Assembly: GCA_900469965.1 (NCBI GenBank) | Contig: UBZP01000019.1 | Location: 1-54,465, forward strand | DNA: 54,465 bases | Source: Hyphomicrobiales bacterium | GTDB taxonomy: Bacteria > Pseudomonadota > Alphaproteobacteria > Rhizobiales > Rhizobiaceae | Direction of reading: 5' to 3' | Part shown: in pieces, positions 1 through 54,465 of the stretch | Layout of the letters: every line of letters begins with the position of its first letter | Numbering within the stretch: position 1 is the first letter of the stretch | The notes under the pieces: model-generated | The model's input: the letters and a program-made list of their open reading frames with translations, nothing else | Told to the model about the DNA's origin: nothing | The model's database searches: none | Made by a program: the position numbers and the translations under genes

Positions 1-216
1 TAGACGAAGGGCGCGTGCGGGGCGGTTTATAGTGGGCGTCTTGCGGTTGCGCAAGCGGCAAACGGTGCGGATGTCAAAAAAACTTCATCCTGGCGAAACG
101 TCCGCAGGTGCGCAAAATAGTAATATCGAATCAATTAGTTATTGTGAATTTTTCACACGTGGAGGCGCCCGCGGCCGCGCCGGGGCGGGCAGCCGGGACT
201 GCCGCGCAGGGCGGCG
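1..216. other. Left-edge intergenic sequence
   Basis: No convincing gene is visible here. The frames are short and lack a ribosome binding site or a recognisable protein. The stretch around 100-160 is AT-richer than its surroundings and may hold a promoter for a gene outside the window, but no clear -35/-10 pair can be named. Confidence 0.4.
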
Positions 217-1554
217 CTACTTGCGCCGGCCGCGGCATCGCCAGTTCCAGTCGCGCTCCGGACCGATGTCGATATGGACGGATTCGGTGTGGCAGTAGGT
301 GCCGACGCCGCCGCGTCCCGGCATGCTGCGCAGGTACTGGGCGAGCTCCCATCGGCTGACACCGGCAATCTGGATGTCGGCGGCCTCGCAACGGGTGTGG
401 AGCGACTGCTTCGCCCGGTTGCGCTTGATCGGACGGACGCCGGAGGTGACGATGACGGGCTTGCCGTAGTGCTGCTCGACCGTCTTCAGGACGGTCAGGA
501 GCTCCGGCTTGAAGCAGCCGGTATTGACCTTCTCCGTCTGCAGCCAGAGGCCGTTCGGCGACAGCCGCGCCAGACCCGCAAGCGAGGCGACCTCCGTGAC
601 GCCGCCATTGTCGTCCGCATCGTCGGGGGATTCTTCTGCCTCGGAATGGTCTCCGGGGGCTGCGGTCTGTGCGGCAGCGACGTCGGGCAGGGCGGACGGG
701 TCGAGCGAGGCCGCCTGGTAGGCGACGGCCGTCTCGCGGTTGAGAAGCCTGGTCTTTCTGACGGTCGACGGCTTTTCGGCATCCGTGTTGCCGGTCGGCT
801 TGCGCTTGGCGGCGAACAGGGCGGCGAGCGTCAGCCGGGTTTCCGGGCTGCCGGCGGGATTGTCCTGCGGTCCGGGATCGGCGACGGCCATATCCTCCGT
901 CTCCGCAGCCGGCGCGCCATCCGCCGGGCCTGCCGCCAGCGCGCGCGCCGCGTCGTTGCCTTCGCCTTCGGCCACAAGCGCCGTGCGGACACTGGTGGGG
1001 ACGGGGACGCGATCGGGGACGAGCGCTGCCTCCTCGTCGGGTGCGGGCATCGCAGCGGGCGATACGCCGGAGGCGGCGGGGATCGCACCGGTGGTGTCGT
1101 CGGCCGGCATCGTCGCGGAATCGGATTGATAGAGATTGGTGATCGAGCGGCCGGTCGGTTCCGCACCCGGGTCGGCCGCCGGCCCCTGTTCGCCGGAAGG
1201 GGCGGCGGATGCGAAGATGCTGGTCTGGCTCGCATTCACCTGGGCGGGCTGCATGATGGCTTCGGCGAAGCTTGCCGGTTCGGAGGGGGCGCCGCCGGCC
1301 TCCGGTGGCCCCGACTGGCCGGTATCGTTGCCACCGGCGCTCACCATCGGGTCGCGATATCGGGCCGTCTGCCCGCCGCCGCCGGCCTCGGGTGTCTCGA
1401 CCTGGCTTGCGGCCGCTTCCGCCGCGACGCCGCCGTCATCCGGCTGAACCTCTCCGGTGGCCGAGACGCAGGCGCTGAGCGCCAGCGACGATACCGCAAC
1501 CAGCAGTCCGCTCCGCATCCTGTTGGCGATCTTGCCTATTCCGTCCGTCGTCAT
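217..1554 (-). CDS. YcbK/DUF882-family (peptidase M15_3-like) lipoprotein
   Basis: This is a 445-residue envelope protein. I start it at the ATG at 1554, which gives a short charged N-terminus and then a hydrophobic stretch ending in LSAC, a typical lipobox, so it is probably a lipoprotein. A long low-complexity region rich in Ala, Pro, Gly and Glu follows (roughly residues 35-330). The last ~100 residues form the conserved domain, with an S-L-H-x-R-C-E-A-A-D-I motif and a later S-V-H-I-D-I motif. These supply the His/Asp zinc ligands of the M15/VanY-like peptidoglycan peptidase fold, so a role in peptide cross-link cleavage or wall maintenance is likely. The frame is open further upstream to 1749, but that part reads like untranslated shadow. 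Family assignment is firm; substrate and activity are inferred. Confidence 0.8.
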   Translation of the reverse strand: MTTDGIGKIANRMRSGLLVAVSSLALSACVSATGEVQPDDGGVAAEAAASQVETPEAGGGGQTARYRDPMVSAGGNDTGQSGPPEAGGAPSEPASFAEAIMQPAQVNASQTSIFASAAPSGEQGPAADPGAEPTGRSITNLYQSDSATMPADDTTGAIPAASGVSPAAMPAPDEEAALVPDRVPVPTSVRTALVAEGEGNDAARALAAGPADGAPAAETEDMAVADPGPQDNPAGSPETRLTLAALFAAKRKPTGNTDAEKPSTVRKTRLLNRETAVAYQAASLDPSALPDVAAAQTAAPGDHSEAEESPDDADDNGGVTEVASLAGLARLSPNGLWLQTEKVNTGCFKPELLTVLKTVEQHYGKPVIVTSGVRPIKRNRAKQSLHTRCEAADIQIAGVSRWELAQYLRSMPGRGGVGTYCHTESVHIDIGPERDWNWRCRGRRK

Positions 1555-1917
1555 GAAGTTCGGATCCCCGCATTCGGCGCCGCCGCCGCACAAGGATCGG
1601 CCGCGCCTGTCCGCACAAGGGCAGCCATTGCGGAAGGATTGATCCGTCGTGGCTCCCCGCAGCCCGCAAGTCACTGCGGGCCGCTCACTCGAATTCCACC
1701 GGAATGAAGCCTGTCGGGCGGGGCTCTCCTCCCTCCGGGAATCATCCACCCGCCGACAGCCGCGGCAATAGTCCGGGCAAAAGACGGCGAAACCGTGGTG
1801 AAATGCGCGCAGGCGTTGCAGTCAGCCGTGCCCGGGATCGTTCGCTATCCCGGGTGCGGCGGAAGGCAGGCGCCTGCGATCGCTATCGAGTGCTAGAGCG
1901 GGTGCGTTGTGCGAGGC

Positions 1918-2358
1918 TTACCAGCTGCCGGTGTTCGGCATGGATGCCCAGGGTTCGGCCGGCGGCAGGCTTTCGCCCTTCTGCAGGATCTCGAACGAGA
2001 TGCCGTCCGGCGAGCGCACGAAGGCCATGTGCCCGTCGCGCGGCGGCCGGTTGATGGTCACGCCGTTGTCCATCAGTTTCTGGCAGTAGCCGTAGATGTC
2101 GTCGACCTCGTAGGCCAGGTGGCCGAAGTTGCGGCCGCCGGAGTAGGTTTCCGGATCCCAGTTGTAGGTCAGCTCGATGCAGGGGGCGGCATTGGCCTTG
2201 GCGGAGGCGACGTCCTCGGACGCTGCGAGGAAGATCAGGGTGAAGCGGCCCTTTTCGTTTTCCATCCTGCGGGTTTCGACGAAACCCATGAGGTCGCGAT
2301 AGAAGTGAAGCGATTGCTCGATGTCGGCGACCCGGACCATGGTGTGAAGGTAGCGCAT
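1918..2358 (-). CDS. gloA: Lactoylglutathione lyase (glyoxalase I)
   Basis: This 146-residue protein converts the hemithioacetal of methylglyoxal and glutathione to S-lactoylglutathione in the cytoplasm. The start at 2358 gives the classic N-terminus MRYLHTMVRV, with His5 as a metal ligand, and has a GAGGA ribosome site eight bases upstream. Other family landmarks are the C-I-E-L-T-Y-N-W segment with its metal-binding Glu, the N-F-G-H-L-A segment with the second His, and F-E-I-L near the end with the last Glu. Length and motif order match bacterial GloA. It is divergent from the cold-shock gene and stands alone. A longer frame runs upstream to 2508 but lacks family similarity. Confidence 0.9.
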   Translation of the reverse strand: MRYLHTMVRVADIEQSLHFYRDLMGFVETRRMENEKGRFTLIFLAASEDVASAKANAAPCIELTYNWDPETYSGGRNFGHLAYEVDDIYGYCQKLMDNGVTINRPPRDGHMAFVRSPDGISFEILQKGESLPPAEPWASMPNTGSW

Positions 2359-2560
2359 GCCTTTATCCTCAAAGCGGATGAATGAATGGGCGCGAAGATA
2401 GGAGATTGTCAGCCAGAGGCAAGCCTCGCCGTCTATGGAGAGTTGCGGGCAAAACTTTTCGTGAAGGCTTGCCCTACCGCATTGGGACGATGTTATTCTG
2501 GTTGGCAAGAATCAGTTAACCGTAAAACATGTGACGCGTAATCGAGGGGCTGGGCAGATC

Positions 2561-3139
2561 ATGGCGGACAGGATGTCAACGAAGGAAATCACGGAGCGTG
2601 ATGACCAGGGTGGCGAGGCGGTCGACCTGATCGAGATCACCGGCGTCATCAAGTGGTTCGACGTCGCCAAGGGTTTCGGGTTCATCGTCCCGGACAACGG
2701 CATGCAGGACGTGCTGGTCCACGTCACCTGCCTTCGCCGCGACGGCTACCAGACGGTGCTGGAAGGCACCCGGGTGGTCGCCCTGATCCAGCGCCGCGAC
2801 CGCGGCTACCAGGCCTTCCGCATTCTTTCCATGGACCAGTCGACGGCGGTCCATCCCTCGCAGATGCCGCCGGTCAAGACGCATGTGCAGGTCACCCCGA
2901 CGAGCGGCCTGGAGCGGGTGCTGGTGAAGTGGTTCAACCGCACCAAGGGCTTCGGCTTCCTGACCCGCGGGGAGGGGACCGAGGACATCTTCATCCACAT
3001 GGAGACGCTGCGCCGCTTCGGGCTGACGGAGCTGCGTCCGGGACAGGTCGTCCTCGTCCGCTTCGGCGACGGCGAGAAGGGTCTGATGGCGGCCGAGATC
3101 CATCCGGACAACCCGATGCCGGGCAACCGGGCGCATTGA
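2561..3139 (+). CDS. Tandem cold-shock-domain protein
   Basis: This 192-residue protein has two cold-shock domains (about residues 26-91 and 117-182) joined by a linker. The first carries the RNA-binding signature V-I-K-W-F-D-V-A-K-G-F-G-F, the second V-K-W-F-N-R-T-K-G-F-G-F-L. Typical Csp proteins of about 70 residues have one domain; double-domain versions are characteristic of Alphaproteobacteria. It should bind single-stranded RNA or DNA and act as an RNA chaperone or antiterminator. The ATG at 2561 was chosen over the upstream GTG at 2531 because the family begins here; a second ATG at 2573 is also possible. The stop codon overlaps the next gene's start (TGATG), so the two are probably co-translated. 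Confidence 0.88.
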   Translation: MADRMSTKEITERDDQGGEAVDLIEITGVIKWFDVAKGFGFIVPDNGMQDVLVHVTCLRRDGYQTVLEGTRVVALIQRRDRGYQAFRILSMDQSTAVHPSQMPPVKTHVQVTPTSGLERVLVKWFNRTKGFGFLTRGEGTEDIFIHMETLRRFGLTELRPGQVVLVRFGDGEKGLMAAEIHPDNPMPGNRAH

Positions 3140-3633
3140 TGGCCGACGCTGTCCGCGCCTGCCTCCTCCATGCGTGCAGCGCCCTCGTGGCGCTTTTTTT
3201 GTTGCTTGCCGGCGCCGCGCTCGCGGACGAGACGTTTACGGAAGGGCAGCTGTCGATCGTCACGCGCGACGGCGCCCGCCATGCCTTCACGGTGGAACTG
3301 GCGTTGACGCCGCGCCAGCGGGCGCAGGGGCTGATGAACCGCCGCACCATGGCGGCCGACCGCGGCATGCTCTTCTCCTTCGGCGAGACCCGCCAGGTGC
3401 TGATGTGGATGAAGAACACCTACCTGCCGCTCGACATGCTGTTCATCGACGAAAGCGGCGAGATCCGCACCATCCGCGAGAAGGCCGAGCCGCTGTCCGA
3501 GGCGATCATCGATTCGCGCGGCCCGGTGGCCTATGTCCTGGAGCTCAACGCCGGCACGGTACGCAGCCTCGGCATCCGCACCGGCGACCGCGTCGAAAGC
3601 CCGGTGATCTCGGGCGGTGCTGAACAGCCCTAG
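3139..3633 (+). CDS. DUF192 family secreted protein
   Basis: This 164-residue protein starts at an ATG that shares one base with the preceding stop codon, which implies translational coupling to the cold-shock gene. Residues 1-29 form a signal peptide with a hydrophobic core rich in Leu and Ala, ending A-L-A before D-E-T-F. The mature part shows the DUF192 pattern: A-L-T-P-x-x-R-A-Q-G-L-M-N-R, then G-M-L-F-S-F, W-M-K-N-T-Y-L-P-L-D-M-L-F-I, and an R-x-x-G-I-R-x-G-D-R-V end. The family is widespread and its function unknown. The sequence supports family membership and export but no particular activity. Confidence 0.85.
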   Translation: MADAVRACLLHACSALVALFLLLAGAALADETFTEGQLSIVTRDGARHAFTVELALTPRQRAQGLMNRRTMAADRGMLFSFGETRQVLMWMKNTYLPLDMLFIDESGEIRTIREKAEPLSEAIIDSRGPVAYVLELNAGTVRSLGIRTGDRVESPVISGGAEQP

Positions 3634-3706
3634 GCGGCGACCGGCGGTGCCGAAGCGGATTGGGAAGCGCTCCGAATCCGTGTAAGGAGGCGCAGCAGGA
3701 ACGACG

Positions 3707-3970
3707 GTGAAGACGAAAATGGCGGCACGGGATCGATACTCCAGGAAGCTCGAATGCTCCAAATGCGGGCGAACCGGCTTTGCGGAGGTCTCCGAGGACG
3801 ACGATCCGGGCCGCAGGAATCCGGGTTTCAGGATAGACGAGATGCCCGCCGGATTTTCCACCGAGCGCGCCTCGAGCGACCCGGCAAGGCACATGGTGCG
3901 CTGCCGTTGCGGCAATGTCTTTGCCTTCAAGCAGAAGACCTATTATGCGCCGGGCGGGGAGCCGGCTTGA
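3707..3970 (+). CDS. Small zinc-ribbon-like hypothetical protein
   Basis: This 87-residue protein has a C-x2-C pair near residue 17 (C-S-K-C-G) and a second pair, C-R-C-G, near residue 66, the spacing of a small zinc ribbon. The middle contains an acidic patch (E-D-D-D). I use the GTG at 3707. An AGGA lies just upstream and a strong AAGGAGG at 3684-3690 lies further away; the ATG at 3719 is an alternative. No family is recognised. A zinc-stabilised nucleic-acid or protein binding role is possible but not shown. It sits between DUF192 and the alginate-lyase-like gene without overlap. Confidence 0.55.
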   Translation: MKTKMAARDRYSRKLECSKCGRTGFAEVSEDDDPGRRNPGFRIDEMPAGFSTERASSDPARHMVRCRCGNVFAFKQKTYYAPGGEPA

Positions 3971-4028
3971 ACCGCGGGCCGATGGGCGGGGGGCCTGCGG
4001 AACCGGACAGGATGGACTGGAATTCGAG

Positions 4029-5156
4029 ATGATGAAACGCCTTGCCCATGCAGCCCTCACGCTGGTCGCCGCCGTCATGCTGGCGGCGAGTGCGGTAGCC
4101 GCCGACCTCAAGCATCCCGGGCTGATCAATTCCGGCGGACGGCTCAACGTGCTGTCGCGCCTGGAGAAGGACGCCCGCAGCTCCGACCGGCGCCAGAGCT
4201 ACTATGCGTCCCTCGACAAGGACCGTCGCTTCTCCGTCGACTACCAGCCGAGGGCGATGGACTATGTGCTCGTCGTGGCGCGCACGAGCAACGAATCGGA
4301 GAAGCGGTTCCGCAACGACATGGCGGCCGCCTATTTCACGGCCCTGCGCTGGGTGAAGACGGGCGACAACCGCTACCGCGCGAAGTCGATCGAGATCATG
4401 AACGCCTGGGCAGACAAATTCGTTGCCCTGACGCGCGAGAAAGGCACCAAGACCGGACCCGGGCAGATCCCGCTCGAAGCCGCCTGGGCGATCCCGATCT
4501 GGGCCAACGCCGCCGAGATCATCCGCTACTACAGGCATCCCTACGGCGATCCGGGCCCGGAATGGAAGGACAGCGACGTCCGCAAGTTCCGGGCCTTTCT
4601 CGGGCGCCTGCACGCGCAGCGAAACGAGATGCGGCGCGATCATGTCGACAACCAGGGGGTCTCCGGTGCGCTCGCCGACATGTCGCTCGGCGTCTTTAAC
4701 GACGACAGGCGGCTCTACGAGGCCGGCCTCGCACAGGCGCGGGCGCTGATGGCCGGCATCATCGCCAACGACGGCGAGGTGAAGGAACTGCGTTCGCGCG
4801 ATTGCGTGCACCCGCAATACTCGCTGATCGGACTGACGCAGGCCGGCCAGATCGAAATGAATCAGACGGGCCAGAGCACGCTATTGTCGATGACGCGCAA
4901 GGGGGGAAAGCAGCCGGTCCTGGCGTCGGGGATCGAATACATGTCGCGTGCGCTGAACGAGGGATCCGATGCCCGCGACTGCCGCACCGCCAAGCTGCTC
5001 GACGGCTACGCACCGATGGTGAAACGTCTCTATGCCAACGACAACAAGATCCAGCTGAACGAACTGAACAATGCGATGGAGACTGCGCCGAAGCGGATGT
5101 CGGGCCTCTTCCCGGAAGGCACGGAATTCACGCACGGCGAGGAAGGCCCGCAGTAG
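4029..5156 (+). CDS. Alginate-lyase-fold secreted protein
   Basis: This is a 375-residue protein starting at the first of two adjacent ATG codons. The N-terminus is a signal peptide (basic M-M-K-R-L, hydrophobic core, A-V-A-A cleavage region), so the product is exported. The body is helical and resembles the alginate_lyase (PF05426, PL5-like) toroid, with a repeated-helix layout and the segment around D-N-Q-G-V-S-G-A-L-A-D-M-S-L-G-V-F-N-D-D, which aligns with the family's N-N-H-G-x-W-x-D catalytic region. The usual catalytic His in that segment appears to be Gln here, so lyase activity on alginate is uncertain. No other polysaccharide genes are next to it. Confidence 0.7.
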   Translation: MMKRLAHAALTLVAAVMLAASAVAADLKHPGLINSGGRLNVLSRLEKDARSSDRRQSYYASLDKDRRFSVDYQPRAMDYVLVVARTSNESEKRFRNDMAAAYFTALRWVKTGDNRYRAKSIEIMNAWADKFVALTREKGTKTGPGQIPLEAAWAIPIWANAAEIIRYYRHPYGDPGPEWKDSDVRKFRAFLGRLHAQRNEMRRDHVDNQGVSGALADMSLGVFNDDRRLYEAGLAQARALMAGIIANDGEVKELRSRDCVHPQYSLIGLTQAGQIEMNQTGQSTLLSMTRKGGKQPVLASGIEYMSRALNEGSDARDCRTAKLLDGYAPMVKRLYANDNKIQLNELNNAMETAPKRMSGLFPEGTEFTHGEEGPQ

Positions 5157-5576
5157 GCCGCCTGCGGCGGCGTTGGCGGAGCCGCGCCGCGCCGCCCCAT
5201 TCGCGCGGCAGGCGCAGGTGGGCCCGGATTGCGCTGGTCGAGGAGGGGCGTGAGGCCATTCCGCGCTTCTGTCGATCGCCGGCGGCTCAAGGGTGCCCTC
5301 CCGGGGCGCCCCCAGGCCAGGGCGTCTCCTCTTCCCATCCATGCCTCCCGGCGTGTCACCCGCGTCGTCCGCCTGCGGCCGTAGCACAGCGGGACCGCTT
5401 CGGTCGTCTGCGCCGCCGTCGCCCGGTCGATGGCGGGCATCCCTTTGCCGGTGACGGAACGAAAGCAGCGCGGGCGGCGGCTTGTTCCCTGTGGCCACGG
5501 CGCCGGATCAGGCGGCACCGCAAGCGGGCATCGTGTTGCCGCCCGCCCCCCGGCGCCGTCCCGCAGCGGCTTGCCA
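5157..5576. other. Intergenic region without a supported gene
   Basis: About 420 bases of GC-rich sequence follow the alginate-lyase-like gene. Open frames exist on both strands, but they continue from antisense shadows, lack ribosome sites and resemble no family. I see no terminator with a clear T tract. The last bases run into the rcnR-like operator at 5577. Confidence 0.4.
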
Positions 5577-5595
5577 TATCCCCTCCAGGGGGATA
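5577..5595. promoter_or_regulatory. Putative RcnR/CsoR-family operator
   Basis: A perfect inverted repeat, TATCCCC-N5-GGGGATA, lies 10 bases upstream of the regulator's start codon. CsoR/RcnR-type repressors recognise short G/C tracts flanked by AT, so this fits autoregulation and metal-dependent derepression of the downstream efflux gene. The assignment is by position and pattern. Confidence 0.6.
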
Positions 5596-5605
5596 GGATA
5601 TAGTC

Positions 5606-5881
5606 ATGACCGAACACAAGCACGATACCCATCCCGAGATCGTCAAGCGGCTGCGGCGGGCCGAGGGGCACCTGAAGAGCGTGGTCACGATGATCGAGGC
5701 GGGCAAGCCCTGCCTCGAGCTCGCCCAGCAGCTCCACGCCGTCGAGAAGGCGATCGCCAACGCCAAGCGAACCTTGATCCAGGATCATCTCGACCATTGC
5801 CTGGAGGACGCCGTCGGATCGCTCGCGCGCGACCAGCGGCGACCGATCGACGAGTTCAAGGCGATCACCAAATATCTCTGA
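5606..5881 (+). CDS. rcnR: Metal-sensing CsoR/RcnR-family repressor
   Basis: This 91-residue all-helical regulator belongs to the CsoR/RcnR/FrmR family. Visible landmarks are the helix R-L-R-R-A-E-G-H-L-K near residue 17, the conserved Cys in G-K-P-C-L-E-L-A-Q-Q-L at about residue 35, and the helix containing D-H-L-D-H-C with the His residues that complete the nickel/cobalt site in RcnR and DmeR. The extreme N-terminus is also His-rich (T-E-H-K-H-D-T-H). It should bind the palindrome just upstream and release it when nickel or cobalt binds, switching on the efflux gene 10 bases downstream. The symbol is by analogy; it resembles rhizobial DmeR at least as closely. Confidence 0.82.
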   Translation: MTEHKHDTHPEIVKRLRRAEGHLKSVVTMIEAGKPCLELAQQLHAVEKAIANAKRTLIQDHLDHCLEDAVGSLARDQRRPIDEFKAITKYL

Positions 5882-5891
5882 GGTCCGCAGG

Positions 5892-7190
5892 ATGCCCGAT
5901 TTCGCCGAGTTGATCCGACAGGGAACGGCGCATGCCTGGCTGTTCGTTCCGAGCGCCGTCCTGCTCGGCGCGCTGCATGGCCTGGAGCCCGGCCATTCGA
6001 AGACGATGATGGCAGCCTTCATCGTCGCCGTGCGCGGCACGGTGGCACAGGCGGTGCTCCTCGGCGTGGCCGCGACGATCTCGCACACGGCGGTCGTCTG
6101 GGGCATAGCCTTTGCCGGCCTGTACCTGTGGCGCGACGTCGACGCGGAGGTTTTCGAGCCGTATTTCCAGCTGGCATCCGCAGCGATCATCGTTGCGATC
6201 GCGCTGTGGATGCTTTGGCGAACCTGGCGAGACGAAAGGCTGGCGAAGGCGGCCGCCGCAATGGCGCAGGGTCACCCTCACGGTCATCACCATGACCATC
6301 ATCACGGTCACCAGAATGACCATCCTCACCGTCATGAGCAGGGCCACAATCACGGCGATGGCGATAGCCGCCACCATGCCCACGGGCGCGACGGCCCCCG
6401 CGGCATCAGCCGCCGGATCGACACCGGCCACGGCGTCGTGGAGGTCGCGATCTTCGAGGACGGCATGCCGCCGGTCTTTCGGCTGCGGACGCTCAGCGGC
6501 CACGCCTGGCGGGCAGGGGACGTCACGCTCGTGACCGAGGGGCCCGACGGGACGGAGCAGCGCTTTTCCTTCGTCGACGCGGACGGATATCTGCAATCGG
6601 CCACAACGATTGCGGAGCCGCATGCGTTCGCGGCCCGGATCACCCTCGGCCACGGCAATCACAGCCACGATTATGAGCTCGCGTTCGCCGAGGACGGCGG
6701 CATGGATGACGCCCACGCCCACACCCACACGCAGACCGACGGCCAGCCGCGTGGACCCGATCTTCGCCCGGACGGCCACCAGGACGCGCACGCGCGCGCG
6801 CATGCGGACGACATCCGCCGCAGATTCTCGGACCGCAAGGTGACGAACTGGCAGATCGCGCTCTTCGGCCTGACCGGCGGCCTCATTCCTTGCCCGGCCG
6901 CGATCACGGTGCTGCTCCTTTGCCTGCAACTGAAGGCGTTCACCCTCGGCTTCATGCTCGTCCTGTGCTTCTCGCTCGGCCTTGCCGCAACACTGGTGAC
7001 GGTCGGCGTCCTGGCAGCGCTCAGCATCCGCCACGCGACGACGCGCTGGAGCGGCCTCACGGCGCTCGCCCGTCGCGCCCCCTATCTCTCCGGCCTGCTG
7101 ATCGTGCTCGTCGGCCTCTATGTCGGCCTCCACGGCTGGCAGGGTCTGCAGGCCCAGGCGGCGCCGGCGATCGAGACGGGGCAGCCTTGA
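5892..7190 (+). CDS. rcnA: RcnA/NicO-family nickel/cobalt efflux protein
   Basis: This 432-residue inner-membrane exporter pumps Ni2+ and Co2+ out of the cytoplasm. The NicO signature H-G-L-E-P-G-H-S-K lies at residues 29-37 in the first membrane segments. Further membrane helices lie around 50-80 and 93-110, and a second block around 320-415 includes G-G-L-I-P-C-P-A-A. Two His-rich stretches (about 128-164 and 252-305) probably bind metal. Between them lies an unusual ~90-residue segment that looks like a small beta-rich domain and is absent from the shorter E. coli RcnA. It forms an operon with the upstream repressor (10-base gap). Family assignment is strong; the specific metals are inferred from the regulator. 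Confidence 0.85.
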   Translation: MPDFAELIRQGTAHAWLFVPSAVLLGALHGLEPGHSKTMMAAFIVAVRGTVAQAVLLGVAATISHTAVVWGIAFAGLYLWRDVDAEVFEPYFQLASAAIIVAIALWMLWRTWRDERLAKAAAAMAQGHPHGHHHDHHHGHQNDHPHRHEQGHNHGDGDSRHHAHGRDGPRGISRRIDTGHGVVEVAIFEDGMPPVFRLRTLSGHAWRAGDVTLVTEGPDGTEQRFSFVDADGYLQSATTIAEPHAFAARITLGHGNHSHDYELAFAEDGGMDDAHAHTHTQTDGQPRGPDLRPDGHQDAHARAHADDIRRRFSDRKVTNWQIALFGLTGGLIPCPAAITVLLLCLQLKAFTLGFMLVLCFSLGLAATLVTVGVLAALSIRHATTRWSGLTALARRAPYLSGLLIVLVGLYVGLHGWQGLQAQAAPAIETGQP

Positions 7191-7243
7191 TGCAGGCGGC
7201 GATCGCAGCGGCCAGCCGCGGCACGCGGCTGCGGCGGGACTAA
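7190..7243 (+). CDS. Possible 17-codon coupling ORF
   Basis: An ATG overlapping the rcnA stop (TGATG) opens a 17-codon frame ending one base before the GTG start of the yqaA-like gene. It may only carry ribosomes from rcnA to the next gene. There is no similarity evidence, and it could equally be spacer sequence. Confidence 0.25.
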   Translation: MQAAIAAASRGTRLRRD

Positions 7244-7244
7244 C

Positions 7245-7685
7245 GTGGGAACCGGCACCGGTGCCTATGCCGGCCTGTTTCTGGCCGCCTTCCTCGCGGC
7301 CACCCTTCTGCCGGCCCAGTCGGAGACGGCGCTCGTCGCCCTGCAATTGACCAATGACTACCCGGTCATCGCCCTCGTCGCCGTCGCAAGCCTCGGCAAC
7401 GTCCTGGGCTCCGTCGTCAACTGGCTGATCGGGCGCGGCATCGACCGCTTCCGGACGAAGCGCTGGTTTCCGCTCTCTGCCGAACGGCTCACGGCGGCAC
7501 AGCGCTGGTACGGGCGCTACGGCAAGTGGTCGCTCCTGGCGAGCTGGCTGCCGATCATCGGCGATCCGATCACGGTGGCCGCCGGCGTCCTCCGGGTACC
7601 GCTGCCGACCTTCCTCGTCCTCGTCTCCACCGCCAAGGTCGGCCGCTATGCGGCACTGGCGCTGGCGGCAAGCCAATGGACCTGA
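7245..7685 (+). CDS. yqaA: YqaA-family small membrane protein
   Basis: This 146-residue integral membrane protein resembles E. coli YqaA, a small relative of the DedA/SNARE-associated family. Shared features are the start-proximal F-L-A-A-T-L-L-P-A-Q-S-E-T segment, the S-L-G-N-V-L-G-S-V-V-N-W helix, R-W-Y-G-R-Y-G-K-W in the middle and W-L-P-I-I-G-D-P before the last helices. I infer about four membrane segments. The start is a GTG with only a weak ribosome site (GGCGGG), no other start being available after the rcnA stop. Function is unknown; DedA-type proteins are linked to lipid transport and membrane homeostasis. The position suggests cotranscription with the metal-efflux pair. Confidence 0.75.
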   Translation: MGTGTGAYAGLFLAAFLAATLLPAQSETALVALQLTNDYPVIALVAVASLGNVLGSVVNWLIGRGIDRFRTKRWFPLSAERLTAAQRWYGRYGKWSLLASWLPIIGDPITVAAGVLRVPLPTFLVLVSTAKVGRYAALALAASQWT

Positions 7686-7833
7686 CGGCGGCAAGCTGCA
7701 CACCGTGCGTCGGCAGTTCCGGATTGATTTGCGAGTCTCGAAAGCTGGGGGGCGGTGAAGTCACCGGACCGCGGAACGGCTCGGTGAAGGAAGCACCGGG
7801 CAGAAGGTCCTTCCAGCGAAGCTCCGTCGGTAT

Positions 7834-8733
7834 TCAATCACTTCCCCAAGCGCCCATCAGCATCTCGAGAAATCTCTCCGCCGCCGGCGACAAGGTGCCG
7901 CCGCGACGGCGAACCACGCCGATTGTGCGCGATATCTCGGGATTGCCAATGGGGCGCGTGATCAGAAACGGATGATCGTCCTGTGGGGTCGCCATTCGTG
8001 GCAATACCGAAATCCCGAGACCTGCCTCGACCAGACCGAGGGACGTGGACAGATGCGTAACCTCGTAGAACCAGCGAAGCTTGATGTTCGATTTTGCCAG
8101 TGCCGCATCGAGCAACGTTCTGTTGCCACTTGATCGATGAACGGTGATCACATGATAGGGTTCCAGGTCCGCCCACCCCACCGATGGTTTTGCCGCGAGG
8201 GGATGATCCTTGCGTGCGGCTAGCACGAAAGGGTCCTCCGCGAGCCGTTCAAAAATCAGGTCCGGATCCGAGGTGCCCATGATGTTTATGCCGAACTCCA
8301 CCTCTCCTCGTGCCACCGCTTGAAGGCCGTCGGTTGCCGGCAAGTCGAGGATACGAAAGCGGATGTTCGGATACTCCTCATTGAATTCCCGGATGACGGT
8401 CGGCAGAAAGTAAAACGCCGCGGTAGGGAGGCAGGCGATCGTCACCAACCCACCTCGGTTGGGTCCGACCTCACGGACGGCAAACAGCGAGCCATCGAAC
8501 TCCTCCAGCATGCGTCGGACGAGCGGCACGAATTCTGTTCCGAGTGCTGTCGCCGATACATGCCTGGTTGTCCGCTCCAAGAGAGGCGCTCCGATAACCT
8601 GCTCCAGTTTTTGAATGCGGCGGCTCAGCGCGGGCTGCGAAAGATGCAGCGCATCGGCGGCGCGATGAAAGCTCTCCAACTCGACGACGCTCAGAAAGGC
8701 CCGAAGGTCAAGGATCTCGCAATTAATGCTCAT
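7834..8733 (-). CDS. LysR-type transcriptional regulator
   Basis: This 299-residue LysR regulator has an N-terminal winged helix (residues 5-63, with F-H-R-A-A-D-A-L-H-L-S-Q-P-A-L-S-R-R-I-Q-K-L-E) and a periplasmic-binding-protein-like sensor domain (about 93-295). It is divergent from the PrpF-like gene, and the 114-base gap holds an AATTGG-N11-CCAATT repeat with the T-N11-A geometry expected for this family. It most likely controls the tautomerase and ABC importer genes in response to their substrate or a breakdown product. The inducer cannot be read from the sequence. Confidence 0.85.
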   Translation of the reverse strand: MSINCEILDLRAFLSVVELESFHRAADALHLSQPALSRRIQKLEQVIGAPLLERTTRHVSATALGTEFVPLVRRMLEEFDGSLFAVREVGPNRGGLVTIACLPTAAFYFLPTVIREFNEEYPNIRFRILDLPATDGLQAVARGEVEFGINIMGTSDPDLIFERLAEDPFVLAARKDHPLAAKPSVGWADLEPYHVITVHRSSGNRTLLDAALAKSNIKLRWFYEVTHLSTSLGLVEAGLGISVLPRMATPQDDHPFLITRPIGNPEISRTIGVVRRRGGTLSPAAERFLEMLMGAWGSD

Positions 8734-8786
8734 CGTGCATCAATTCCCCGATTCTAAGCATTTCACAAATCAACTCGTCTTTCGAT

Positions 8787-8809
8787 AATTGGATCAAATA
8801 GGGCCAATT
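8787..8809. promoter_or_regulatory. LysR-type binding site (AATTGG-N11-CCAATT)
   Basis: A perfect 6+6 inverted repeat with an 11-base centre lies between the divergent lysR and prpF-like genes. It contains the T-N11-A motif bound by LysR-type regulators and is 38 bases upstream of the prpF-like start. Confidence 0.65.
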
Positions 8810-8847
8810 GATACGGCGATGACATAATTCCGGTGGAAGCACAAGCG

Positions 8848-9930
8848 ATGAATGATCTAGTGGCAATTCCTTGCGTTCTGATGAGAGGCGGCACCTCAAA
8901 GGGCCCCTTCTTCCTGGCGAACGATCTTCCTGCGGCTGCCGGCCCGCGCGATCAGATCCTGCTGTCTGTCATGGGATCGGGGCATCCGCTGCAGATCGAC
9001 GGCATCGGTGGCGGGAACCCGGTGACAAGCAAGGTGGCCATCGTCGGACCTCCGAGCGTTGCTGGCGCGGACGTGGACTATCTTTTTGCGCAGGTTCGGG
9101 TCGACCAACAGATTGTCGACACCTCCCCGAACTGCGGCAATATGCTCGCTGCTGTCGGACCATTCGCGATCGAAGCCGGACTTGTCCCGGTCCGCGGAGA
9201 AACGACGGTCGTCCGGATTTTCAACGTCAACACGAGCAAGTTGATCGAGGCCGAGGTTCCCACTCCGAACGGCAGCGTCTCATATCTCGGCGACGCTGCA
9301 ATTGACGGTGTACCAGGCGCTGCAGCGCCGATCGCCCTGACCTTCCTGGACGCGGCGGGGGCTCGTACCGGACAGCTCTTTCCCACCGGCAGGACGATCG
9401 ACTTGATCGACGGTGTGGCCGTCACCTGCATCGACTGTGCAATGCCGATGATGCTGATCGAGGCAGGCTCGATCGGCGCGAGTGGCTTCGAATCGGCGGC
9501 TGAACTCAATGCCGATACGGACATGCTGCGACGGCTGGAAAGGCTGCGCATCGCTGCCGGCGAACGGATGGGCCTCGGCGACGTGCGCAATCAGGTGACG
9601 CCGAAGCCGGTCCTTGTTTCCCGGCCAAGGTCCGGAGGGGACATCAACGTACGCTATTTCATGCCGCATGAGTGCCACCCCTCGCTTGCGACCACAGGGG
9701 CCGTGGGAATCGCTACAGCCTGTATCAGCCACGACACGGTCGCCTCAAGGCTGATCGGCGGGCGTGTCCCTCCGATCGTGCTTTCCATCGAGCACCCGAG
9801 CGGCCATCTGGACGTCAAGCTGTATGAAAGGGACGGCAAGATCGTCGCCGGAATTCTTCGCACCGCCCGCCGGCTGTTCGAAGGACTTGTTTTCGCAAAA
9901 CCTGTCACGCAACTGGGTTGCGCGGCATAA
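8848..9930 (+). CDS. PrpF-family isomerase, 4-oxalomesaconate tautomerase-like
   Basis: This 360-residue enzyme belongs to the PrpF/4-oxalomesaconate tautomerase (GalD-like) branch of the diaminopimelate-epimerase fold. It opens with the family hallmark R-G-G-T-S-K-G near residue 13, has D-G-I-G-G-G-N-P near 51, a D-T-S-P-N-C-G-N catalytic-cysteine segment (Cys96), and H-E-C-H-P-S-L-A-T-T-G-A in the second half. Members shift double bonds in unsaturated tricarboxylic or dicarboxylic intermediates, for example in gallate/protocatechuate 4,5-cleavage or methylcitrate pathways. I start at the ATG at 8848; a GTG at 8833 is in frame but lacks a ribosome site. Linkage to the ABC importer suggests a carboxylate or aromatic-acid substrate. 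No ring-cleavage genes are nearby. Confidence 0.75.
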   Translation: MNDLVAIPCVLMRGGTSKGPFFLANDLPAAAGPRDQILLSVMGSGHPLQIDGIGGGNPVTSKVAIVGPPSVAGADVDYLFAQVRVDQQIVDTSPNCGNMLAAVGPFAIEAGLVPVRGETTVVRIFNVNTSKLIEAEVPTPNGSVSYLGDAAIDGVPGAAAPIALTFLDAAGARTGQLFPTGRTIDLIDGVAVTCIDCAMPMMLIEAGSIGASGFESAAELNADTDMLRRLERLRIAAGERMGLGDVRNQVTPKPVLVSRPRSGGDINVRYFMPHECHPSLATTGAVGIATACISHDTVASRLIGGRVPPIVLSIEHPSGHLDVKLYERDGKIVAGILRTARRLFEGLVFAKPVTQLGCAA

Positions 9931-9974
9931 TGACCGTGGCCGCCGGGAGGGCGCCACCAACAGGAGGAAATACC

Positions 9975-10976
9975 ATGCGCAAGTTCATGCTCGCCCTCGC
10001 GGCAACCGTCGCGTTTGCCGGTTCCGCGTTCGCGGAGCCAGTCCGCATCAGCGTCGGCTCTTACAATCTCAACAATCTTCCCTTTCCGGTTGCCCAGGGG
10101 CTCGGCCTTTATGAAAAGGAAGGCCTGGAGGTAACCGTCGAGAACTTCGCATCGGGCGGGTCGAAGACGCTTCAGGCGCTTGTTGCCGGCTCGACGGATA
10201 TCGCCGTCGGTTTCTACGACCACACGATCCAGATGCAGTCGCAGAAGAAGGCTGTCGTGGCGTTCGTCCAACTCGCCCGTAATTCCGGGCTCGTGCTGGC
10301 CGGCGGCAAGGAAAGCGCATTTGACCCGGCAAAGCCGGAAACGATCAAAGGGGCAAAAATCGGGATCACCGCTCCGGGCTCGTCTTCCGATTTCTTTGTT
10401 CGCTACTACCTGCAGCGCCACGATCTGTCCGCAGACGACGTCTCGCTGATCGGCGTAGGCTCCGGGTCCGCCGCCGTCGCCGCACTCGAGCAGGGCAAGG
10501 TCGATCTTCTCGTCAACTACGACCCGGCAGCGACCTTCATCGAAGCCAAGGGCGCCGGCAAGATCCTGATCGACGGGCGCAGCGACGACGGTGCCAGGGC
10601 CATCTATGGTGGGATCTACCCGACCTCGGTCCTCTATGCCACGCAGGGCTTCATCGAGGAGAATCCGGAGACCATCCAGAAGGTGACAAATGCGACCGTC
10701 AAGGCACTCGCGTGGATGAATAGCCACTCCGCGGAGGAGATCGTCGACAAGCTTCCGAAGGAATTCATCTCCGGTGATCGTGACACCTACGTCAAGGCGG
10801 TCGAGAACGCGAAGGCGATTTTTTCAAAGGACGGCCGCATCAACGAGGAGGATATCAAGACCCCGCTCGCCGTCTTGAAAAGTTTCAACGAAAAGGTCGC
10901 CGCGACCGAAATCGACCTTGCGAAAACCTACACGAACGAGTTCGTCGGCAACGTCCCGAACGTCGCCGCCAACTGA
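9975..10976 (+). CDS. ABC transporter substrate-binding protein (NMT1/SsuA-like)
   Basis: This 333-residue periplasmic binding protein has a clear signal peptide (M-R-K-F-M-L-A-L, hydrophobic core, cleavage after A-F-A) and a strong AGGAGG ribosome site. The mature part has the NMT1/TauA/SsuA layout: Y-N-L-N-N-L-P-F-P-V-A-Q-G-L-G-L-Y near the start, F-A-S-G-G-S-K-T-L-Q-A-L-V-A-G-S-T-D-I-A-V-G after it, and a second lobe with V-G-S-G-S-A-A-V-A-A-L-E-Q-G-K-V-D. Such proteins deliver small organic anions (sulfonates, nitrate, pyrimidine precursors, aromatic acids). The ATPase and permease follow. The ligand is unknown; the linked PrpF-like enzyme hints at an organic acid. Confidence 0.82.
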   Translation: MRKFMLALAATVAFAGSAFAEPVRISVGSYNLNNLPFPVAQGLGLYEKEGLEVTVENFASGGSKTLQALVAGSTDIAVGFYDHTIQMQSQKKAVVAFVQLARNSGLVLAGGKESAFDPAKPETIKGAKIGITAPGSSSDFFVRYYLQRHDLSADDVSLIGVGSGSAAVAALEQGKVDLLVNYDPAATFIEAKGAGKILIDGRSDDGARAIYGGIYPTSVLYATQGFIEENPETIQKVTNATVKALAWMNSHSAEEIVDKLPKEFISGDRDTYVKAVENAKAIFSKDGRINEEDIKTPLAVLKSFNEKVAATEIDLAKTYTNEFVGNVPNVAAN

Positions 10977-10988
10977 CAGGAGGAGTTC

Positions 10989-11819
10989 ATGGCATTGGCC
11001 GTAGTGAAAGACGCCGCCCCGGCAGACAGTCCGCATCAGGCAAAGCCGATGGTTACCATCGACCGGGTCACCATGTCCTTCGGGGCATATGTGGCCGTGC
11101 AGGATGTGAATTTGAGTGTCGCCGATGGCGAGTTTCTCGCGATCGTCGGGCCGACCGGGTGCGGCAAGAGCACGATTCTGAATGCGATCGCCGGGCTGCT
11201 GAAGCCCGCGAGCGGGACCGTCGCGATTGACGGCCGGCCGGTGGGCGGGGTCCAGAATGACATCGGCTATCTGTTCCAGCAGGATGCCTTGCTTCCTTGG
11301 AAGACTGCGCTCGAGAACGTGGAACTGGGCCCGATGTTCAAGGGCACGGGCGCTGCCGAACGGCGCGAACAGTCGATGAAGTGGCTGGCGAAGGTCGGGC
11401 TGAAGGGCTTCGAGCATCGCTATCCCCACCAGCTTTCCGGCGGTCAGCGCAAGCGTGTCCAGATGGCGCAGGCGCTGATTACAGGCCCGAAGGTCATCCT
11501 GATGGACGAGCCCTTTTCGGCGCTCGACATTCATACCCGCCACCTGATGCAGAATGAACTGCTGCGGCTCTGGCAGGAGGAACGGCGCGCGGTGGTGATG
11601 ATCACGCACGATCTCGAGGAGGCCATCGCTCTCGGCGATCGGGTCGTGGTGCTTGCCGCCGGACCGCGCTCGCGCGTGATCGACAGCTTCCCCGTCAATC
11701 TCGAACGCCCGCGCGATGTCGCCGAAATCAAGCTCGATCCACGCTTCATGGATCTCTATCGCAATATCTGGTCATCGCTGCGCGGCGAAGTGGAGAAAAG
11801 CTATGAACGCCATGACTGA
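10989..11819 (+). CDS. ABC transporter ATP-binding protein
   Basis: This 276-residue cytoplasmic ATPase energises the importer. Visible motifs are Walker A G-P-T-G-C-G-K-S-T (about residues 54-62), the Q-loop in Y-L-F-Q-Q-D, signature L-S-G-G-Q-R-K-R-V, Walker B V-I-L-M-D-E-P and the H-loop I-T-H-D-L-E-E-A. The Q-Q-D-A-L-L-P-W segment is typical of nitrate/taurine/sulfonate-type ATPases. It begins 12 bases after the binding protein with an AGGAGG ribosome site and overlaps the permease start by 17 bases, so the three genes form one operon. Confidence 0.88.
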   Translation: MALAVVKDAAPADSPHQAKPMVTIDRVTMSFGAYVAVQDVNLSVADGEFLAIVGPTGCGKSTILNAIAGLLKPASGTVAIDGRPVGGVQNDIGYLFQQDALLPWKTALENVELGPMFKGTGAAERREQSMKWLAKVGLKGFEHRYPHQLSGGQRKRVQMAQALITGPKVILMDEPFSALDIHTRHLMQNELLRLWQEERRAVVMITHDLEEAIALGDRVVVLAAGPRSRVIDSFPVNLERPRDVAEIKLDPRFMDLYRNIWSSLRGEVEKSYERHD

Positions 11820-12576
11820 ACGCCTCATCCAAGTCGTACTGTTGGTGGTCGTCGTCGGCGGTTGGCAATTCGGGGTCACTGCGGGCGTCATCGACGTCTT
11901 CTTCTTCCCCGCTCCGCTCGACATCTTCAGCCAGGTGCTGGCCTGGGTAGCGGACACCAGCTTCTACAGCCACGTGGCCATCACCTTGACGGAGACCGTG
12001 CTCGGCTATCTGGTCGGAACGGTACTTGGCGTGGCGGCAGGTGTGTGGCTCGGGCTCAGCCGTTCGGCCGCGCGCATTTTGGACCCTTTCATCAAAGGTT
12101 TGAACGCAATCCCTCGAGTCGTGCTTGCGCCCATTTTCGTGCTCTGGCTCGGCCTCGGTCTCTGGTCCAAGGTGGCGCTCGCCGTGACGCTGGTGTTCTT
12201 CGTCACTTTCTTCAATGCCATGCAGGGCGTCCGCGAGGTCAATCCGGTGGTGCTGTCAAACGCCCGCATTCTGGGCGCCAAGCGGTCGGACCTGCTCCGC
12301 CACGTCTACTTCCCTGCAGCGGCAAGCTGGATCCTGTCCTCGCTGCGTACATCGGTGGGCTTTGCCGTTGTCGGGGCGATCATCGGAGAATACCTCGGCG
12401 CCTCTGCCGGTCTTGGCTACCTCATCGCGCAGGCCGAAGGCAATTTCGATGCAGTCGGCGTCTTTGCCGGGATCTTTATCCTCGCGATCTTTGTCCTGAT
12501 CATCGATGGTGTGCTGGACGTGGCAGAGAAACGCCTGATCAAATGGCGTCCGAGCGCATCCGAACGTCCGGCGTAA
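11803..12576 (+). CDS. ABC transporter permease
   Basis: This 257-residue inner-membrane permease belongs to the BPD_transp_1 (SsuC/TauC-like) family. I count about six membrane segments, and the cytoplasmic coupling loop carries N-A-R-I-L-G-A-K-R-S-D-L-L-R, matching the E-A-A-x3-G motif region that contacts the ATPase. The ATG at 11803 lies inside the end of the ATPase gene. It closes the LysR-controlled uptake operon; the sequence downstream turns abruptly into transposase debris. Confidence 0.85.
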   Translation: MNAMTERLIQVVLLVVVVGGWQFGVTAGVIDVFFFPAPLDIFSQVLAWVADTSFYSHVAITLTETVLGYLVGTVLGVAAGVWLGLSRSAARILDPFIKGLNAIPRVVLAPIFVLWLGLGLWSKVALAVTLVFFVTFFNAMQGVREVNPVVLSNARILGAKRSDLLRHVYFPAAASWILSSLRTSVGFAVVGAIIGEYLGASAGLGYLIAQAEGNFDAVGVFAGIFILAIFVLIIDGVLDVAEKRLIKWRPSASERPA

Positions 12577-12651
12577 CCGGTTCTTTTGACCGGTATCCGA
12601 CCGGTCGATCGACACGCGTTCTCCCGTTCGACGATGATCGGGAGAACGCTG

Positions 12652-13005
12652 CTACCAGGTATGCAAGGGGAATGCGTTCGCGACCGGCCTTTGGGTATCG
12701 CAGCATGGCGCTCCACTATCGGCTCCACTTGATTTTTCGCTGCCATCGGGTCGACAACAAACGTCTCGCCGGATGTCGGCCTCGCCAGCCTCCTCAGCGA
12801 AAGACCGGGCTGTCTTTTCAGAGCGTTCCGTCGGCGAGCTCCGCGCTTTGTCGAAGACGGTGATATCCGGCGCGATCTTCTTCTCTTTGACGAGCCAGGC
12901 AAGGTTGTCGGCCGAGCCATGGGCGCTGTCGGCGACGACGTATTCCGGCTTCAGCCCGAACCGATCTTCCGTTCTCTGGAGCTCAGCGCAAGCAATACAA
13001 AGCAA
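12652..13005 (-). pseudogene. Remnant of a DDE transposase (IS1182-like)
   Basis: The first ~57 codons from 13005 read like an internal piece of an IS1182-type transposase: R-F-G-L-K-P-E-Y-V-V-A-D-S-A-H-G-S-A-D-N-L-A, then W-L-V-K-E-K-K-I-A-P. This carries one Asp of the DDE site (A-D-S-A). After residue ~57 the frame loses family resemblance, which suggests a frameshift. The N-terminus, the final catalytic Glu region and any terminal inverted repeats are missing. It marks the end of the ABC operon and the start of a patchwork accessory stretch. Confidence 0.65.
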
Positions 13006-13012
13006 CGGGTTC

Positions 13013-13450
13013 TTACTTCACGTGTCCCACAACTCGAATTGCGTTATCGGAAACCTCAAGAGGAAATCGTTTGCCCGTGCGTTCGATTGCACTGCGTATC
13101 GCATCTATATCTTGAGGCACCCGCTCAGCAGGCACATTATCTGGCCGCTGCCGTTCGACTATTCGGCGGAACTCGACCCATTCAATCTCCACCAAGGGGT
13201 AGACATTTAGGGGCCGAAGGTCGATGTAGGCATGAGGTGGATACAAACCCGGATGGACGAGCGACCACTCTCTGTCTTCACCAATGAATTTGACCGCCAT
13301 TCCCTTTACGTCCACCGAGGACTCTTCGAGAGCCTTGAACAGCGTTCGCCATTTGGTGTTTGACATCAATGAGGCCGCATAGTTTTCCGCCGCAAACTTC
13401 TTCGCCTCCGATCGAAGCGCCATCATATCGACAGGTTGGTTCTTCCGCAT
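13013..13450 (-). CDS. Hypothetical protein, possibly DUF6678/immunity-like
   Basis: This 145-residue protein is not firmly recognised. It contains N-T-K-W-R-T-L-F-K-A-L early, then H-P-G-L-Y-P-P-H-A-Y-I-D-L and V-E-I-E-W-V-E-F. This pattern reminds me of DUF6678-type proteins, which are sometimes listed near toxin systems. No signal peptide or membrane segment is seen. I use the ATG at 13450; the frame is open to a TTG at 13525. Its neighbours are a transposase remnant and a small membrane protein, so it lies in mobile or scrap DNA. The family suggestion is weak. Confidence 0.5.
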   Translation of the reverse strand: MRKNQPVDMMALRSEAKKFAAENYAASLMSNTKWRTLFKALEESSVDVKGMAVKFIGEDREWSLVHPGLYPPHAYIDLRPLNVYPLVEIEWVEFRRIVERQRPDNVPAERVPQDIDAIRSAIERTGKRFPLEVSDNAIRVVGHVK

Positions 13451-13595
13451 GCCACATCTCCGGGCGCGTCCGATCAAGGCTTCCGTGCTCATCCATTGCA
13501 CACCTGACGAGTGGCATGAAAACAATGAAGGCGCGTCCCAAGCGGTTGCAACCGAGTTTTTTCAACAGTATCGGCCCAAAGCAGCCTTTCAGGAC

Positions 13596-13874
13596 TCACT
13601 CGCGGTTTCGGCGACGGTAGTCGTGATCCAAGTCTTTCCAGACGTAGAACCCATTCCAAAGACCGAGCCAGGCCGACAATGCTCCGAAAGAGTCAGTGTT
13701 TATAATCTGGGAGATTGAACTTTCTCCGAGCGACGCGTCGACTTTCTTCGCCCAAACACCGATGAGGGCCATCATCCACCAGCCAGCGATCATAAGCGCC
13801 GCAAAGGGCCAGACATAAACGACGGCCGCAAGGCAAATAATCAATATTGATCTGTAGATGTTGAGCTTCGACAT
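13596..13874 (-). CDS. Small two-helix membrane protein, unknown
   Basis: This 92-residue protein has two hydrophobic stretches close together near the N-terminus (roughly residues 8-24 and 26-42) and a charged tail ending D-H-D-Y-R-R-R-N-R-E. No family is recognised. It lies 145 bases upstream of the gene at 13450 on the same strand, so the two could be cotranscribed. Its base composition is lower in GC than the backbone genes, as in the surrounding accessory stretch. Confidence 0.5.
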   Translation of the reverse strand: MSKLNIYRSILIICLAAVVYVWPFAALMIAGWWMMALIGVWAKKVDASLGESSISQIINTDSFGALSAWLGLWNGFYVWKDLDHDYRRRNRE

Positions 13875-14325
13875 TCGACTCCGATCTGGAGGCTCAAAAT
13901 TCCCGGCAACTTTGGGCTACTCGAAATTATGATAAGTTGCAACGATCCGTGAGAGGACGGACCGTTCTTGGCGCATGTCGGACGGGAGGCGATGGCCTTT
14001 ATGGCGCAGACGTCTCGTGCCATCACCCTGAGACCTTCGACATCAATCCAAACAGATGATCGACGTGCGAGGGGAACATCGCTTACGACAAATTCAGGAT
14101 GCTGGCGACAAATATTGTACCTACAGCTCAAGAACTGGGCACAAACTGTGCCACGTCACATCAAGAGTTGCTCAGCAGAGCATGCTCCCCGGTGACCGGG
14201 GCGAGTGGGGATTGCGCTGGTCCTATCATCTCATCCAGCCTCTCGATTTTTTTCGGCTAATCATCCTGGAAGGGAGTGTTGCGAGGCCGGCTTGACGGAG
14301 GGCATTCTATCTGAAAATCTACTGA
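13875..14325. other. Intergenic accessory sequence
   Basis: About 450 bases between the membrane protein and the unknown gene at 14357. Short frames on both strands (for example 13841-14131 on minus) have no ribosome site and no recognisable family. I see no tRNA or transposon end here. It is probably scrap DNA with the promoter of the downstream gene at its right end. Confidence 0.4.
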
Positions 14326-14339
14326 GCAGATAAATCTGC
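14326..14339. promoter_or_regulatory. Perfect palindrome GCAGAT-AA-ATCTGC upstream of unknown gene
   Basis: A 6+6 inverted repeat with a 2-base centre lies 17 bases before the start codon of the gene at 14357, next to its AGGAG ribosome site. A TTGACG at 14292 could serve as a -35 element. The position suits a repressor operator, but no regulator gene is adjacent. Confidence 0.4.
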
Positions 14340-14356
14340 AGATAGGAGAGTACAGC

Positions 14357-15001
14357 ATGTCGATGAAGGTAGTCACACCCGGGGCACGACAGATCGCAGA
14401 CGGTGTCTGGTGGACGGAGCTGCCGCCTCATGAAGTTCGGATGTTCGCGCAGAACGGCAGTTCTCAAGGCGAGATGAGCGTGATCATCTTGAGCAGTTTC
14501 GACTACGACGCCGGTCGATCGACGATGACGTTTAAGCTCGCTGATGCGAAAGCTCTCAATGTCGGCACCACGGAAGCGACCATATTGATCTCAGGGAAGG
14601 CCGAGCCCTTCGAAGCGGCAGGGGCGGAGAACCCGAAGAGTTCTTCCGGCACCCGCGCCCCCGGTGATCTCGAATTTCTGAGCTTGGTCAAGACGCAGTG
14701 CCAAGGATTGCAGAAGGTTGCAGAAGCCCTGTTGGACGGCGTGCGCTCCCGATCTGCTGGCGAACTCAAGAGGGGCAAGTCGCGCAACTTCAGCGAGACG
14801 CCCGATAACTTCTGGTATGTGATTGTTCAGACCCGCATCGAAGAGCTGTCCATCACCGTGCGGGGTCCCGTTGCGCATTTCGATGGCCTGACCAGGCTGG
14901 AGGTGAAAGATGATCGCGGGAATACTCGTTTCAAGGTCAGATCGCTCCGTGACGTGAATGACGCCTTGAAGCTCATCTTCCACGCCAAGCGAAAGCGCTA
15001 G
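14357..15001 (+). CDS. Hypothetical protein next to the island boundary
   Basis: This 214-residue soluble protein is not recognised. It starts at an ATG with a good AGGAG ribosome site. The N-terminal ~75 residues look beta-rich (G-V-W-W-T-E-L-P-P-H-E, then S-V-I-I-L-S-S-F-D-Y-D). A Gly/Ser/Pro linker follows around 80-100, and a C-terminal domain contains R-N-F-S-E-T-P-D-N-F-W-Y-V-I-V-Q-T-R-I-E-E-L. No signal peptide or membrane helix is visible. It ends 90 bases before the left attachment repeat, so it lies just outside the island, possibly as part of an older insertion at the same locus. Confidence 0.6.
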   Translation: MSMKVVTPGARQIADGVWWTELPPHEVRMFAQNGSSQGEMSVIILSSFDYDAGRSTMTFKLADAKALNVGTTEATILISGKAEPFEAAGAENPKSSSGTRAPGDLEFLSLVKTQCQGLQKVAEALLDGVRSRSAGELKRGKSRNFSETPDNFWYVIVQTRIEELSITVRGPVAHFDGLTRLEVKDDRGNTRFKVRSLRDVNDALKLIFHAKRKR

Positions 15002-15090
15002 CTGCCTTGATCAGTCCGTGAGGTACATTCCTCGGTAGTGAGTGAGGTACGTGTCGCAGGCTAACTTATTGATTTAGCTGTGTCATATGG

Positions 15091-15110
15091 AATTGGCTGG
15101 GGAACCTGGA
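15091..15110 (+). repeat. Left attachment repeat (attL) of the tRNA-Gln island
   Basis: These 20 bases are identical to 29546-29565, which cover the 3' end of the tRNA-Gln gene including the encoded CCA plus three flanking bases. A detached copy of a tRNA 3' end, 115 bases from an integrase start, is the standard signature of site-specific integration. Confidence 0.88.
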
Positions 15111-15224
15111 AAGTAATCCAACTTGCATCAACATCTTGATGCGGAACAACCTATTGATTAAACAGCCTATTTCCTAGCAGTGTTCCGGTTGGGTGTTCCG
15201 GAATAGTGCTACGGATGGGCAGAA

Positions 15225-15997
15225 ATGGCAAGGGTTACATATCTCGAAAGGCGTGGTGCAACCTACTATGCAAGGCCTGATGTTCCACTCGATCTGGTCC
15301 CCCACTATGGCACCACGACGCGCAAGAGGGCGCTGCGGACCAAGGATGAGAACGAGGCAAAGAAACGCTCTGGCCCGTGATCGATAGTTGGCGTGCCGAG
15401 TTCGACGAGGTCCGCTCACGCCGCGAACTGACGCCAGACGACAAGGCGGGTGCCGTCTGGCAGCATTATGAGGCGACGCTGGAAAGCTACGATAGCAAAC
15501 AGCGTGCAATGCCGACGCCGGAAGACCAGGACGCAGAATTACAACGCCTGTATCGCCGGATCGATCTCGGCGAGATCACTTCCGACGACTTCTTTGGCAT
15601 GATCAACGCCTATACAGACTTCGAGCTGATGCTGAGAGCGCGGACCGATGACGCCAATCTGCGCAGTCGCCGTCTTACCGCACTGAAGAGGACGCTTGCT
15701 TCTGGCGACAACCGATTGATCGCGCCGGTTGTGCACGATTTCGTCGCCGAGCATAGGCTTCTGGTCGATGTAAGTTCGGATGAGTATCGTGAGCTTTGCT
15801 CGCTGATGACGCGTGCTGAGATCGAGGGGCTCCAGCGCACCCTGGAACGTGACGAGGGGGACTTCACCGGAGCTCCAAAGGATCCGATCGTCAGGCCGGC
15901 TCAGCAGATATGGAAGAGGAGGCGGCTTAGGCCGCCTTCCACGGCTCCACTCGCATCCGTTCAATTGGACGGCCCTATCCAGAAGCGGGGCCATTAG
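15225..15997 (+). pseudogene. Broken tyrosine-type integrase (N-terminal DUF6538-like part only)
   Basis: The ATG at 15225 opens a frame matching the N-terminal arm-binding region of rhizobial phage integrases (V-T-Y-L-E-R-R-G-A-T-Y-Y-A-R, then D-V-P-L-D-L-V-P). It stops at 15380. The continuation lies in another frame from about 15371 (W-P-V-I-D-S-W-R-A-E-F), as if one base had been lost. This second part runs to 15997 through a helical region but never reaches a catalytic R-H-R-Y domain, so the gene is both frameshifted and C-terminally truncated. It lies beside attL and presumably catalysed the original insertion. Confidence 0.8.
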
Positions 15998-16069
15998 CGC
16001 CCCCTTCTTCGTACTTGGGACGGGTGACGCCGGACAGCGAGGCGTGCGAGCTTTCACATAGGAGCAGGG

Positions 16070-16942
16070 TTATTGCCCTGACAAGGCTGCAACGTTCTTG
16101 GGTCTTCGGATGGCTCGGCTAATCCAAGAGGCCACCGTAGTCTTCTGACCGGAGCCAACACGATCCTCCCGCTCGGCGATGCCTTCAGACGATCTTGCGA
16201 ACACTCGCTCAACCTCTTCCCGAAGGTTCTCCGGAGACAGGAAAGTCAGATCTACTATCTGGTTCCGCAACCTCAGGAGCTTGGTGGCGCGCCGCATGAT
16301 ATCTTCCATCCGTCCTCGCCCAATCCGCTCAGCGGTATCGACCCATCCCTGCGCGATTGCCCTTGCGAGCTGGGGATGGGATGCGATGGAAGCGCGCTCG
16401 AAGATCTGAACCATCGCATCCTCACTTAGGCTTTCGAGCAGATGCCATCGTTCCTCGCGTGCGGCCTCGCCCAGATCAAGGGTACGGCCGCGGATCCACA
16501 GTCTCTGGAAGGTGTTGCGGACGCCACCTGCGAAGCGGCCATGTTGTCTCGCTGAGTAACGCCACACGACAATCTCCTGGAGCACGATGCATGACAGGAA
16601 GGCCCACGTGTCATCACGCAGAAATTCCGGAGAGTGCATTTGCTGATGCGATGCAAGCCACTTCGCTGCTGCGACGTCGAACCCAGCCTTCTGCCTGTCC
16701 GATGCTGGAGTTGGAAATCCATGCTGCCCTGCAATCGCTATCAGCTGCACGCGGATTTCGTCGACCAGTTCGGGTGACAGGGAGCCGCCGCTCGCGGCAC
16801 ACCAGATCCACGCCTCATACTCGCTGCGGCGTCTTTCCAAATCCATCAGCTCGGAATGTTCTTCGTCAAGCTGATCGAGATCATCCAGGCAGCGCGTGAC
16901 CCCGACATCATTCAGCCGAGGGATTAGTCTCACGTTGCTCAT
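16070..16942 (-). CDS. DUF6339-like protein, last gene of the defence operon
   Basis: This 290-residue protein resembles DUF6339 members that accompany Z1/PD-(D/E)XK/GHKL gene sets. The shared core is D-D-T-W-A-F-L-S-C-I-V-L-Q-E-I-V-V-W-R-Y followed by F-A-G-G-V-R-N-T-F-Q-R-L-W-I-R-G-R. No enzymatic motif, signal or membrane helix is apparent. The protein is mostly helical, with many Arg/Glu pairs. The ATG at 16942 overlaps the preceding stop in an ATGA, so translation is coupled. Its function is unknown; conserved association suggests a structural or specificity subunit. Assignment rests on remembered motif similarity. Confidence 0.68.
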   Translation of the reverse strand: MSNVRLIPRLNDVGVTRCLDDLDQLDEEHSELMDLERRRSEYEAWIWCAASGGSLSPELVDEIRVQLIAIAGQHGFPTPASDRQKAGFDVAAAKWLASHQQMHSPEFLRDDTWAFLSCIVLQEIVVWRYSARQHGRFAGGVRNTFQRLWIRGRTLDLGEAAREERWHLLESLSEDAMVQIFERASIASHPQLARAIAQGWVDTAERIGRGRMEDIMRRATKLLRLRNQIVDLTFLSPENLREEVERVFARSSEGIAEREDRVGSGQKTTVASWISRAIRRPKNVAALSGQ

Positions 16943-17853
16943 TCCAGATCTCCCACCTCTGCCGCGGCATGGATACCAGCATGAAAATGACCGGGCAGAT
17001 TCCGCTGCATGTTTTGTATCTCGGACAAACCGCGCCGGGGGAAGGCAAGTTCCATCCAAGCGGAGATCTGAGCGCCCACCGAGCCCTCCTCGCATTCGCG
17101 GAGTTGCTCCGCGGAATCGTTGGTGTCCAACGCAGCAGTGATCATCTGAACCATGACGTCGCCTAGGATAGCCTGCAGGGTTACGTCGTCTCCATCAACG
17201 ACGCGCTGCGCAAGTTCCCGGTGATCGGAGTTGACATACAGGCGGATCGATCCGCCGAAATCCGCAGCCAGACCACCGGGCTTCCAGGCGAGATACCAAG
17301 GCGCCGTCATATGTCCATGGTTTGGGAATGTCTCCGTGAAGGAGACTACCTCAATGGGGAAACGATTCTCGCCTCCATCCTCAAGTTCGACTGATATCTC
17401 TTCAGACCAGAGGCGAGAGCCGACACAGTTCGGGGATAGTATCGAGCCGCTGGCTGGCGCTGCTGCGAGGAGCACCTCGATCCGGGCATGAACTCGGCCG
17501 GAAAGCATGTTGCCCGGAATGATAGCACGCATCTCGATCAGTTGCTCTGCTTCCGCATCGAGAATGTAGGAGCTTATCCGCTTGGTCGTTCTGGGGAAGC
17601 GGCCTCGGCCTGTGCCGACGTTGAGGGTAACTGCGAGCTTGAGTTCCTGTTCTGGGATCGCGAGCACCTCCGAGGCGGCTCGCATATCGATCGAGAGGGA
17701 GCTCTGTAGCTCCAGGTCGGTTGCGTAGTCCCATCCGTCGAGCATGGGCTTGATTGGCAGGAGCGGAGCGCCAGCTTGGCCGACTATCCAGGGTCCGAGT
17801 GTTACGACTTCGTTCGGAAGAGTGAGAAACGGAAGGGCAAACGTGGCGGTCAC
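16939..17853 (-). CDS. Unknown component of the defence operon
   Basis: This 304-residue protein has no recognised domain. It begins at an ATG overlapping the GHKL gene's stop by four bases (ATGA) and overlaps the DUF6339-like start in the same way, so it is embedded in the operon and presumably works with its neighbours. The first half looks beta-rich with hydrophobic strands; the second contains H-M-T-A-P-W-Y-L-A-W-K-P-G-G and a helical tail. No nuclease, ATPase or membrane signature is visible. It could be a DNA-binding or scaffold subunit; that is a guess. Confidence 0.65.
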   Translation of the reverse strand: MTATFALPFLTLPNEVVTLGPWIVGQAGAPLLPIKPMLDGWDYATDLELQSSLSIDMRAASEVLAIPEQELKLAVTLNVGTGRGRFPRTTKRISSYILDAEAEQLIEMRAIIPGNMLSGRVHARIEVLLAAAPASGSILSPNCVGSRLWSEEISVELEDGGENRFPIEVVSFTETFPNHGHMTAPWYLAWKPGGLAADFGGSIRLYVNSDHRELAQRVVDGDDVTLQAILGDVMVQMITAALDTNDSAEQLRECEEGSVGAQISAWMELAFPRRGLSEIQNMQRNLPGHFHAGIHAAAEVGDLE

Positions 17854-19694
17854 GCAGCATCTCCCTCGTCAAAAGTGAATCGAATGCCCACAGCGGCATC
17901 GTCCGGCACGGTAACCTGACAGGAGATCAGGCCTTGGGTGCTCCCGATCCTCATCCCTTCAGTGGCGACAACCCTATCTCCGAGGGAAATGGAAATGAGA
18001 CCGACCTTGATGTCGTCTGGCAGGTCGTCTGCCGAGGCAAAGGAACCGTCTACAACAAGATGAGGAGTGGCGTTCAGAACGAGGTTGGGACGGCTGCCAT
18101 CGTTCTTGAGCTCTGCCTCGAACCTTGCCACCCGTTGCCCGTCGCAATAGTCCAGACCTGCGAAGCGAGGTGCGGAAATGGCGATCTTCTTGCGACTCCC
18201 GGAGCCCCGGGGAGAAGCGGGTCGACCAGGACCCTTCCCGGAGCTGTTGGACAGAATTCTGCCCAGCTTGGCGGCTGTTCTGGCAACCGACGGCCCACGG
18301 CCCTCGCTCATTCCAAATGCCGCCTTGGGCTGCACATAAGTGGCCGCGTGATGTCTGAGCTCTCGGAGTGCCACGTTCACGTAGGTCTTGGCTCGCCCCT
18401 TGGGCAGCATGTCGGGGATCCAGTCATCGTGAGCTGGCGGTTCCGTGACAGCGAACGCTCTCTCGATCTCGTCCTCATTCGAGCAGATGAACACGCCGCC
18501 CCACTCGAAGCGCGGATCTGCAAATGGCTCCCCCGGGAGATATCTGACGACCAGTTCGACGGGGCGCATCAATGCGATGGAGTGCGCTTGCTCGCGCATC
18601 GGACTTCCCTCACGCAACGCCATGAAATTTCGTGCAGCACGCATGCCTCTGACGATCGACAGTCTGCCTAGCTCTGCGATCGGCTTGGCGCTGCGGATTG
18701 TCGTAACCTTCCCGTCTTCATTGTCGCGCACGTTCTTGAGCGCCGCGGCGTAAAGGTCCAGCGGTGGATACTGTTCGGGCGCGGGCACTTCTATCTCTTC
18801 GCCTTCGTACTCTATGTGGACGACGATCTTCCGCTCCTCAGGCGTAAAGCCGCACATCCTTGGCCAGAAGTTCCAGAGGACCGTTTCCAAAAGCTCGGCG
18901 CGCAGATCGTCACCTCGATCGATATGCGGAGCCATGATCGCGATCGTGGTGCCCGTTCGGCTTTCGTCACGTGGTGGAAGCCCGAGGAGGTCCGCGAGCT
19001 GTGCCGCTTCTTCACCCTCCAGTGGATCGACACCGCCCTCGGCGTCGTCGCGACCCCACCAATGGCGCCCTGTGAAACGGCGACGCTCTCCGCCCTCGAC
19101 CGCTTCAAACGCGTCAGCAAGGTGGCAGCCCATGACTCGCCGGACCGGGATCCCTCCGCAGGTGGTCTGGGTATCGGCGATGATCGTGGAAGCACGGCTC
19201 AGTGCATAGAGGGAGGTCTTGCCGTATCCATACGTTCCACCACCGTGATGCGTGTCGCGTGCGGCGCCTATGTTTCGTAGAAAGTTGACGAAGTCGAGCC
19301 TCTCATCACCTGCGATGATATCTGCCCGGGTTGGACCGGCAAGTCCTCTTGTATTGAAATCAGCGATCTCCAGCAGGGCGACCTGTTCCTCCTTGAGAGT
19401 GCTTCGCAAGCTCGCGCTATCTTCCTCTTCCGAGGAATCAGCCTGTTGGTGAGGGAGGTCCTGGAAAACGAGATTTCGCAGGCGCTGAAGGTTTTCACCT
19501 TCCAGCGTCCGGTAGCGCAGCAGGATCTCGACCGGATTGCCCGTTGGCGCCGCGTCGATGGAATTCTGTAGAGCCTCTCGGATCACTGTCTGCAAGAGGC
19601 CGAGCGCCGGACGCCCCAAAAGCCGTCGAAAGCCCTCTCCGGCTATGTTGCCAGTACGAGCGAACCTCTCGCTGTGCAGCTTGAGCGGGATCAT
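17850..19694 (-). CDS. GHKL (MORC/Hsp90-like) ATPase of the defence operon
   Basis: This 614-residue ATP-binding protein has the GHKL fold. The N-box is R-E-A-L-Q-N-S-I-D-A (Glu40, Asn44), the second motif A-D-F-N-T-R-G-L (Asp112) is a degenerate D-x-G-x-G, and the lid is G-G-G-T-Y-G-Y-G-K-T (151-160). A Gly/Pro/Ser/Lys-rich linker around residues 490-520 separates it from a beta-rich C-terminal domain. In MutL, MORC and Hsp90 this fold dimerises on ATP and clamps DNA or protein. Comparative genomics has placed MORC-like GHKL ATPases in restriction-modification-like gene sets with Z1 and nuclease-fold partners, as here. I start at the ATG at 19694, which overlaps the upstream stop. The frame is open to 19898, but that part is shadow. 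Confidence 0.8.
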   Translation of the reverse strand: MIPLKLHSERFARTGNIAGEGFRRLLGRPALGLLQTVIREALQNSIDAAPTGNPVEILLRYRTLEGENLQRLRNLVFQDLPHQQADSSEEEDSASLRSTLKEEQVALLEIADFNTRGLAGPTRADIIAGDERLDFVNFLRNIGAARDTHHGGGTYGYGKTSLYALSRASTIIADTQTTCGGIPVRRVMGCHLADAFEAVEGGERRRFTGRHWWGRDDAEGGVDPLEGEEAAQLADLLGLPPRDESRTGTTIAIMAPHIDRGDDLRAELLETVLWNFWPRMCGFTPEERKIVVHIEYEGEEIEVPAPEQYPPLDLYAAALKNVRDNEDGKVTTIRSAKPIAELGRLSIVRGMRAARNFMALREGSPMREQAHSIALMRPVELVVRYLPGEPFADPRFEWGGVFICSNEDEIERAFAVTEPPAHDDWIPDMLPKGRAKTYVNVALRELRHHAATYVQPKAAFGMSEGRGPSVARTAAKLGRILSNSSGKGPGRPASPRGSGSRKKIAISAPRFAGLDYCDGQRVARFEAELKNDGSRPNLVLNATPHLVVDGSFASADDLPDDIKVGLISISLGDRVVATEGMRIGSTQGLISCQVTVPDDAAVGIRFTFDEGDAA

Positions 19695-20695
19695 GCGCAG
19701 AATTCCAGCAAAAGCGCCTCCGCGCCAAATCGGTCCAGAACATACGCGCCGGCCATTGCAAGGTCGATCTCGTAGGTAAGATCCACCACACCCGTGGGCA
19801 GAACATGGCCAGGAAAGGAAGCAGAGGTTATACACGGGAAACCAGCAGACAAAGCGTAGATGTCGAAGCCTGCAAGGGCAAAGCTTATGGTATTCCAACC
19901 TTCGGCATTGGGATCACGACAGCCGAGCTCTGCCAATCGCTCGTCCAGCATGAGCTCGTCTGCACCATGCTCGATGATTGCGCGATGGAGATTGGCTACA
20001 GAGAGAGGACCGTTAGCCACCGGCTCCACTCTCACGTGTGCAAGGTATAATCGGCCACCTAGCGGAGGCAGCAACTGCTCCGGCCCGTGAATGATCACAC
20101 GTGATGCGTCGGAGCGGATTGAGGTCTTGACCTCGATCGCTAAGTCGAGACGACGGAAGTCATGACGCTGGCCTATGGGGCCCGTCCACGCTTCGAGCGC
20201 GGCGGGAAGCTTGGCGGTCAATGTCTCAAGAACCACCAGTTCACCAATCAGGCCGCAAAGTTTGGTGATAGGGACATCGTCTTCAGGCGTGAGGGCGAGA
20301 AGATTTCGGAAATCCTGGATGGTCCCATGAACGGCGGCTTCCGGACCCTCGCCGCTCTCCAGTCGGTTCAGAATCTCCTCTACCAGTTCACTGAATACAC
20401 GAGCCAGCTTGGGGTTCCGGAGCGTGATGTCAATGAAATGCTCGATTTTCCCGGTAGATCTGAAGGAGGAGCGCGTGAGGAGGAGATTGTGTCCGTCGGC
20501 GATCGCGCCGCCACCAGCTGGCCTGCCAACAGGCACAAGAAGCCGCGGCTCGCCGGATGGCCCAATTGCGATCCGGACCTGCCCGTAGCCCGTTGTGACT
20601 GTGGTCGTCCGGCTCGGGACTTCGAGATTCCCATCGCCTCGGCCGGACGCGCGAATTTCAGCCCAGTCCCTCTCAAGTTTTCCGGGTTCACGCAT
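19691..20695 (-). CDS. PD-(D/E)XK-motif protein (DUF4420-like), predicted nuclease
   Basis: This 334-residue protein carries the restriction-endonuclease-fold signature: a Glu in G-E-L-V-V-L-E (151-157), then D184 and E188-V-K190 in R-L-D-L-A-I-E-V-K, followed by a T-S-I-R strand. The metal-binding residues look intact, so it is probably an active nuclease. It starts eight bases before the Z1 gene's stop and its own stop overlaps the GHKL start. In this gene set it is the obvious cutting subunit, perhaps activated through the two ATPases when DNA lacks the host methyl mark. Function is inferred from motif and context. Confidence 0.8.
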   Translation of the reverse strand: MREPGKLERDWAEIRASGRGDGNLEVPSRTTTVTTGYGQVRIAIGPSGEPRLLVPVGRPAGGGAIADGHNLLLTRSSFRSTGKIEHFIDITLRNPKLARVFSELVEEILNRLESGEGPEAAVHGTIQDFRNLLALTPEDDVPITKLCGLIGELVVLETLTAKLPAALEAWTGPIGQRHDFRRLDLAIEVKTSIRSDASRVIIHGPEQLLPPLGGRLYLAHVRVEPVANGPLSVANLHRAIIEHGADELMLDERLAELGCRDPNAEGWNTISFALAGFDIYALSAGFPCITSASFPGHVLPTGVVDLTYEIDLAMAGAYVLDRFGAEALLLEFCA

Positions 20696-23306
20696 CGACG
20701 CCTTCCACTTCCTCGATCTGGTCTTGGCTCTCCTCGGTTTCCTCAAGCGCGGGCGGCTCGATATCGACGGAGAAATAGCCACCCGACCTGTCTTTCTGGC
20801 CGGGGAAGACAATGCCGAAGCCGACCACGTCCGCGACCGCATCGAGTGCAACACGCGACGGGAGCCGATCGCCCTCCACCTCTTGCGCCATGGGGTCGGA
20901 TTTTGCGTCGATCAGGTACAGAAGTAGCAGCGGTATTGACGGTCTGCATGATTTGTAAGTCGTCCAGTCCTCCTTGTCCGGCTTTCGCTCTGCGTCGATG
21001 AGGATGTCCGCCTTGGACATCAGGGCCTTGATATCTGCATACCGCGGCGATGCCTCTCGCAGACGAGACCTTCTCATGGTGGGAACATGGCCAAGTCCGC
21101 CGAGAGGTCTGGCTGATTCCGTACTCGATTTCGTCTGAATGACGGCGACGTTCCAGAGTCGGAGCGTTGCCTCGGTCTCATCAAGATACCGAACCAGGTG
21201 GGGTTTCTTGAGGTCCATGTGTTCATCCGACACCTCGGTGTCAGCCAGGAATCGTCGGACGGTTTGGAAGGGGATTTCCTTGAACAGGAGCCCCCGTTTC
21301 GTTGGTTCCGGCTTTGTCTGAGCCAGCATTGCATCCACCAGCTTCGAGGCTGCGCTCCAGTTCCTCCCCAGAATCTCGCTGTTGAGATGGTCAAAGCGGA
21401 TAGTCTGAACGTGCTTACCGGAAAAGCTCATGCTCGTGCGGAAAGCGTGCTTCATCTTCGCCGCGGACGTAATGGCCATGCCCGGTATCGAGCGAACCTT
21501 CACCGCAAAGTCACGCGGCGTAAGCTTGTTCTCCCGGTAGACTGCGATGTCTTGGCGGATCTCCTCCTCGATAACGGCTAGCGAGCGGAACTTGGAGGCT
21601 AGATCTTCTGTCGTCCAGAGCCGTGGGAGGTCCTCGTATCCGTGACGATAGCCAAACCAGCGCCCCATCTGGAGGAGAGTGTCATACTGTTTTGACGTGC
21701 GGAGGAAGAACGAGACACACAGCCCCTCGAGTGTCAGGCCGCGGGCAAGGACGGTGCCGCCTACCACGATGCAGGTAACCGGTTCCCCTGTATAATCCAG
21801 ACGGAATGCATCATCAGTCTCGCCATTCTCGACCGGATAACAAAGCGCCTCGAGAACTGCAGGAAGGTGAGCGAGCACCACCTCGAAATCTTCGGGGATG
21901 CGGTTTTTGCCTTCAGGCGCGGTTCGGTCTCTTTCACGTTCGAAGACTTTCTTGAGCTTGGCCGTAGGCTCTCCCGTTCCCGCCAGCAGATCGGCCTTCC
22001 TCTCTTCCACCCAGTTCTGAATGAGTTCGGACATGTATTCGTGTTGACGGACATTCGGAGAGGAGTGAACCAGCATCGACATGTGCTCTCGTTCCTGTCC
22101 GCGAGCTCGGCGGATCGCACAGGTTGCCAGAAACCACAGTGTCGCCTCCTCAAGGCTCTGGGTCATTTCGGGATGGAAGGTCTCCTTGTCTTTCGGCGAG
22201 GTTGGCCGCAGACGATCCGGCTCGTCTTGGTGAAGGATGCGGATCATGTCTCGCTCGTCACCATCCGCTTCTGCACTGTCGGTCCCGAAGACCTCGCGCG
22301 CTCCGAAATAGCCGAGCGGTCTATCGAGTGCCGTTATGAAATCGCGAGGGTAGAGGTCGTCGAGATCTTCATCCAGGCCGTTCGGGTAGGGGTTGATGAA
22401 AACGTTGGCGAATGGGGTCGCGGTGTAGCCCACATAGGTCACCGCCGGCAGGGCTGCCAAGATACGCCTTATGGAGGCATTTATCTGGGTCATGTCGTAA
22501 TCGCCGCGTGCCGAATTTACTGATGCCTGATCGCACTCGTCATCAATTAGGAGCACCTTGAGTGCTCGAAGGGTCACAGCGGGCGTTCTGGAAATCGTGC
22601 GTATCAGCTGCTTGAGGCGCCTGCCTTCCTTCTTCATGACTACGAGCTGCGCATGGCCCTCTGTCGGCATCACGAACCCGCCGTTTGGGGGCTGAACAAA
22701 GTCGCCGTTGGGATCACTGGTTGTGTAAAGCTGCCAGAGAGTTCGATGGCGCAGCACATCCTTCTCGAAGCGATCCTGGGTCTGCTTGCGCAGCTTGTTG
22801 GTTACCCCTCCCAGTACGATAATCATGTTGTAGCCGGCATCCACAGCCTTCGCCATGACAGCTGTCATGTTGGCGGTCTTTCCGGACTGAACATATCCGA
22901 CCACTAGTCCCCGGCAGGCAAACTTGTCCCTCGCCGGGTTGCCCAATAGCGAAACAACCTCTGTTGAAGCTCGGTCCAGAGAACTGATGGTTTCGGGCGA
23001 CCAGTTCTTGGTCTTGAGATACTCGTGCATCGCGGACCAATGGTGACTGTTGGCGCCTGGGCCCCTGTACCAATCCTCTGGTGCGTCAACGATCGAGTGT
23101 CGCCGGAGGATCTCGACGTCCTGTATTTCCGCTCGTACTATATCGACGGCAGCCTCAAGATTGGCGATCATTTCCGATGTGAAGGGAGCAGAGATCAGTT
23201 GCTCCATCTCGCGGCGGCACGCTGCTGCAGTTTCTTCCAAGCTGCCATAATTGGCTCGTCTCTGGCGGATCTGGGTGGCGAAATTCTCGACTTGGGGAGA
23301 GGGCAT
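20688..23306 (-). CDS. Z1-domain ATPase/helicase-like protein
   Basis: This 872-residue protein has a P-loop G-Y-V-Q-S-G-K-T (137-144), a Walker B-like L-L-I-D-D-E-C-D-Q (252-260) and a G-Y-T-A-T-P-F-A-N-V motif (293-302), as in superfamily II helicases. Late motifs include V-G-G-T-V-L-A-R-G-L-T-L-E-G and Q-M-G-R-W-F-G-Y-R. Together these match Z1 proteins, a class found with nuclease-fold partners in restriction-like loci. It probably translocates or remodels DNA. I chose the ATG at 23306; a TTG at 23342 is an in-frame alternative and neither has a strong ribosome site. The gene lies 93 bases after the methyltransferase and overlaps the nuclease gene by eight bases. Confidence 0.82.
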   Translation of the reverse strand: MPSPQVENFATQIRQRRANYGSLEETAAACRREMEQLISAPFTSEMIANLEAAVDIVRAEIQDVEILRRHSIVDAPEDWYRGPGANSHHWSAMHEYLKTKNWSPETISSLDRASTEVVSLLGNPARDKFACRGLVVGYVQSGKTANMTAVMAKAVDAGYNMIIVLGGVTNKLRKQTQDRFEKDVLRHRTLWQLYTTSDPNGDFVQPPNGGFVMPTEGHAQLVVMKKEGRRLKQLIRTISRTPAVTLRALKVLLIDDECDQASVNSARGDYDMTQINASIRRILAALPAVTYVGYTATPFANVFINPYPNGLDEDLDDLYPRDFITALDRPLGYFGAREVFGTDSAEADGDERDMIRILHQDEPDRLRPTSPKDKETFHPEMTQSLEEATLWFLATCAIRRARGQEREHMSMLVHSSPNVRQHEYMSELIQNWVEERKADLLAGTGEPTAKLKKVFERERDRTAPEGKNRIPEDFEVVLAHLPAVLEALCYPVENGETDDAFRLDYTGEPVTCIVVGGTVLARGLTLEGLCVSFFLRTSKQYDTLLQMGRWFGYRHGYEDLPRLWTTEDLASKFRSLAVIEEEIRQDIAVYRENKLTPRDFAVKVRSIPGMAITSAAKMKHAFRTSMSFSGKHVQTIRFDHLNSEILGRNWSAASKLVDAMLAQTKPEPTKRGLLFKEIPFQTVRRFLADTEVSDEHMDLKKPHLVRYLDETEATLRLWNVAVIQTKSSTESARPLGGLGHVPTMRRSRLREASPRYADIKALMSKADILIDAERKPDKEDWTTYKSCRPSIPLLLLYLIDAKSDPMAQEVEGDRLPSRVALDAVADVVGFGIVFPGQKDRSGGYFSVDIEPPALEETEESQDQIEEVEGVDA

Positions 23307-23399
23307 TGCAATCTCATAGGTTGGAAGCGATTCGCGCCTCAACTCTAGCCCAGATGAATTTCAAGAAAAGAGCGGGTGAAGAAAATCACCCGGAGATGC

Positions 23400-24953
23400 T
23401 CACTGAGCCTGCGTCAAGGCACACAAGAGCAGGCTGGCAATCTGCCGAGCAAGATATGGCGGCACCGCATTCCCTACCTGGACATACTGCTGCGTGCGAT
23501 TGCCCAGGAAGAAGTAGTCGTCCGGGAACGTCTGCAGCCGAGCTGCCTCACGTACTGTGAGGCTTCGGCACTGTATTGGGTCGGGATGAATGAAGTAGTG
23601 GCCGTCTTTGGAGATGTGGCTGGTGACGGTTGTCGATGCCTCGTTGGCGAGCTGGACGCGGAACCGGTCATTGAAGACGCCGCTGTGCCAATTCCGGTGT
23701 TGCGGGCTGAGCGAGAGCGGGAAGTCGCCGGCCTTGGGGCTGTACGAGCGCACAGCCCCAAATACTGCCGAAAACAGATAGCGCCCGAGATCTGAAGCCA
23801 TATGGCCGCGCGTCTCGTGCTGCGCGATCCCCGTCAGTTCAGGCCGCTCGAGCCAACGGAGGAGTTGGTCGTTGGAGTAGCCATAGTCATCTCCCAGGTG
23901 TGATGCTGCACGAAGCTCAGGACCACGCTCGTTTAGTAGCTCTGCTACCGACGAGAACGCTTCGTGAAGTTTGGTGTCCCCCAGCTCGTCATAGATGCCC
24001 GCGAGCAGTGCCGCGGCCCCTACGACCGCACTGCGCCATGAAGGTTCATCATCACGCCCGCGGCTGATGCCACTGCGAAGTGCCGGCAACGCTCCAATCG
24101 CATCGTGCAGGGTTCGCGTTACCCCCGAAACAGGTATTTCCGCACCGACCGCACGGGAAGCGATGTCGGACCGTATCCCGACAATGATCACCCGGTGGCG
24201 CCGCTGCGGGACCCCGAAATCCTCCGCGCGGACAATGAAGTCCGATGGCTTGAGCGCCTCCTGAAGGGTCGCCGTCCCGTTGGTCAGTCGGATCGCGCGC
24301 AGTTCGTAGTGATGGCCTTTGCCAGTTCCAAGCGACGACAGGTCCTCCATCAGCATCTCGAATACGAGCCGACTTTCGACGGTTGAGGAAAGAATCCCCT
24401 TTACGTTCTCCATGACGAAGGCAGCGGGACGGAGCCTGTCGAGAACTCGAATGTATTCCCTAAACAGGTAATGTCGCTCGTCTGCCTCCGGAACGTACCC
24501 AACCTTGCCCTTAGCCCGCGCGCGTCCAACAAGCGAGTAGGCTTGGCAGGGAGGGCCTCCTATAACGACCGTATCATCGTAGGTCGCCCTCAGCTTCACG
24601 ATCGTTTGATCGATAGCCTCCGCGGCCGCCTCTGTCCCGAGTTCAAGAGCGCGTGCTTCGTCTGTGGCGGCCTGCCATGCTTGGGCGTCCACGGTAGACC
24701 AGTCAGGTTCAGGGCCCAATCCAGCGTGAAACTTCACGAACTGAAGCGGCAAGGATCCATGGCGAGCCCGGTATTCTCTCAGGAACGCACGCAGGGTCAA
24801 CGTCCGGTGAGCGGACGGCTCCTTCTCCACCGAGATGCCGATCTGGAACGGAGAAGGTCCCTCAACAGCTATTGCAGAGAAGCCCTCGCCGAGTCCTCCC
24901 GGGCCAGCAAACAGGTCAACAACTCCGAAAGTGGCAGGCAATTCAGGCTCCAC
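23400..24953 (-). CDS. dcm: DNA (cytosine-5) methyltransferase
   Basis: This 517-residue enzyme makes 5-methylcytosine with SAM. It carries the ordered motifs: I, V-V-D-L-F-A-G-P-G-G-L-G (11-22); IV, G-G-P-P-C-Q-A-Y-S with catalytic Cys136; VI, M-E-N-V-K-G with Glu182; VIII, Q-R-R-H-R-V-I-I-V-G; IX, V-R-E-A-A-R-L-Q-T-F-P-D; and X, Q-V-G-N-A-V-P-P. The target-recognition region lies between VIII and IX, and its specificity cannot be read. The start is a GTG at 24953 without a clear ribosome site, 53 bases from the divergent vsr. It probably protects host DNA from the downstream gene set. The symbol is generic. Confidence 0.9.
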   Translation of the reverse strand: MEPELPATFGVVDLFAGPGGLGEGFSAIAVEGPSPFQIGISVEKEPSAHRTLTLRAFLREYRARHGSLPLQFVKFHAGLGPEPDWSTVDAQAWQAATDEARALELGTEAAAEAIDQTIVKLRATYDDTVVIGGPPCQAYSLVGRARAKGKVGYVPEADERHYLFREYIRVLDRLRPAAFVMENVKGILSSTVESRLVFEMLMEDLSSLGTGKGHHYELRAIRLTNGTATLQEALKPSDFIVRAEDFGVPQRRHRVIIVGIRSDIASRAVGAEIPVSGVTRTLHDAIGALPALRSGISRGRDDEPSWRSAVVGAAALLAGIYDELGDTKLHEAFSSVAELLNERGPELRAASHLGDDYGYSNDQLLRWLERPELTGIAQHETRGHMASDLGRYLFSAVFGAVRSYSPKAGDFPLSLSPQHRNWHSGVFNDRFRVQLANEASTTVTSHISKDGHYFIHPDPIQCRSLTVREAARLQTFPDDYFFLGNRTQQYVQVGNAVPPYLARQIASLLLCALTQAQ

Positions 24954-25006
24954 GAAAAATGCGTAGCCGGTGTATACCAGGTTTTGTGACGAAGACCAGG
25001 TGGCAT

Positions 25007-25489
25007 GTGGCAGACATAGTAGATAAGAAGACTCGTTCGCGCATGATGGCCGGGATCAGAGGGAAGGATACCAAGCCTGAGTTGGTCCTTCGTCGGGCAT
25101 TGCATGCAAGGGGCTTCCGATTCCGGCTGCACGCGAAAGATGTCCCCGGGCGGCCTGATCTTGTATTCTCGAAATATCGAGCGGTAGTTTTCGTTCACGG
25201 TTGCTTCTGGCATCGCCATGAAGGTTGCCGTTTCGCGACAATCCCCTCTGCACGTCCGGAATTTTGGCAGGAGAAGTTTGAAGCCAATCTAGCCAGAGAC
25301 AGCTCAGTCGTGGAAACACTCCTGAACTGCGGTTGGCGAGTTGCCACGGTCTGGGAGTGCGCGCTGCGCAAGCCGGACGCCATCCAGGCAGCAACGGAAT
25401 GCGTCGCCCTCTGGCTTGCATCGGGCGAGAAGCGGCTGGACGTCGGTGAGCAGCAGCTGAGACATCGATCGCATGATGAGGGCAAGTGA
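25007..25489 (+). CDS. vsr: Very short patch repair endonuclease (Vsr)
   Basis: This 160-residue endonuclease nicks next to T:G mismatches left by deamination of 5-methylcytosine. The GTG at 25007 gives the family N-terminus V-A-D-I-V-D-K-K-T-R-S and has AGGTGG just upstream; the frame is open to 24872, but that part is antisense to the methyltransferase. Asp51 in P-G-R-P-D-L-V-F and the zinc/catalytic cluster H64-G-C66-F-W-H69-R-H71-x2-C74 match E. coli Vsr closely, including numbering. Divergence from the m5C methyltransferase is a typical pairing that limits methylation-driven C-to-T mutation. Confidence 0.9.
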   Translation: MADIVDKKTRSRMMAGIRGKDTKPELVLRRALHARGFRFRLHAKDVPGRPDLVFSKYRAVVFVHGCFWHRHEGCRFATIPSARPEFWQEKFEANLARDSSVVETLLNCGWRVATVWECALRKPDAIQAATECVALWLASGEKRLDVGEQQLRHRSHDEGK

Positions 25490-25656
25490 CGTTCACGTGT
25501 CAAGTTTTTCCCGAGCTAACTGGAGTTGAGAGTAGGAGCGGCATAAGGAACAGTCGCAAATCTGCTTCCTCAGGGGTCGGTTGACCTAATAACTTGTTCT
25601 AACCTGTTTATTCACTTCGGATTACTTCTTCTTTGTCTGCAGGATCAACATTGATC

Positions 25657-26342
25657 TCATACGCCCATCTCCTTCCTAACCCTTCTCTCAAGCCCGGTCA
25701 GCGCGCGCTCGACCATCCGTGTCAGCTCCTCGTACCGTGTTCTCCCGAACCGGCGCGCACTCTCACAGGCATCTTGGTCCCGTTCCTTCGGTGCAGCTTC
25801 CTGATTATTGGCATCTCCAGAGCGCGTAGTTCCTCTTTTGCATCCTCGCGGATCTGGAGCCCCAAAACGCCAGCGTTCAAGAACCTCTCCCTTCTGTATT
25901 CCTCGACCTTGCGTTTCACTGCAGTCGAAGTTGCCCGAACGGTGCTCGGACTTATGATGGGGAATGTAGGTTTCATTAACTGGAAGAAGCTTTTCTGCAG
26001 GCGCGCGATTCCCAGTTTCTCCAAGTCGGTCAATCGCTCCAGTCCAATTTCGCGACACCCTTCTCGTCCCAGCGTCACTTCAATTCGAACCCGCTTCCTG
26101 TCTTCCGGCAGTTCGTCTCTTGTCCCGGCGGCCTTGTTCTGCTTGTCGAGAACCTTGTTCTGTATCCGCCAGAATGCCCTCGGATCGTCTCGCTCGCGTA
26201 CGTAGTAGGTAGATCCATAGAGCACGATCCGATCCAGACCGGGTGTCATCCGGTCGTTTCCCATCATCTCTCCAGATTTTGCTGCCGTTGCTTCCATCAT
26301 CCTTGTTTGTTTTCCCAGTCTTCGCACCGGAGGCGTCGGCAA
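25657..26342 (-). pseudogene. Frameshifted unknown protein, possibly replication-initiation-like
   Basis: The frame from 26342 reads as a coherent soluble protein with I-V-L-Y-G-S-T-Y-Y-V-R-E-R and R-V-R-I-E-V-T-L, followed by a helical region. Near 25750 it drifts into implausible sequence, while the adjacent frame continues sensibly to 25657 (F-G-R-T-R-Y-E-E-L-T-R-M-V-E, then R-K-E-M-G-V). One frameshift therefore splits the end. The N-terminal end is also unclear. The R-V-x-I-E-V-x-L core vaguely recalls Rep_trans-type replication initiators of small integrative elements, but I cannot name the family. It is a relic within the decayed right part of the island. Confidence 0.5.
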
Positions 26343-26440
26343 GCATGGATCGCGCGACTGTTGCTCCTCATCAGGTGGGGATAGCGCTGGAGCAGGAAAT
26401 ATTCCAGGAGCACACCACGACCTCGCCTACCTGCTGGTGA

Positions 26441-27158
26441 TCAATCCCGTCCTGCAAAGCATGACGCTGGGTAGTATAGTTCTAGTCTCTTACGCCCGAA
26501 TTGGTCTGGCAGGTATTTTGCGAGGCGGAACTCGACAATCAGATCTTTGAAGCTACCGGAGATGGCGGCGAGGCCATTGTAACAGCAGAGGGCCACCTCA
26601 TGGCTTGTGAGCTGACTCCTGAGGAGATTTCCATAACGGTACTTCTGAGGTTGAGTCAAAAACTGGGTCCTCCTTGTTTCGGAGAAGCAGAGTATAAAGG
26701 AGACGGTAATACGGAGCGAAAGTGCTCTCATATCGAGAGTGGACGTGCTTGAGGTAGAGCTTCGCAATAGTGTCGGCGGAGACCTCGCCATCTGCCTGAT
26801 GTGCTCGGCCAATCCAGTGTCGCATTTCCGTACTCGCACGTTTGAAGGCCTCAGTTCCTTCCACTCGTTCGCCAGAGTTTCGTTCAGTCGAAGCTCCATC
26901 TTGTAGATGCTCTCTGCTGTATCGAAATTCGACGTCGTTCCGCGCCTCACGGAGGAGGCGGAGAAGTTCGTAGAACGTCTGCTCAAATCGCTGAATGTGT
27001 TGATCCCTCTCAGTTCGAAATATCTGCTCCTGCTGCCGATTAAGGTCGTCCCGTTGCTGTTTCAGGGTGAAAAGAACTGCAATGAACGCGAGGGCGGAAA
27101 ATAGAGCGTTCACGCGCCGAAGGTATCCCCTAATTGGCCGAGTAGTTCGCTCTTCCAT
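26441..27158 (-). pseudogene. Frameshifted abortive-infection (AbiC-like) protein
   Basis: The frame from 27158 starts with a membrane helix (residues 15-33, A-L-F-S-A-L-A-F-I-A-V-L-F-T-L) and a coiled-coil (Q-Q-R-D-D-L-N-R-Q-Q-E-Q), then F-E-Q-T-F-Y-E-L-L-R-L-L, the layout of putative phage abortive infection proteins (putAbiC). It loses sense after about 26670. The next frame supplies the matching C-terminus (Y-R-Y-G-N-L-L-R-S-Q-L-T-S-H-E, then C-Y-N-G-L) down to 26441. One frameshift between roughly 26640 and 26700 therefore disrupts the gene. The intact protein would sit in the inner membrane and act in phage defence. Family assignment is by architecture and motif memory. Confidence 0.65.
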
Positions 27159-27634
27159 GGGACGTCAAGCCATTGAAATATAAGCTCTTGGCTTATCCAA
27201 GCTGCCCACAAGGCGGCGGCCGCAAAAGTTGCGGCAATGATCGATCTTAACCCCAAGCCATCCCCCAGGCGAACTGCACGAGTGCAACGTATAGGACACC
27301 ATTAGTTATGCAATTCACCGGCGCTTTAAACGTCGCGGACGCGCGCTGCGGGGATGACGGTTGCGGTGCGGTAGGCCGATATGTCGTTCTTTGTGTTCGG
27401 ATGTACATCAGCGAACTAACAGACGGAGGCGTCTTTACATTGGTAGTCCCAAGGCTCTGTCGGTCGATCCCTAGGATCGCTGCCGTTCCCCGGTTCGGGG
27501 GGCTGCTCACTGGGTCAAAGAATATGGTAGGGTGGGAGCAGCGAACAGGCGAGCGTCACTGCCTCCGACCCGCAACTGCGAGGCGAAGACGATGAACGAC
27601 AACAGCGAGAAGCGCATCGCCGGGCCAAGCCTGG
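27159..27634. other. Accessory sequence without a supported gene
   Basis: About 475 bases between the AbiC-like relic and a small ORF. Frames at 27247-27510 (minus) and 27308-27595 (plus) overlap each other, have no ribosome site and match nothing I know. Likely residue of deleted genes. Confidence 0.4.
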
Positions 27635-27757
27635 CTACAAGTCGTTGGAAGCTGGCGACCTGCTCGTGACCGTAGGCCTTTCAATGATGCGGGGGGCTTC
27701 AGCCTTGCGGCTGGTCGGATTGGTGCAAAGGCCGATAATCTCTAGGGTGGTCGTCAT
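27635..27757 (-). CDS. Candidate 40-residue small protein
   Basis: The ATG at 27757 is preceded by AAGGAG at good spacing, one of the best ribosome sites in the island, and opens a 40-codon frame starting M-T-T-T-L-E-I-I-G-L-C-T-N-P. No family is recognised. It could be a real small protein or the truncated 5' end of a deleted gene that kept its ribosome site. No promoter was identified with confidence. Confidence 0.35.
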   Translation of the reverse strand: MTTTLEIIGLCTNPTSRKAEAPRIIERPTVTSRSPASNDL

Positions 27758-27875
27758 GCGCTTCTCCTTGATTAAAGTAAGTGCTTAATTACACATGAAG
27801 CGAAAACGACTGTGCCCCGCATTAAGACTGCGGGGCACGGAATTACAAGTTTCCTGAAATCAGGGAACCAGTAGA

Positions 27876-28325
27876 TCACCTGCTCTGAAGCTCGAACAAC
27901 TGGCGCTGGGCGAGTTCCTGGCGTTCGAGATCCTGGTTCACCAACCCCCAACTCAATGCGACCGCTGTGATAAGGACGGCCATGATACCTGTGACCCCGA
28001 GCTTCCATTTGGCCCGCGCTTTTGCGTCCTTCATACCGTTCAGATCACGGAATGCGATAAGCAAAATCTGTATGGCAAGAACCGACGGAACAATCCAGCC
28101 GAGCAGAAGGATGCAAAACCAAGCTGCCAACCATTGATACCATTCCAGAGAATCTGGGTTAGCAGCCTCCATGCCGGCCTTGGCTCGTAGAACTACGAGT
28201 CCAAATGCAAGCAGCCAGAAAGCTCGGTTGACCATCGCAATGATGTCAGAAAGCGTCTTACCAGCGTCGAAGGCTTCTTTGCCTGTCCCTTTGGTAATAG
28301 CATCGCAATACTTTTCTAGAAACAT
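27876..28325 (-). CDS. Hypothetical membrane protein
   Basis: This 149-residue protein has about three hydrophobic segments (roughly residues 33-47, 66-92 and 110-128) with a charged, Gln-rich C-terminal tail (D-L-E-R-Q-E-L-A-Q-R-Q). The start ATG at 28325 has GGGAG nearby. No family is recognised. It stands between decayed defence genes in the island and may be a small membrane effector or merely unrelated cargo. It appears intact. Confidence 0.55.
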   Translation of the reverse strand: MFLEKYCDAITKGTGKEAFDAGKTLSDIIAMVNRAFWLLAFGLVVLRAKAGMEAANPDSLEWYQWLAAWFCILLLGWIVPSVLAIQILLIAFRDLNGMKDAKARAKWKLGVTGIMAVLITAVALSWGLVNQDLERQELAQRQLFELQSR

Positions 28326-28557
28326 GGAGCACTCCCGGTTGAGATCCCCCGCGATAACACCCGCAGCTTAAAGATTTATGGAATACTGGCTTCCTGATCG
28401 CCTGCCATTGTGCGAGGCGCAGCGCGAGAGACCGCACCCGGGCCTTCAACGCTCGATTCTCCTTTTGGAGCTTTTCATTCTCGGCCTCGAGGTGATCCGA
28501 AGTCAGGAGACACTGACCGCGGGCGTTGAAGAAGCGAGCGGAATCTGCAAGAGTCAT
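28258..28557 (-). CDS. Possible small coiled-coil protein
   Basis: This 99-codon frame starts at an ATG that overlaps the broken hipA frame's stop (ATGA) with AAGG upstream. Residues 22-50 form a convincing short coiled-coil (L-E-A-E-N-E-K-L-Q-K-E-N-R-A-L-K). The tail after about residue 60 looks like non-coding sequence and overlaps the start of the membrane gene at 28325 by 68 bases. It may be a truncated or accidental frame. Confidence 0.3.
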   Translation of the reverse strand: MTLADSARFFNARGQCLLTSDHLEAENEKLQKENRALKARVRSLALRLAQWQAIRKPVFHKSLSCGCYRGGSQPGVLHVSRKVLRCYYQRDRQRSLRRW

Positions 28558-29053
28558 GCGCCCGCCTTACGGGGTCGATCAGCCGCCAGGGCAGCGAGAT
28601 CGTTCTGCGCGCCGGTAAGCGAAAAGCACAAACCTTCGTTCGTTGCCGCCGACGTCTCTATCTGAGCAAAACAGGACCTCCCAAGGGTGCGTCTCGTTGA
28701 GAGCCTCAGCGTCGTCTGCCGTAGAGGCCGGTGAGAGCTGTCCTGGCGGAACAAGCGACACGACGCCCGCGCATTCCCCGCCGATCTCAGCAGCCCGAAG
28801 GCGTCACCCGAGGATATGCCGAGCGCTGCGGCCAGACGACGTCTGGCGCGTGCATCAGGCACGCGACCCGAGAAAAGGGCCGGGCGACGCGATCGATGAA
28901 GGATTGTTTCTGCACAGGTAGCGCTTCCGACAAGGCGAGGGGAGCACCGGCGAAGTAGTTGCCGGCATAGGTGAAGGTGAGCGAAGCGTCCTCGTTCTGC
29001 TTGAGTTCGCCTGCCTTTCCGTCTTGGAGAAAGACGTCCAGGACGCGGCTCAT
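28555..29053 (-). pseudogene. hipA: Broken HipA-type toxin kinase (N-terminal part)
   Basis: The ATG at 29053 overlaps the hipB stop as in intact hipBA operons and encodes the HipA N-terminus (V-L-D-V-F-L-Q-D-G-K-A-G-E-L). Reading continues through at least two frame changes: R-R-R-L-A-A-A-L-G-I-S-S-G-D-A-F in a second frame, S-L-V-P-P-G-Q-L in a third, and F-S-L-T-G-A-Q-N-D-L again in the second. The kinase core after S-L-x-G-A-Q is missing altogether. HipA phosphorylates glutamyl-tRNA synthetase or other targets to cause growth arrest; this copy cannot. Confidence 0.75.
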
Positions 29054-29274
29054 GAGGAGGCACCGCGGTTGGTGATGCCCACGGTCGAGCCGAGCGTCTG
29101 CAGGACGGTCAATGCGAGTCCGATCCGGCAGCTTTCCTTGCCACTCTCCAACTCGCGCACGAACCGAACGCCCACGCCTGCGACGCCAGCAAGTTGTTCC
29201 TGAGTGAGTTGCTGCCGATTTCGCTCGGGACGGATCAGCTAGCCGAGTGCTATGCTGTCGGAGACCGTTGCCAT
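29050..29274 (-). pseudogene. hipB: Broken HipB-type antitoxin
   Basis: The frame from the ATG at 29274 encodes a helix-turn-helix antitoxin of about 74 codons (R-Q-Q-L-T-Q-E-Q-L-A-G-V-A-G-V-G-V-R-F-V-R-E-L-E-S-G-K). Its twelfth codon is a TAG (29239-29241), so a full-length product is not made unless translation restarts downstream. The stop overlaps the hipA start (ATGA). Intact HipB would repress the operon through operators upstream and neutralise HipA. Two CGGGACGAT repeats upstream fit such operators. Confidence 0.72.
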
Positions 29275-29289
29275 ATGAATCATCCCCTT

Positions 29290-29348
29290 CGGGACGATTG
29301 AAGCACAAATGTCGGGCAATTGAACGAAAAAGAACCGAACGGGACGAT
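29290..29348. promoter_or_regulatory. Paired CGGGACGAT repeats, likely HipB operators
   Basis: The 9-mer CGGGACGAT, with an AAGCA two bases further on, occurs at 29290-29298 and 29340-29348, 50 bases apart, roughly five helical turns. They lie just upstream of the hipB start. HipB proteins bind repeated operators in this position, so these are likely relics of autoregulation. The rest of the stretch to 29548 shows no gene. Confidence 0.5.
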
Positions 29349-29545
29349 CAAAGCAAGTATCGTTGACCAAGGACGCAAATCACCCCGATGGGGACTCTCA
29401 GGAGGCCGTAGGAGGGAGGTGCTGATGGAGAGGGGGCCTGGCCACTAGCTTCGGGTCGACGTGATCCGGAAAGGTGTCACGGAAAACTGTTCCGGTTGCC
29501 TTCGGTGCCGGTCGTCTAAATAGTTGAAAAAGAAGAGGAAATAGA

Positions 29546-29565
29546 AATTGGCTGGGGAACCTGGA
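29546..29565 (+). repeat. Right attachment repeat (attR) in the tRNA-Gln 3' end
   Basis: These 20 bases are identical to 15091-15110. They span three bases beyond the tRNA, the encoded CCA, the 3' acceptor strand and the first part of the T-arm, so crossover regenerates an intact tRNA. Confidence 0.88.
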
Positions 29566-29622
29566 TTCGAACCAAGATTAACGGAGTCAGAGTCCGTCGT
29601 TCTACCATTGAACTATTCCCCA
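29549..29622 (-). tRNA. tRNA-Gln (anticodon CUG)
   Basis: The minus strand folds into a full cloverleaf of 74 bases including an encoded CCA. The acceptor stem pairs TGGGGAA with TTCCCCA, the D-arm is GTTC/GAAC, the anticodon stem ACGGA/TCCGT encloses the loop CTCTGAC (anticodon CUG, reading CAG), and the T-arm CTTGG/CCAGG encloses TTCGAAT. Its 3' end is the insertion site of the adjacent island and remains intact. Confidence 0.95.
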
Positions 29623-29662
29623 ACGGCGGGCGGCGCGGGCGGCGCCCTGTCGGTGTGGGCGG

Positions 29663-29690
29663 CTTATAACCAAAACGTTTGCGGATGCAA
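29663..29690 (-). promoter_or_regulatory. Promoter of tRNA-Gln
   Basis: On the minus strand TTGCAT (29685-29690) and TATAAG (29663-29668) are separated by 16 bases, placing transcription start about 35 bases before the tRNA 5' end. This is a good sigma-70-type promoter by spacing and sequence. Confidence 0.6.
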
Positions 29691-30131
29691 ATAGGCTTTC
29701 TGCATTTTTTCCGTCCAGGCTGGGGATATCTGTGCAGGAGGTTTGCCTCCGCTCGCCGCGCGGCAGGCGTGTGCCCGGCCGGTGTGATCGGTTGCGGCGC
29801 AAAAGGCAGCGCCCGGCTAAGGCAGGCGATGCCGTGAAGCCACCGGGCGGCGCCTTTCACGACAGGCGCGTTTCCGTGCGCCGTTGGACCGCGGGCGCGT
29901 TCCCGGCCGCATCGGCCGGTCGGGGGAGGGGTTGTATGGTGCGCGGGCGGACGCTCCACCTGCCCGGAACCGTTGCGGCCCGCAACCATGTCACTGATTG
30001 GCCCCGTCATGCCGCCCTGCAAAAAGAATTTGTGGAACGTGGCGGCCGCTGTTAAGGTCGCGGCAACGAAAATATCAGACAGCGCCTGCTGCGGCCCGCA
30101 AGGGCCTTGCGCGGCGCGATAGGCGAGACAC
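29691..30131. other. Intergenic region between tRNA-Gln and ppx
   Basis: About 440 bases. The only longer frame (29732-30055 plus) is Arg-rich, has no ribosome site and looks like non-coding GC-rich sequence. The ppx promoter should lie at the right end, but I cannot place it. Confidence 0.4.
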
Positions 30132-31850
30132 GTGAACGACCCCGACCTCGGCCATGGGCCGTCTTCATCGGGGGGGCAGGGCACGGGCGGACAGGCAAGA
30201 CCGAAGCGGTCGCGCCGCCGCAAGGGAAAGGAAAAGCGGGCTCAAAATCCGTCCTCCGCATCCCTTGGCCCGAGCAAGGGTGATGCCGGCCACGGCGCCC
30301 AGGAACCACGCCCCCACCAGAGCGCGCAGAACGGCGATTCCGTCCGCAAGCGCAAGCGTCGCCGCCGCGGCAAGGGCGGCGCGGCCAATCCGCAGCAACT
30401 CACCGCCGAGCCCAGGCCGGTGGCGGCCACTGTCGCCGACCGGAGTGGGCAGGGTCGGTCCGGTTTCGGCAAGCACCATCAGGGTCGCGGTCTGCAGGGC
30501 CGCCTGCTCAAGGGGCCGGAAAAGGCGCCCGCCTTCGTGGAGCCCGCCGCCAGGCCGGCGCAGGACCAGAAGCAGGGCCGGCACAAGGGCCAGAATCAGG
30601 ATCAGACCCAGCGGCACGGCCAGGATCCGGGTCTGAACAGGGGGGCGGATCGGGGCCAGGAGCGGGGTCAGAACCACGGCCGTAACGACGATGGTCAGCG
30701 CCGCGGCTATCCGCCCGGCGGCGTGCGGGGCGGGCGGCCGAACGGCCGCGACCGGCACGAGCCCGCCGGCGCCGGCATCGCCCGCAACGAGCTCCACCTC
30801 GACGACGCGCCGCTCTATGCGGCCCTCGACCTCGGCACCAACAACTGCCGCCTGCTGGTCGCCCAGCCCACCCGTCCCGGCCAGTTCCGCGTCATCGACG
30901 CCTTTTCGCGCATCGTGCGGCTGGGCGAGGGGCTCGCCGCGAGCGGCCGCCTGTCGGAAGAGGCGATGGACCGCTCGATCGAGGCGCTGAAGATCTGCGC
31001 TGCGAAACTGAAGAGCCGCGACATCCGCCGCAGCCGCCTGATCGCCACCGAGGCCTGCCGCCGCGCGGAAAACGGCGAGGCGTTCCTGGCCCGCGTGCGG
31101 GCCGAGACCGGGCTCGAGCTCGAGATCATCAACCGGGAGACCGAGGCGCGGCTCGCCGTGTCCGGCTGCTCGTCGCTCGTCGGCCGCGAGGCGAAGTCGG
31201 TGGTGCTGTTCGACATCGGCGGCGGCTCGTCGGAGATCGCGGTGATCCGGATCGACGACAATCGCTCCAATCGGCTCGCCAACCACATCACCCACTGGAC
31301 CTCGCTGCCGGTCGGCGTGGTGACGCTGTCGGAGCGCCACGGCGGTCGCGACGTGACACCCGAGAGCTTCGCGGCCATGGTGCGTGAGGTCGAATCGATG
31401 CTCGAGAGCTTCGATTGCCCGCCACACGGCGGCTTCGAGGCGCCGGAGGATTTTCACCTGATCGGCACCTCGGGGACGGTGACGACGCTTGCCGGCGTCC
31501 ATCTCGACCTGCCGCGCTACGATCGCCGCCAGGTGGACGGCGTCTGGCTGCTCGATGCCGAGGTCAGCGCCATGCAGGCGCGGCTTCTCTCCTGGGATTT
31601 TTCCACCCGCGCGGCCAATCCCTGCATCGGGCCGGACCGGGCCGATCTCGTGCTCGCCGGCTGCGCCATCCTGGAGGCCATTCGCAACCGCTGGCCGTCG
31701 ACGCGCATGCGCGTGGCCGACCGCGGCCTGCGCGAGGGCCTGCTCACCGACATGATGGCCGACGACGGCGTCTGGCGGCGCGGCCGCCATCGCCGCCAGA
31801 ACCGCAGCGGCTTCCGCCACCCGGGCAGGCCCGAAGGACAGAAGACATGA
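30132..31850 (+). CDS. ppx: Exopolyphosphatase (Ppx/GppA family)
   Basis: This 572-residue protein hydrolyses inorganic polyphosphate or pppGpp. The catalytic ASKHA-fold domain begins near residue 230 ([15 protein letters not shown]), with [12 protein letters not shown] around 355-366 and [11 protein letters not shown] further on. The first ~225 residues are a very basic, disordered-looking extension rich in Gly, Gln, Arg, Lys and His, unusual compared with E. coli Ppx and of a kind seen in rhizobial homologues; it may bind polyphosphate or RNA. The start is a GTG at 30132. The stop overlaps the rlmE start (ATGA), so the two are coupled. Confidence 0.87.
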
Positions 31851-32581
31851 CGAAGCCTCCCGCCGGCGGCAGCCGGACCGGGCGCAAGCTCGGCCAGAAG
31901 GTCAAGAAGGGCAAGCTGAAGGCGTCGTCGCGGCGCTGGATCGAGCGCCATATCAACGACCCTTACGTCCAGCGGGCCCGCCTCGAGGGCTATCGCGCCC
32001 GCGCGGCCTTCAAGCTCCTGGAGATCGACGAGAAGCACAAGATCCTCGATGGCGCCAGGCGCATCATCGATCTCGGGGCGGCCCCCGGCAGTTGGTCGCA
32101 GATCGCCGCCAAGGTGACGAACTCCACCGATGCCGATCCGCGCGTCGCCGCGATCGATTTCCTCGAGATGGACCCCTTGCCCGGCGTGACGATCCTCCAG
32201 ATGGACTTCCTCGACCCGCAGGCGCCGGAAAAGCTGAAGCAGGCGATCGGCGGCGCGCCGCAGCTCGTGATCTCCGACATGGCCGCGCCGACGACGGGCC
32301 ATCGCCAGACCGATCACATCCGCACCATGCACCTTTGCGAGGTCGCAGCGCATTTCGCCGTCGAGGTGCTGGCCGATGGCGGGCATTTCCTGGCCAAGAC
32401 CTTCCAGGGCGGCACCGAGCGCGATCTCCTGGCGATGCTCAAGCAGAACTTCCGGCAGGTGATCCACGTCAAGCCCGGCGCCTCGCGCGCCGAGTCGGTC
32501 GAAATGTTCCTGCTGGCCAAGGGCTTCAAGGGGCGCAGGCCGGCGGAAGCGGCGGACGACGAGACGGCGGCGGAGGTGTGA
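31847..32581 (+). CDS. rlmE: 23S rRNA 2'-O-methyltransferase RlmE (RrmJ/FtsJ)
   Basis: This 244-residue SAM-dependent enzyme methylates the 2'-OH of U2552 (E. coli numbering) in 23S rRNA during large-subunit maturation. After a Lys-rich N-terminus it shows [17 protein letters not shown] with the first catalytic Lys, the SAM motif [21 protein letters not shown] with the catalytic Asp, and L-A-K-T-F-Q-G with the second Lys. It starts within the ppx stop and its own stop shares a base with the next gene's start, giving a three-gene coupled operon. Confidence 0.92.
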
Positions 32582-32982
32582 TGCTGCTCTATGTGACGCT
32601 GGGAACGAACGACCTCGAGCGCGCCGGCCGCTTCTATGACGCGGTCCTGCCGCTCCTCGGCTATCGCAGGCAGAAGCAGGCGGACGGGGAGATCGGCTAC
32701 GGCGCCGACGACGACGTGCGCTGCCGCTTCTGGGTCGTCGCGCCCTTCAACCGCGAACCGGCCACCTTCGGCAACGGCGCGACGGTTGCGCTGGATGCGC
32801 CGAGCCGGGCGGCGGTGGACGCCTTCCATGCGGCAGCCCTTGCCAATGGCGGCACCGACGAGGGCGCGCCGGGCTTGCGCCCGTTCCATCCCGACTTCTA
32901 CGCGGCCTTCGTCCGCGACCTGGACGGCAACAAGCTGTCCGCCGTCTGCGAGCGGCCGCTCGAAGCCTCTATTTCACGCTGA
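32581..32982 (+). CDS. VOC-family (glyoxalase/dioxygenase-fold) protein
   Basis: This 133-residue protein has the vicinal-oxygen-chelate fold: [19 protein letters not shown] at the start and D-F-Y-A-A-F-V-R-D-L-D-G-N-K-L near the end. The first strand lacks the metal-binding His usual in glyoxalase I, so catalytic type is unclear. Its ATG overlaps the rlmE stop by one base, and its 3' end overlaps the convergent exporter gene by 14 bases. No substrate can be assigned. Confidence 0.78.
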   Translation: MLLYVTLGTNDLERAGRFYDAVLPLLGYRRQKQADGEIGYGADDDVRCRFWVVAPFNREPATFGNGATVALDAPSRAAVDAFHAAALANGGTDEGAPGLRPFHPDFYAAFVRDLDGNKLSAVCERPLEASISR

Positions 32983-34375
32983 CCACGTCGTCCTTCGCCG
33001 CCATGCGGTGGCCCGAGACGGCTGCGCCGGCGTTCTTCGCCATCGTCAGGAACGGGACGACCGCCGACAGCGCGATCGCCGAGACGATCATGAAGGCGAT
33101 GTGGAAGTCGCGCAGCTGAAGGGCGGTGCCGGTGAACGCCGTCTCGACCTCGAGGATGGCGCCGGCGACAGCGACCCCGAGCGCCAGGCTCATCTGCTGC
33201 AGGACCGCGCTCATCGTCGTCGCCTTGCTGGCGTCCCTGTCGGAAATGTCGGCGAAGGACAGCGCATTCACGCTGGTGAAGAAGAACGATCGGGCGAAGC
33301 CGGCGAGAAGCAGCACGAACGAGATCAGAAGAACCGGGGTCGCCGGCGTGAAGAGGCCGTTGGCGAAGGTGAGGACGGCGCCCGTGATGGTGGCGACGAT
33401 CAGCGTCGTCCGGAAGCCGGCGAGGGTCAAGACGCGCCTGGCGATGAACTTCGTGGTGATCGCGCCGACCGCTCCCGTGAACGTGATCAGGCCGGACTGG
33501 AACGGCGTGAAGCCGAAGCCGAGCTGCAGCATCAGCGGCATCAGGAACGGCACGGCGCCGATCGAGATGCGAAACAGCGTTCCCCCAACCGCCGCCGCCC
33601 GGAAGGCGCTGTCGGAGAACAGCCTGAGGTCCAGGAGGGGGCTCGGATGACGCCGTGCATGGCGCAGATACAGGCAGCCGGACAGGATCCCGAGGACGGT
33701 GGAGGCGATGCCGATCGCGGGCGGCAGGGCCGGCAGGCTGATGACCGACAGGCCGAACATCGTGCCAGCGGCGGCGATGGCCGCCAGCAGGAACCCCTTG
33801 AAATCGAGGGGGCCGGGCGGCGCCGATTCGACCTCCGGCAGATAGATGCCCGACAGCACGTAGCCGACGATGCCGACCGGCACGTTGATGAGGAAGATCC
33901 AGTGCCAGGAGAAGTAGGTGGTAATGAAGCCGCCGAGCGGCGGCCCCGCCAGCGGCCCGACGAGGGCCGGAATCGTCAGCGTCGCCATGGCCGAGACGAG
34001 CTCGCTGCGGGAGGTGCTGCGCACCAGCACGAGGCGGGCGACCGGCGTCATCATCGCCCCGCCCATGCCCTGGATGAAGCGCGAGACGACGAAGGCGATC
34101 AGGCTGCCGGAGACGGCGCAGAGGATGGAGCCGACGATGAACACCACCATCGCCAGGCGGAAGATGCGCTTGGCGCCGAAGCGGTCGGCCATCCAGCCGC
34201 TGAGCGGAATGAAGATCGCAAGCCCGACCATGTAGGTCGTCAGCGCCAGCTTGAGCGTGATCGGGCCGACGCCGAGGTCGTGTGCGATGGCGGGGAGCGA
34301 CGTCGCGATGACGGTCGAATCCATCTGCTCCATGAAGAGCGCGACGGCGAGGATGAGGGGAACGATTCGGCTCAT
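32969..34375 (-). CDS. MFS drug exporter, DHA2-like
   Basis: This 468-residue inner-membrane transporter has the long (about 14-helix) layout of the DHA2/EmrB branch. Visible motifs are the first-helix L-F-M-E-Q-M-D-S-T-V-I-A-T-S-L-P, motif A-like G-W-M-A-D-R-F-G-A-K-R, and motif C-like L-V-G-P-L-A-G-P-P-L-G-G-F in helix 5. Such proteins export hydrophobic or cationic compounds by proton antiport. The ATG at 34375 starts the family sequence; the frame upstream to 34654 is antisense shadow. No membrane-fusion partner is next to it. Confidence 0.85.
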   Translation of the reverse strand: MSRIVPLILAVALFMEQMDSTVIATSLPAIAHDLGVGPITLKLALTTYMVGLAIFIPLSGWMADRFGAKRIFRLAMVVFIVGSILCAVSGSLIAFVVSRFIQGMGGAMMTPVARLVLVRSTSRSELVSAMATLTIPALVGPLAGPPLGGFITTYFSWHWIFLINVPVGIVGYVLSGIYLPEVESAPPGPLDFKGFLLAAIAAAGTMFGLSVISLPALPPAIGIASTVLGILSGCLYLRHARRHPSPLLDLRLFSDSAFRAAAVGGTLFRISIGAVPFLMPLMLQLGFGFTPFQSGLITFTGAVGAITTKFIARRVLTLAGFRTTLIVATITGAVLTFANGLFTPATPVLLISFVLLLAGFARSFFFTSVNALSFADISDRDASKATTMSAVLQQMSLALGVAVAGAILEVETAFTGTALQLRDFHIAFMIVSAIALSAVVPFLTMAKNAGAAVSGHRMAAKDDVVSVK

Positions 34376-34647
34376 GACGACGTGTGTGCTGGAACGGAAG
34401 AGCCCCGGCCGATTGCGCCGGGCATGGCTGGGATGGGCGCGCCTGCGACCGGCTCGCTTGTGCGCCCGCTTTGCCGCGCTGTCAAACGCATGGCCGGATG
34501 GCGATTTCACAAACCCGTGATTGTAACGCCGCCATTCGTGAGGAAGACGGTCGTCCTTTCGTGCCATGATCCGGCGCCGTTGCGCGGGGCTGCGCAACAG
34601 GTACGCGCAACACACTGGATGGCGCCAGGCCGGCGGGGAGGACTGCA

Positions 34648-35634
34648 ATGGCAACGGACATCACACGCAGGTCGCTGATACAGGCAGCCGGAGCCGGCAC
34701 GCTGGCAGCGCCCTTCATCCTGAACGGCACGCCGGCCCTTGCGGCCTCGCAAACGGAAGCAACCATGACACTGTCGCCGGTCGAGACCCGCAGCTTCAAG
34801 CTCGGCGCATTCCGAATCGCCGTCATCCGCGACGGCATGCGCGCCTCCGGCGCCCCGAACGAGACCTTCGGCACCAACCAGCCGGCCGAGGCCGTCGGCG
34901 CGCTCCTGGCCGCGAACTTCCTGCCGGCGGACAACTTCGTCAACAGCTTCTCCCCGACGCTGGTCGACACCGGTTCCGAAGTCGTCCTCTTCGACACCGG
35001 CCTCGGCGAGGGCGGGCGTGAAGCGGGCATGGGCCGGCTGGCCGAAGGATTGAAGGCGCTCGGCTATGGGCCGGAACAGGTATCGGTCGTCGTTCTCACG
35101 CACATGCACGGCGACCACATCGGCGGCCTGACGGAAGCAGGCGCGCCCGCCTTCCCGAACGCCCGCTACGTCACCGGCCGCACGGAATATGATTTCTGGG
35201 TGAGCCCCGACCGGGTCGGCACCGGCGCCGAGCAGGGGCACAAGGGCGTGCTGGCGAAGGTCAAGCCGCTTGCCGAAAAGATCACCTTCATCGAGGACGG
35301 CGGCGAGGTCGTGCCGGGCGTGACCGGCATCAATGCCTTCGGCCATTCGCCCGGCCACATGATCTTCCGGATCGAATCGGACGGCAAGCCGCTGATCCTC
35401 ACCGCCGACACCGCCAATCACTACGTCCTGTCGCTGCAGCGGCCGGACTGGGAGGTGCGCTTCGACATGGACAAGGCCGCCGCGGCCGCGACCCGCAAGA
35501 AGGTTTTCGACATGGTGGCGACCGACCGGATCGCCTTTGTCGGCTACCACATGCCGTTCCCCGCCGTCGGCTTTGCCGAGAAGGCGGCCGAGGGATATCG
35601 CTTCGTTCCGCTCAGCTATCAGTTCGATCTCTGA
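34648..35634 (+). CDS. Exported MBL-fold metallo-hydrolase
   Basis: This 328-residue metallo-beta-lactamase-fold protein begins with a twin-arginine-type signal (T-R-R-S-L-I-Q followed by a hydrophobic stretch ending A-L-A-A), so it is probably exported folded. The metal site is T-H-M-H-G-D-H-I-G-G around residue 150, with later His residues in G-H-S-P-G-H-M and Asp in T-A-D-T-A-N-H. GGGGAGG precedes the ATG. The family includes lactonases and general hydrolases; the substrate is not visible. A strong terminator follows at 35660. Confidence 0.82.
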   Translation: MATDITRRSLIQAAGAGTLAAPFILNGTPALAASQTEATMTLSPVETRSFKLGAFRIAVIRDGMRASGAPNETFGTNQPAEAVGALLAANFLPADNFVNSFSPTLVDTGSEVVLFDTGLGEGGREAGMGRLAEGLKALGYGPEQVSVVVLTHMHGDHIGGLTEAGAPAFPNARYVTGRTEYDFWVSPDRVGTGAEQGHKGVLAKVKPLAEKITFIEDGGEVVPGVTGINAFGHSPGHMIFRIESDGKPLILTADTANHYVLSLQRPDWEVRFDMDKAAAAATRKKVFDMVATDRIAFVGYHMPFPAVGFAEKAAEGYRFVPLSYQFDL

Positions 35635-35659
35635 GGCGTTCTGGCGGCGAGTGGCATGG

Positions 35660-35683
35660 CCCGGGAGCGATCCCGGGTTTTTT
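35660..35683 (+). terminator. Rho-independent terminator after the MBL gene
   Basis: CCCGGGA-GCGA-TCCCGGG forms a 7-bp GC-rich stem with a 4-base loop, directly followed by six T residues. It ends transcription 26 bases after the MBL gene's stop. Confidence 0.85.
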
Positions 35684-35811
35684 GCTATTCCCAATTCGTC
35701 ATGAACGTGTTACCAGCCCTCGCCAACTTCCAAGACTTATCTTGCAAGCCACCGGGCGGACCTTCCCAAGGGTCCCCTGGACCGTAGCTTGTATACCGAA
35801 GGGATTTGGCC

Positions 35812-37311
<1,500 letters not shown>

Positions 37312-37349
37312 TCGGTCGACCGGATCTCCCGCTAGAGCCTCCATTCCCG

Positions 37350-37380
37350 CGGCGGCCGTCGAAATCTTCGACGGCCGCCG
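37350..37380. terminator. Strong hairpin after guaB
   Basis: A 14-bp perfect stem (CGGCGGCCGTCGAA pairing with its complement, 3-base loop) lies 39 bases after the guaB stop. No T tract follows, so termination may be Rho-assisted, or the hairpin may stabilise the mRNA 3' end. Confidence 0.6.
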
Positions 37381-37410
37381 TCGCATTTCTGCGACAGGCG
37401 CGCCGGGGCC

Positions 37411-37424
37411 TTGACCTCGGTCAA
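37411..37424. promoter_or_regulatory. FNR/FixK-type box TTGAC-N4-GTCAA
   Basis: A perfect TTGAC-CTCG-GTCAA palindrome lies 159 bases upstream of the alcohol dehydrogenase start. It fits the T-T-G-A-Y-N4-R-T-C-A-A pattern of CRP/FNR-family regulators (FixK, FnrL, NnrR) and suggests induction at low oxygen or by nitric oxide. Confidence 0.55.
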
Positions 37425-37582
37425 CTTCCCCCCGTCGGGTGCTGCCCATAGTGTTTCCGTGCCCGCCGGCATGTCTGCCGGCGATGCCAGCGACAGGCGG
37501 ACGCCACCCCGCGCGATCCGCCGAAACAACGGAAACGCCCGTGTCGGCACGGCATTCCTGCCAGCACGGAAGGGAAGGGAGA

Positions 37583-38617
37583 ATGGCCATGACAAGCAGG
37601 ATGAAGGCAGCGGTCGTACGTGCATTCGGCAAGCCTCTGTCGATCGAGGAGGTCGACGTTCCGGAGCCCGCCCCGGACCAGATCCTCGTGAAATACGAAG
37701 CCACCGGTGTCTGCCATACGGACCTGCACGCGGCGAACGGCGACTGGCCGGTCAAGCCGAACCCGCCTTTCATCCCCGGCCACGAGGGCGTCGGCTATGT
37801 CGCCAAGGTCGGCGCCAAGGTCCGCCGCGTCAAGGAGGGCGACCGGGTCGGCGTGCCATGGCTCCACACGGCCTGCCGCTGCTGCAGCTACTGCAACACC
37901 GGTTGGGAGACGCTCTGTGCCGGGCAGCAGAACACCGGCTATTCCGTCAACGGCACGTTTGCCGAATACGGCCTCGCCGACCCGGCCTTCGTCGGTCACC
38001 TGCCGGACAATCTCGAATTCGGTCCCGCGGCGCCCGTGCTCTGCGCCGGCGTCACGGTCTACAAGGGGCTGAAGGAGACGGAGGCGAGGCCCGGTGAATG
38101 GGTCGTGATCTCCGGCATCGGCGGCCTTGGACACATGGCCGTGCAATATGCCAAGGCGATGGGCATGAACGTCGTCGCCGCCGACATTTTCGAGGACAAG
38201 CTGGCGCTCGCCACCAAGCTCGGCGCCGACCTGGTCGTCGATGCGCGAAGGCCCGACGCCGTCGAGACGGTGCACAAGGAAACCGGCGGCGCCCATGGCG
38301 TGCTGGTCACGGCGGTCTCGCCAAAGGCGATGGAGCAGGCCTATGGCTTCCTGCGTTCGAAGGGCACGATGGCGCTCGTCGGCCTGCCGCCCGGCTTCAT
38401 CTCGCTGCCGGTGTTCGATACCGTACTCAAGCGCATCACCGTGCGCGGCTCGATCGTCGGCACCCGGCAGGACCTGGAAGAGGCGCTGCAGTTTGCCGGC
38501 GACGGCAAGGTCGCGGCCCATTTCTCCTGGGACAGGCTCGACAACATCAACGCGATCTTCGAGCGCATGGAGCAGGGCAAGATCGATGGACGCATCGTCC
38601 TCGGGCTCGGTTCCTGA
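37583..38617 (+). CDS. adhP: Zinc-dependent alcohol dehydrogenase (AdhP-like)
   Basis: This 344-residue medium-chain dehydrogenase interconverts primary alcohols and aldehydes with NAD. Catalytic zinc ligands are in T-G-V-C-H-T-D-L-H and G-H-E-G-V-G; the four structural-zinc cysteines are in C-R-C-C-S-Y-C-N-T-G-W-E-T-L-C; the Rossmann motif is G-I-G-G-L-G-H. The ATG at 37583 follows a purine-rich GGGAAGGGAGA. The long 5' region (270 bases) carries an FNR-type box, consistent with control by oxygen. Length and motif order match bacterial AdhP/AdhA. Confidence 0.9.
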   Translation: MAMTSRMKAAVVRAFGKPLSIEEVDVPEPAPDQILVKYEATGVCHTDLHAANGDWPVKPNPPFIPGHEGVGYVAKVGAKVRRVKEGDRVGVPWLHTACRCCSYCNTGWETLCAGQQNTGYSVNGTFAEYGLADPAFVGHLPDNLEFGPAAPVLCAGVTVYKGLKETEARPGEWVVISGIGGLGHMAVQYAKAMGMNVVAADIFEDKLALATKLGADLVVDARRPDAVETVHKETGGAHGVLVTAVSPKAMEQAYGFLRSKGTMALVGLPPGFISLPVFDTVLKRITVRGSIVGTRQDLEEALQFAGDGKVAAHFSWDRLDNINAIFERMEQGKIDGRIVLGLGS

Positions 38618-38624
38618 CAGCAGG

Positions 38625-38659
38625 CAGCAGCGCCGGCCAGGCGTTTGACGGCGCTGCTG
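38625..38659 (+). terminator. Hairpin after the alcohol dehydrogenase
   Basis: A perfect 10-bp inverted repeat (CAGCAGCGCC pairing with GGCGCTGCTG, 15-base loop) starts seven bases after the stop codon. There is no T run, so it may be a Rho-type or weak terminator. Confidence 0.45.
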
Positions 38660-38769
38660 CGATCACGCGTTCGTGAAATGGTTGCGTTCGATTCATCCCG
38701 CACCTTGTCTTATCCTCCACGCCCGGAACCTGCACCTTGCAGGCGTCAAACGAATGGGAGGATAGGCTC

Positions 38770-39648
38770 ATGGAACGCATGCCGAAGATCACGCAGGCGA
38801 TGATCGACGCCTATGACGAATACACCCACCTGACGCTCGACCGCCGCCGCTTCATGGAGCGGCTGACGGCGCTGGCAGGGTCGGCGGCCGGTGCGGCCGC
38901 GATCGCACCGCTTCTGGCCGCCAACAGCGCCAGCGCCCAGATCGTTGCCGAAGGCGATAGCCGGCTGATCGCCGAGGAGGTCACCTGGGCTGCCCCGAAG
39001 GGGCAGATGCGCGGCTACATCGCCCGCCCGAAGGACGCGACGGGGCAGCTCGGCGGCGTCATCGTCATCCACGAGAACCGCGGCCTCAACGCCCATATCC
39101 GCGACGTGGCGCGGCGCATGGCGCTCGAGGGCTTCGTGGCGCTTGCCCCCGATTTCCTGTCGCTGGAAGGCGGCACGCCGTCCGACGAGGACAAGGCCCG
39201 CGAGATGTTCGGCAAGCTCGACCGCGCCGTGACCGTCGAGAACGCGGTCGCGACCGTCGCCTATCTGTCCGAACTCGACTGGGTGAACGGCAAGGTCGGC
39301 GCGATCGGCTTCTGCTGGGGCGGCGGGCTGGTCAATCAGCTGGCGGTCGCCGATCCCAACCTCAAGGCGGCCGTCGCCTACTACGGCGCCCAGCCGCCGG
39401 CGGAATCGGTGGCCAACATCAAGGCGGCGCTGATGCTGCACTATGCCGGCCTCGACGAGCGCATCAATGCCGGCATCGAGGCCTACAAGAAGGCGCTGGA
39501 GGATGGCGGCAAGACCTACGAGCTGTTCGTCTACGAGGGCGTGAACCATGCCTTCAACAACGATACCTCGGCCGCCCGCTACGACAAGGCCGCAGCCGAG
39601 CTCGCCTGGCAGCGCACGGTGGCGTTCCTGAAGAAGAACCTGGGCTAG
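38770..39648 (+). CDS. Exported dienelactone hydrolase-family protein
   Basis: This 292-residue alpha/beta hydrolase has the dienelactone hydrolase triad: Cys182 in G-F-C-W-G-G-G, Asp229 in Y-A-G-L-D-E-R, and His260 in G-V-N-H-A-F. Residues 24-57 contain D-R-R-R-F-M followed by a hydrophobic stretch ending S-A-S-A, a likely twin-arginine signal, so the enzyme is probably periplasmic, unlike catabolic ClcD. GGGAGGA precedes the ATG. The substrate may be a lactone or ester; no chlorocatechol genes are near. A shared terminator separates it from the convergent oxyR. Confidence 0.85.
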   Translation: MERMPKITQAMIDAYDEYTHLTLDRRRFMERLTALAGSAAGAAAIAPLLAANSASAQIVAEGDSRLIAEEVTWAAPKGQMRGYIARPKDATGQLGGVIVIHENRGLNAHIRDVARRMALEGFVALAPDFLSLEGGTPSDEDKAREMFGKLDRAVTVENAVATVAYLSELDWVNGKVGAIGFCWGGGLVNQLAVADPNLKAAVAYYGAQPPAESVANIKAALMLHYAGLDERINAGIEAYKKALEDGGKTYELFVYEGVNHAFNNDTSAARYDKAAAELAWQRTVAFLKKNLG

Positions 39649-39672
39649 TAGGCGACCGGCGTCGGGACTGCG

Positions 39673-39703
39673 CCTGAGCGAGACGCATTACGTCTCGCTC
39701 AGG
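39673..39703. terminator. Bidirectional terminator between dienelactone hydrolase and oxyR
   Basis: CCTGAGCGAGACG and its complement form a perfect 13-bp stem around a 5-base loop. The stem overlaps the oxyR stop codon (39699-39701) and follows the hydrolase stop by 24 bases, so it can serve both convergent genes. Confidence 0.7.
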
Positions 39704-40604
39704 GCTCCGGCCCGTGGGCCGCCACGCAGGCGAGCACTGCTTCTGCGATCGCGTCCGTCTCTGCCGCCTCGATGATTCCCCGCCGCCAGGCCAGCCCGAT
39801 CTCGCGGGCCGGCTGCGGCTCGGCGAAGGGGACGATACGGATGGCGTTGCGCTGTGTTTCGGTGGCGACCGCGATCTCCGGGATCAGCGTCATGCCCATG
39901 TCGTGCGATACCATCTGCAGCAGCGTCGCCATCGAGGTGGCGCCGAAATTGACGAGGCTGCGCTTGCCCGCCGCACCGCAGACGGCGAGCGCCTGGTCGC
40001 GCAGGCAGTGGCCTTCCTCCAGGAGCAGCAGCCGGTCGGCGTCGACGTCGGATTCGGCCAGCGGCGACACCAGCACCGCACTGTCGTTGTCCGCCATCGC
40101 CATGAAGAAGCGGTCGCGGAACAGCGGGCGTGTCGCAATCGCCTCGTTGTCGATCGGAAGGGCTGCGATGACGAGGTCGAGCCGGGCCTCGCTCAGCTCG
40201 GCCACGAGCCGGTCGGTGACGGCCTCCTTCAGCTCGATCTCGATGCCCGGATGCGCCCGGCGCAGGTGCGGCACGAGCCGCGGCACGAGATAGGGCGCCA
40301 CCGTCGGGATGATGCCGAGACGCAGCAGCCCGCCCAGCAGCCCGTCGCTGCGCCGGACCGTCTGTTCCAGCCGGTCGAGCTCCGCGAGCACGATGCGCAC
40401 GTGCTTCAGCACCGCTTCGCCCTTGCGGGTCAGAAGCGTGTTGCCGCGGCTGCGCTCGACGAGCTTCACCCCGAGATTGTCCTCCATCTCGATGATCTGC
40501 GCCGACAGCGCCGGCTGGCTGACATGGGCGAGCTCGGCCGCCCTGCCGAAGTGCAGCGTGGTGGCGAGCGCATCGAAGTAGCGCATTTGACGAACGGTGA
40601 TCAT
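39699..40604 (-). CDS. oxyR: Hydrogen-peroxide sensor OxyR (LysR family)
   Basis: This 301-residue LysR regulator has the winged helix at residues 4-62 (F-G-R-A-A-E-L-A-H-V-S-Q-P-A-L-S) and the redox pair Cys200 in E-E-G-H-C-L-R-D and Cys209 in A-V-C-G, matching C199/C208 of E. coli OxyR. Peroxide oxidises these to a disulfide and turns on catalase. It is divergent from katA with a 188-base shared control region containing a near-palindrome right at its own start codon, so it is probably autoregulated. Confidence 0.93.
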   Translation of the reverse strand: MITVRQMRYFDALATTLHFGRAAELAHVSQPALSAQIIEMEDNLGVKLVERSRGNTLLTRKGEAVLKHVRIVLAELDRLEQTVRRSDGLLGGLLRLGIIPTVAPYLVPRLVPHLRRAHPGIEIELKEAVTDRLVAELSEARLDLVIAALPIDNEAIATRPLFRDRFFMAMADNDSAVLVSPLAESDVDADRLLLLEEGHCLRDQALAVCGAAGKRSLVNFGATSMATLLQMVSHDMGMTLIPEIAVATETQRNAIRIVPFAEPQPAREIGLAWRRGIIEAAETDAIAEAVLACVAAHGPEP

Positions 40605-40621
40605 GATAAGAAATTCCTATC
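40605..40621. promoter_or_regulatory. Putative OxyR binding half in the oxyR-katA control region
   Basis: GATAAGAAATTCCTATC is an almost perfect 17-base palindrome directly before the oxyR start codon. It contains the ATAR-N7-CTAT pattern of OxyR sites; a second, weaker half may lie around 40640-40655. Position suits autorepression and katA activation. Confidence 0.55.
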
Positions 40622-40792
40622 AAAAATGACGGGAAATACAATTGGAAATTATCATCCTGGGATGGGACAAACGGTCGTTAGAAAATTTCCAAGGAAGGGC
40701 CGGCGTTCACGACACTGCCGCAAGCCTGCCCTAGCTTGGCAGGCGGCTTCGGCCGCCTTCCGCAAAATGCCATCTGCCAACAGGAGGATCCC

Positions 40793-42277
40793 ATGTCTGA
40801 TCGCCCGACGATGACGACGACGGCCGGCGCGCCGATAAGTGACAACCAGAATTCGCTGACGGCCGGCCCGCGCGGCGGCGTGATGATCCAGGACTACCAG
40901 CTTCTCGAAAAACTTGCCCACCAGAACCGCGAGCGCATCCCCGAGCGTGTCGTGCACGCCAAGGGCTGGGGTGCCTACGGCACGCTGAAGATCACCGGCG
41001 ACATTTCGAAATACACCCGCGCCAAGGCGCTGCAGCCGGGCGCCGAGACGCCGATGATCGCCCGCTTCTCCACCGTCGCCGGCGAACTGGGAGCGGCGGA
41101 CCACGAGCGCGACGTGCGCGGTTTCGCGCTGAAATTCTACACGGAAGAGGGCAACTGGGACCTGGTCGGCAACAACACGCCGGTCTTCTTCGTCCGCGAC
41201 CCCTACAAGTTCCCGGACTTCATCCACACGCAGAAGCGCCACCCGAAGACCAACCTGCGTTCGCCGACCGCGATGTGGGACTTCTGGTCGCTGTCGCCCG
41301 AAAGCCTGCACCAGACGACGATCCTGTTCTCCGACCGCGGCCTGCCGATCACCCCGATGCACATGAACGGCTACGGCTCGCACACCTATTCGCTCTGGAA
41401 CGACGCGGGCGAGCGGTTCTGGGTGAAGTTCCACTTCAAGACCCAGCAGGGTCATGAGCACTACACCAACGAGGTGGCCGAGGGCATCATCGGCAAGACG
41501 CGCGAGGGCTACCAGGAAGCGCTGTTCGGCGCGATCGAGGAGGGCAGGTTCCCGCGCTGGACCGTGCAGGTGCAGATCATGCCGGAAGCGGACGCGGACA
41601 AGACCCCCTACAACCCCTTCGACCTGACCAAGGTCTGGCCGCACGGCGACTATCCGCCGATCGACATCGGCGTGATGGAACTGAACCGCAACCCCGAAAA
41701 CTACTTCGCCGAGATCGAGCAGGTCGCGTTCTCGCCGTCGAACATCGTCCCGGGCATCAGCCACTCGCCGGACAAGATGCTGCAGGCGCGCGTCTTCTCC
41801 TATGCCGACGCCCATCGCTATCGCCTCGGCACGCATTACGAGGCGCTGCCGGTCAACGCTCCGCGCTGTCCCGTCCATCACTACCACAAGGACGGCCAGA
41901 TGAACTTCTTCGGTCAGAAGACCGGCGCCGTCGACGCCTACTATGAGCCGAACACGGTTTCGGGATCGGCCGCCGAGCAGCCGGCCGCCAAGGAGCCGCC
42001 GCTGAAGATCTCTGGCGACATGGACCGCTACAACCACCGCATCGGCAACGACGACTATGCGCAGCCGCGCGCGCTCTTCAACCTGTTCGACGACGGGCAG
42101 AAGGCCCGCCTGTTCTCGAACATCGCCGCTGCGATGGGCGGGGTACCGGGCGCGATCGTCGAGCGCCAGCTTGCCCACTACCGGCAGGTCCACCCCGACT
42201 ACGAGGCCGGCGTCCGCGCCGCGCTGAAGTCCGCGCATGGCTACGAGGCGGACACCATCAGCACCGCCGCCGAGTAA
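40793..42277 (+). CDS. katA: Monofunctional haem catalase
   Basis: This 494-residue small-subunit (clade 3-type) catalase disproportionates hydrogen peroxide. The catalytic His55 is in E-R-V-V-H-A-K-G, the conserved Asn in [10 protein letters not shown], and the proximal haem Tyr in [12 protein letters not shown]. The ATG at 40793 follows AGGAGGATCC. It lies divergent from oxyR, its expected activator, and ends at a good terminator. The product is cytoplasmic with no signal peptide. Confidence 0.95.
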
Positions 42278-42329
42278 GGGCGGGCGAGGGGGTCGGGCGC
42301 AGGTCCTGCCCGCATGCTCCGACAGTGAC

Positions 42330-42364
42330 AGGCCCGTCCCGCAGGTGCGCGGGGCGGGCCTTTC
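42330..42364 (+). terminator. Terminator after katA
   Basis: AGGCCCGTCCCGC pairs with GCGGGGCGGGCCT (one G:T) around a 6-base loop, followed by a short T run. It lies 52 bases after the katA stop. Confidence 0.7.
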
Positions 42365-42429
42365 GTTGTGGATGCTGGGTCGCGAGAACCTTTGAGGGCA
42401 GGGCGGTCGACTGGAGACGGCTGCGCTAG

Positions 42430-43107
42430 CTAGCGTTCGATCGGGCCCTGCACGGCGGCGGCAAGCGTCTGGCTGCCCTCGCGCAGGTGGGCGCGCAGCA
42501 CTGTGACAGCCCCGTCCGCGTCGCCGCGCTCGCAGGCCGACAGCATCGCCCGGTGTTCCGATTGCGAGCGGCCGTGATAGTCGGGGTCCGACAGCAGCGC
42601 CCGCACGTAGCGGTCAGCTGCCGCATGGTGTGCATCGATGAGATGGAGCAGCCGGCGATTGCCGCACTGGCTGTAGAGCAGCGAATGAAAGGCGGCGTTG
42701 AGGGCGCCCCAGCGCGCGGCATTGGGCTCGGCGTCGATCCGGTCGAGCAACCGCGCGGCCTCCTGCAGCGTCTCGCCCGTCAGCCAGGGACAGGAAAGCC
42801 TGAGCGCCTCGGTCTCGAGCACCTCCCGGATGGCATAGATCTCCCGGATCTCGGCGGCATCCATCGGCGCCACGAAGGCGCCCTTCGTCGGATGGATCGT
42901 CACCAGCCCTTCCGTCTCCAGCTGCCGCAGCGCATCGCGGATCGGCATGCGGCTGAAGCCGAACCGGGCGGCGAGCTCGTCCTGGCGGAGTGCTGCGCCG
43001 CTCGGCAGGGCCCCTTCGACGATCGCCTCCCGCAACGTCTCGCAGATCCGGTCGGCGATCGTGACCGGCTTCGCACTCATCCCCGGCAATGCCGCCATTC
43101 GGTCCAT
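42430..43107 (-). CDS. GntR-family regulator (FadR/FCD subfamily)
   Basis: This 225-residue regulator has an N-terminal winged helix (about residues 15-80, with D-E-L-A-A-R-F-G-F-S-R-M-P-I-R-D-A-L-R-Q-L) and an all-helical FCD ligand domain (90-215) with metal-site His residues. The ATG at 43107 has AAGGAG upstream; the frame open to 43311 is shadow. It is divergent from the D-Ala-D-Ala ligase, and the gap holds a strong double palindrome likely to be its operator. The ligand is unknown. Confidence 0.82.
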   Translation of the reverse strand: MDRMAALPGMSAKPVTIADRICETLREAIVEGALPSGAALRQDELAARFGFSRMPIRDALRQLETEGLVTIHPTKGAFVAPMDAAEIREIYAIREVLETEALRLSCPWLTGETLQEAARLLDRIDAEPNAARWGALNAAFHSLLYSQCGNRRLLHLIDAHHAAADRYVRALLSDPDYHGRSQSEHRAMLSACERGDADGAVTVLRAHLREGSQTLAAAVQGPIER

Positions 43108-43164
43108 TTGCGGTCTCCTTTTGCCGCTACGCGCTTGCGCATGGATTGAAGCACCCATCCGACT

Positions 43165-43182
43165 CTCGTATACGAGTATACG
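43165..43182. promoter_or_regulatory. Overlapping palindromes, likely GntR operator
   Basis: CTCGTATACGAG (43165-43176) is a perfect 12-base palindrome, and CGTATAC-GA-GTATACG (43167-43182) is an overlapping perfect inverted repeat. The T-x-G-T-x-x-x-A-C-x-A-like core and the position between divergent gntR and ddl genes fit a FadR-type operator. Confidence 0.65.
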
Positions 43183-43248
43183 GAAACCGATCCGAATTGA
43201 AATTACCCGGCGCATCCGCTGTGTCCGGAACCGCCGCAGGAGGAACGC

Positions 43249-44319
43249 ATGGAACAGAACCGGGACCGGCTGCGCATCGCCATCCTTTTCGGCGGACGCT
43301 CGAGCGAACACGACGTCTCGGTGATGTCGGCGACCAATGTCATGCGGGCGCTGGATCCGGCGAAGTACGGCGCCATCCCCGTCTTCGTCACCCGCGAGGG
43401 CCGGTGGCTCTTGAGTCGCTTCGACGGCGGCATGCTGGACAAGCCGGAGGGAGGGACGGAACTGACGCTCCTGCCGGGCGGCGAAGGGCGCCTGCTGGCG
43501 TTACCGGCGGACGGCGCGCCGCAGGAACTGCCGCGGATCGATGCGTTGTTTCCGGTGTTGCACGGGCTCTACGGCGAGGACGGCTCGGTCCAGGGGCTGG
43601 CGGAAGTGGCGCGGGTGCCGCTCGTCGGCTGCGGCATTCTCGGCTCGGCGGTCGCCCTGGACAAGGACATCGCCAAGCGGCTGCTGATCGCCGCGGGCGT
43701 GCCCGTGGCGCGCGCGCTCACCATTCACGAGGGCCAGGCTCCGTCCTTTGCCGAACTTCAAGAAGCGCTCGGGGTGCCGGTCTTCGTCAAGCCGGCCCGC
43801 CAGGGCTCGTCCGTCGGCGTCAGCAAGGTCAACGACGAGGCGCAGTATCAAGCGGCACTTGTGGAGGGCTTCCGGCACGACCGCAAGCTTCTGGCGGAAG
43901 AGTTCATCCGCGGCCGCGAGGTCGAGTGCAGCGTGCTCGAACACCCGACCGGCGAGCTGTTCGTCTCCCGCCCGGGCGAGATCGCCCCCGCGGAGAGCCA
44001 CGGCTTCTACAGCTACGACGCCAAATACGTCGATGCCGACGGCGCCGTCGTCAAGGTTCCGGCGGACCTGCCGGCCGAGGTCGGGGAGCGGGTCCGCCGG
44101 ACGGCGGCCGTCGCTTTCCGAGCGCTCGGCTGCGACAGCATGGCCCGTGTCGATTTCTTCGTGACGCCGGACATGGTTTTCCTCGTCAACGAGGTCAACA
44201 CCATTCCGGGCTTCACCGACATCAGCATGTATCCGAAGGCGATGGCGGCGAGCGGTGTCGCCTATGCGGAACTGATCGACCGGCTGGTGGCGCACGGCCT
44301 GGCCCGCGCCGGGCGATAG
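43249..44319 (+). CDS. ddlA: D-alanine--D-alanine ligase
   Basis: This 356-residue ATP-grasp enzyme joins two D-Ala for peptidoglycan. Landmarks are F-G-G-R-S-S-E-H-D-V-S at the N-terminus, the P-L-H-G-type segment P-V-L-H-G-L-Y-G-E-D-G-S-V-Q-G, the ATP-grasp V-F-V-K-P-A-R-Q-G-S-S-V-G-V, and the metal-binding N-E-V-N-T-I-P-G-F-T. Length fits the DdlA class. AGGAGG lies upstream. It stands outside any cell-division cluster here, with a dedicated divergent GntR regulator, so it may be a second, regulated ligase beside a housekeeping DdlB elsewhere. Confidence 0.92.
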   Translation: MEQNRDRLRIAILFGGRSSEHDVSVMSATNVMRALDPAKYGAIPVFVTREGRWLLSRFDGGMLDKPEGGTELTLLPGGEGRLLALPADGAPQELPRIDALFPVLHGLYGEDGSVQGLAEVARVPLVGCGILGSAVALDKDIAKRLLIAAGVPVARALTIHEGQAPSFAELQEALGVPVFVKPARQGSSVGVSKVNDEAQYQAALVEGFRHDRKLLAEEFIRGREVECSVLEHPTGELFVSRPGEIAPAESHGFYSYDAKYVDADGAVVKVPADLPAEVGERVRRTAAVAFRALGCDSMARVDFFVTPDMVFLVNEVNTIPGFTDISMYPKAMAASGVAYAELIDRLVAHGLARAGR

Positions 44320-44442
44320 CGCCCGGCACCGCGCAGCGACATGCCCGCCGGCGCGACGGAAAGCCGGCACGCCGCGACGCCGCGGGCAGATGCGAATCGA
44401 AAGGACGGTCGCTGCCGAATCAGGCCGAAACCAGCAGGACCC

Positions 44443-45396
44443 TCACCAGCCCGGCAGCACATGCCCCGGCCGCAGGCGCGGCAGGCGGGGGAAGGCCTTG
44501 ACCTCGGCCTCCGGCAGGTCGTCGTTGACGGCGAGCGGCGAGATGTTGTCGAGACAGGCCGTGATGTGGCTGGTGATGGCGTTCATCAGCGAGGGGGACA
44601 GCCCCGGCCGCTTCATGATGCCGATCTGGACGGGGGCGAGCGGCGGGAAGCCGTCGGCCTGCGTCAGCACCCGCATGCCCGGCCTCAGCGCCGATTCCGG
44701 CAGCACCGAGACGGCCATGCCGGCCATGACGGCGGCGGCGACGACGGTGGAGGACCAGCTGGTGAACAGCACCTGGTAGTCGCGGCCGACCGAATCGAGC
44801 GCCGCGCAGGCGACCTGCCGCCACTGACAGTCGCGCCGGCCGACGGCCAGCGGCACCGGCGCGTTCTCGGGCAGGGGATGGTTGGCCGACATCACCCAGC
44901 AGAGCGGCTCGGTGCGGACCACGTCGGACTGGCGCTCGCGCGGGTTATGGGTGACGAGCGCGATGTCGAGCTCGCCCTTGCCCATCTTCTCGGCCAGGTC
45001 CACCGACGGCTCGCAGACGATGTAGAGCTCGACGTTCGGATGCGTCTTGGCGAACCGCATGATGATCTCGGGCATGTAGCGGTCGGCATAGTCGTCCGGC
45101 GTGCCGATGCGCAGCGAACCCTCGAGCCGGTTGTCGTCGAAGGCTGCGATCGCCTCGTTGTTCAGCCGGATCATCCGCCTGGCGAAATTCAGCAGCCGGT
45201 CGCCCTCCGCCGTCAGCCGGTTGCCGCGGCCGTCCTTCATGAAAAGCTGCTTGCCGATCCGCTCTTCCAGCCGGCGCATCTGCATGGAGACGGCGGACTG
45301 GGTCTTGAACACGCGATCGGCGGCTTTGGTGAAGGAGCCGGTATCGGCGATCGCGACGAAGGTCTGCAGCTGATCGATATCGAGCGGAGCGGACAT
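44443..45396 (-). CDS. LysR-type transcriptional regulator
   Basis: This 317-residue LysR protein has the winged helix at residues 8-66 (F-T-K-A-A-D-R-V-F-K-T-Q-S-A-V-S-M-Q-M-R-R-L-E) and an effector domain with G-T-P-D-D-Y-A-D-R-Y. It contains several Cys residues (for example C-W-V-M, R-R-D-C-Q-W and V-A-C-A), and redox sensing is conceivable. It is divergent from a DUF1127 gene, and the gap carries a possible small RNA. Its targets are unknown; rhizobial LysR genes in this neighbourhood have been linked to stress, but that is from memory. Confidence 0.82.
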   Translation of the reverse strand: MSAPLDIDQLQTFVAIADTGSFTKAADRVFKTQSAVSMQMRRLEERIGKQLFMKDGRGNRLTAEGDRLLNFARRMIRLNNEAIAAFDDNRLEGSLRIGTPDDYADRYMPEIIMRFAKTHPNVELYIVCEPSVDLAEKMGKGELDIALVTHNPRERQSDVVRTEPLCWVMSANHPLPENAPVPLAVGRRDCQWRQVACAALDSVGRDYQVLFTSWSSTVVAAAVMAGMAVSVLPESALRPGMRVLTQADGFPPLAPVQIGIMKRPGLSPSLMNAITSHITACLDNISPLAVNDDLPEAEVKAFPRLPRLRPGHVLPGW

Positions 45397-45479
45397 GGCG
45401 ATGTTCCATCAGAGGGTTTGATAAATACTATTAGAAACATTCGTTGGACTGATCAATGTCATTTTGCGAAAAAGGGCAT

Positions 45480-45567
45480 GCAAGGTGATTGGCCGGTCAG
45501 ACGGCCTCTCGCCTTAGGGGAGTACATATCCATCCCGGGACGACTTCCAGCCGGGATGGACCTTATT
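45480..45567 (+). ncRNA. Candidate small RNA or leader with terminator
   Basis: Two hairpins occur in a row: GGCC/GGCC-type pairing at about 45491-45506, then a perfect 10-bp stem TCCATCCCGG/CCGGGATGGA (45529-45560) followed by a T-rich tail. The second looks like an intrinsic terminator although no gene ends there on this strand. The gene-free AT-rich region to its left could hold the promoter. It could be a small RNA or an attenuator ahead of the DUF1127 gene. Confidence 0.4.
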
Positions 45568-45674
45568 TTGCAAGACAGAAGACTTTAACCGCCTGCCGAT
45601 CCTGGCTGGCGAAACGATCACAGGTGCGCGCATTTTTGCCGTAGTGGCGCGCTGCACCGGAAAGGAGAAATGCC

Positions 45675-45971
45675 ATGCGCACCTACGACCACCATATCGA
45701 CCTCGACCTCGCCGCTGCGCGGCCGCCTGTCCCGAGCCTTTTCGCCCGCCTTCGCCTCTCTGCGGTCAGGATGGTGCGCACATGGCGCAATCGGGCGGCG
45801 ATCAATCACCTGCATGACCTCGACGACCACCAGCTGCTCGACATCGGGCTGCGGCGCGAGGACATCAGCGACGCGATGACCTCGACGTTCTTCGCCGATC
45901 CGGGATTGCACCTGACGGTCACGGCGCGCGAAAGGTCGCGCAGACATATCCGGAGCGGTCGCCCCGACTGA
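45675..45971 (+). CDS. DUF1127-family small protein
   Basis: This 98-residue protein carries the DUF1127 core R-T-W-R-N-R-A-A-I-N-H-L-H-D-L-D-D-H-Q-L-L-D-I-G-L, after which R-R-E-D-I continues the motif. DUF1127 proteins in Alphaproteobacteria are small Arg-rich proteins, several implicated in RNA metabolism or phosphate and stress responses. AAGGAG precedes the ATG. It lies divergent from a LysR gene and ends before a strong terminator at 46022. Confidence 0.82.
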   Translation: MRTYDHHIDLDLAAARPPVPSLFARLRLSAVRMVRTWRNRAAINHLHDLDDHQLLDIGLRREDISDAMTSTFFADPGLHLTVTARERSRRHIRSGRPD

Positions 45972-46021
45972 GGGCGCCTCCTAGCTTCCCCGCAGGGTGA
46001 GAGCCAATAACCCTGCCGCTT

Positions 46022-46059
46022 GCCCGGCGCGACCTTGAATGGTTCCGCCGGGCCTTTTT
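46022..46059 (+). terminator. Terminator after the DUF1127 gene
   Basis: GCCCGGCG and CGCCGGGC form a perfect 8-bp stem around a 16-base loop, followed by C and five T residues. It lies 51 bases after the DUF1127 stop and 22 bases before the convergent DUF937-like gene's stop. Confidence 0.8.
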
Positions 46060-46081
46060 GTGCCCGCAAGGTCCTTTCGAC

Positions 46082-46927
46082 CTACTTGGCGTCCTTCGGA
46101 TCCTTCGGTGGCGGTGCCGCGGCCGACCGGCTCATCGTGTCGAAGATGTCCTCGATGTTCTTCTGGTAGTCCTTCTGCATCTCGAGCCCGGTGTCGAACA
46201 GCGTATTGACGAACTTTGCCCAGGAATCGGCCGGCGTCTCGGCCTTTTCGGGCGCGGCCTCTTCCTCGGGCTTCTTGCCCGCCATCACCGACATCATGTC
46301 GGAAAACGCCTTGGCGAAGGGATTGTCGGCAAAGAGATCCTGCGTCTCCTTCTTCGGGGTCGTGCCGAAGAACGCCTGGGTGAAGGGATTGTTGAAGGGG
46401 TTCGTCTGCGGCTCCGGCTTCTTGGCCATGCCGGTGGCCTCCATCCACTGCTGCATCGCGGCAAGGAAGGGGTTGTCTTTGTCCTGCTGCATGCCGGGGA
46501 AGAAGGGCGAGGCCGATTGCTTGAACAGGCCGCCCATCAGCGTATTGGCCACCACCGGCAGCATCTGCTTGTAGATCTCCTGGCCGATCCCGGTCATCTG
46601 CGCCGCCTGGGCCGCGATCGCCCGCGACACCTCCTTGGAGCCGAAGAACTGCGACAGAAGGTCGTTGCCCTCGGCGATGCCCGAAGGCGTGAACGCCTTG
46701 GTCATGTCCTCGAAATATTTGGCGTGGTCGCCCGAATAGAGGGCCTTCAGGAAGCTCGTGAAATCGTAAGGGTTGGCGGCGGCCCGCTTCATGCCCTCCG
46801 AAAACGCCGGCATCAGCGCCGACACGGCCTCGTTCGCCTGCTTCTGGGCGAGGCCGAACTGCTTGGCCATCACATCCAGGGCACTGCCGTCCTGGGCCTT
46901 CAGCATCAAGTCGTACAGTGCAATCAT
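46082..46927 (-). CDS. DUF937-like protein with NPF repeats
   Basis: This 281-residue soluble protein begins with the DUF937 pattern (M-I-A-L-Y-D-L-M-L-K-A-Q, A-K-Q-F-G-L-A, L-M-P-A-F-S-E-G-M). The middle contains a series of short N-P-F motifs (N-P-F-L, N-P-F-N-N-P-F-T, N-P-F-A), the C-terminus is a Lys/Glu/Pro-rich tail, and the molecule has many Met and Phe. AAGGGGAG precedes the ATG. Its function is unknown. It is monocistronic, upstream of and on the same strand as nothing closely linked, with gshA starting further right on the same strand. Confidence 0.7.
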   Translation of the reverse strand: MIALYDLMLKAQDGSALDVMAKQFGLAQKQANEAVSALMPAFSEGMKRAAANPYDFTSFLKALYSGDHAKYFEDMTKAFTPSGIAEGNDLLSQFFGSKEVSRAIAAQAAQMTGIGQEIYKQMLPVVANTLMGGLFKQSASPFFPGMQQDKDNPFLAAMQQWMEATGMAKKPEPQTNPFNNPFTQAFFGTTPKKETQDLFADNPFAKAFSDMMSVMAGKKPEEEAAPEKAETPADSWAKFVNTLFDTGLEMQKDYQKNIEDIFDTMSRSAAAPPPKDPKDAK

Positions 46928-47049
46928 CGCCGCTCCCCTTGTTCTCTAGGGGCGTTCGCGCGCCCCGGCCATGTCGAAGCATGTCCTTGCACTATAACGG
47001 CAATGGCGGCGGCGGAAACCGGTTTCTTTGGTGGCCCGGGACTGACGGT

Positions 47050-48423
47050 TCAATACTGGTAGTCGGCAAAGACCGGCTCGACGGACTGCTGCCAGCGGCC
47101 GTTGTAGAGCGTGAGCATGTCCTCGGCGAGGGTGGAGCGCTTGGCGAGCACCTCTTCCAGCGGCGACAGGAAGACGGTCTCGTCGACGCCGTCGCCGTTG
47201 AGGCGGTTGCGGGCGGCAAGGCCGGAGCGGGAGATCGCGACCACCTCGCGCGCCAGCGTCCAGAGATCGACGCCGCGGTGACTGGCGTTCAGGCCCTGCG
47301 CGGGCACCGCGTCGCGGAGCGCCGTGACCTCCTCCACCGTCCAGTCGCGAGTCAGCTCCTCGGCGGCCGCGAGCGCCGCGTCGTCGTAGAGCAGCCCGAC
47401 CCAGAAGGCCGGCAGCGCACAGATCCGCCGCCACGGGCCGCCGTCGGCGCCGCGCATCTCCAGGAAGCGCTTGAGGCGGACGTCGGGGAAGAGCGTGGAG
47501 AGATGGTTGGTCCAGTCGCCCATGTTCGGCTGCCAGTCGGCGATCTCGCCCTTCAGGGCGCCGGCCATGAACTGGCGGAAGGTGATGTGGGTGCAGTCGT
47601 GGTATTTGCCGTCGCGGACGACGAAATACATCGGCACGTCGAGCGCCCATTCGACATAGCGCTCGAAGCCGAAGTCGGGCGCAAAGGCAAAGGGGATGAG
47701 GCCGGCGCGGTTGTTGTCGGTGTCGCGCCAGATGTCGCCGCGCCAGGAGAGCAGGCCGTTCGGCCGGCCATCGGTAAAGGGCGACGAGGCAAACAGGGCG
47801 GTGGCGAGCGACTGCAGCTTCAGCGACACCTGCATCTTGCGCCGCATGTCTTCTTCCGAGGAGAAGTCGAGGTTCACCTGGATCGTGCAGGTGCGGTACA
47901 TCATGTCCAGGCCCTTGGTTCCGACCTTGGGCATGTAGCGGGTCATGATCTCGTAGCGCGACTTCGGCATGCGCGGGGTTTCGGCGAGCGTCCATTTCGG
48001 GCTGCCGCCCATGCCGAGGAAGCGGATCCCGAGCGGCTCGGCCACGTCGCGCAGCGTCGCCAGGTGCTGGTTCGATTCCTTGCAGGTCTCGTGGATGGTC
48101 TCCAGCGGCGCGCCGGACAGCTCGAACTGGCCGCCGGGCTCCAGCGAGATCGCGCCGGCGCCGGAAGGCCCGGCAAGCCCGATGATGTTTTCGCCGTCCA
48201 TGATCGGCGCCCAGCCGCTCTTTTGCTGCATGCCGGCAAGCAGCGCCGAAATGCTGCGCTCGCCGCAATAGGGCACGGGGCTGTTGTCGGCGGTGAAGAA
48301 GACGAACTTCTCATGCTCCGTCCCGATCCGGAACTCCTCCTTCGGCTTGCAGCCGGAAGCGAGGTACTCGGCCATTTCCGCTGTCGAGCGAACCGGCGTC
48401 TGGTCGGTGGTATCACGGGCCAT
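47050..48423 (-). CDS. gshA: Glutamate--cysteine ligase
   Basis: This 457-residue enzyme makes gamma-glutamylcysteine, the first step to glutathione. It resembles the plant/alphaproteobacterial GCS2-type ligase: R-I-G-T-E-H-E-K-F near residue 32, G-A-I-S-L-E-P-G-G-Q-F-E-L-S-G near 90, and later M-M-Y-R-T-C-T-I-Q-V-N-L-D and D-G-R-P-N-G. Length is normal. It shares the strand with rsmE upstream (171-base gap). Glutathione made here would also serve GloA at the left end of the window. Confidence 0.93.
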   Translation of the reverse strand: MARDTTDQTPVRSTAEMAEYLASGCKPKEEFRIGTEHEKFVFFTADNSPVPYCGERSISALLAGMQQKSGWAPIMDGENIIGLAGPSGAGAISLEPGGQFELSGAPLETIHETCKESNQHLATLRDVAEPLGIRFLGMGGSPKWTLAETPRMPKSRYEIMTRYMPKVGTKGLDMMYRTCTIQVNLDFSSEEDMRRKMQVSLKLQSLATALFASSPFTDGRPNGLLSWRGDIWRDTDNNRAGLIPFAFAPDFGFERYVEWALDVPMYFVVRDGKYHDCTHITFRQFMAGALKGEIADWQPNMGDWTNHLSTLFPDVRLKRFLEMRGADGGPWRRICALPAFWVGLLYDDAALAAAEELTRDWTVEEVTALRDAVPAQGLNASHRGVDLWTLAREVVAISRSGLAARNRLNGDGVDETVFLSPLEEVLAKRSTLAEDMLTLYNGRWQQSVEPVFADYQY

Positions 48424-48594
48424 GGGCGTCTTCTTGTGCAGGTGGGACCCGACCGCAAGAGGCCAGGCAGGGTGAAGGTGTTTGGGCCGTAATTATGTGC
48501 GGTGCAAGCAAATTTCTTTCAAGATGCCTTCAAAAAAACAGAATGCTGTCTGGCCCCGTTTTCCTGGAAACGCGCTCCACCGGCGGGCCGGCGG

Positions 48595-49332
48595 TCAATG
48601 CCAGTCGCCGATCGTCGCCTGGATTACCGCCATCGCCGCGACGGCCGCGGTGTCGGCTCTGAGGATCCGCGGGCCGAGCGGGATCGGCGTGACGAAGGGC
48701 AGGCCGCGCAGGAGTTGACGTTCGGCATCGGAGAAGCCGCCCTCGGGGCCGACGAGCAGCGCCAGCTTCCGCTCCCTGATCTCCTGCAGCGCCGGCAGCG
48801 GGTTCTGGCTGCCGTGCCCCTCGTCGCAGAAGACGATGCGGCGGTCCTGCGGCCAGTCCTGCAGCAGTTCCTCCAGCTTCAGGGGAGGGGCGACCTTCGG
48901 AATGCCGAGGATACCGCATTGCTCGGCCGCCTCGATCACATTGGCTTCCAGCCGCTCGAGGCTGCCGATCCTGCCCTGGACATGCTGGGTCATCACCGGC
49001 TGCAGAAGGCTGGCGCCCATCTCGACGGCCTTCTGCACTAGGTAGTCGAGACGGCCGACCTTCAGCGGGGCGAAGAGATAGTGCAGGTCGCTCGGCTCCG
49101 GCTGCGGTCTGGTCTGCTCGATGGCGGTCAGAAGCAGGCGCTTGCGCGTCGGATAGGAGGCCTCGGCCACCCATTCCCCGTCGCGGCCGTTGAAGACGAG
49201 CAGCCGCGCGCCTTCCTCCGTCCGCAGCACGTTGGCGAGGTAGTGGAACTGCTCCTTCGACGCCTCGAATGCGCTCCCCGCGGCAAGGTCGGCGGCGACG
49301 AACAGGCGCTGCATGCGATAGTTGGCGCGCAT
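48595..49332 (-). CDS. rsmE: 16S rRNA m3U1498 methyltransferase RsmE
   Basis: This 245-residue SPOUT-class enzyme methylates N3 of U1498 in 16S rRNA. It has the N-terminal PUA-like part ([15 protein letters not shown]) and the C-terminal knot with L-V-G-P-E-G-G-F-S and [18 protein letters not shown] precedes the ATG at 49332; the long frame upstream is antisense-like shadow of the phosphate transporter region. It ends before gshA on the same strand, an order typical of rhizobia. Confidence 0.92.
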
Positions 49333-49343
49333 GGTCCCTCCCG

Positions 49344-50846
49344 TCAGCCGAACAGCGCGTTGAGGATGGAAAACAGGATGGCGGCTGCCATCGCCGTGAC
49401 CGGCACGGTGATGATCCAGGCCGCGACGATCGTCATGAAATGCGAGCGGCGGACCAGCCGGCGGCGGCTGATCTCGTCGGGATTGCGCTCCTCGAGCTCG
49501 TCCGCATCGATGACGCCGCCGCGACGGCGGATATAGTCGAGCCGGCGCTGGGAGTTGAGCGTGTACCATTCGCGCAGGAAGCCGACGCCGAAGACGGAGC
49601 CAACGGCGATATGCGTCGAGCTGACCGGCAATCCGAGCGCCGAGGCCACAAGCACGGTCACTGCGGCCGAAAGCGCCACGCAATAGGCCCGCATCGGGTT
49701 GAGCTTGGTGATCTCCTTGCCGACGAGGTCGATCAGCTTGGGCCCGAACAGCAGCAGGCCGAGGGAAATGCCGAGCGCGCCGATCAGCATCACCCATTGC
49801 GGCACCGTGCTGTCGAAGCCCGTCTGCATGGTGCGCGCGGCGTGGACGATCGCCGCCAGCGGGCCGACGGCGTTCGCCACGTCGTTGGCGCCATGGGCGA
49901 ACGACAGCAGCGCGGCGGAGAAGATCAGCGGCACCCGGAACAGCTTGCGCAGCGACTGGTTGCGGTTCTCCAGCCCGACCGCCTGACGGGCGATCACCGG
50001 AACGCAGACGGCGTAGGTCGCCCCGCCGACGCCGGCCCCGATCAGCAGGCACGCGCCGATCCCGAGCTCGAGGAGATGGGCGAGCGGGCTGATCGCGAGA
50101 TAGGCGGCAAAGCTGCCGCTCATGACGGCGATCAGCACCGGCACCCATCGCCGCGCCGCTTCGATCTTGTCGTCGCTGTAGATGATCGTTTCCTTGATGA
50201 AGAGCAGGACCGCGGCGGCGATGGCCCCGCCGAGTAGCGGCGAGACGACCCAGCTCGTCGCGATCCCCGACATCAGCCGCCAGTCGACCGCCGCGGGTCC
50301 GGCCCCGGCAATGCCAGCCCCCATCACCGCGCCGACGATGGCGTGGGTGGTGGACACCGGCGCGCCGAGCCAGGTCGCCACGTTGATCCAGACGGCGGCG
50401 GAGAGGAGCGCCGCGAGCATCGCCCAGATCAGCGTCTCGGCGGGCATGGACGACGGGGCGACGATCCCCTCGGAAATGGTGGAGACCACGTCGCCGCCGG
50501 CGAGCATCGCCCCCAGCGTCTCGAAGATCGCGGCGATGATCAGCGCGACTGCCATGGTCAGCGCGCCCGAGCCGACGGCGGGGCTGACGTTGTTGGCGAC
50601 GTCGTTGGCGCCGATGTTCATGGCCATGTAGGCGGCGAGCGCCGAACCGGCGATGACGATGGCGGCGCCGGGCTGGTCGATCACATAGGCGCCCGCGACG
50701 ATCATGGCGAGCGCCAGGAAGATGAAGCCGAGCCCCGGTGCGATCAGCCCCCTCGACACGAAATGGGTGGCCTCTTCGACCCGCGTCAGCTTGTCGAGAT
50801 CCTTGTCGAGGGTCGGCTTGCCCAGCCGCTTGGGGGTATTGTCCAT
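49344..50846 (-). CDS. pit: PiT-family inorganic phosphate transporter
   Basis: This 500-residue inner-membrane transporter carries the duplicated PHO4 signature: [16 protein letters not shown] in the first half and [15 protein letters not shown] in the second. It has about ten or more membrane helices and a longer N-terminal cytoplasmic part than minimal Pit. The ATG at 50846 is preceded by CTGGAG; a GTG at 50864 is in frame. It ends 12 bases before the rsmE start, so the two may be cotranscribed. No PhoU/DUF47 partner is adjacent. Confidence 0.9.
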
Positions 50847-50910
50847 CGGGTGCTCCAGCGTCACGGTGGCACTAAAGCCTCAGGATCGCGAGAGCAATAA
50901 GAGGGAGGGA

Positions 50911-51432
50911 TCACGCCTGCGCATTTTTCGCGGGCGTCGCGTTGTGCTGGCTCTGCCAGTCACGTTCGAAGTCGAGGATCAGCTTCTTCAGTCCGGGTTC
51001 GGCGACGCGGGCGGCCGCTTCGGCGCAAGCCACCCATTCCAGGCGCCGCTCGCCTTTTTCCGGAAAGCTCTTGCACAGGTCGTCGACTTCCAGGGCGTAG
51101 ACATGCACCTTGCACGGCAGCTTCATGCCCTGCGCCAGCCCCTTCTGGTACATGTAGTATCCGATCGCCTGCTTGTGCACCTTGCCCTTGACGCCGGCCT
51201 CCTCGTAGGCCTCGCGCTCGGCGACGGCGTGCGATGCGCGGCCCTTCATCGGCCAGCCCTTCGGAATGACCCACCGCCCGGTGTCCCGGCTGGTGATCAA
51301 CAGGATCTCCAGATGGTTCTGCTTCTTCCTGTGGCGGTAGCACAGCGCGGCATATTGCAACCGGGCGGGGCGCCGGAACATCAGTCGCACGTCACTGGCG
51401 ATGCGGTGCACAAGGTTCAATTTCGTCGTCAT
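50911..51432 (-). CDS. Nudix hydrolase
   Basis: This 173-residue protein has a Nudix box-like segment: G-W-P-M-K-G-R then R-E-A-Y-E-E-A-G-V. The position normally held by the first Glu of the box is Arg here, as often seen in DIPP-like (diphosphoinositol/diadenosine polyphosphate) relatives, while the R-E-x2-E-E-x-G core for metal binding is intact. It should cleave nucleoside or inositol pyrophosphates. GGAAGGA precedes the ATG at 51432. It is a stand-alone gene upstream of pit on the same strand. Confidence 0.82.
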   Translation of the reverse strand: MTTKLNLVHRIASDVRLMFRRPARLQYAALCYRHRKKQNHLEILLITSRDTGRWVIPKGWPMKGRASHAVAEREAYEEAGVKGKVHKQAIGYYMYQKGLAQGMKLPCKVHVYALEVDDLCKSFPEKGERRLEWVACAEAAARVAEPGLKKLILDFERDWQSQHNATPAKNAQA

Positions 51433-51564
51433 TCCTTCCAGCCTCGGCGCGGGCTGATTCGGGTTGCCTACGATCAAATATGGGAGCTTTCGCGGGCGTG
51501 TAAACGGGCCCGGCCGCGCGCATCCACCGTGATAGACCGAAAAGTGGGCCAAATGGCGGGGGCG

Positions 51565-52374
51565 CTATTCGCTTTTTGCCGAAGCGTTGCGCTGCTGCAT
51601 CCGAAGCTGCGATATGCGCTGCCATTCGCCCGTCCGCTCCGCCTCCCGGATCGCCGCGGCGATATGGTCGATATGGGCATGCGCGGCGGCCTTCGCCGCG
51701 GCCGGATCGCCATCGACGATGGCAGCGCAGATCGCCTCGTGCTGCGACAGGAGCTGCAGCCGCGCGTGCTCCGAGGCGAAGACGAGATGCCGGTGGAAGA
51801 AGATCCCCTGTTCCAGCAACCGGTAGCAGGAGCGGAGCGTGTGCAGCAGGATGATGTTGTGCGCCGCCTCGCCGATCGCATTGTGCAGGTCGACGTCGGC
51901 GGCAAGCTCGTCTTCGAACCGCCCGCTCGCATGGGCCCGGCGCATGTCCTCCAGGATCGCGTTCAGCATGCTCCGGTCGAGATCGGTCGCCCGCTGCGCC
52001 GCAAGCTCCGCCGTGATCCCCTCGAGTGCGCGGCGATACTCCAGATAGTCGAAGGTCGCGCGCTGGTGGCGGGCGATGAGCTCGACCACCGGCCTGGAAA
52101 AGACCTGGCCGATGACGTCGGCGACATAGGTGCCGCCGCCGTGATGGCTGACGAGGAGGCCGCGCGATTCGAGCTCCTTCAGGGCGGCGCGCAGGATCGG
52201 CCGGGAAACGTCGAAGCGCTGCGACAGCTCTCGTTCGCCCGGCAGGCGGTCGCCGTCGCGCAGGATGCCCTCGAGCAGCAAGAGTTCGATCTGCCGCACG
52301 ACCTCGTCGGCCGTGCGGCTGTGGCTGACGCGCGTGAACAGATCGAAACCGGGGCGGGCGGAAACGCTTTCCAT
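51565..52374 (-). CDS. GntR-family regulator (FadR/FCD subfamily)
   Basis: This 269-residue regulator has an N-terminal winged helix (about residues 20-90; P-G-E-R-E-L-S-Q-R-F-D-V-S-R-P-I-L-R-A-A-L) and an FCD ligand-binding domain (100-250) with His residues for a metal. It resembles the PdhR/LldR/GlcC branch that responds to organic acids. It is divergent from the DUF3422 gene, with 146 bases between them; no target gene for organic-acid use is adjacent. Ligand and targets unknown. Confidence 0.82.
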   Translation of the reverse strand: MESVSARPGFDLFTRVSHSRTADEVVRQIELLLLEGILRDGDRLPGERELSQRFDVSRPILRAALKELESRGLLVSHHGGGTYVADVIGQVFSRPVVELIARHQRATFDYLEYRRALEGITAELAAQRATDLDRSMLNAILEDMRRAHASGRFEDELAADVDLHNAIGEAAHNIILLHTLRSCYRLLEQGIFFHRHLVFASEHARLQLLSQHEAICAAIVDGDPAAAKAAAHAHIDHIAAAIREAERTGEWQRISQLRMQQRNASAKSE

Positions 52375-52520
52375 GCCGCAAGGATAGCAGCCGCTCCGAA
52401 CTGGTCAATAAACTTGTCCAGCCGCAAAAATCGGGGATGCGTCAATGCGCCGTTTGTCCAATGGAATTGTCGTTTGCTAAACAAGGGAACGTAGATGCAT
52501 CAAGAGGGGACGATGCGGAT

Positions 52521-53798
52521 ATGAAGAACGGCAGCTTCGCGTTTCCGCCGGCGGCGCAGCGCGCCCAGGCGCTCGGCGAGATACATTCGCGGCCATACAC
52601 GCTGGTGCCGTCGCCACGCGTGATCTTCCAGCTGGCCTTTCTGACCGAGGGCGGCACGAGCGTCGACCACGCCGTCTTGTCGGAGCTGTCGCGCTCGCGC
52701 GGGGTTTCGCCGCCGGCGCGCGACGCCAACCATCACGCGATGAGCTGGGGGCAGGGGACCCTGCGCTGGGAGCGTCACACCGAGTTCTCCACCTATTTCT
52801 GGGACTGTCCGGTGCCGGAGAAGTTCGGCGACGTCGTGCCCGTCCATCCCTTCGGCGACAGCTTTTCGCCGCCCGGCACGCTGATTTCCGGCATCCGCCT
52901 GGAAATCCGGCCCGACACCCCGCAGACGCGCGAGGCGATCGGCGTCTTCGATCCCACCAGCCTCTGCTACAGCGACGTCAAGGACGGGCAGGCGGTGATC
53001 GTCACCGACTTCCGGCAGAACGGCGATGGCCTGACGCAGATCCTCGTCATCGACCGCGGCATGACCCCGGCCGGGCGCGGTGCGCTGGTGCAGCGCCTGC
53101 TCGACATTGAGACCTATCGCACGCTCGCGATGATGGGCCTGCCGCTCGCCCAGTCGCTGTCGCCGGAGATCCGCCGCATCGAGGACGGGCTGACGGCCAT
53201 CACCCAGCGCATGAAGCAGCATGCGCGCGACGAGGCGGACGCGATGCTGTCCGAGATCACCCGCCTTGCCGCCGAACTCGAGGCCAATGCGGCGCTCAGC
53301 CTCTATCGCTTCGGCGCCAGCCGCGCCTATTACGGCATCGTGCAGGAACGCATCCGCACGCTGGCGGAGGTGGCGATCCCCGGCTACGAGACGCTCGGCT
53401 TCTTCCTCGAGCGCCGTCTCGCACCGGCCATGCGCACCTGCCAGTCGGTGGAAGAGCGGCAGGCGAACCTGTCGCGCAAGCTCGCCCGCGCCACGGCACT
53501 GCTGCGCAGCTGGATCGATGTGGAGCTGGAGCAGTTGAACGCCACCCTGCTGAATTCGATGGATCGACGTGCGAAACTTCAGCTGCGCCTGCAGCAGACG
53601 GTGGAGGGCCTGTCGGTCGCGGCGATCTCCTACTACGTCGTCGGCCTGTTCGGCTACGTGGCCAAGGCCCTGCATGACATCGGCCTGCCGGCCAAGCCGG
53701 AGACGCTCACCGGCCTCTCCGTCCCCGTCGTCGTCTTCGGCATGTGGCTGCTCGTCCGCGCCATCCGCCGCAGGCACGCCGAGGAGGACGCGCACTGA
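52521..53798 (+). CDS. DUF3422-family membrane-anchored protein
   Basis: This 425-residue protein matches DUF3422, a family common in Alpha- and Betaproteobacteria: an N-terminal soluble part with E-I-H-S-R-P-Y and W-E-R-H-T-E-F-S-T-Y, a helical middle, and one or two C-terminal membrane helices (around residues 370-410) before a basic R-R-R-H tail. The ATG at 52521 follows GAGGGG. The function is unknown. It is convergent with the partial LysR gene at the right edge. Confidence 0.82.
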   Translation: MKNGSFAFPPAAQRAQALGEIHSRPYTLVPSPRVIFQLAFLTEGGTSVDHAVLSELSRSRGVSPPARDANHHAMSWGQGTLRWERHTEFSTYFWDCPVPEKFGDVVPVHPFGDSFSPPGTLISGIRLEIRPDTPQTREAIGVFDPTSLCYSDVKDGQAVIVTDFRQNGDGLTQILVIDRGMTPAGRGALVQRLLDIETYRTLAMMGLPLAQSLSPEIRRIEDGLTAITQRMKQHARDEADAMLSEITRLAAELEANAALSLYRFGASRAYYGIVQERIRTLAEVAIPGYETLGFFLERRLAPAMRTCQSVEERQANLSRKLARATALLRSWIDVELEQLNATLLNSMDRRAKLQLRLQQTVEGLSVAAISYYVVGLFGYVAKALHDIGLPAKPETLTGLSVPVVVFGMWLLVRAIRRRHAEEDAH

Positions 53799-53814
53799 GG
53801 CGAGACGGCTGCGC

Positions 53815-54465
53815 TCAGTCCGGTCCGCCGGCGTGCTCCCAATAGGGCGTCGGGCCGTAAAGATCGGCGAGATAGTCGATGAACAGGCGCACCTTGGCCG
53901 GCAGGAACTGCCGGCTGGCATAGATCGCCGACAGCACGACGTTGCGCGAGCTCTCATATTGCGGCAGCACCTGCACGAGCCGGCCGTCGCGGAGCTCGGT
54001 GCCGATATCCCAGGTCGAGCGCAGCGCGATCCCCATGCCGGCGATCACCGCCTCGCGGACGACCTCGCTGGAATTGGTGACGAGCGTTCCCTGCGGCCGA
54101 AAGACGACGGCGCCCTCCGGCCCCTCCAGCCGCCAGGCATCCTGGCTGTGCGGAGGGATGCAGACATGGCCGGCAAGGTCGCCGATTGTGCGCGGAAATC
54201 CGTGGCGCTCGAGATAGGACGGCGCGGCCGCCAGCACCCGCCGCACCGGCGCCAGCCTGCGCGCGACCAGCGAGGAATCCTGCAGTTCGCCGATCCGGAT
54301 CGCCAGATCGAACCCTTCGCCGACGATGTCGGAGAAGTCGTCGGTCAGCACCAGATTGACCACCAGCTCCGGATTGGCCTCCATGAAGCCTTTCAGATGC
54401 GGGGCGATGTGCATGCGGCCGAAGGAGGTGGGCGCGGAGATCCGCAGCGTCCCCCGCATCGCGCC
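53815..54465 (-). CDS. LysR-type regulator, cut by the window end
   Basis: Only the C-terminal ~217 codons are present; the N-terminal helix-turn-helix lies beyond the right edge. The visible part is the LysR effector domain: G-T-L-R-I-S-A-P-T-S-F-G-R at its start, D-L-A-I-R-I-G-E-L and S-L-V-A-R-R-L-A-P in the middle. This branch (CrgA/AaeR-like) often senses small aromatic or electrophilic compounds. It is convergent with the DUF3422 gene with a 16-base gap. Confidence 0.8.
   Translation of the reverse strand, partial: GAMRGTLRISAPTSFGRMHIAPHLKGFMEANPELVVNLVLTDDFSDIVGEGFDLAIRIGELQDSSLVARRLAPVRRVLAAAPSYLERHGFPRTIGDLAGHVCIPPHSQDAWRLEGPEGAVVFRPQGTLVTNSSEVVREAVIAGMGIALRSTWDIGTELRDGRLVQVLPQYESSRNVVLSAIYASRQFLPAKVRLFIDYLADLYGPTPYWEHAGGPD

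Follow-up and report, generated by a model that had tools for sequence, protein, structure and literature searches.

Seven intact open reading frames occupy positions 16070–25489 of the window (the whole 54,465-nucleotide stretch of DNA that was analyzed), where an earlier note on this DNA had placed a seven-gene defense locus. Their coordinates, with gene starts supported by the protein families, are collected in Table 1. As that note had also described, vsr is divergent from the other six genes and the last five genes (Z1, NRE, GHKL, p304 and DUF6339) overlap. The gap between vsr and the methyltransferase (MTase) gene is 53 bp, and the overlaps are 8, 4, 4 and 4 bases in that order.

Table 1 Genes of the locus and features of the surrounding island, in window positions.
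Feature	Position	Strand	Evidence
20-bp direct repeat of tRNA-Gln 3' end, likely att site	15091-15110	+	mean 0.00 matches in 100 shuffles
DUF6339 protein, 290 aa	16070-16942	-	PF19866 E 1e-6, above cut-off
p304, unnamed core protein, 304 aa, GTG start	16939-17853	-	AlphaFold2 model, recurrence in loci
GHKL ATPase, paraMORC2 type, 614 aa	17850-19694	-	alignment and motif counts
DUF4420 PD-(D/E)XK nuclease (NRE), MzaD-like, 334 aa	19691-20695	-	PF14390 E 3e-50
Z1-domain SF2-like ATPase, MzaC-like, 872 aa	20688-23306	-	PF10593 E 1e-69; MzaC 4e-92
m5C DNA methyltransferase (MTase), 517 aa, GTG start	23400-24953	-	PF00145 DNA_methylase E 4e-43
vsr, very short patch repair endonuclease, 160 aa, GTG start	25007-25489	+	Pfam Vsr E 1e-31
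Second 20-bp repeat copy, 3' end of tRNA-Gln(CTG)	29546-29565	+	repeat match, 100 shuffles
tRNA-Gln(CTG)	29549-29622	-	

The Vsr and MTase proteins also score above the cut-offs of TIGR00632 and TIGR00675, respectively, and the top PADLOC match of the MTase is DrmMII (7e-82). The Z1 protein contains a Walker A motif (GYVQSGKT), a DDE motif and the sequence DTLLQMGRWFG, and the GHKL protein contains E40, N44, D112, the motif GGGTYGYGK and an ExxxH motif (E418/H422), with the MORC motif absent. Neither the GHKL protein nor p304 has a Pfam match above cut-off; the GHKL protein matches only PDC-M33A in PADLOC, and neither it nor the Z1 protein has a significant PDB relative by sequence. Searches of phages and viral contigs did not turn up the GHKL protein, so a phage-borne counterpart is not available as an argument.

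A five-gene core with two new subunits

Relatives were gathered through the GHKL protein and the best 80 of 319 were kept, which makes any co-occurrence in these loci conditional on GHKL. The Z1, NRE, GHKL, p304 and DUF6339 genes are all present in 75 of the 80, in identical order and on the same strand in all 75, and p304 is present in 79 of the 80. This fixed arrangement is above chance and therefore excludes a fortuitous cluster; the lack of conserved co-occurrence in other genomes, which the earlier note had named as its refutation, is not what was found. The five-gene core is a real unit. The seven-gene unit proposed earlier stands as a recurrent locus, but its conserved core comprises only five genes, with MTase and Vsr forming a relocatable cassette. 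A p304 profile search, which is independent of the GHKL-based choice, matched 3 of 398 genomes among the matches listed (at most five candidates scored per genome), always adjoining a five-gene core. As named in the sequence records, the core taxa range from Proteobacteria to Cyanobacteria and Chloroflexi. More broadly, 22 of 26 Z1 genomes have a DUF4420 gene no more than 2.5 kb from Z1.

Among the incomplete loci, two run off a contig end (L117 and L130), one near a contig start is without Z1, nuclease and DUF6339 (L055), one contains no Z1 in the available 2.4 kb preceding its nuclease (L095), and one is without the nuclease (L114). The DUF4420 nuclease was likewise not found beside the core in two plasmid loci from outside the set of 80 (L029 and L030). 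L029, L030, L114, L119 and L122 have a Septu-like ATPase and HNH-like pair downstream of the core; in one clade this pair may stand in for the nuclease module.

The residue numbers given earlier for MTase Cys136, Z1 Lys143, GHKL Asn44 and nuclease Glu188/Lys190 are all correct, and the catalytic motifs that had been called intact in the MTase, Vsr, Z1 protein and nuclease are as described. In the aligned relatives, sets that include a few duplicate loci, invariance extends to the nuclease E-D-E-K (75/75), GHKL E40/N44/D112 (79/79), Z1 K143 and DDE (73/73), and MTase P-C, E-N and Q-R-R (65/65). Two pairs of loci (L032/L070 and L033/L120) are apparently the same contigs in duplicate. Loci with at least 95% GHKL identity were merged for the co-divergence, core-tree, core-variability and segment analyses and for part of the MTase profile; duplicates were kept for the catalytic-residue counts, the clustering of MTase recognition regions and the other part of that profile.

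Two of the core proteins, p304 and DUF6339, are newly recognized as core subunits and are without a described function. No family in Pfam, PADLOC or NCBIfam matches p304 above cut-off and nothing in the PDB matches its sequence significantly, which sets aside assignment to a known family. A single-sequence search of 199 genomes of the order gave two matches, the second of 20 bits and within a frame of 1550 aa (G039). The AlphaFold2 model of p304 shows a beta-sandwich followed by C-terminal helices (mean pLDDT 92), and a fold search returned five PDB matches at E ≤0.001, to beta-sandwich proteins such as Wzt. Their TM-scores by query (≤0.27) and identities (≤12%) rule out a clear fold match, and viral models gave similar values. 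DUF6339 is modeled as almost all-helical (mean pLDDT 91); a fold match was rejected for it, as none was found in the PDB at E ≤0.001.

The paraMORC2 class and related systems

In 2008, systems joining a paraMORC ATPase, a Z1-type SFII helicase, an RE-fold nuclease, a cytosine methylase and Vsr were predicted by Iyer, Abhiman and Aravind (PMC2292703, accessible text), who also predicted that the bacterial MORC and paraMORC ATPases work in restriction systems and gave rise to the MORC chromatin proteins of eukaryotes. The earlier note's statement that similar gene sets had been predicted as restriction systems by comparative genomics is borne out by that paper. ExxxH is present in 79 of 79 GHKL relatives; the MORC motif GhXhhpXXRhl was found in none of the five window-type proteins scanned. 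By these motifs the GHKL protein fits the paraMORC2 class of PMC2292703, which is marked by GHKL ATP-binding motifs, lack of the MORC motif and an ExxxH conserved toward the C-terminal end of S5. The other features given there for paraMORC2 systems are all present, namely a helicase with DThhQXuRhFG (here DTLLQMGRWFG), an E-D-ExK nuclease, a cytosine methylase and a nearby Vsr. The locus differs in p304 and DUF6339, which are not described in the accessible parts of the paper, although its Figure 2 has unnamed domains X1–X3. The paper also places paraMORC2 mainly in cyanobacteria and Gram-positive bacteria, but most of the 80 loci kept here come from Proteobacteria, being those of the 319 nearest to a proteobacterial query. 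The locus is not new in kind; new are the two undescribed core subunits and the evidence for a largely separate evolution of core and MTase–Vsr cassette. It offers a compact paraMORC2-type core with two dedicated subunits, and the recurrence of the gene set in very different bacteria makes the 2008 prediction directly testable.

The locus lies within an island at tRNA-Gln, for which att repeats and an empty site were found. A GHKL match occurs in 6 of 199 genomes of the family and is strong in two, the window's own genome included, and some of the relatives' loci are plasmid-borne; the locus is sporadic and mobile. GHKL and Vsr both have kin in repair (the resemblance is to MutL and Vsr), and a non-restriction function was raised for stand-alone paraMORC3 proteins in the accessible text of PMC2292703, which would speak for a mismatch-repair-like or chromosome-maintenance role rather than defense. 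Sporadic occurrence, on plasmids and in a tRNA-associated island, is unlike that of housekeeping repair genes, and we consider such a role very improbable.

The Mza system, reportedly described by Gao et al. in 2020, is a sister of the paraMORC2-type locus. The two have in common an adjacent MzaC-like Z1 protein and MzaD-like nuclease, often with MTase and Vsr nearby. Membership is excluded by scores far under the NCBIfam equivalog cut-offs (366.7 against 1500 bits for MzaC, 50.4 against 420 bits for MzaD) and because MzaB (MORC) and MzaE (AIPR) were not found, AIPR being absent from the window genome altogether. A control locus (L036) matches MzaB–E and has both AIPR and a GHKL protein with the MORC motif; AIPR is on the same contig as Z1 in 13 Z1 genomes and on a different one in another (G105). 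The PADLOC search suggested earlier yields MzaC-like and DrmMII-like matches, but the locus falls outside Mza.

Three further systems supply mechanistic precedents for parts of the locus. CglI and NgoAVII share with it an m5C MTase and a Z1 ATPase; they have an m5C MTase and a DEAD-Z1 ATPase needed for cleavage (PMC4267653, PMC5737866), and in CglI the MTase, Z1 ATPase and nuclease are coupled at one site (PMC4267653). Their nuclease is of the PLD-B3 type, and the accessible parts of these papers describe no GHKL, p304 or DUF6339; Pfam detects neither a PLD nor a B3 family in any of the seven window proteins. The Z1 family matches the control genome, Corynebacterium glutamicum. DISARM shares the DrmMII-like m5C MTase (PMC9142583), and DrmA and DrmB (DUF1998) have no match in the seven proteins (PADLOC; for the MTase, among the best 25 of 59 matches). 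Shedu VcSduA, of the paraMORC3 type, likewise pairs GHKL ATPase with PD-(D/E)XK nuclease activity, and its phage defense requires both; it differs in being a single fused protein with DUF4263, a family without a Pfam match in the seven proteins, and in having no Z1 or methylase (PMC12137116, accessible text). In the literature surveyed, this fused protein is the only bacterial MORC or paraMORC ATPase reported as tested (PMC12137116, accessible text). The earlier note knew of no defined mechanism for such gene sets; for these parts of the locus, mechanistic precedents do exist (PMC4267653, PMC5737866, PMC12137116, PMC9142583).

The methyltransferase–Vsr cassette

Co-divergence was measured in the 50 loci that have all seven proteins, out of 79 with GHKL and p304. 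The core proteins co-diverge (identity rho 0.73–0.89), and the correlation between MTase and core is weak (raw rho 0.16–0.23, Mantel p 0.003–0.049); in 15 whole-protein partial Mantel tests that control each core protein for the remaining four, p ranges from 0.095 (nuclease) to 0.86. So weak a co-evolution would not be expected of a nuclease that has to know the site of the MTase. From these comparisons the cassette appears to evolve largely apart from the core, which raises the question of how self is told from non-self when the core stays and the methyltransferase changes.

An MTase was detected within the sequence stretch examined in 69 of the 75 five-gene loci and MTase with Vsr in 62, counts that may include MTases of other systems. 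In L029 and L030 it sits in an EcoRII-like cluster, and in L122 no MTase was found within ~9 kb on either side, other MTases being present elsewhere in that genome. The placement of the cassette changed at least 23 times across the core tree (FastTree, 65 loci). This variable placement, the decoupling of the cassette and the downstream Septu-like ATPase and HNH-like pair would suit a system that is triggered by stress or invasion, of the abortive-infection or anti-plasmid sort, with a core that senses the structure or the ends of DNA and with MTase and Vsr as no more than frequent neighbors. An MTase in 69 of 75 loci is frequent for a chance neighbor, however, and the 2008 neighborhood analysis has the same methylase link (PMC2292703, accessible text); we regard such a system as unlikely.

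A stronger contender is site-specific restriction, in which a core protein reads the sequence that the MTase recognizes and the diverged MTases either have one target in common or adapt jointly with the core, which would let cassettes be exchanged under a CglI-like logic. It draws on the coupling at one site in CglI (PMC4267653, accessible text), on the raw core–MTase correlations, weak but above permutation, and on the grouping of 53 of 65 MTases at the loosest cut of the recognition-region clustering. Against it, of 58 loci placed on the core tree 12 have short, distant MTases, and the MTase type switched at least 10 times. One pair of loci (L083 and L093) has cores 70–84% identical, with no 40-residue core window below 50%, but MTases only 19% and Vsr 42% identical (the L083 MTase is two ORFs and may be broken); in a distant pair (L065–L063) low windows occur in the core too (Z1 0.20, DUF6339 0.18). 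The MTase also has a hypervariable, TRD-like segment at about residues 303–362, and no core protein dips as far below its own mean, although Z1 426–475 and the GHKL C-terminus are variable.

Scanning 93 core segments against the MTase recognition region gave a weak excess of association (highest rho 0.29; permutation floor reached by 7 of 93), strongest in DUF6339 126–225 and in nuclease 151–175, near the active site. The signal is diffuse and carried mostly by closer pairs, and the permutation tests leave shared ancestry in. With loci collapsed at 70% GHKL identity it shrinks to 0 of 93 segments at p <0.01 for all MTases (n=35) and 4 of 93 for long MTases only (n=30). Core segments thus seem to track the MTase weakly and diffusely. 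The scan led us to rate site-specific restriction higher than before, as a serious possibility that falls short of probable, and to lower a sequence-independent reading.

Proposed working of the locus

Judged from gene content, invariant motifs, a fixed core, an exchangeable cassette and an island, a restriction machine is the likeliest reading of the locus. We think it probable that it is a mobile restriction-type system of the paraMORC2–Z1–NRE kind working broadly as follows; we know of no experiment on any member of this kind. The Vsr family repairs T:G mismatches that arise from deaminated 5-methylcytosine. The MTase would mark host DNA with 5-methylcytosine, and Vsr would mend the mismatches that deamination of the mark produces. 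We infer that the core proteins form a physical complex directed at phage or plasmid DNA, in which the Z1 SF2-type motor would load on unmarked foreign DNA and move by ATP hydrolysis, as proposed for its CglI relative. The paraMORC2 GHKL ATPase would then close as an ATP-gated dimer and relay a signal to the DUF4420 PD-(D/E)XK nuclease, which would cut the DNA. p304 and DUF6339 may be adaptors or DNA-binding subunits that keep the assembly in place, although no clear fold partner backs an adaptor role.

The earlier proposal of a methylation-linked defense locus acting on unmarked DNA is supported as to a conserved, restriction-like locus; with the cassette largely decoupled, such a system would not have to cleave at the MTase's own site. 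Repression of the core by methylation, by analogy with DISARM, is possible. DISARM is repressed by methylation without its core reading one sequence, the one precedent for sequence-independent methylation sensing in the literature surveyed (PMC9142583). By the same logic, the locus could be a restriction machine free of a specificity subunit, its core switched off by 5-methylcytosine in general, or by a feature that any resident MTase provides, rather than switched on by a particular sequence, with cassettes of differing specificity freely swappable and the nuclease module replaceable; we put this forward tentatively, as a rather doubtful alternative. Should the core contain a specificity component after all, DUF6339 is currently the leading candidate.

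Conservation of the five-gene core

All seven open reading frames that the earlier note placed at 16070-25489 are present there, and its account of the layout proved accurate. With starts supported by relatives, the five core genes, in the order Z1 ATPase, DUF4420 nuclease, GHKL ATPase, p304 (a 304-residue protein) and DUF6339, overlap by 8, 4, 4 and 4 bases (4-8 had been claimed); the m5C methyltransferase (MTase) ends 93 bases before the Z1 start, and vsr is indeed divergent, 53 bases from the MTase. Pfam matches among the seven proteins are to DNA_methylase, Vsr, Z1, DUF4420 (a putative PD-(D/E)XK family in Pfam) and DUF6339, with no Pfam match over cut-off for the GHKL protein or p304. PADLOC returns the Z1 protein as MzaC-like and the nuclease as MzaD-like, both far under the NCBIfam Mza equivalog cut-offs. 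In PADLOC the GHKL protein matches a single model, the candidate-defence PDC-M33A (~140 residues, E 4e-16), which may point to another, related candidate system.

A tblastn search of plasmids finds GHKL in three records (Rhizobium, Agrobacterium and Synechococcus), which are also the three with p304; DUF6339 adjoins p304 in all of them. Genome contigs scanned with the GHKL alignment yielded 319 relatives, and the best 80 were kept; their record titles name Proteobacteria (the majority), Acidobacteria, Nitrospinota, Rhodothermales, Planctomycetes, Verrucomicrobia, Cyanobacteria, Actinobacteria and Chloroflexi. Iterative profile searches of open reading frames recover the complete core in 75 of these best 80 loci, and in every one of those 75 the genes keep one order and strand, so they do co-occur in other genomes, as the earlier note's reading requires. 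In the aligned sets of relatives, the active-site residues of the nuclease, GHKL, Z1 and MTase proteins do not vary. A p304 profile, used as a test not conditioned on GHKL, was run over 398 genomes of the phylum and matches 3 of them, each time within a complete five-gene locus; p304 is thus a dedicated part of the system rather than a passenger.

The p304 model, of high local confidence (mean pLDDT 92.4, pTM 0.69), is a beta-sandwich followed by helices, with just weak fold matches to beta-sandwich domains. Its near-invariant residues (A6, P8, W22, W41, D42, W149, P166, W186, N208 and F290) do not resemble a catalytic set, and a structural role is therefore favoured. The DUF6339 model is almost all-helical (mean pLDDT 91.4) with no PDB fold match, and arginines R128, R151, R183 and R217 are invariant in 61 sequences. 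An open frame in genome G039 (see table) is a possible distant relative of the p304 fold.

Assignment to the paraMORC2 class

Z1 is found in 26 of 398 genomes of the phylum, with DUF4420 no more than 2.5 kb away in 22. AIPR (MzaE) occurs in 15 of these 26, at most ~4 kb from Z1 in 13, and is absent from all three p304-type genomes (G000, G273 and G301). A representative AIPR-type locus, L036, strongly matches MzaB, MzaC, MzaD and MzaE. The MORC motif, searched as GhXhhpXXRhl (our own rendering of the pattern), is present in the GHKL proteins of five p304-less Z1 loci, with AIPR beside Z1 in the genomes of L036, L045 and L038 and none in those of L049 and L051; it is absent from all five window-type GHKL proteins scanned. 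An ExxxH at E418/H422 is present in 79 of 79 aligned window-type GHKL proteins. By the criteria set out in Iyer et al. 2008 (PMC2292703), these five p304-less loci are MORC systems and the window locus is paraMORC2. The same paper predicts a restriction-modification role for such MORC and paraMORC operons, with an SFII helicase, an RE-fold nuclease, a cytosine methylase and Vsr.

The literature searched, which excluded most subscription journals and bioRxiv, mentions neither DUF6339 nor the two Pfam accessions, has DUF4420 in one item and yielded no experimental study of paraMORC2. The window locus is a real, well-conserved and mobile system, predicted from sequence to be restriction-type and of a kind forecast in 2008. 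The earlier reading of a defence locus stands as to a conserved restriction-type system; the kind is more ordinary than had been thought, and the modularity more interesting. What is new in this variant is two undescribed subunits and an exchangeable MTase cassette.

Cassette exchange and a proposed mechanism

Over 50 non-redundant loci, the pairwise identities of the five core proteins are strongly correlated with one another (rho 0.73-0.89). MTase and Vsr show a moderate correlation (0.55), and each of them is weakly correlated with every core protein (0.16-0.23, exceeding permutation at p 0.003-0.049). With each core protein conditioned on the other four, none follows the MTase, the MTase recognition region or Vsr (lowest p 0.095). 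Long MTases alone give the same pattern of correlations (0.16-0.23 with the core versus 0.51 with Vsr). When 93 core segments were scanned against the recognition region, weak associations were seen (best rho 0.29), with 7 of 93 reaching the permutation floor and DUF6339 the most consistent; with loci collapsed at 70% identity, p <0.01 is reached by 0 of 93 segments for all MTases and 4 of 93 for long MTases. These associations and their shrinkage on collapsing show the MTase-Vsr cassette to be strongly, though not completely, decoupled from the core.

The cassette lies up- or downstream of the core in both orientations. On the core tree its placement changes at least 23 times (62 scored loci), and there are no fewer than 10 switches between long MTases and short, distant ones (58 loci). 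In the long MTases, a hypervariable region spans residues 303-362 (mean pairwise identity 0.12-0.23); among similar-core loci this region drops to 0.57 of the MTase mean, versus 0.68 for the lowest core segment in GHKL (C-terminus), 0.77 in Z1 and 0.81-0.86 in the others, each relative to its own mean. In the clearest pair, L083 and L093, the cores are 70-84% identical and the MTases 19%. This pair calls for caution, as the L083 MTase reads as two overlapping frames, possibly through a frameshift or sequencing error. These modularity data lead to three options: the diverged MTases have one target in common, the MTase target goes unread by the core, or the core reads it through changes too small to appear as a domain swap.

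Three systems in the literature offer precedents. In CglI (PMC4267653, PMC5737866), a Z1 ATPase cooperates with an m5C MTase and a nuclease, hydrolysing ATP on DNA with unmethylated sites only when complexed with the nuclease subunit; its Z1 domains serve dimerisation, and translocation is proposed ahead of cleavage. In VcSduA (PMC12137116), of paraMORC3 type, a GHKL ATPase and a PD-(D/E)XK nuclease jointly stop phage, and mutating either abolishes the block. In DISARM (PMC9142583), methylation can repress the helicase core with no need for a particular sequence. By analogy, the best model of the window locus would combine these features: the Z1 protein may act as motor, the GHKL ATPase as gate and the DUF4420 nuclease as cutter, p304 and DUF6339 may be structural or DNA-binding subunits, and the resident m5C mark would shield host DNA. 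The boldest reading, drawn solely from the modularity data, would make the core a methylation-repressed restriction machine without a specificity subunit of its own.

Genomic island and neighbouring genes

The locus sits in low-GC DNA adjoining tRNA-Gln, and one block of its alignment with the nearest relative, L052, starts at 15092. Four same-genus stretches around the tRNA gene were compared; one (L147, genome G572) also has the left flank, and the other three match the tRNA side only. Window positions 7685 and 29548 lie ~0.5 kb apart in L147, so ~21.9 kb is inserted in the window, probably as two elements in tandem, given the internal copy of a 20-bp tRNA-end repeat. No phage-integrase family (PF00589) match was found on the window's contig. 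The HipA-like frame may be a relic of a toxin-antitoxin module at the end of the island.

Positions of features in the window and in related loci
Feature	Stretch	Position	Strand	Remark
20-bp repeat of tRNA end	window	15091-15110; 29546-29565
DUF6678 protein	window	13016-13525	-	left part of insertion
Open reading frames	window	14357-15001; 15377-15997; 26598-27158; 27876-28325		no Pfam family at E 0.01
HipA-like frame	window	28787-29308		stretch that we take to resemble the HipA N-terminus
GHKL ATPase	window	17850-19694
Split MTase	L083	8251-9815
Weak p304 match	L003 (G039:C4)	304336-304740		another genome of the same taxonomic order; 20 bits, within 1550-aa open frame
Septu-like ATPase/HNH-like pair	L029	15440-17802
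Septu-like ATPase/HNH-like pair	L030	15429-17797
Septu-like ATPase/HNH-like pair	L114	12429-14839
Septu-like ATPase/HNH-like pair	L119	12467-14835
Septu-like ATPase/HNH-like pair	L122	11805-14794
GajA, GajB	L029	6525-9183		immediately upstream of Z1

In five other loci, DUF6339 is followed directly by a Septu-like ATPase, which in L029, the locus tested, matches PDC-M01A/PtuA in PADLOC, and by an HNH-like protein, whose Pfam match in L029 and L114 is under cut-off. The DUF4420 nuclease is missing from three of the five (L029, L030 and L114), suggesting that the nuclease module has been replaced there. The Rhizobium plasmid locus L029 also carries Gabija genes; the Agrobacterium plasmid locus L030 has a similar arrangement by annotation, and both have an EcoRII-like cluster with dcm and vsr ~9 kb downstream.
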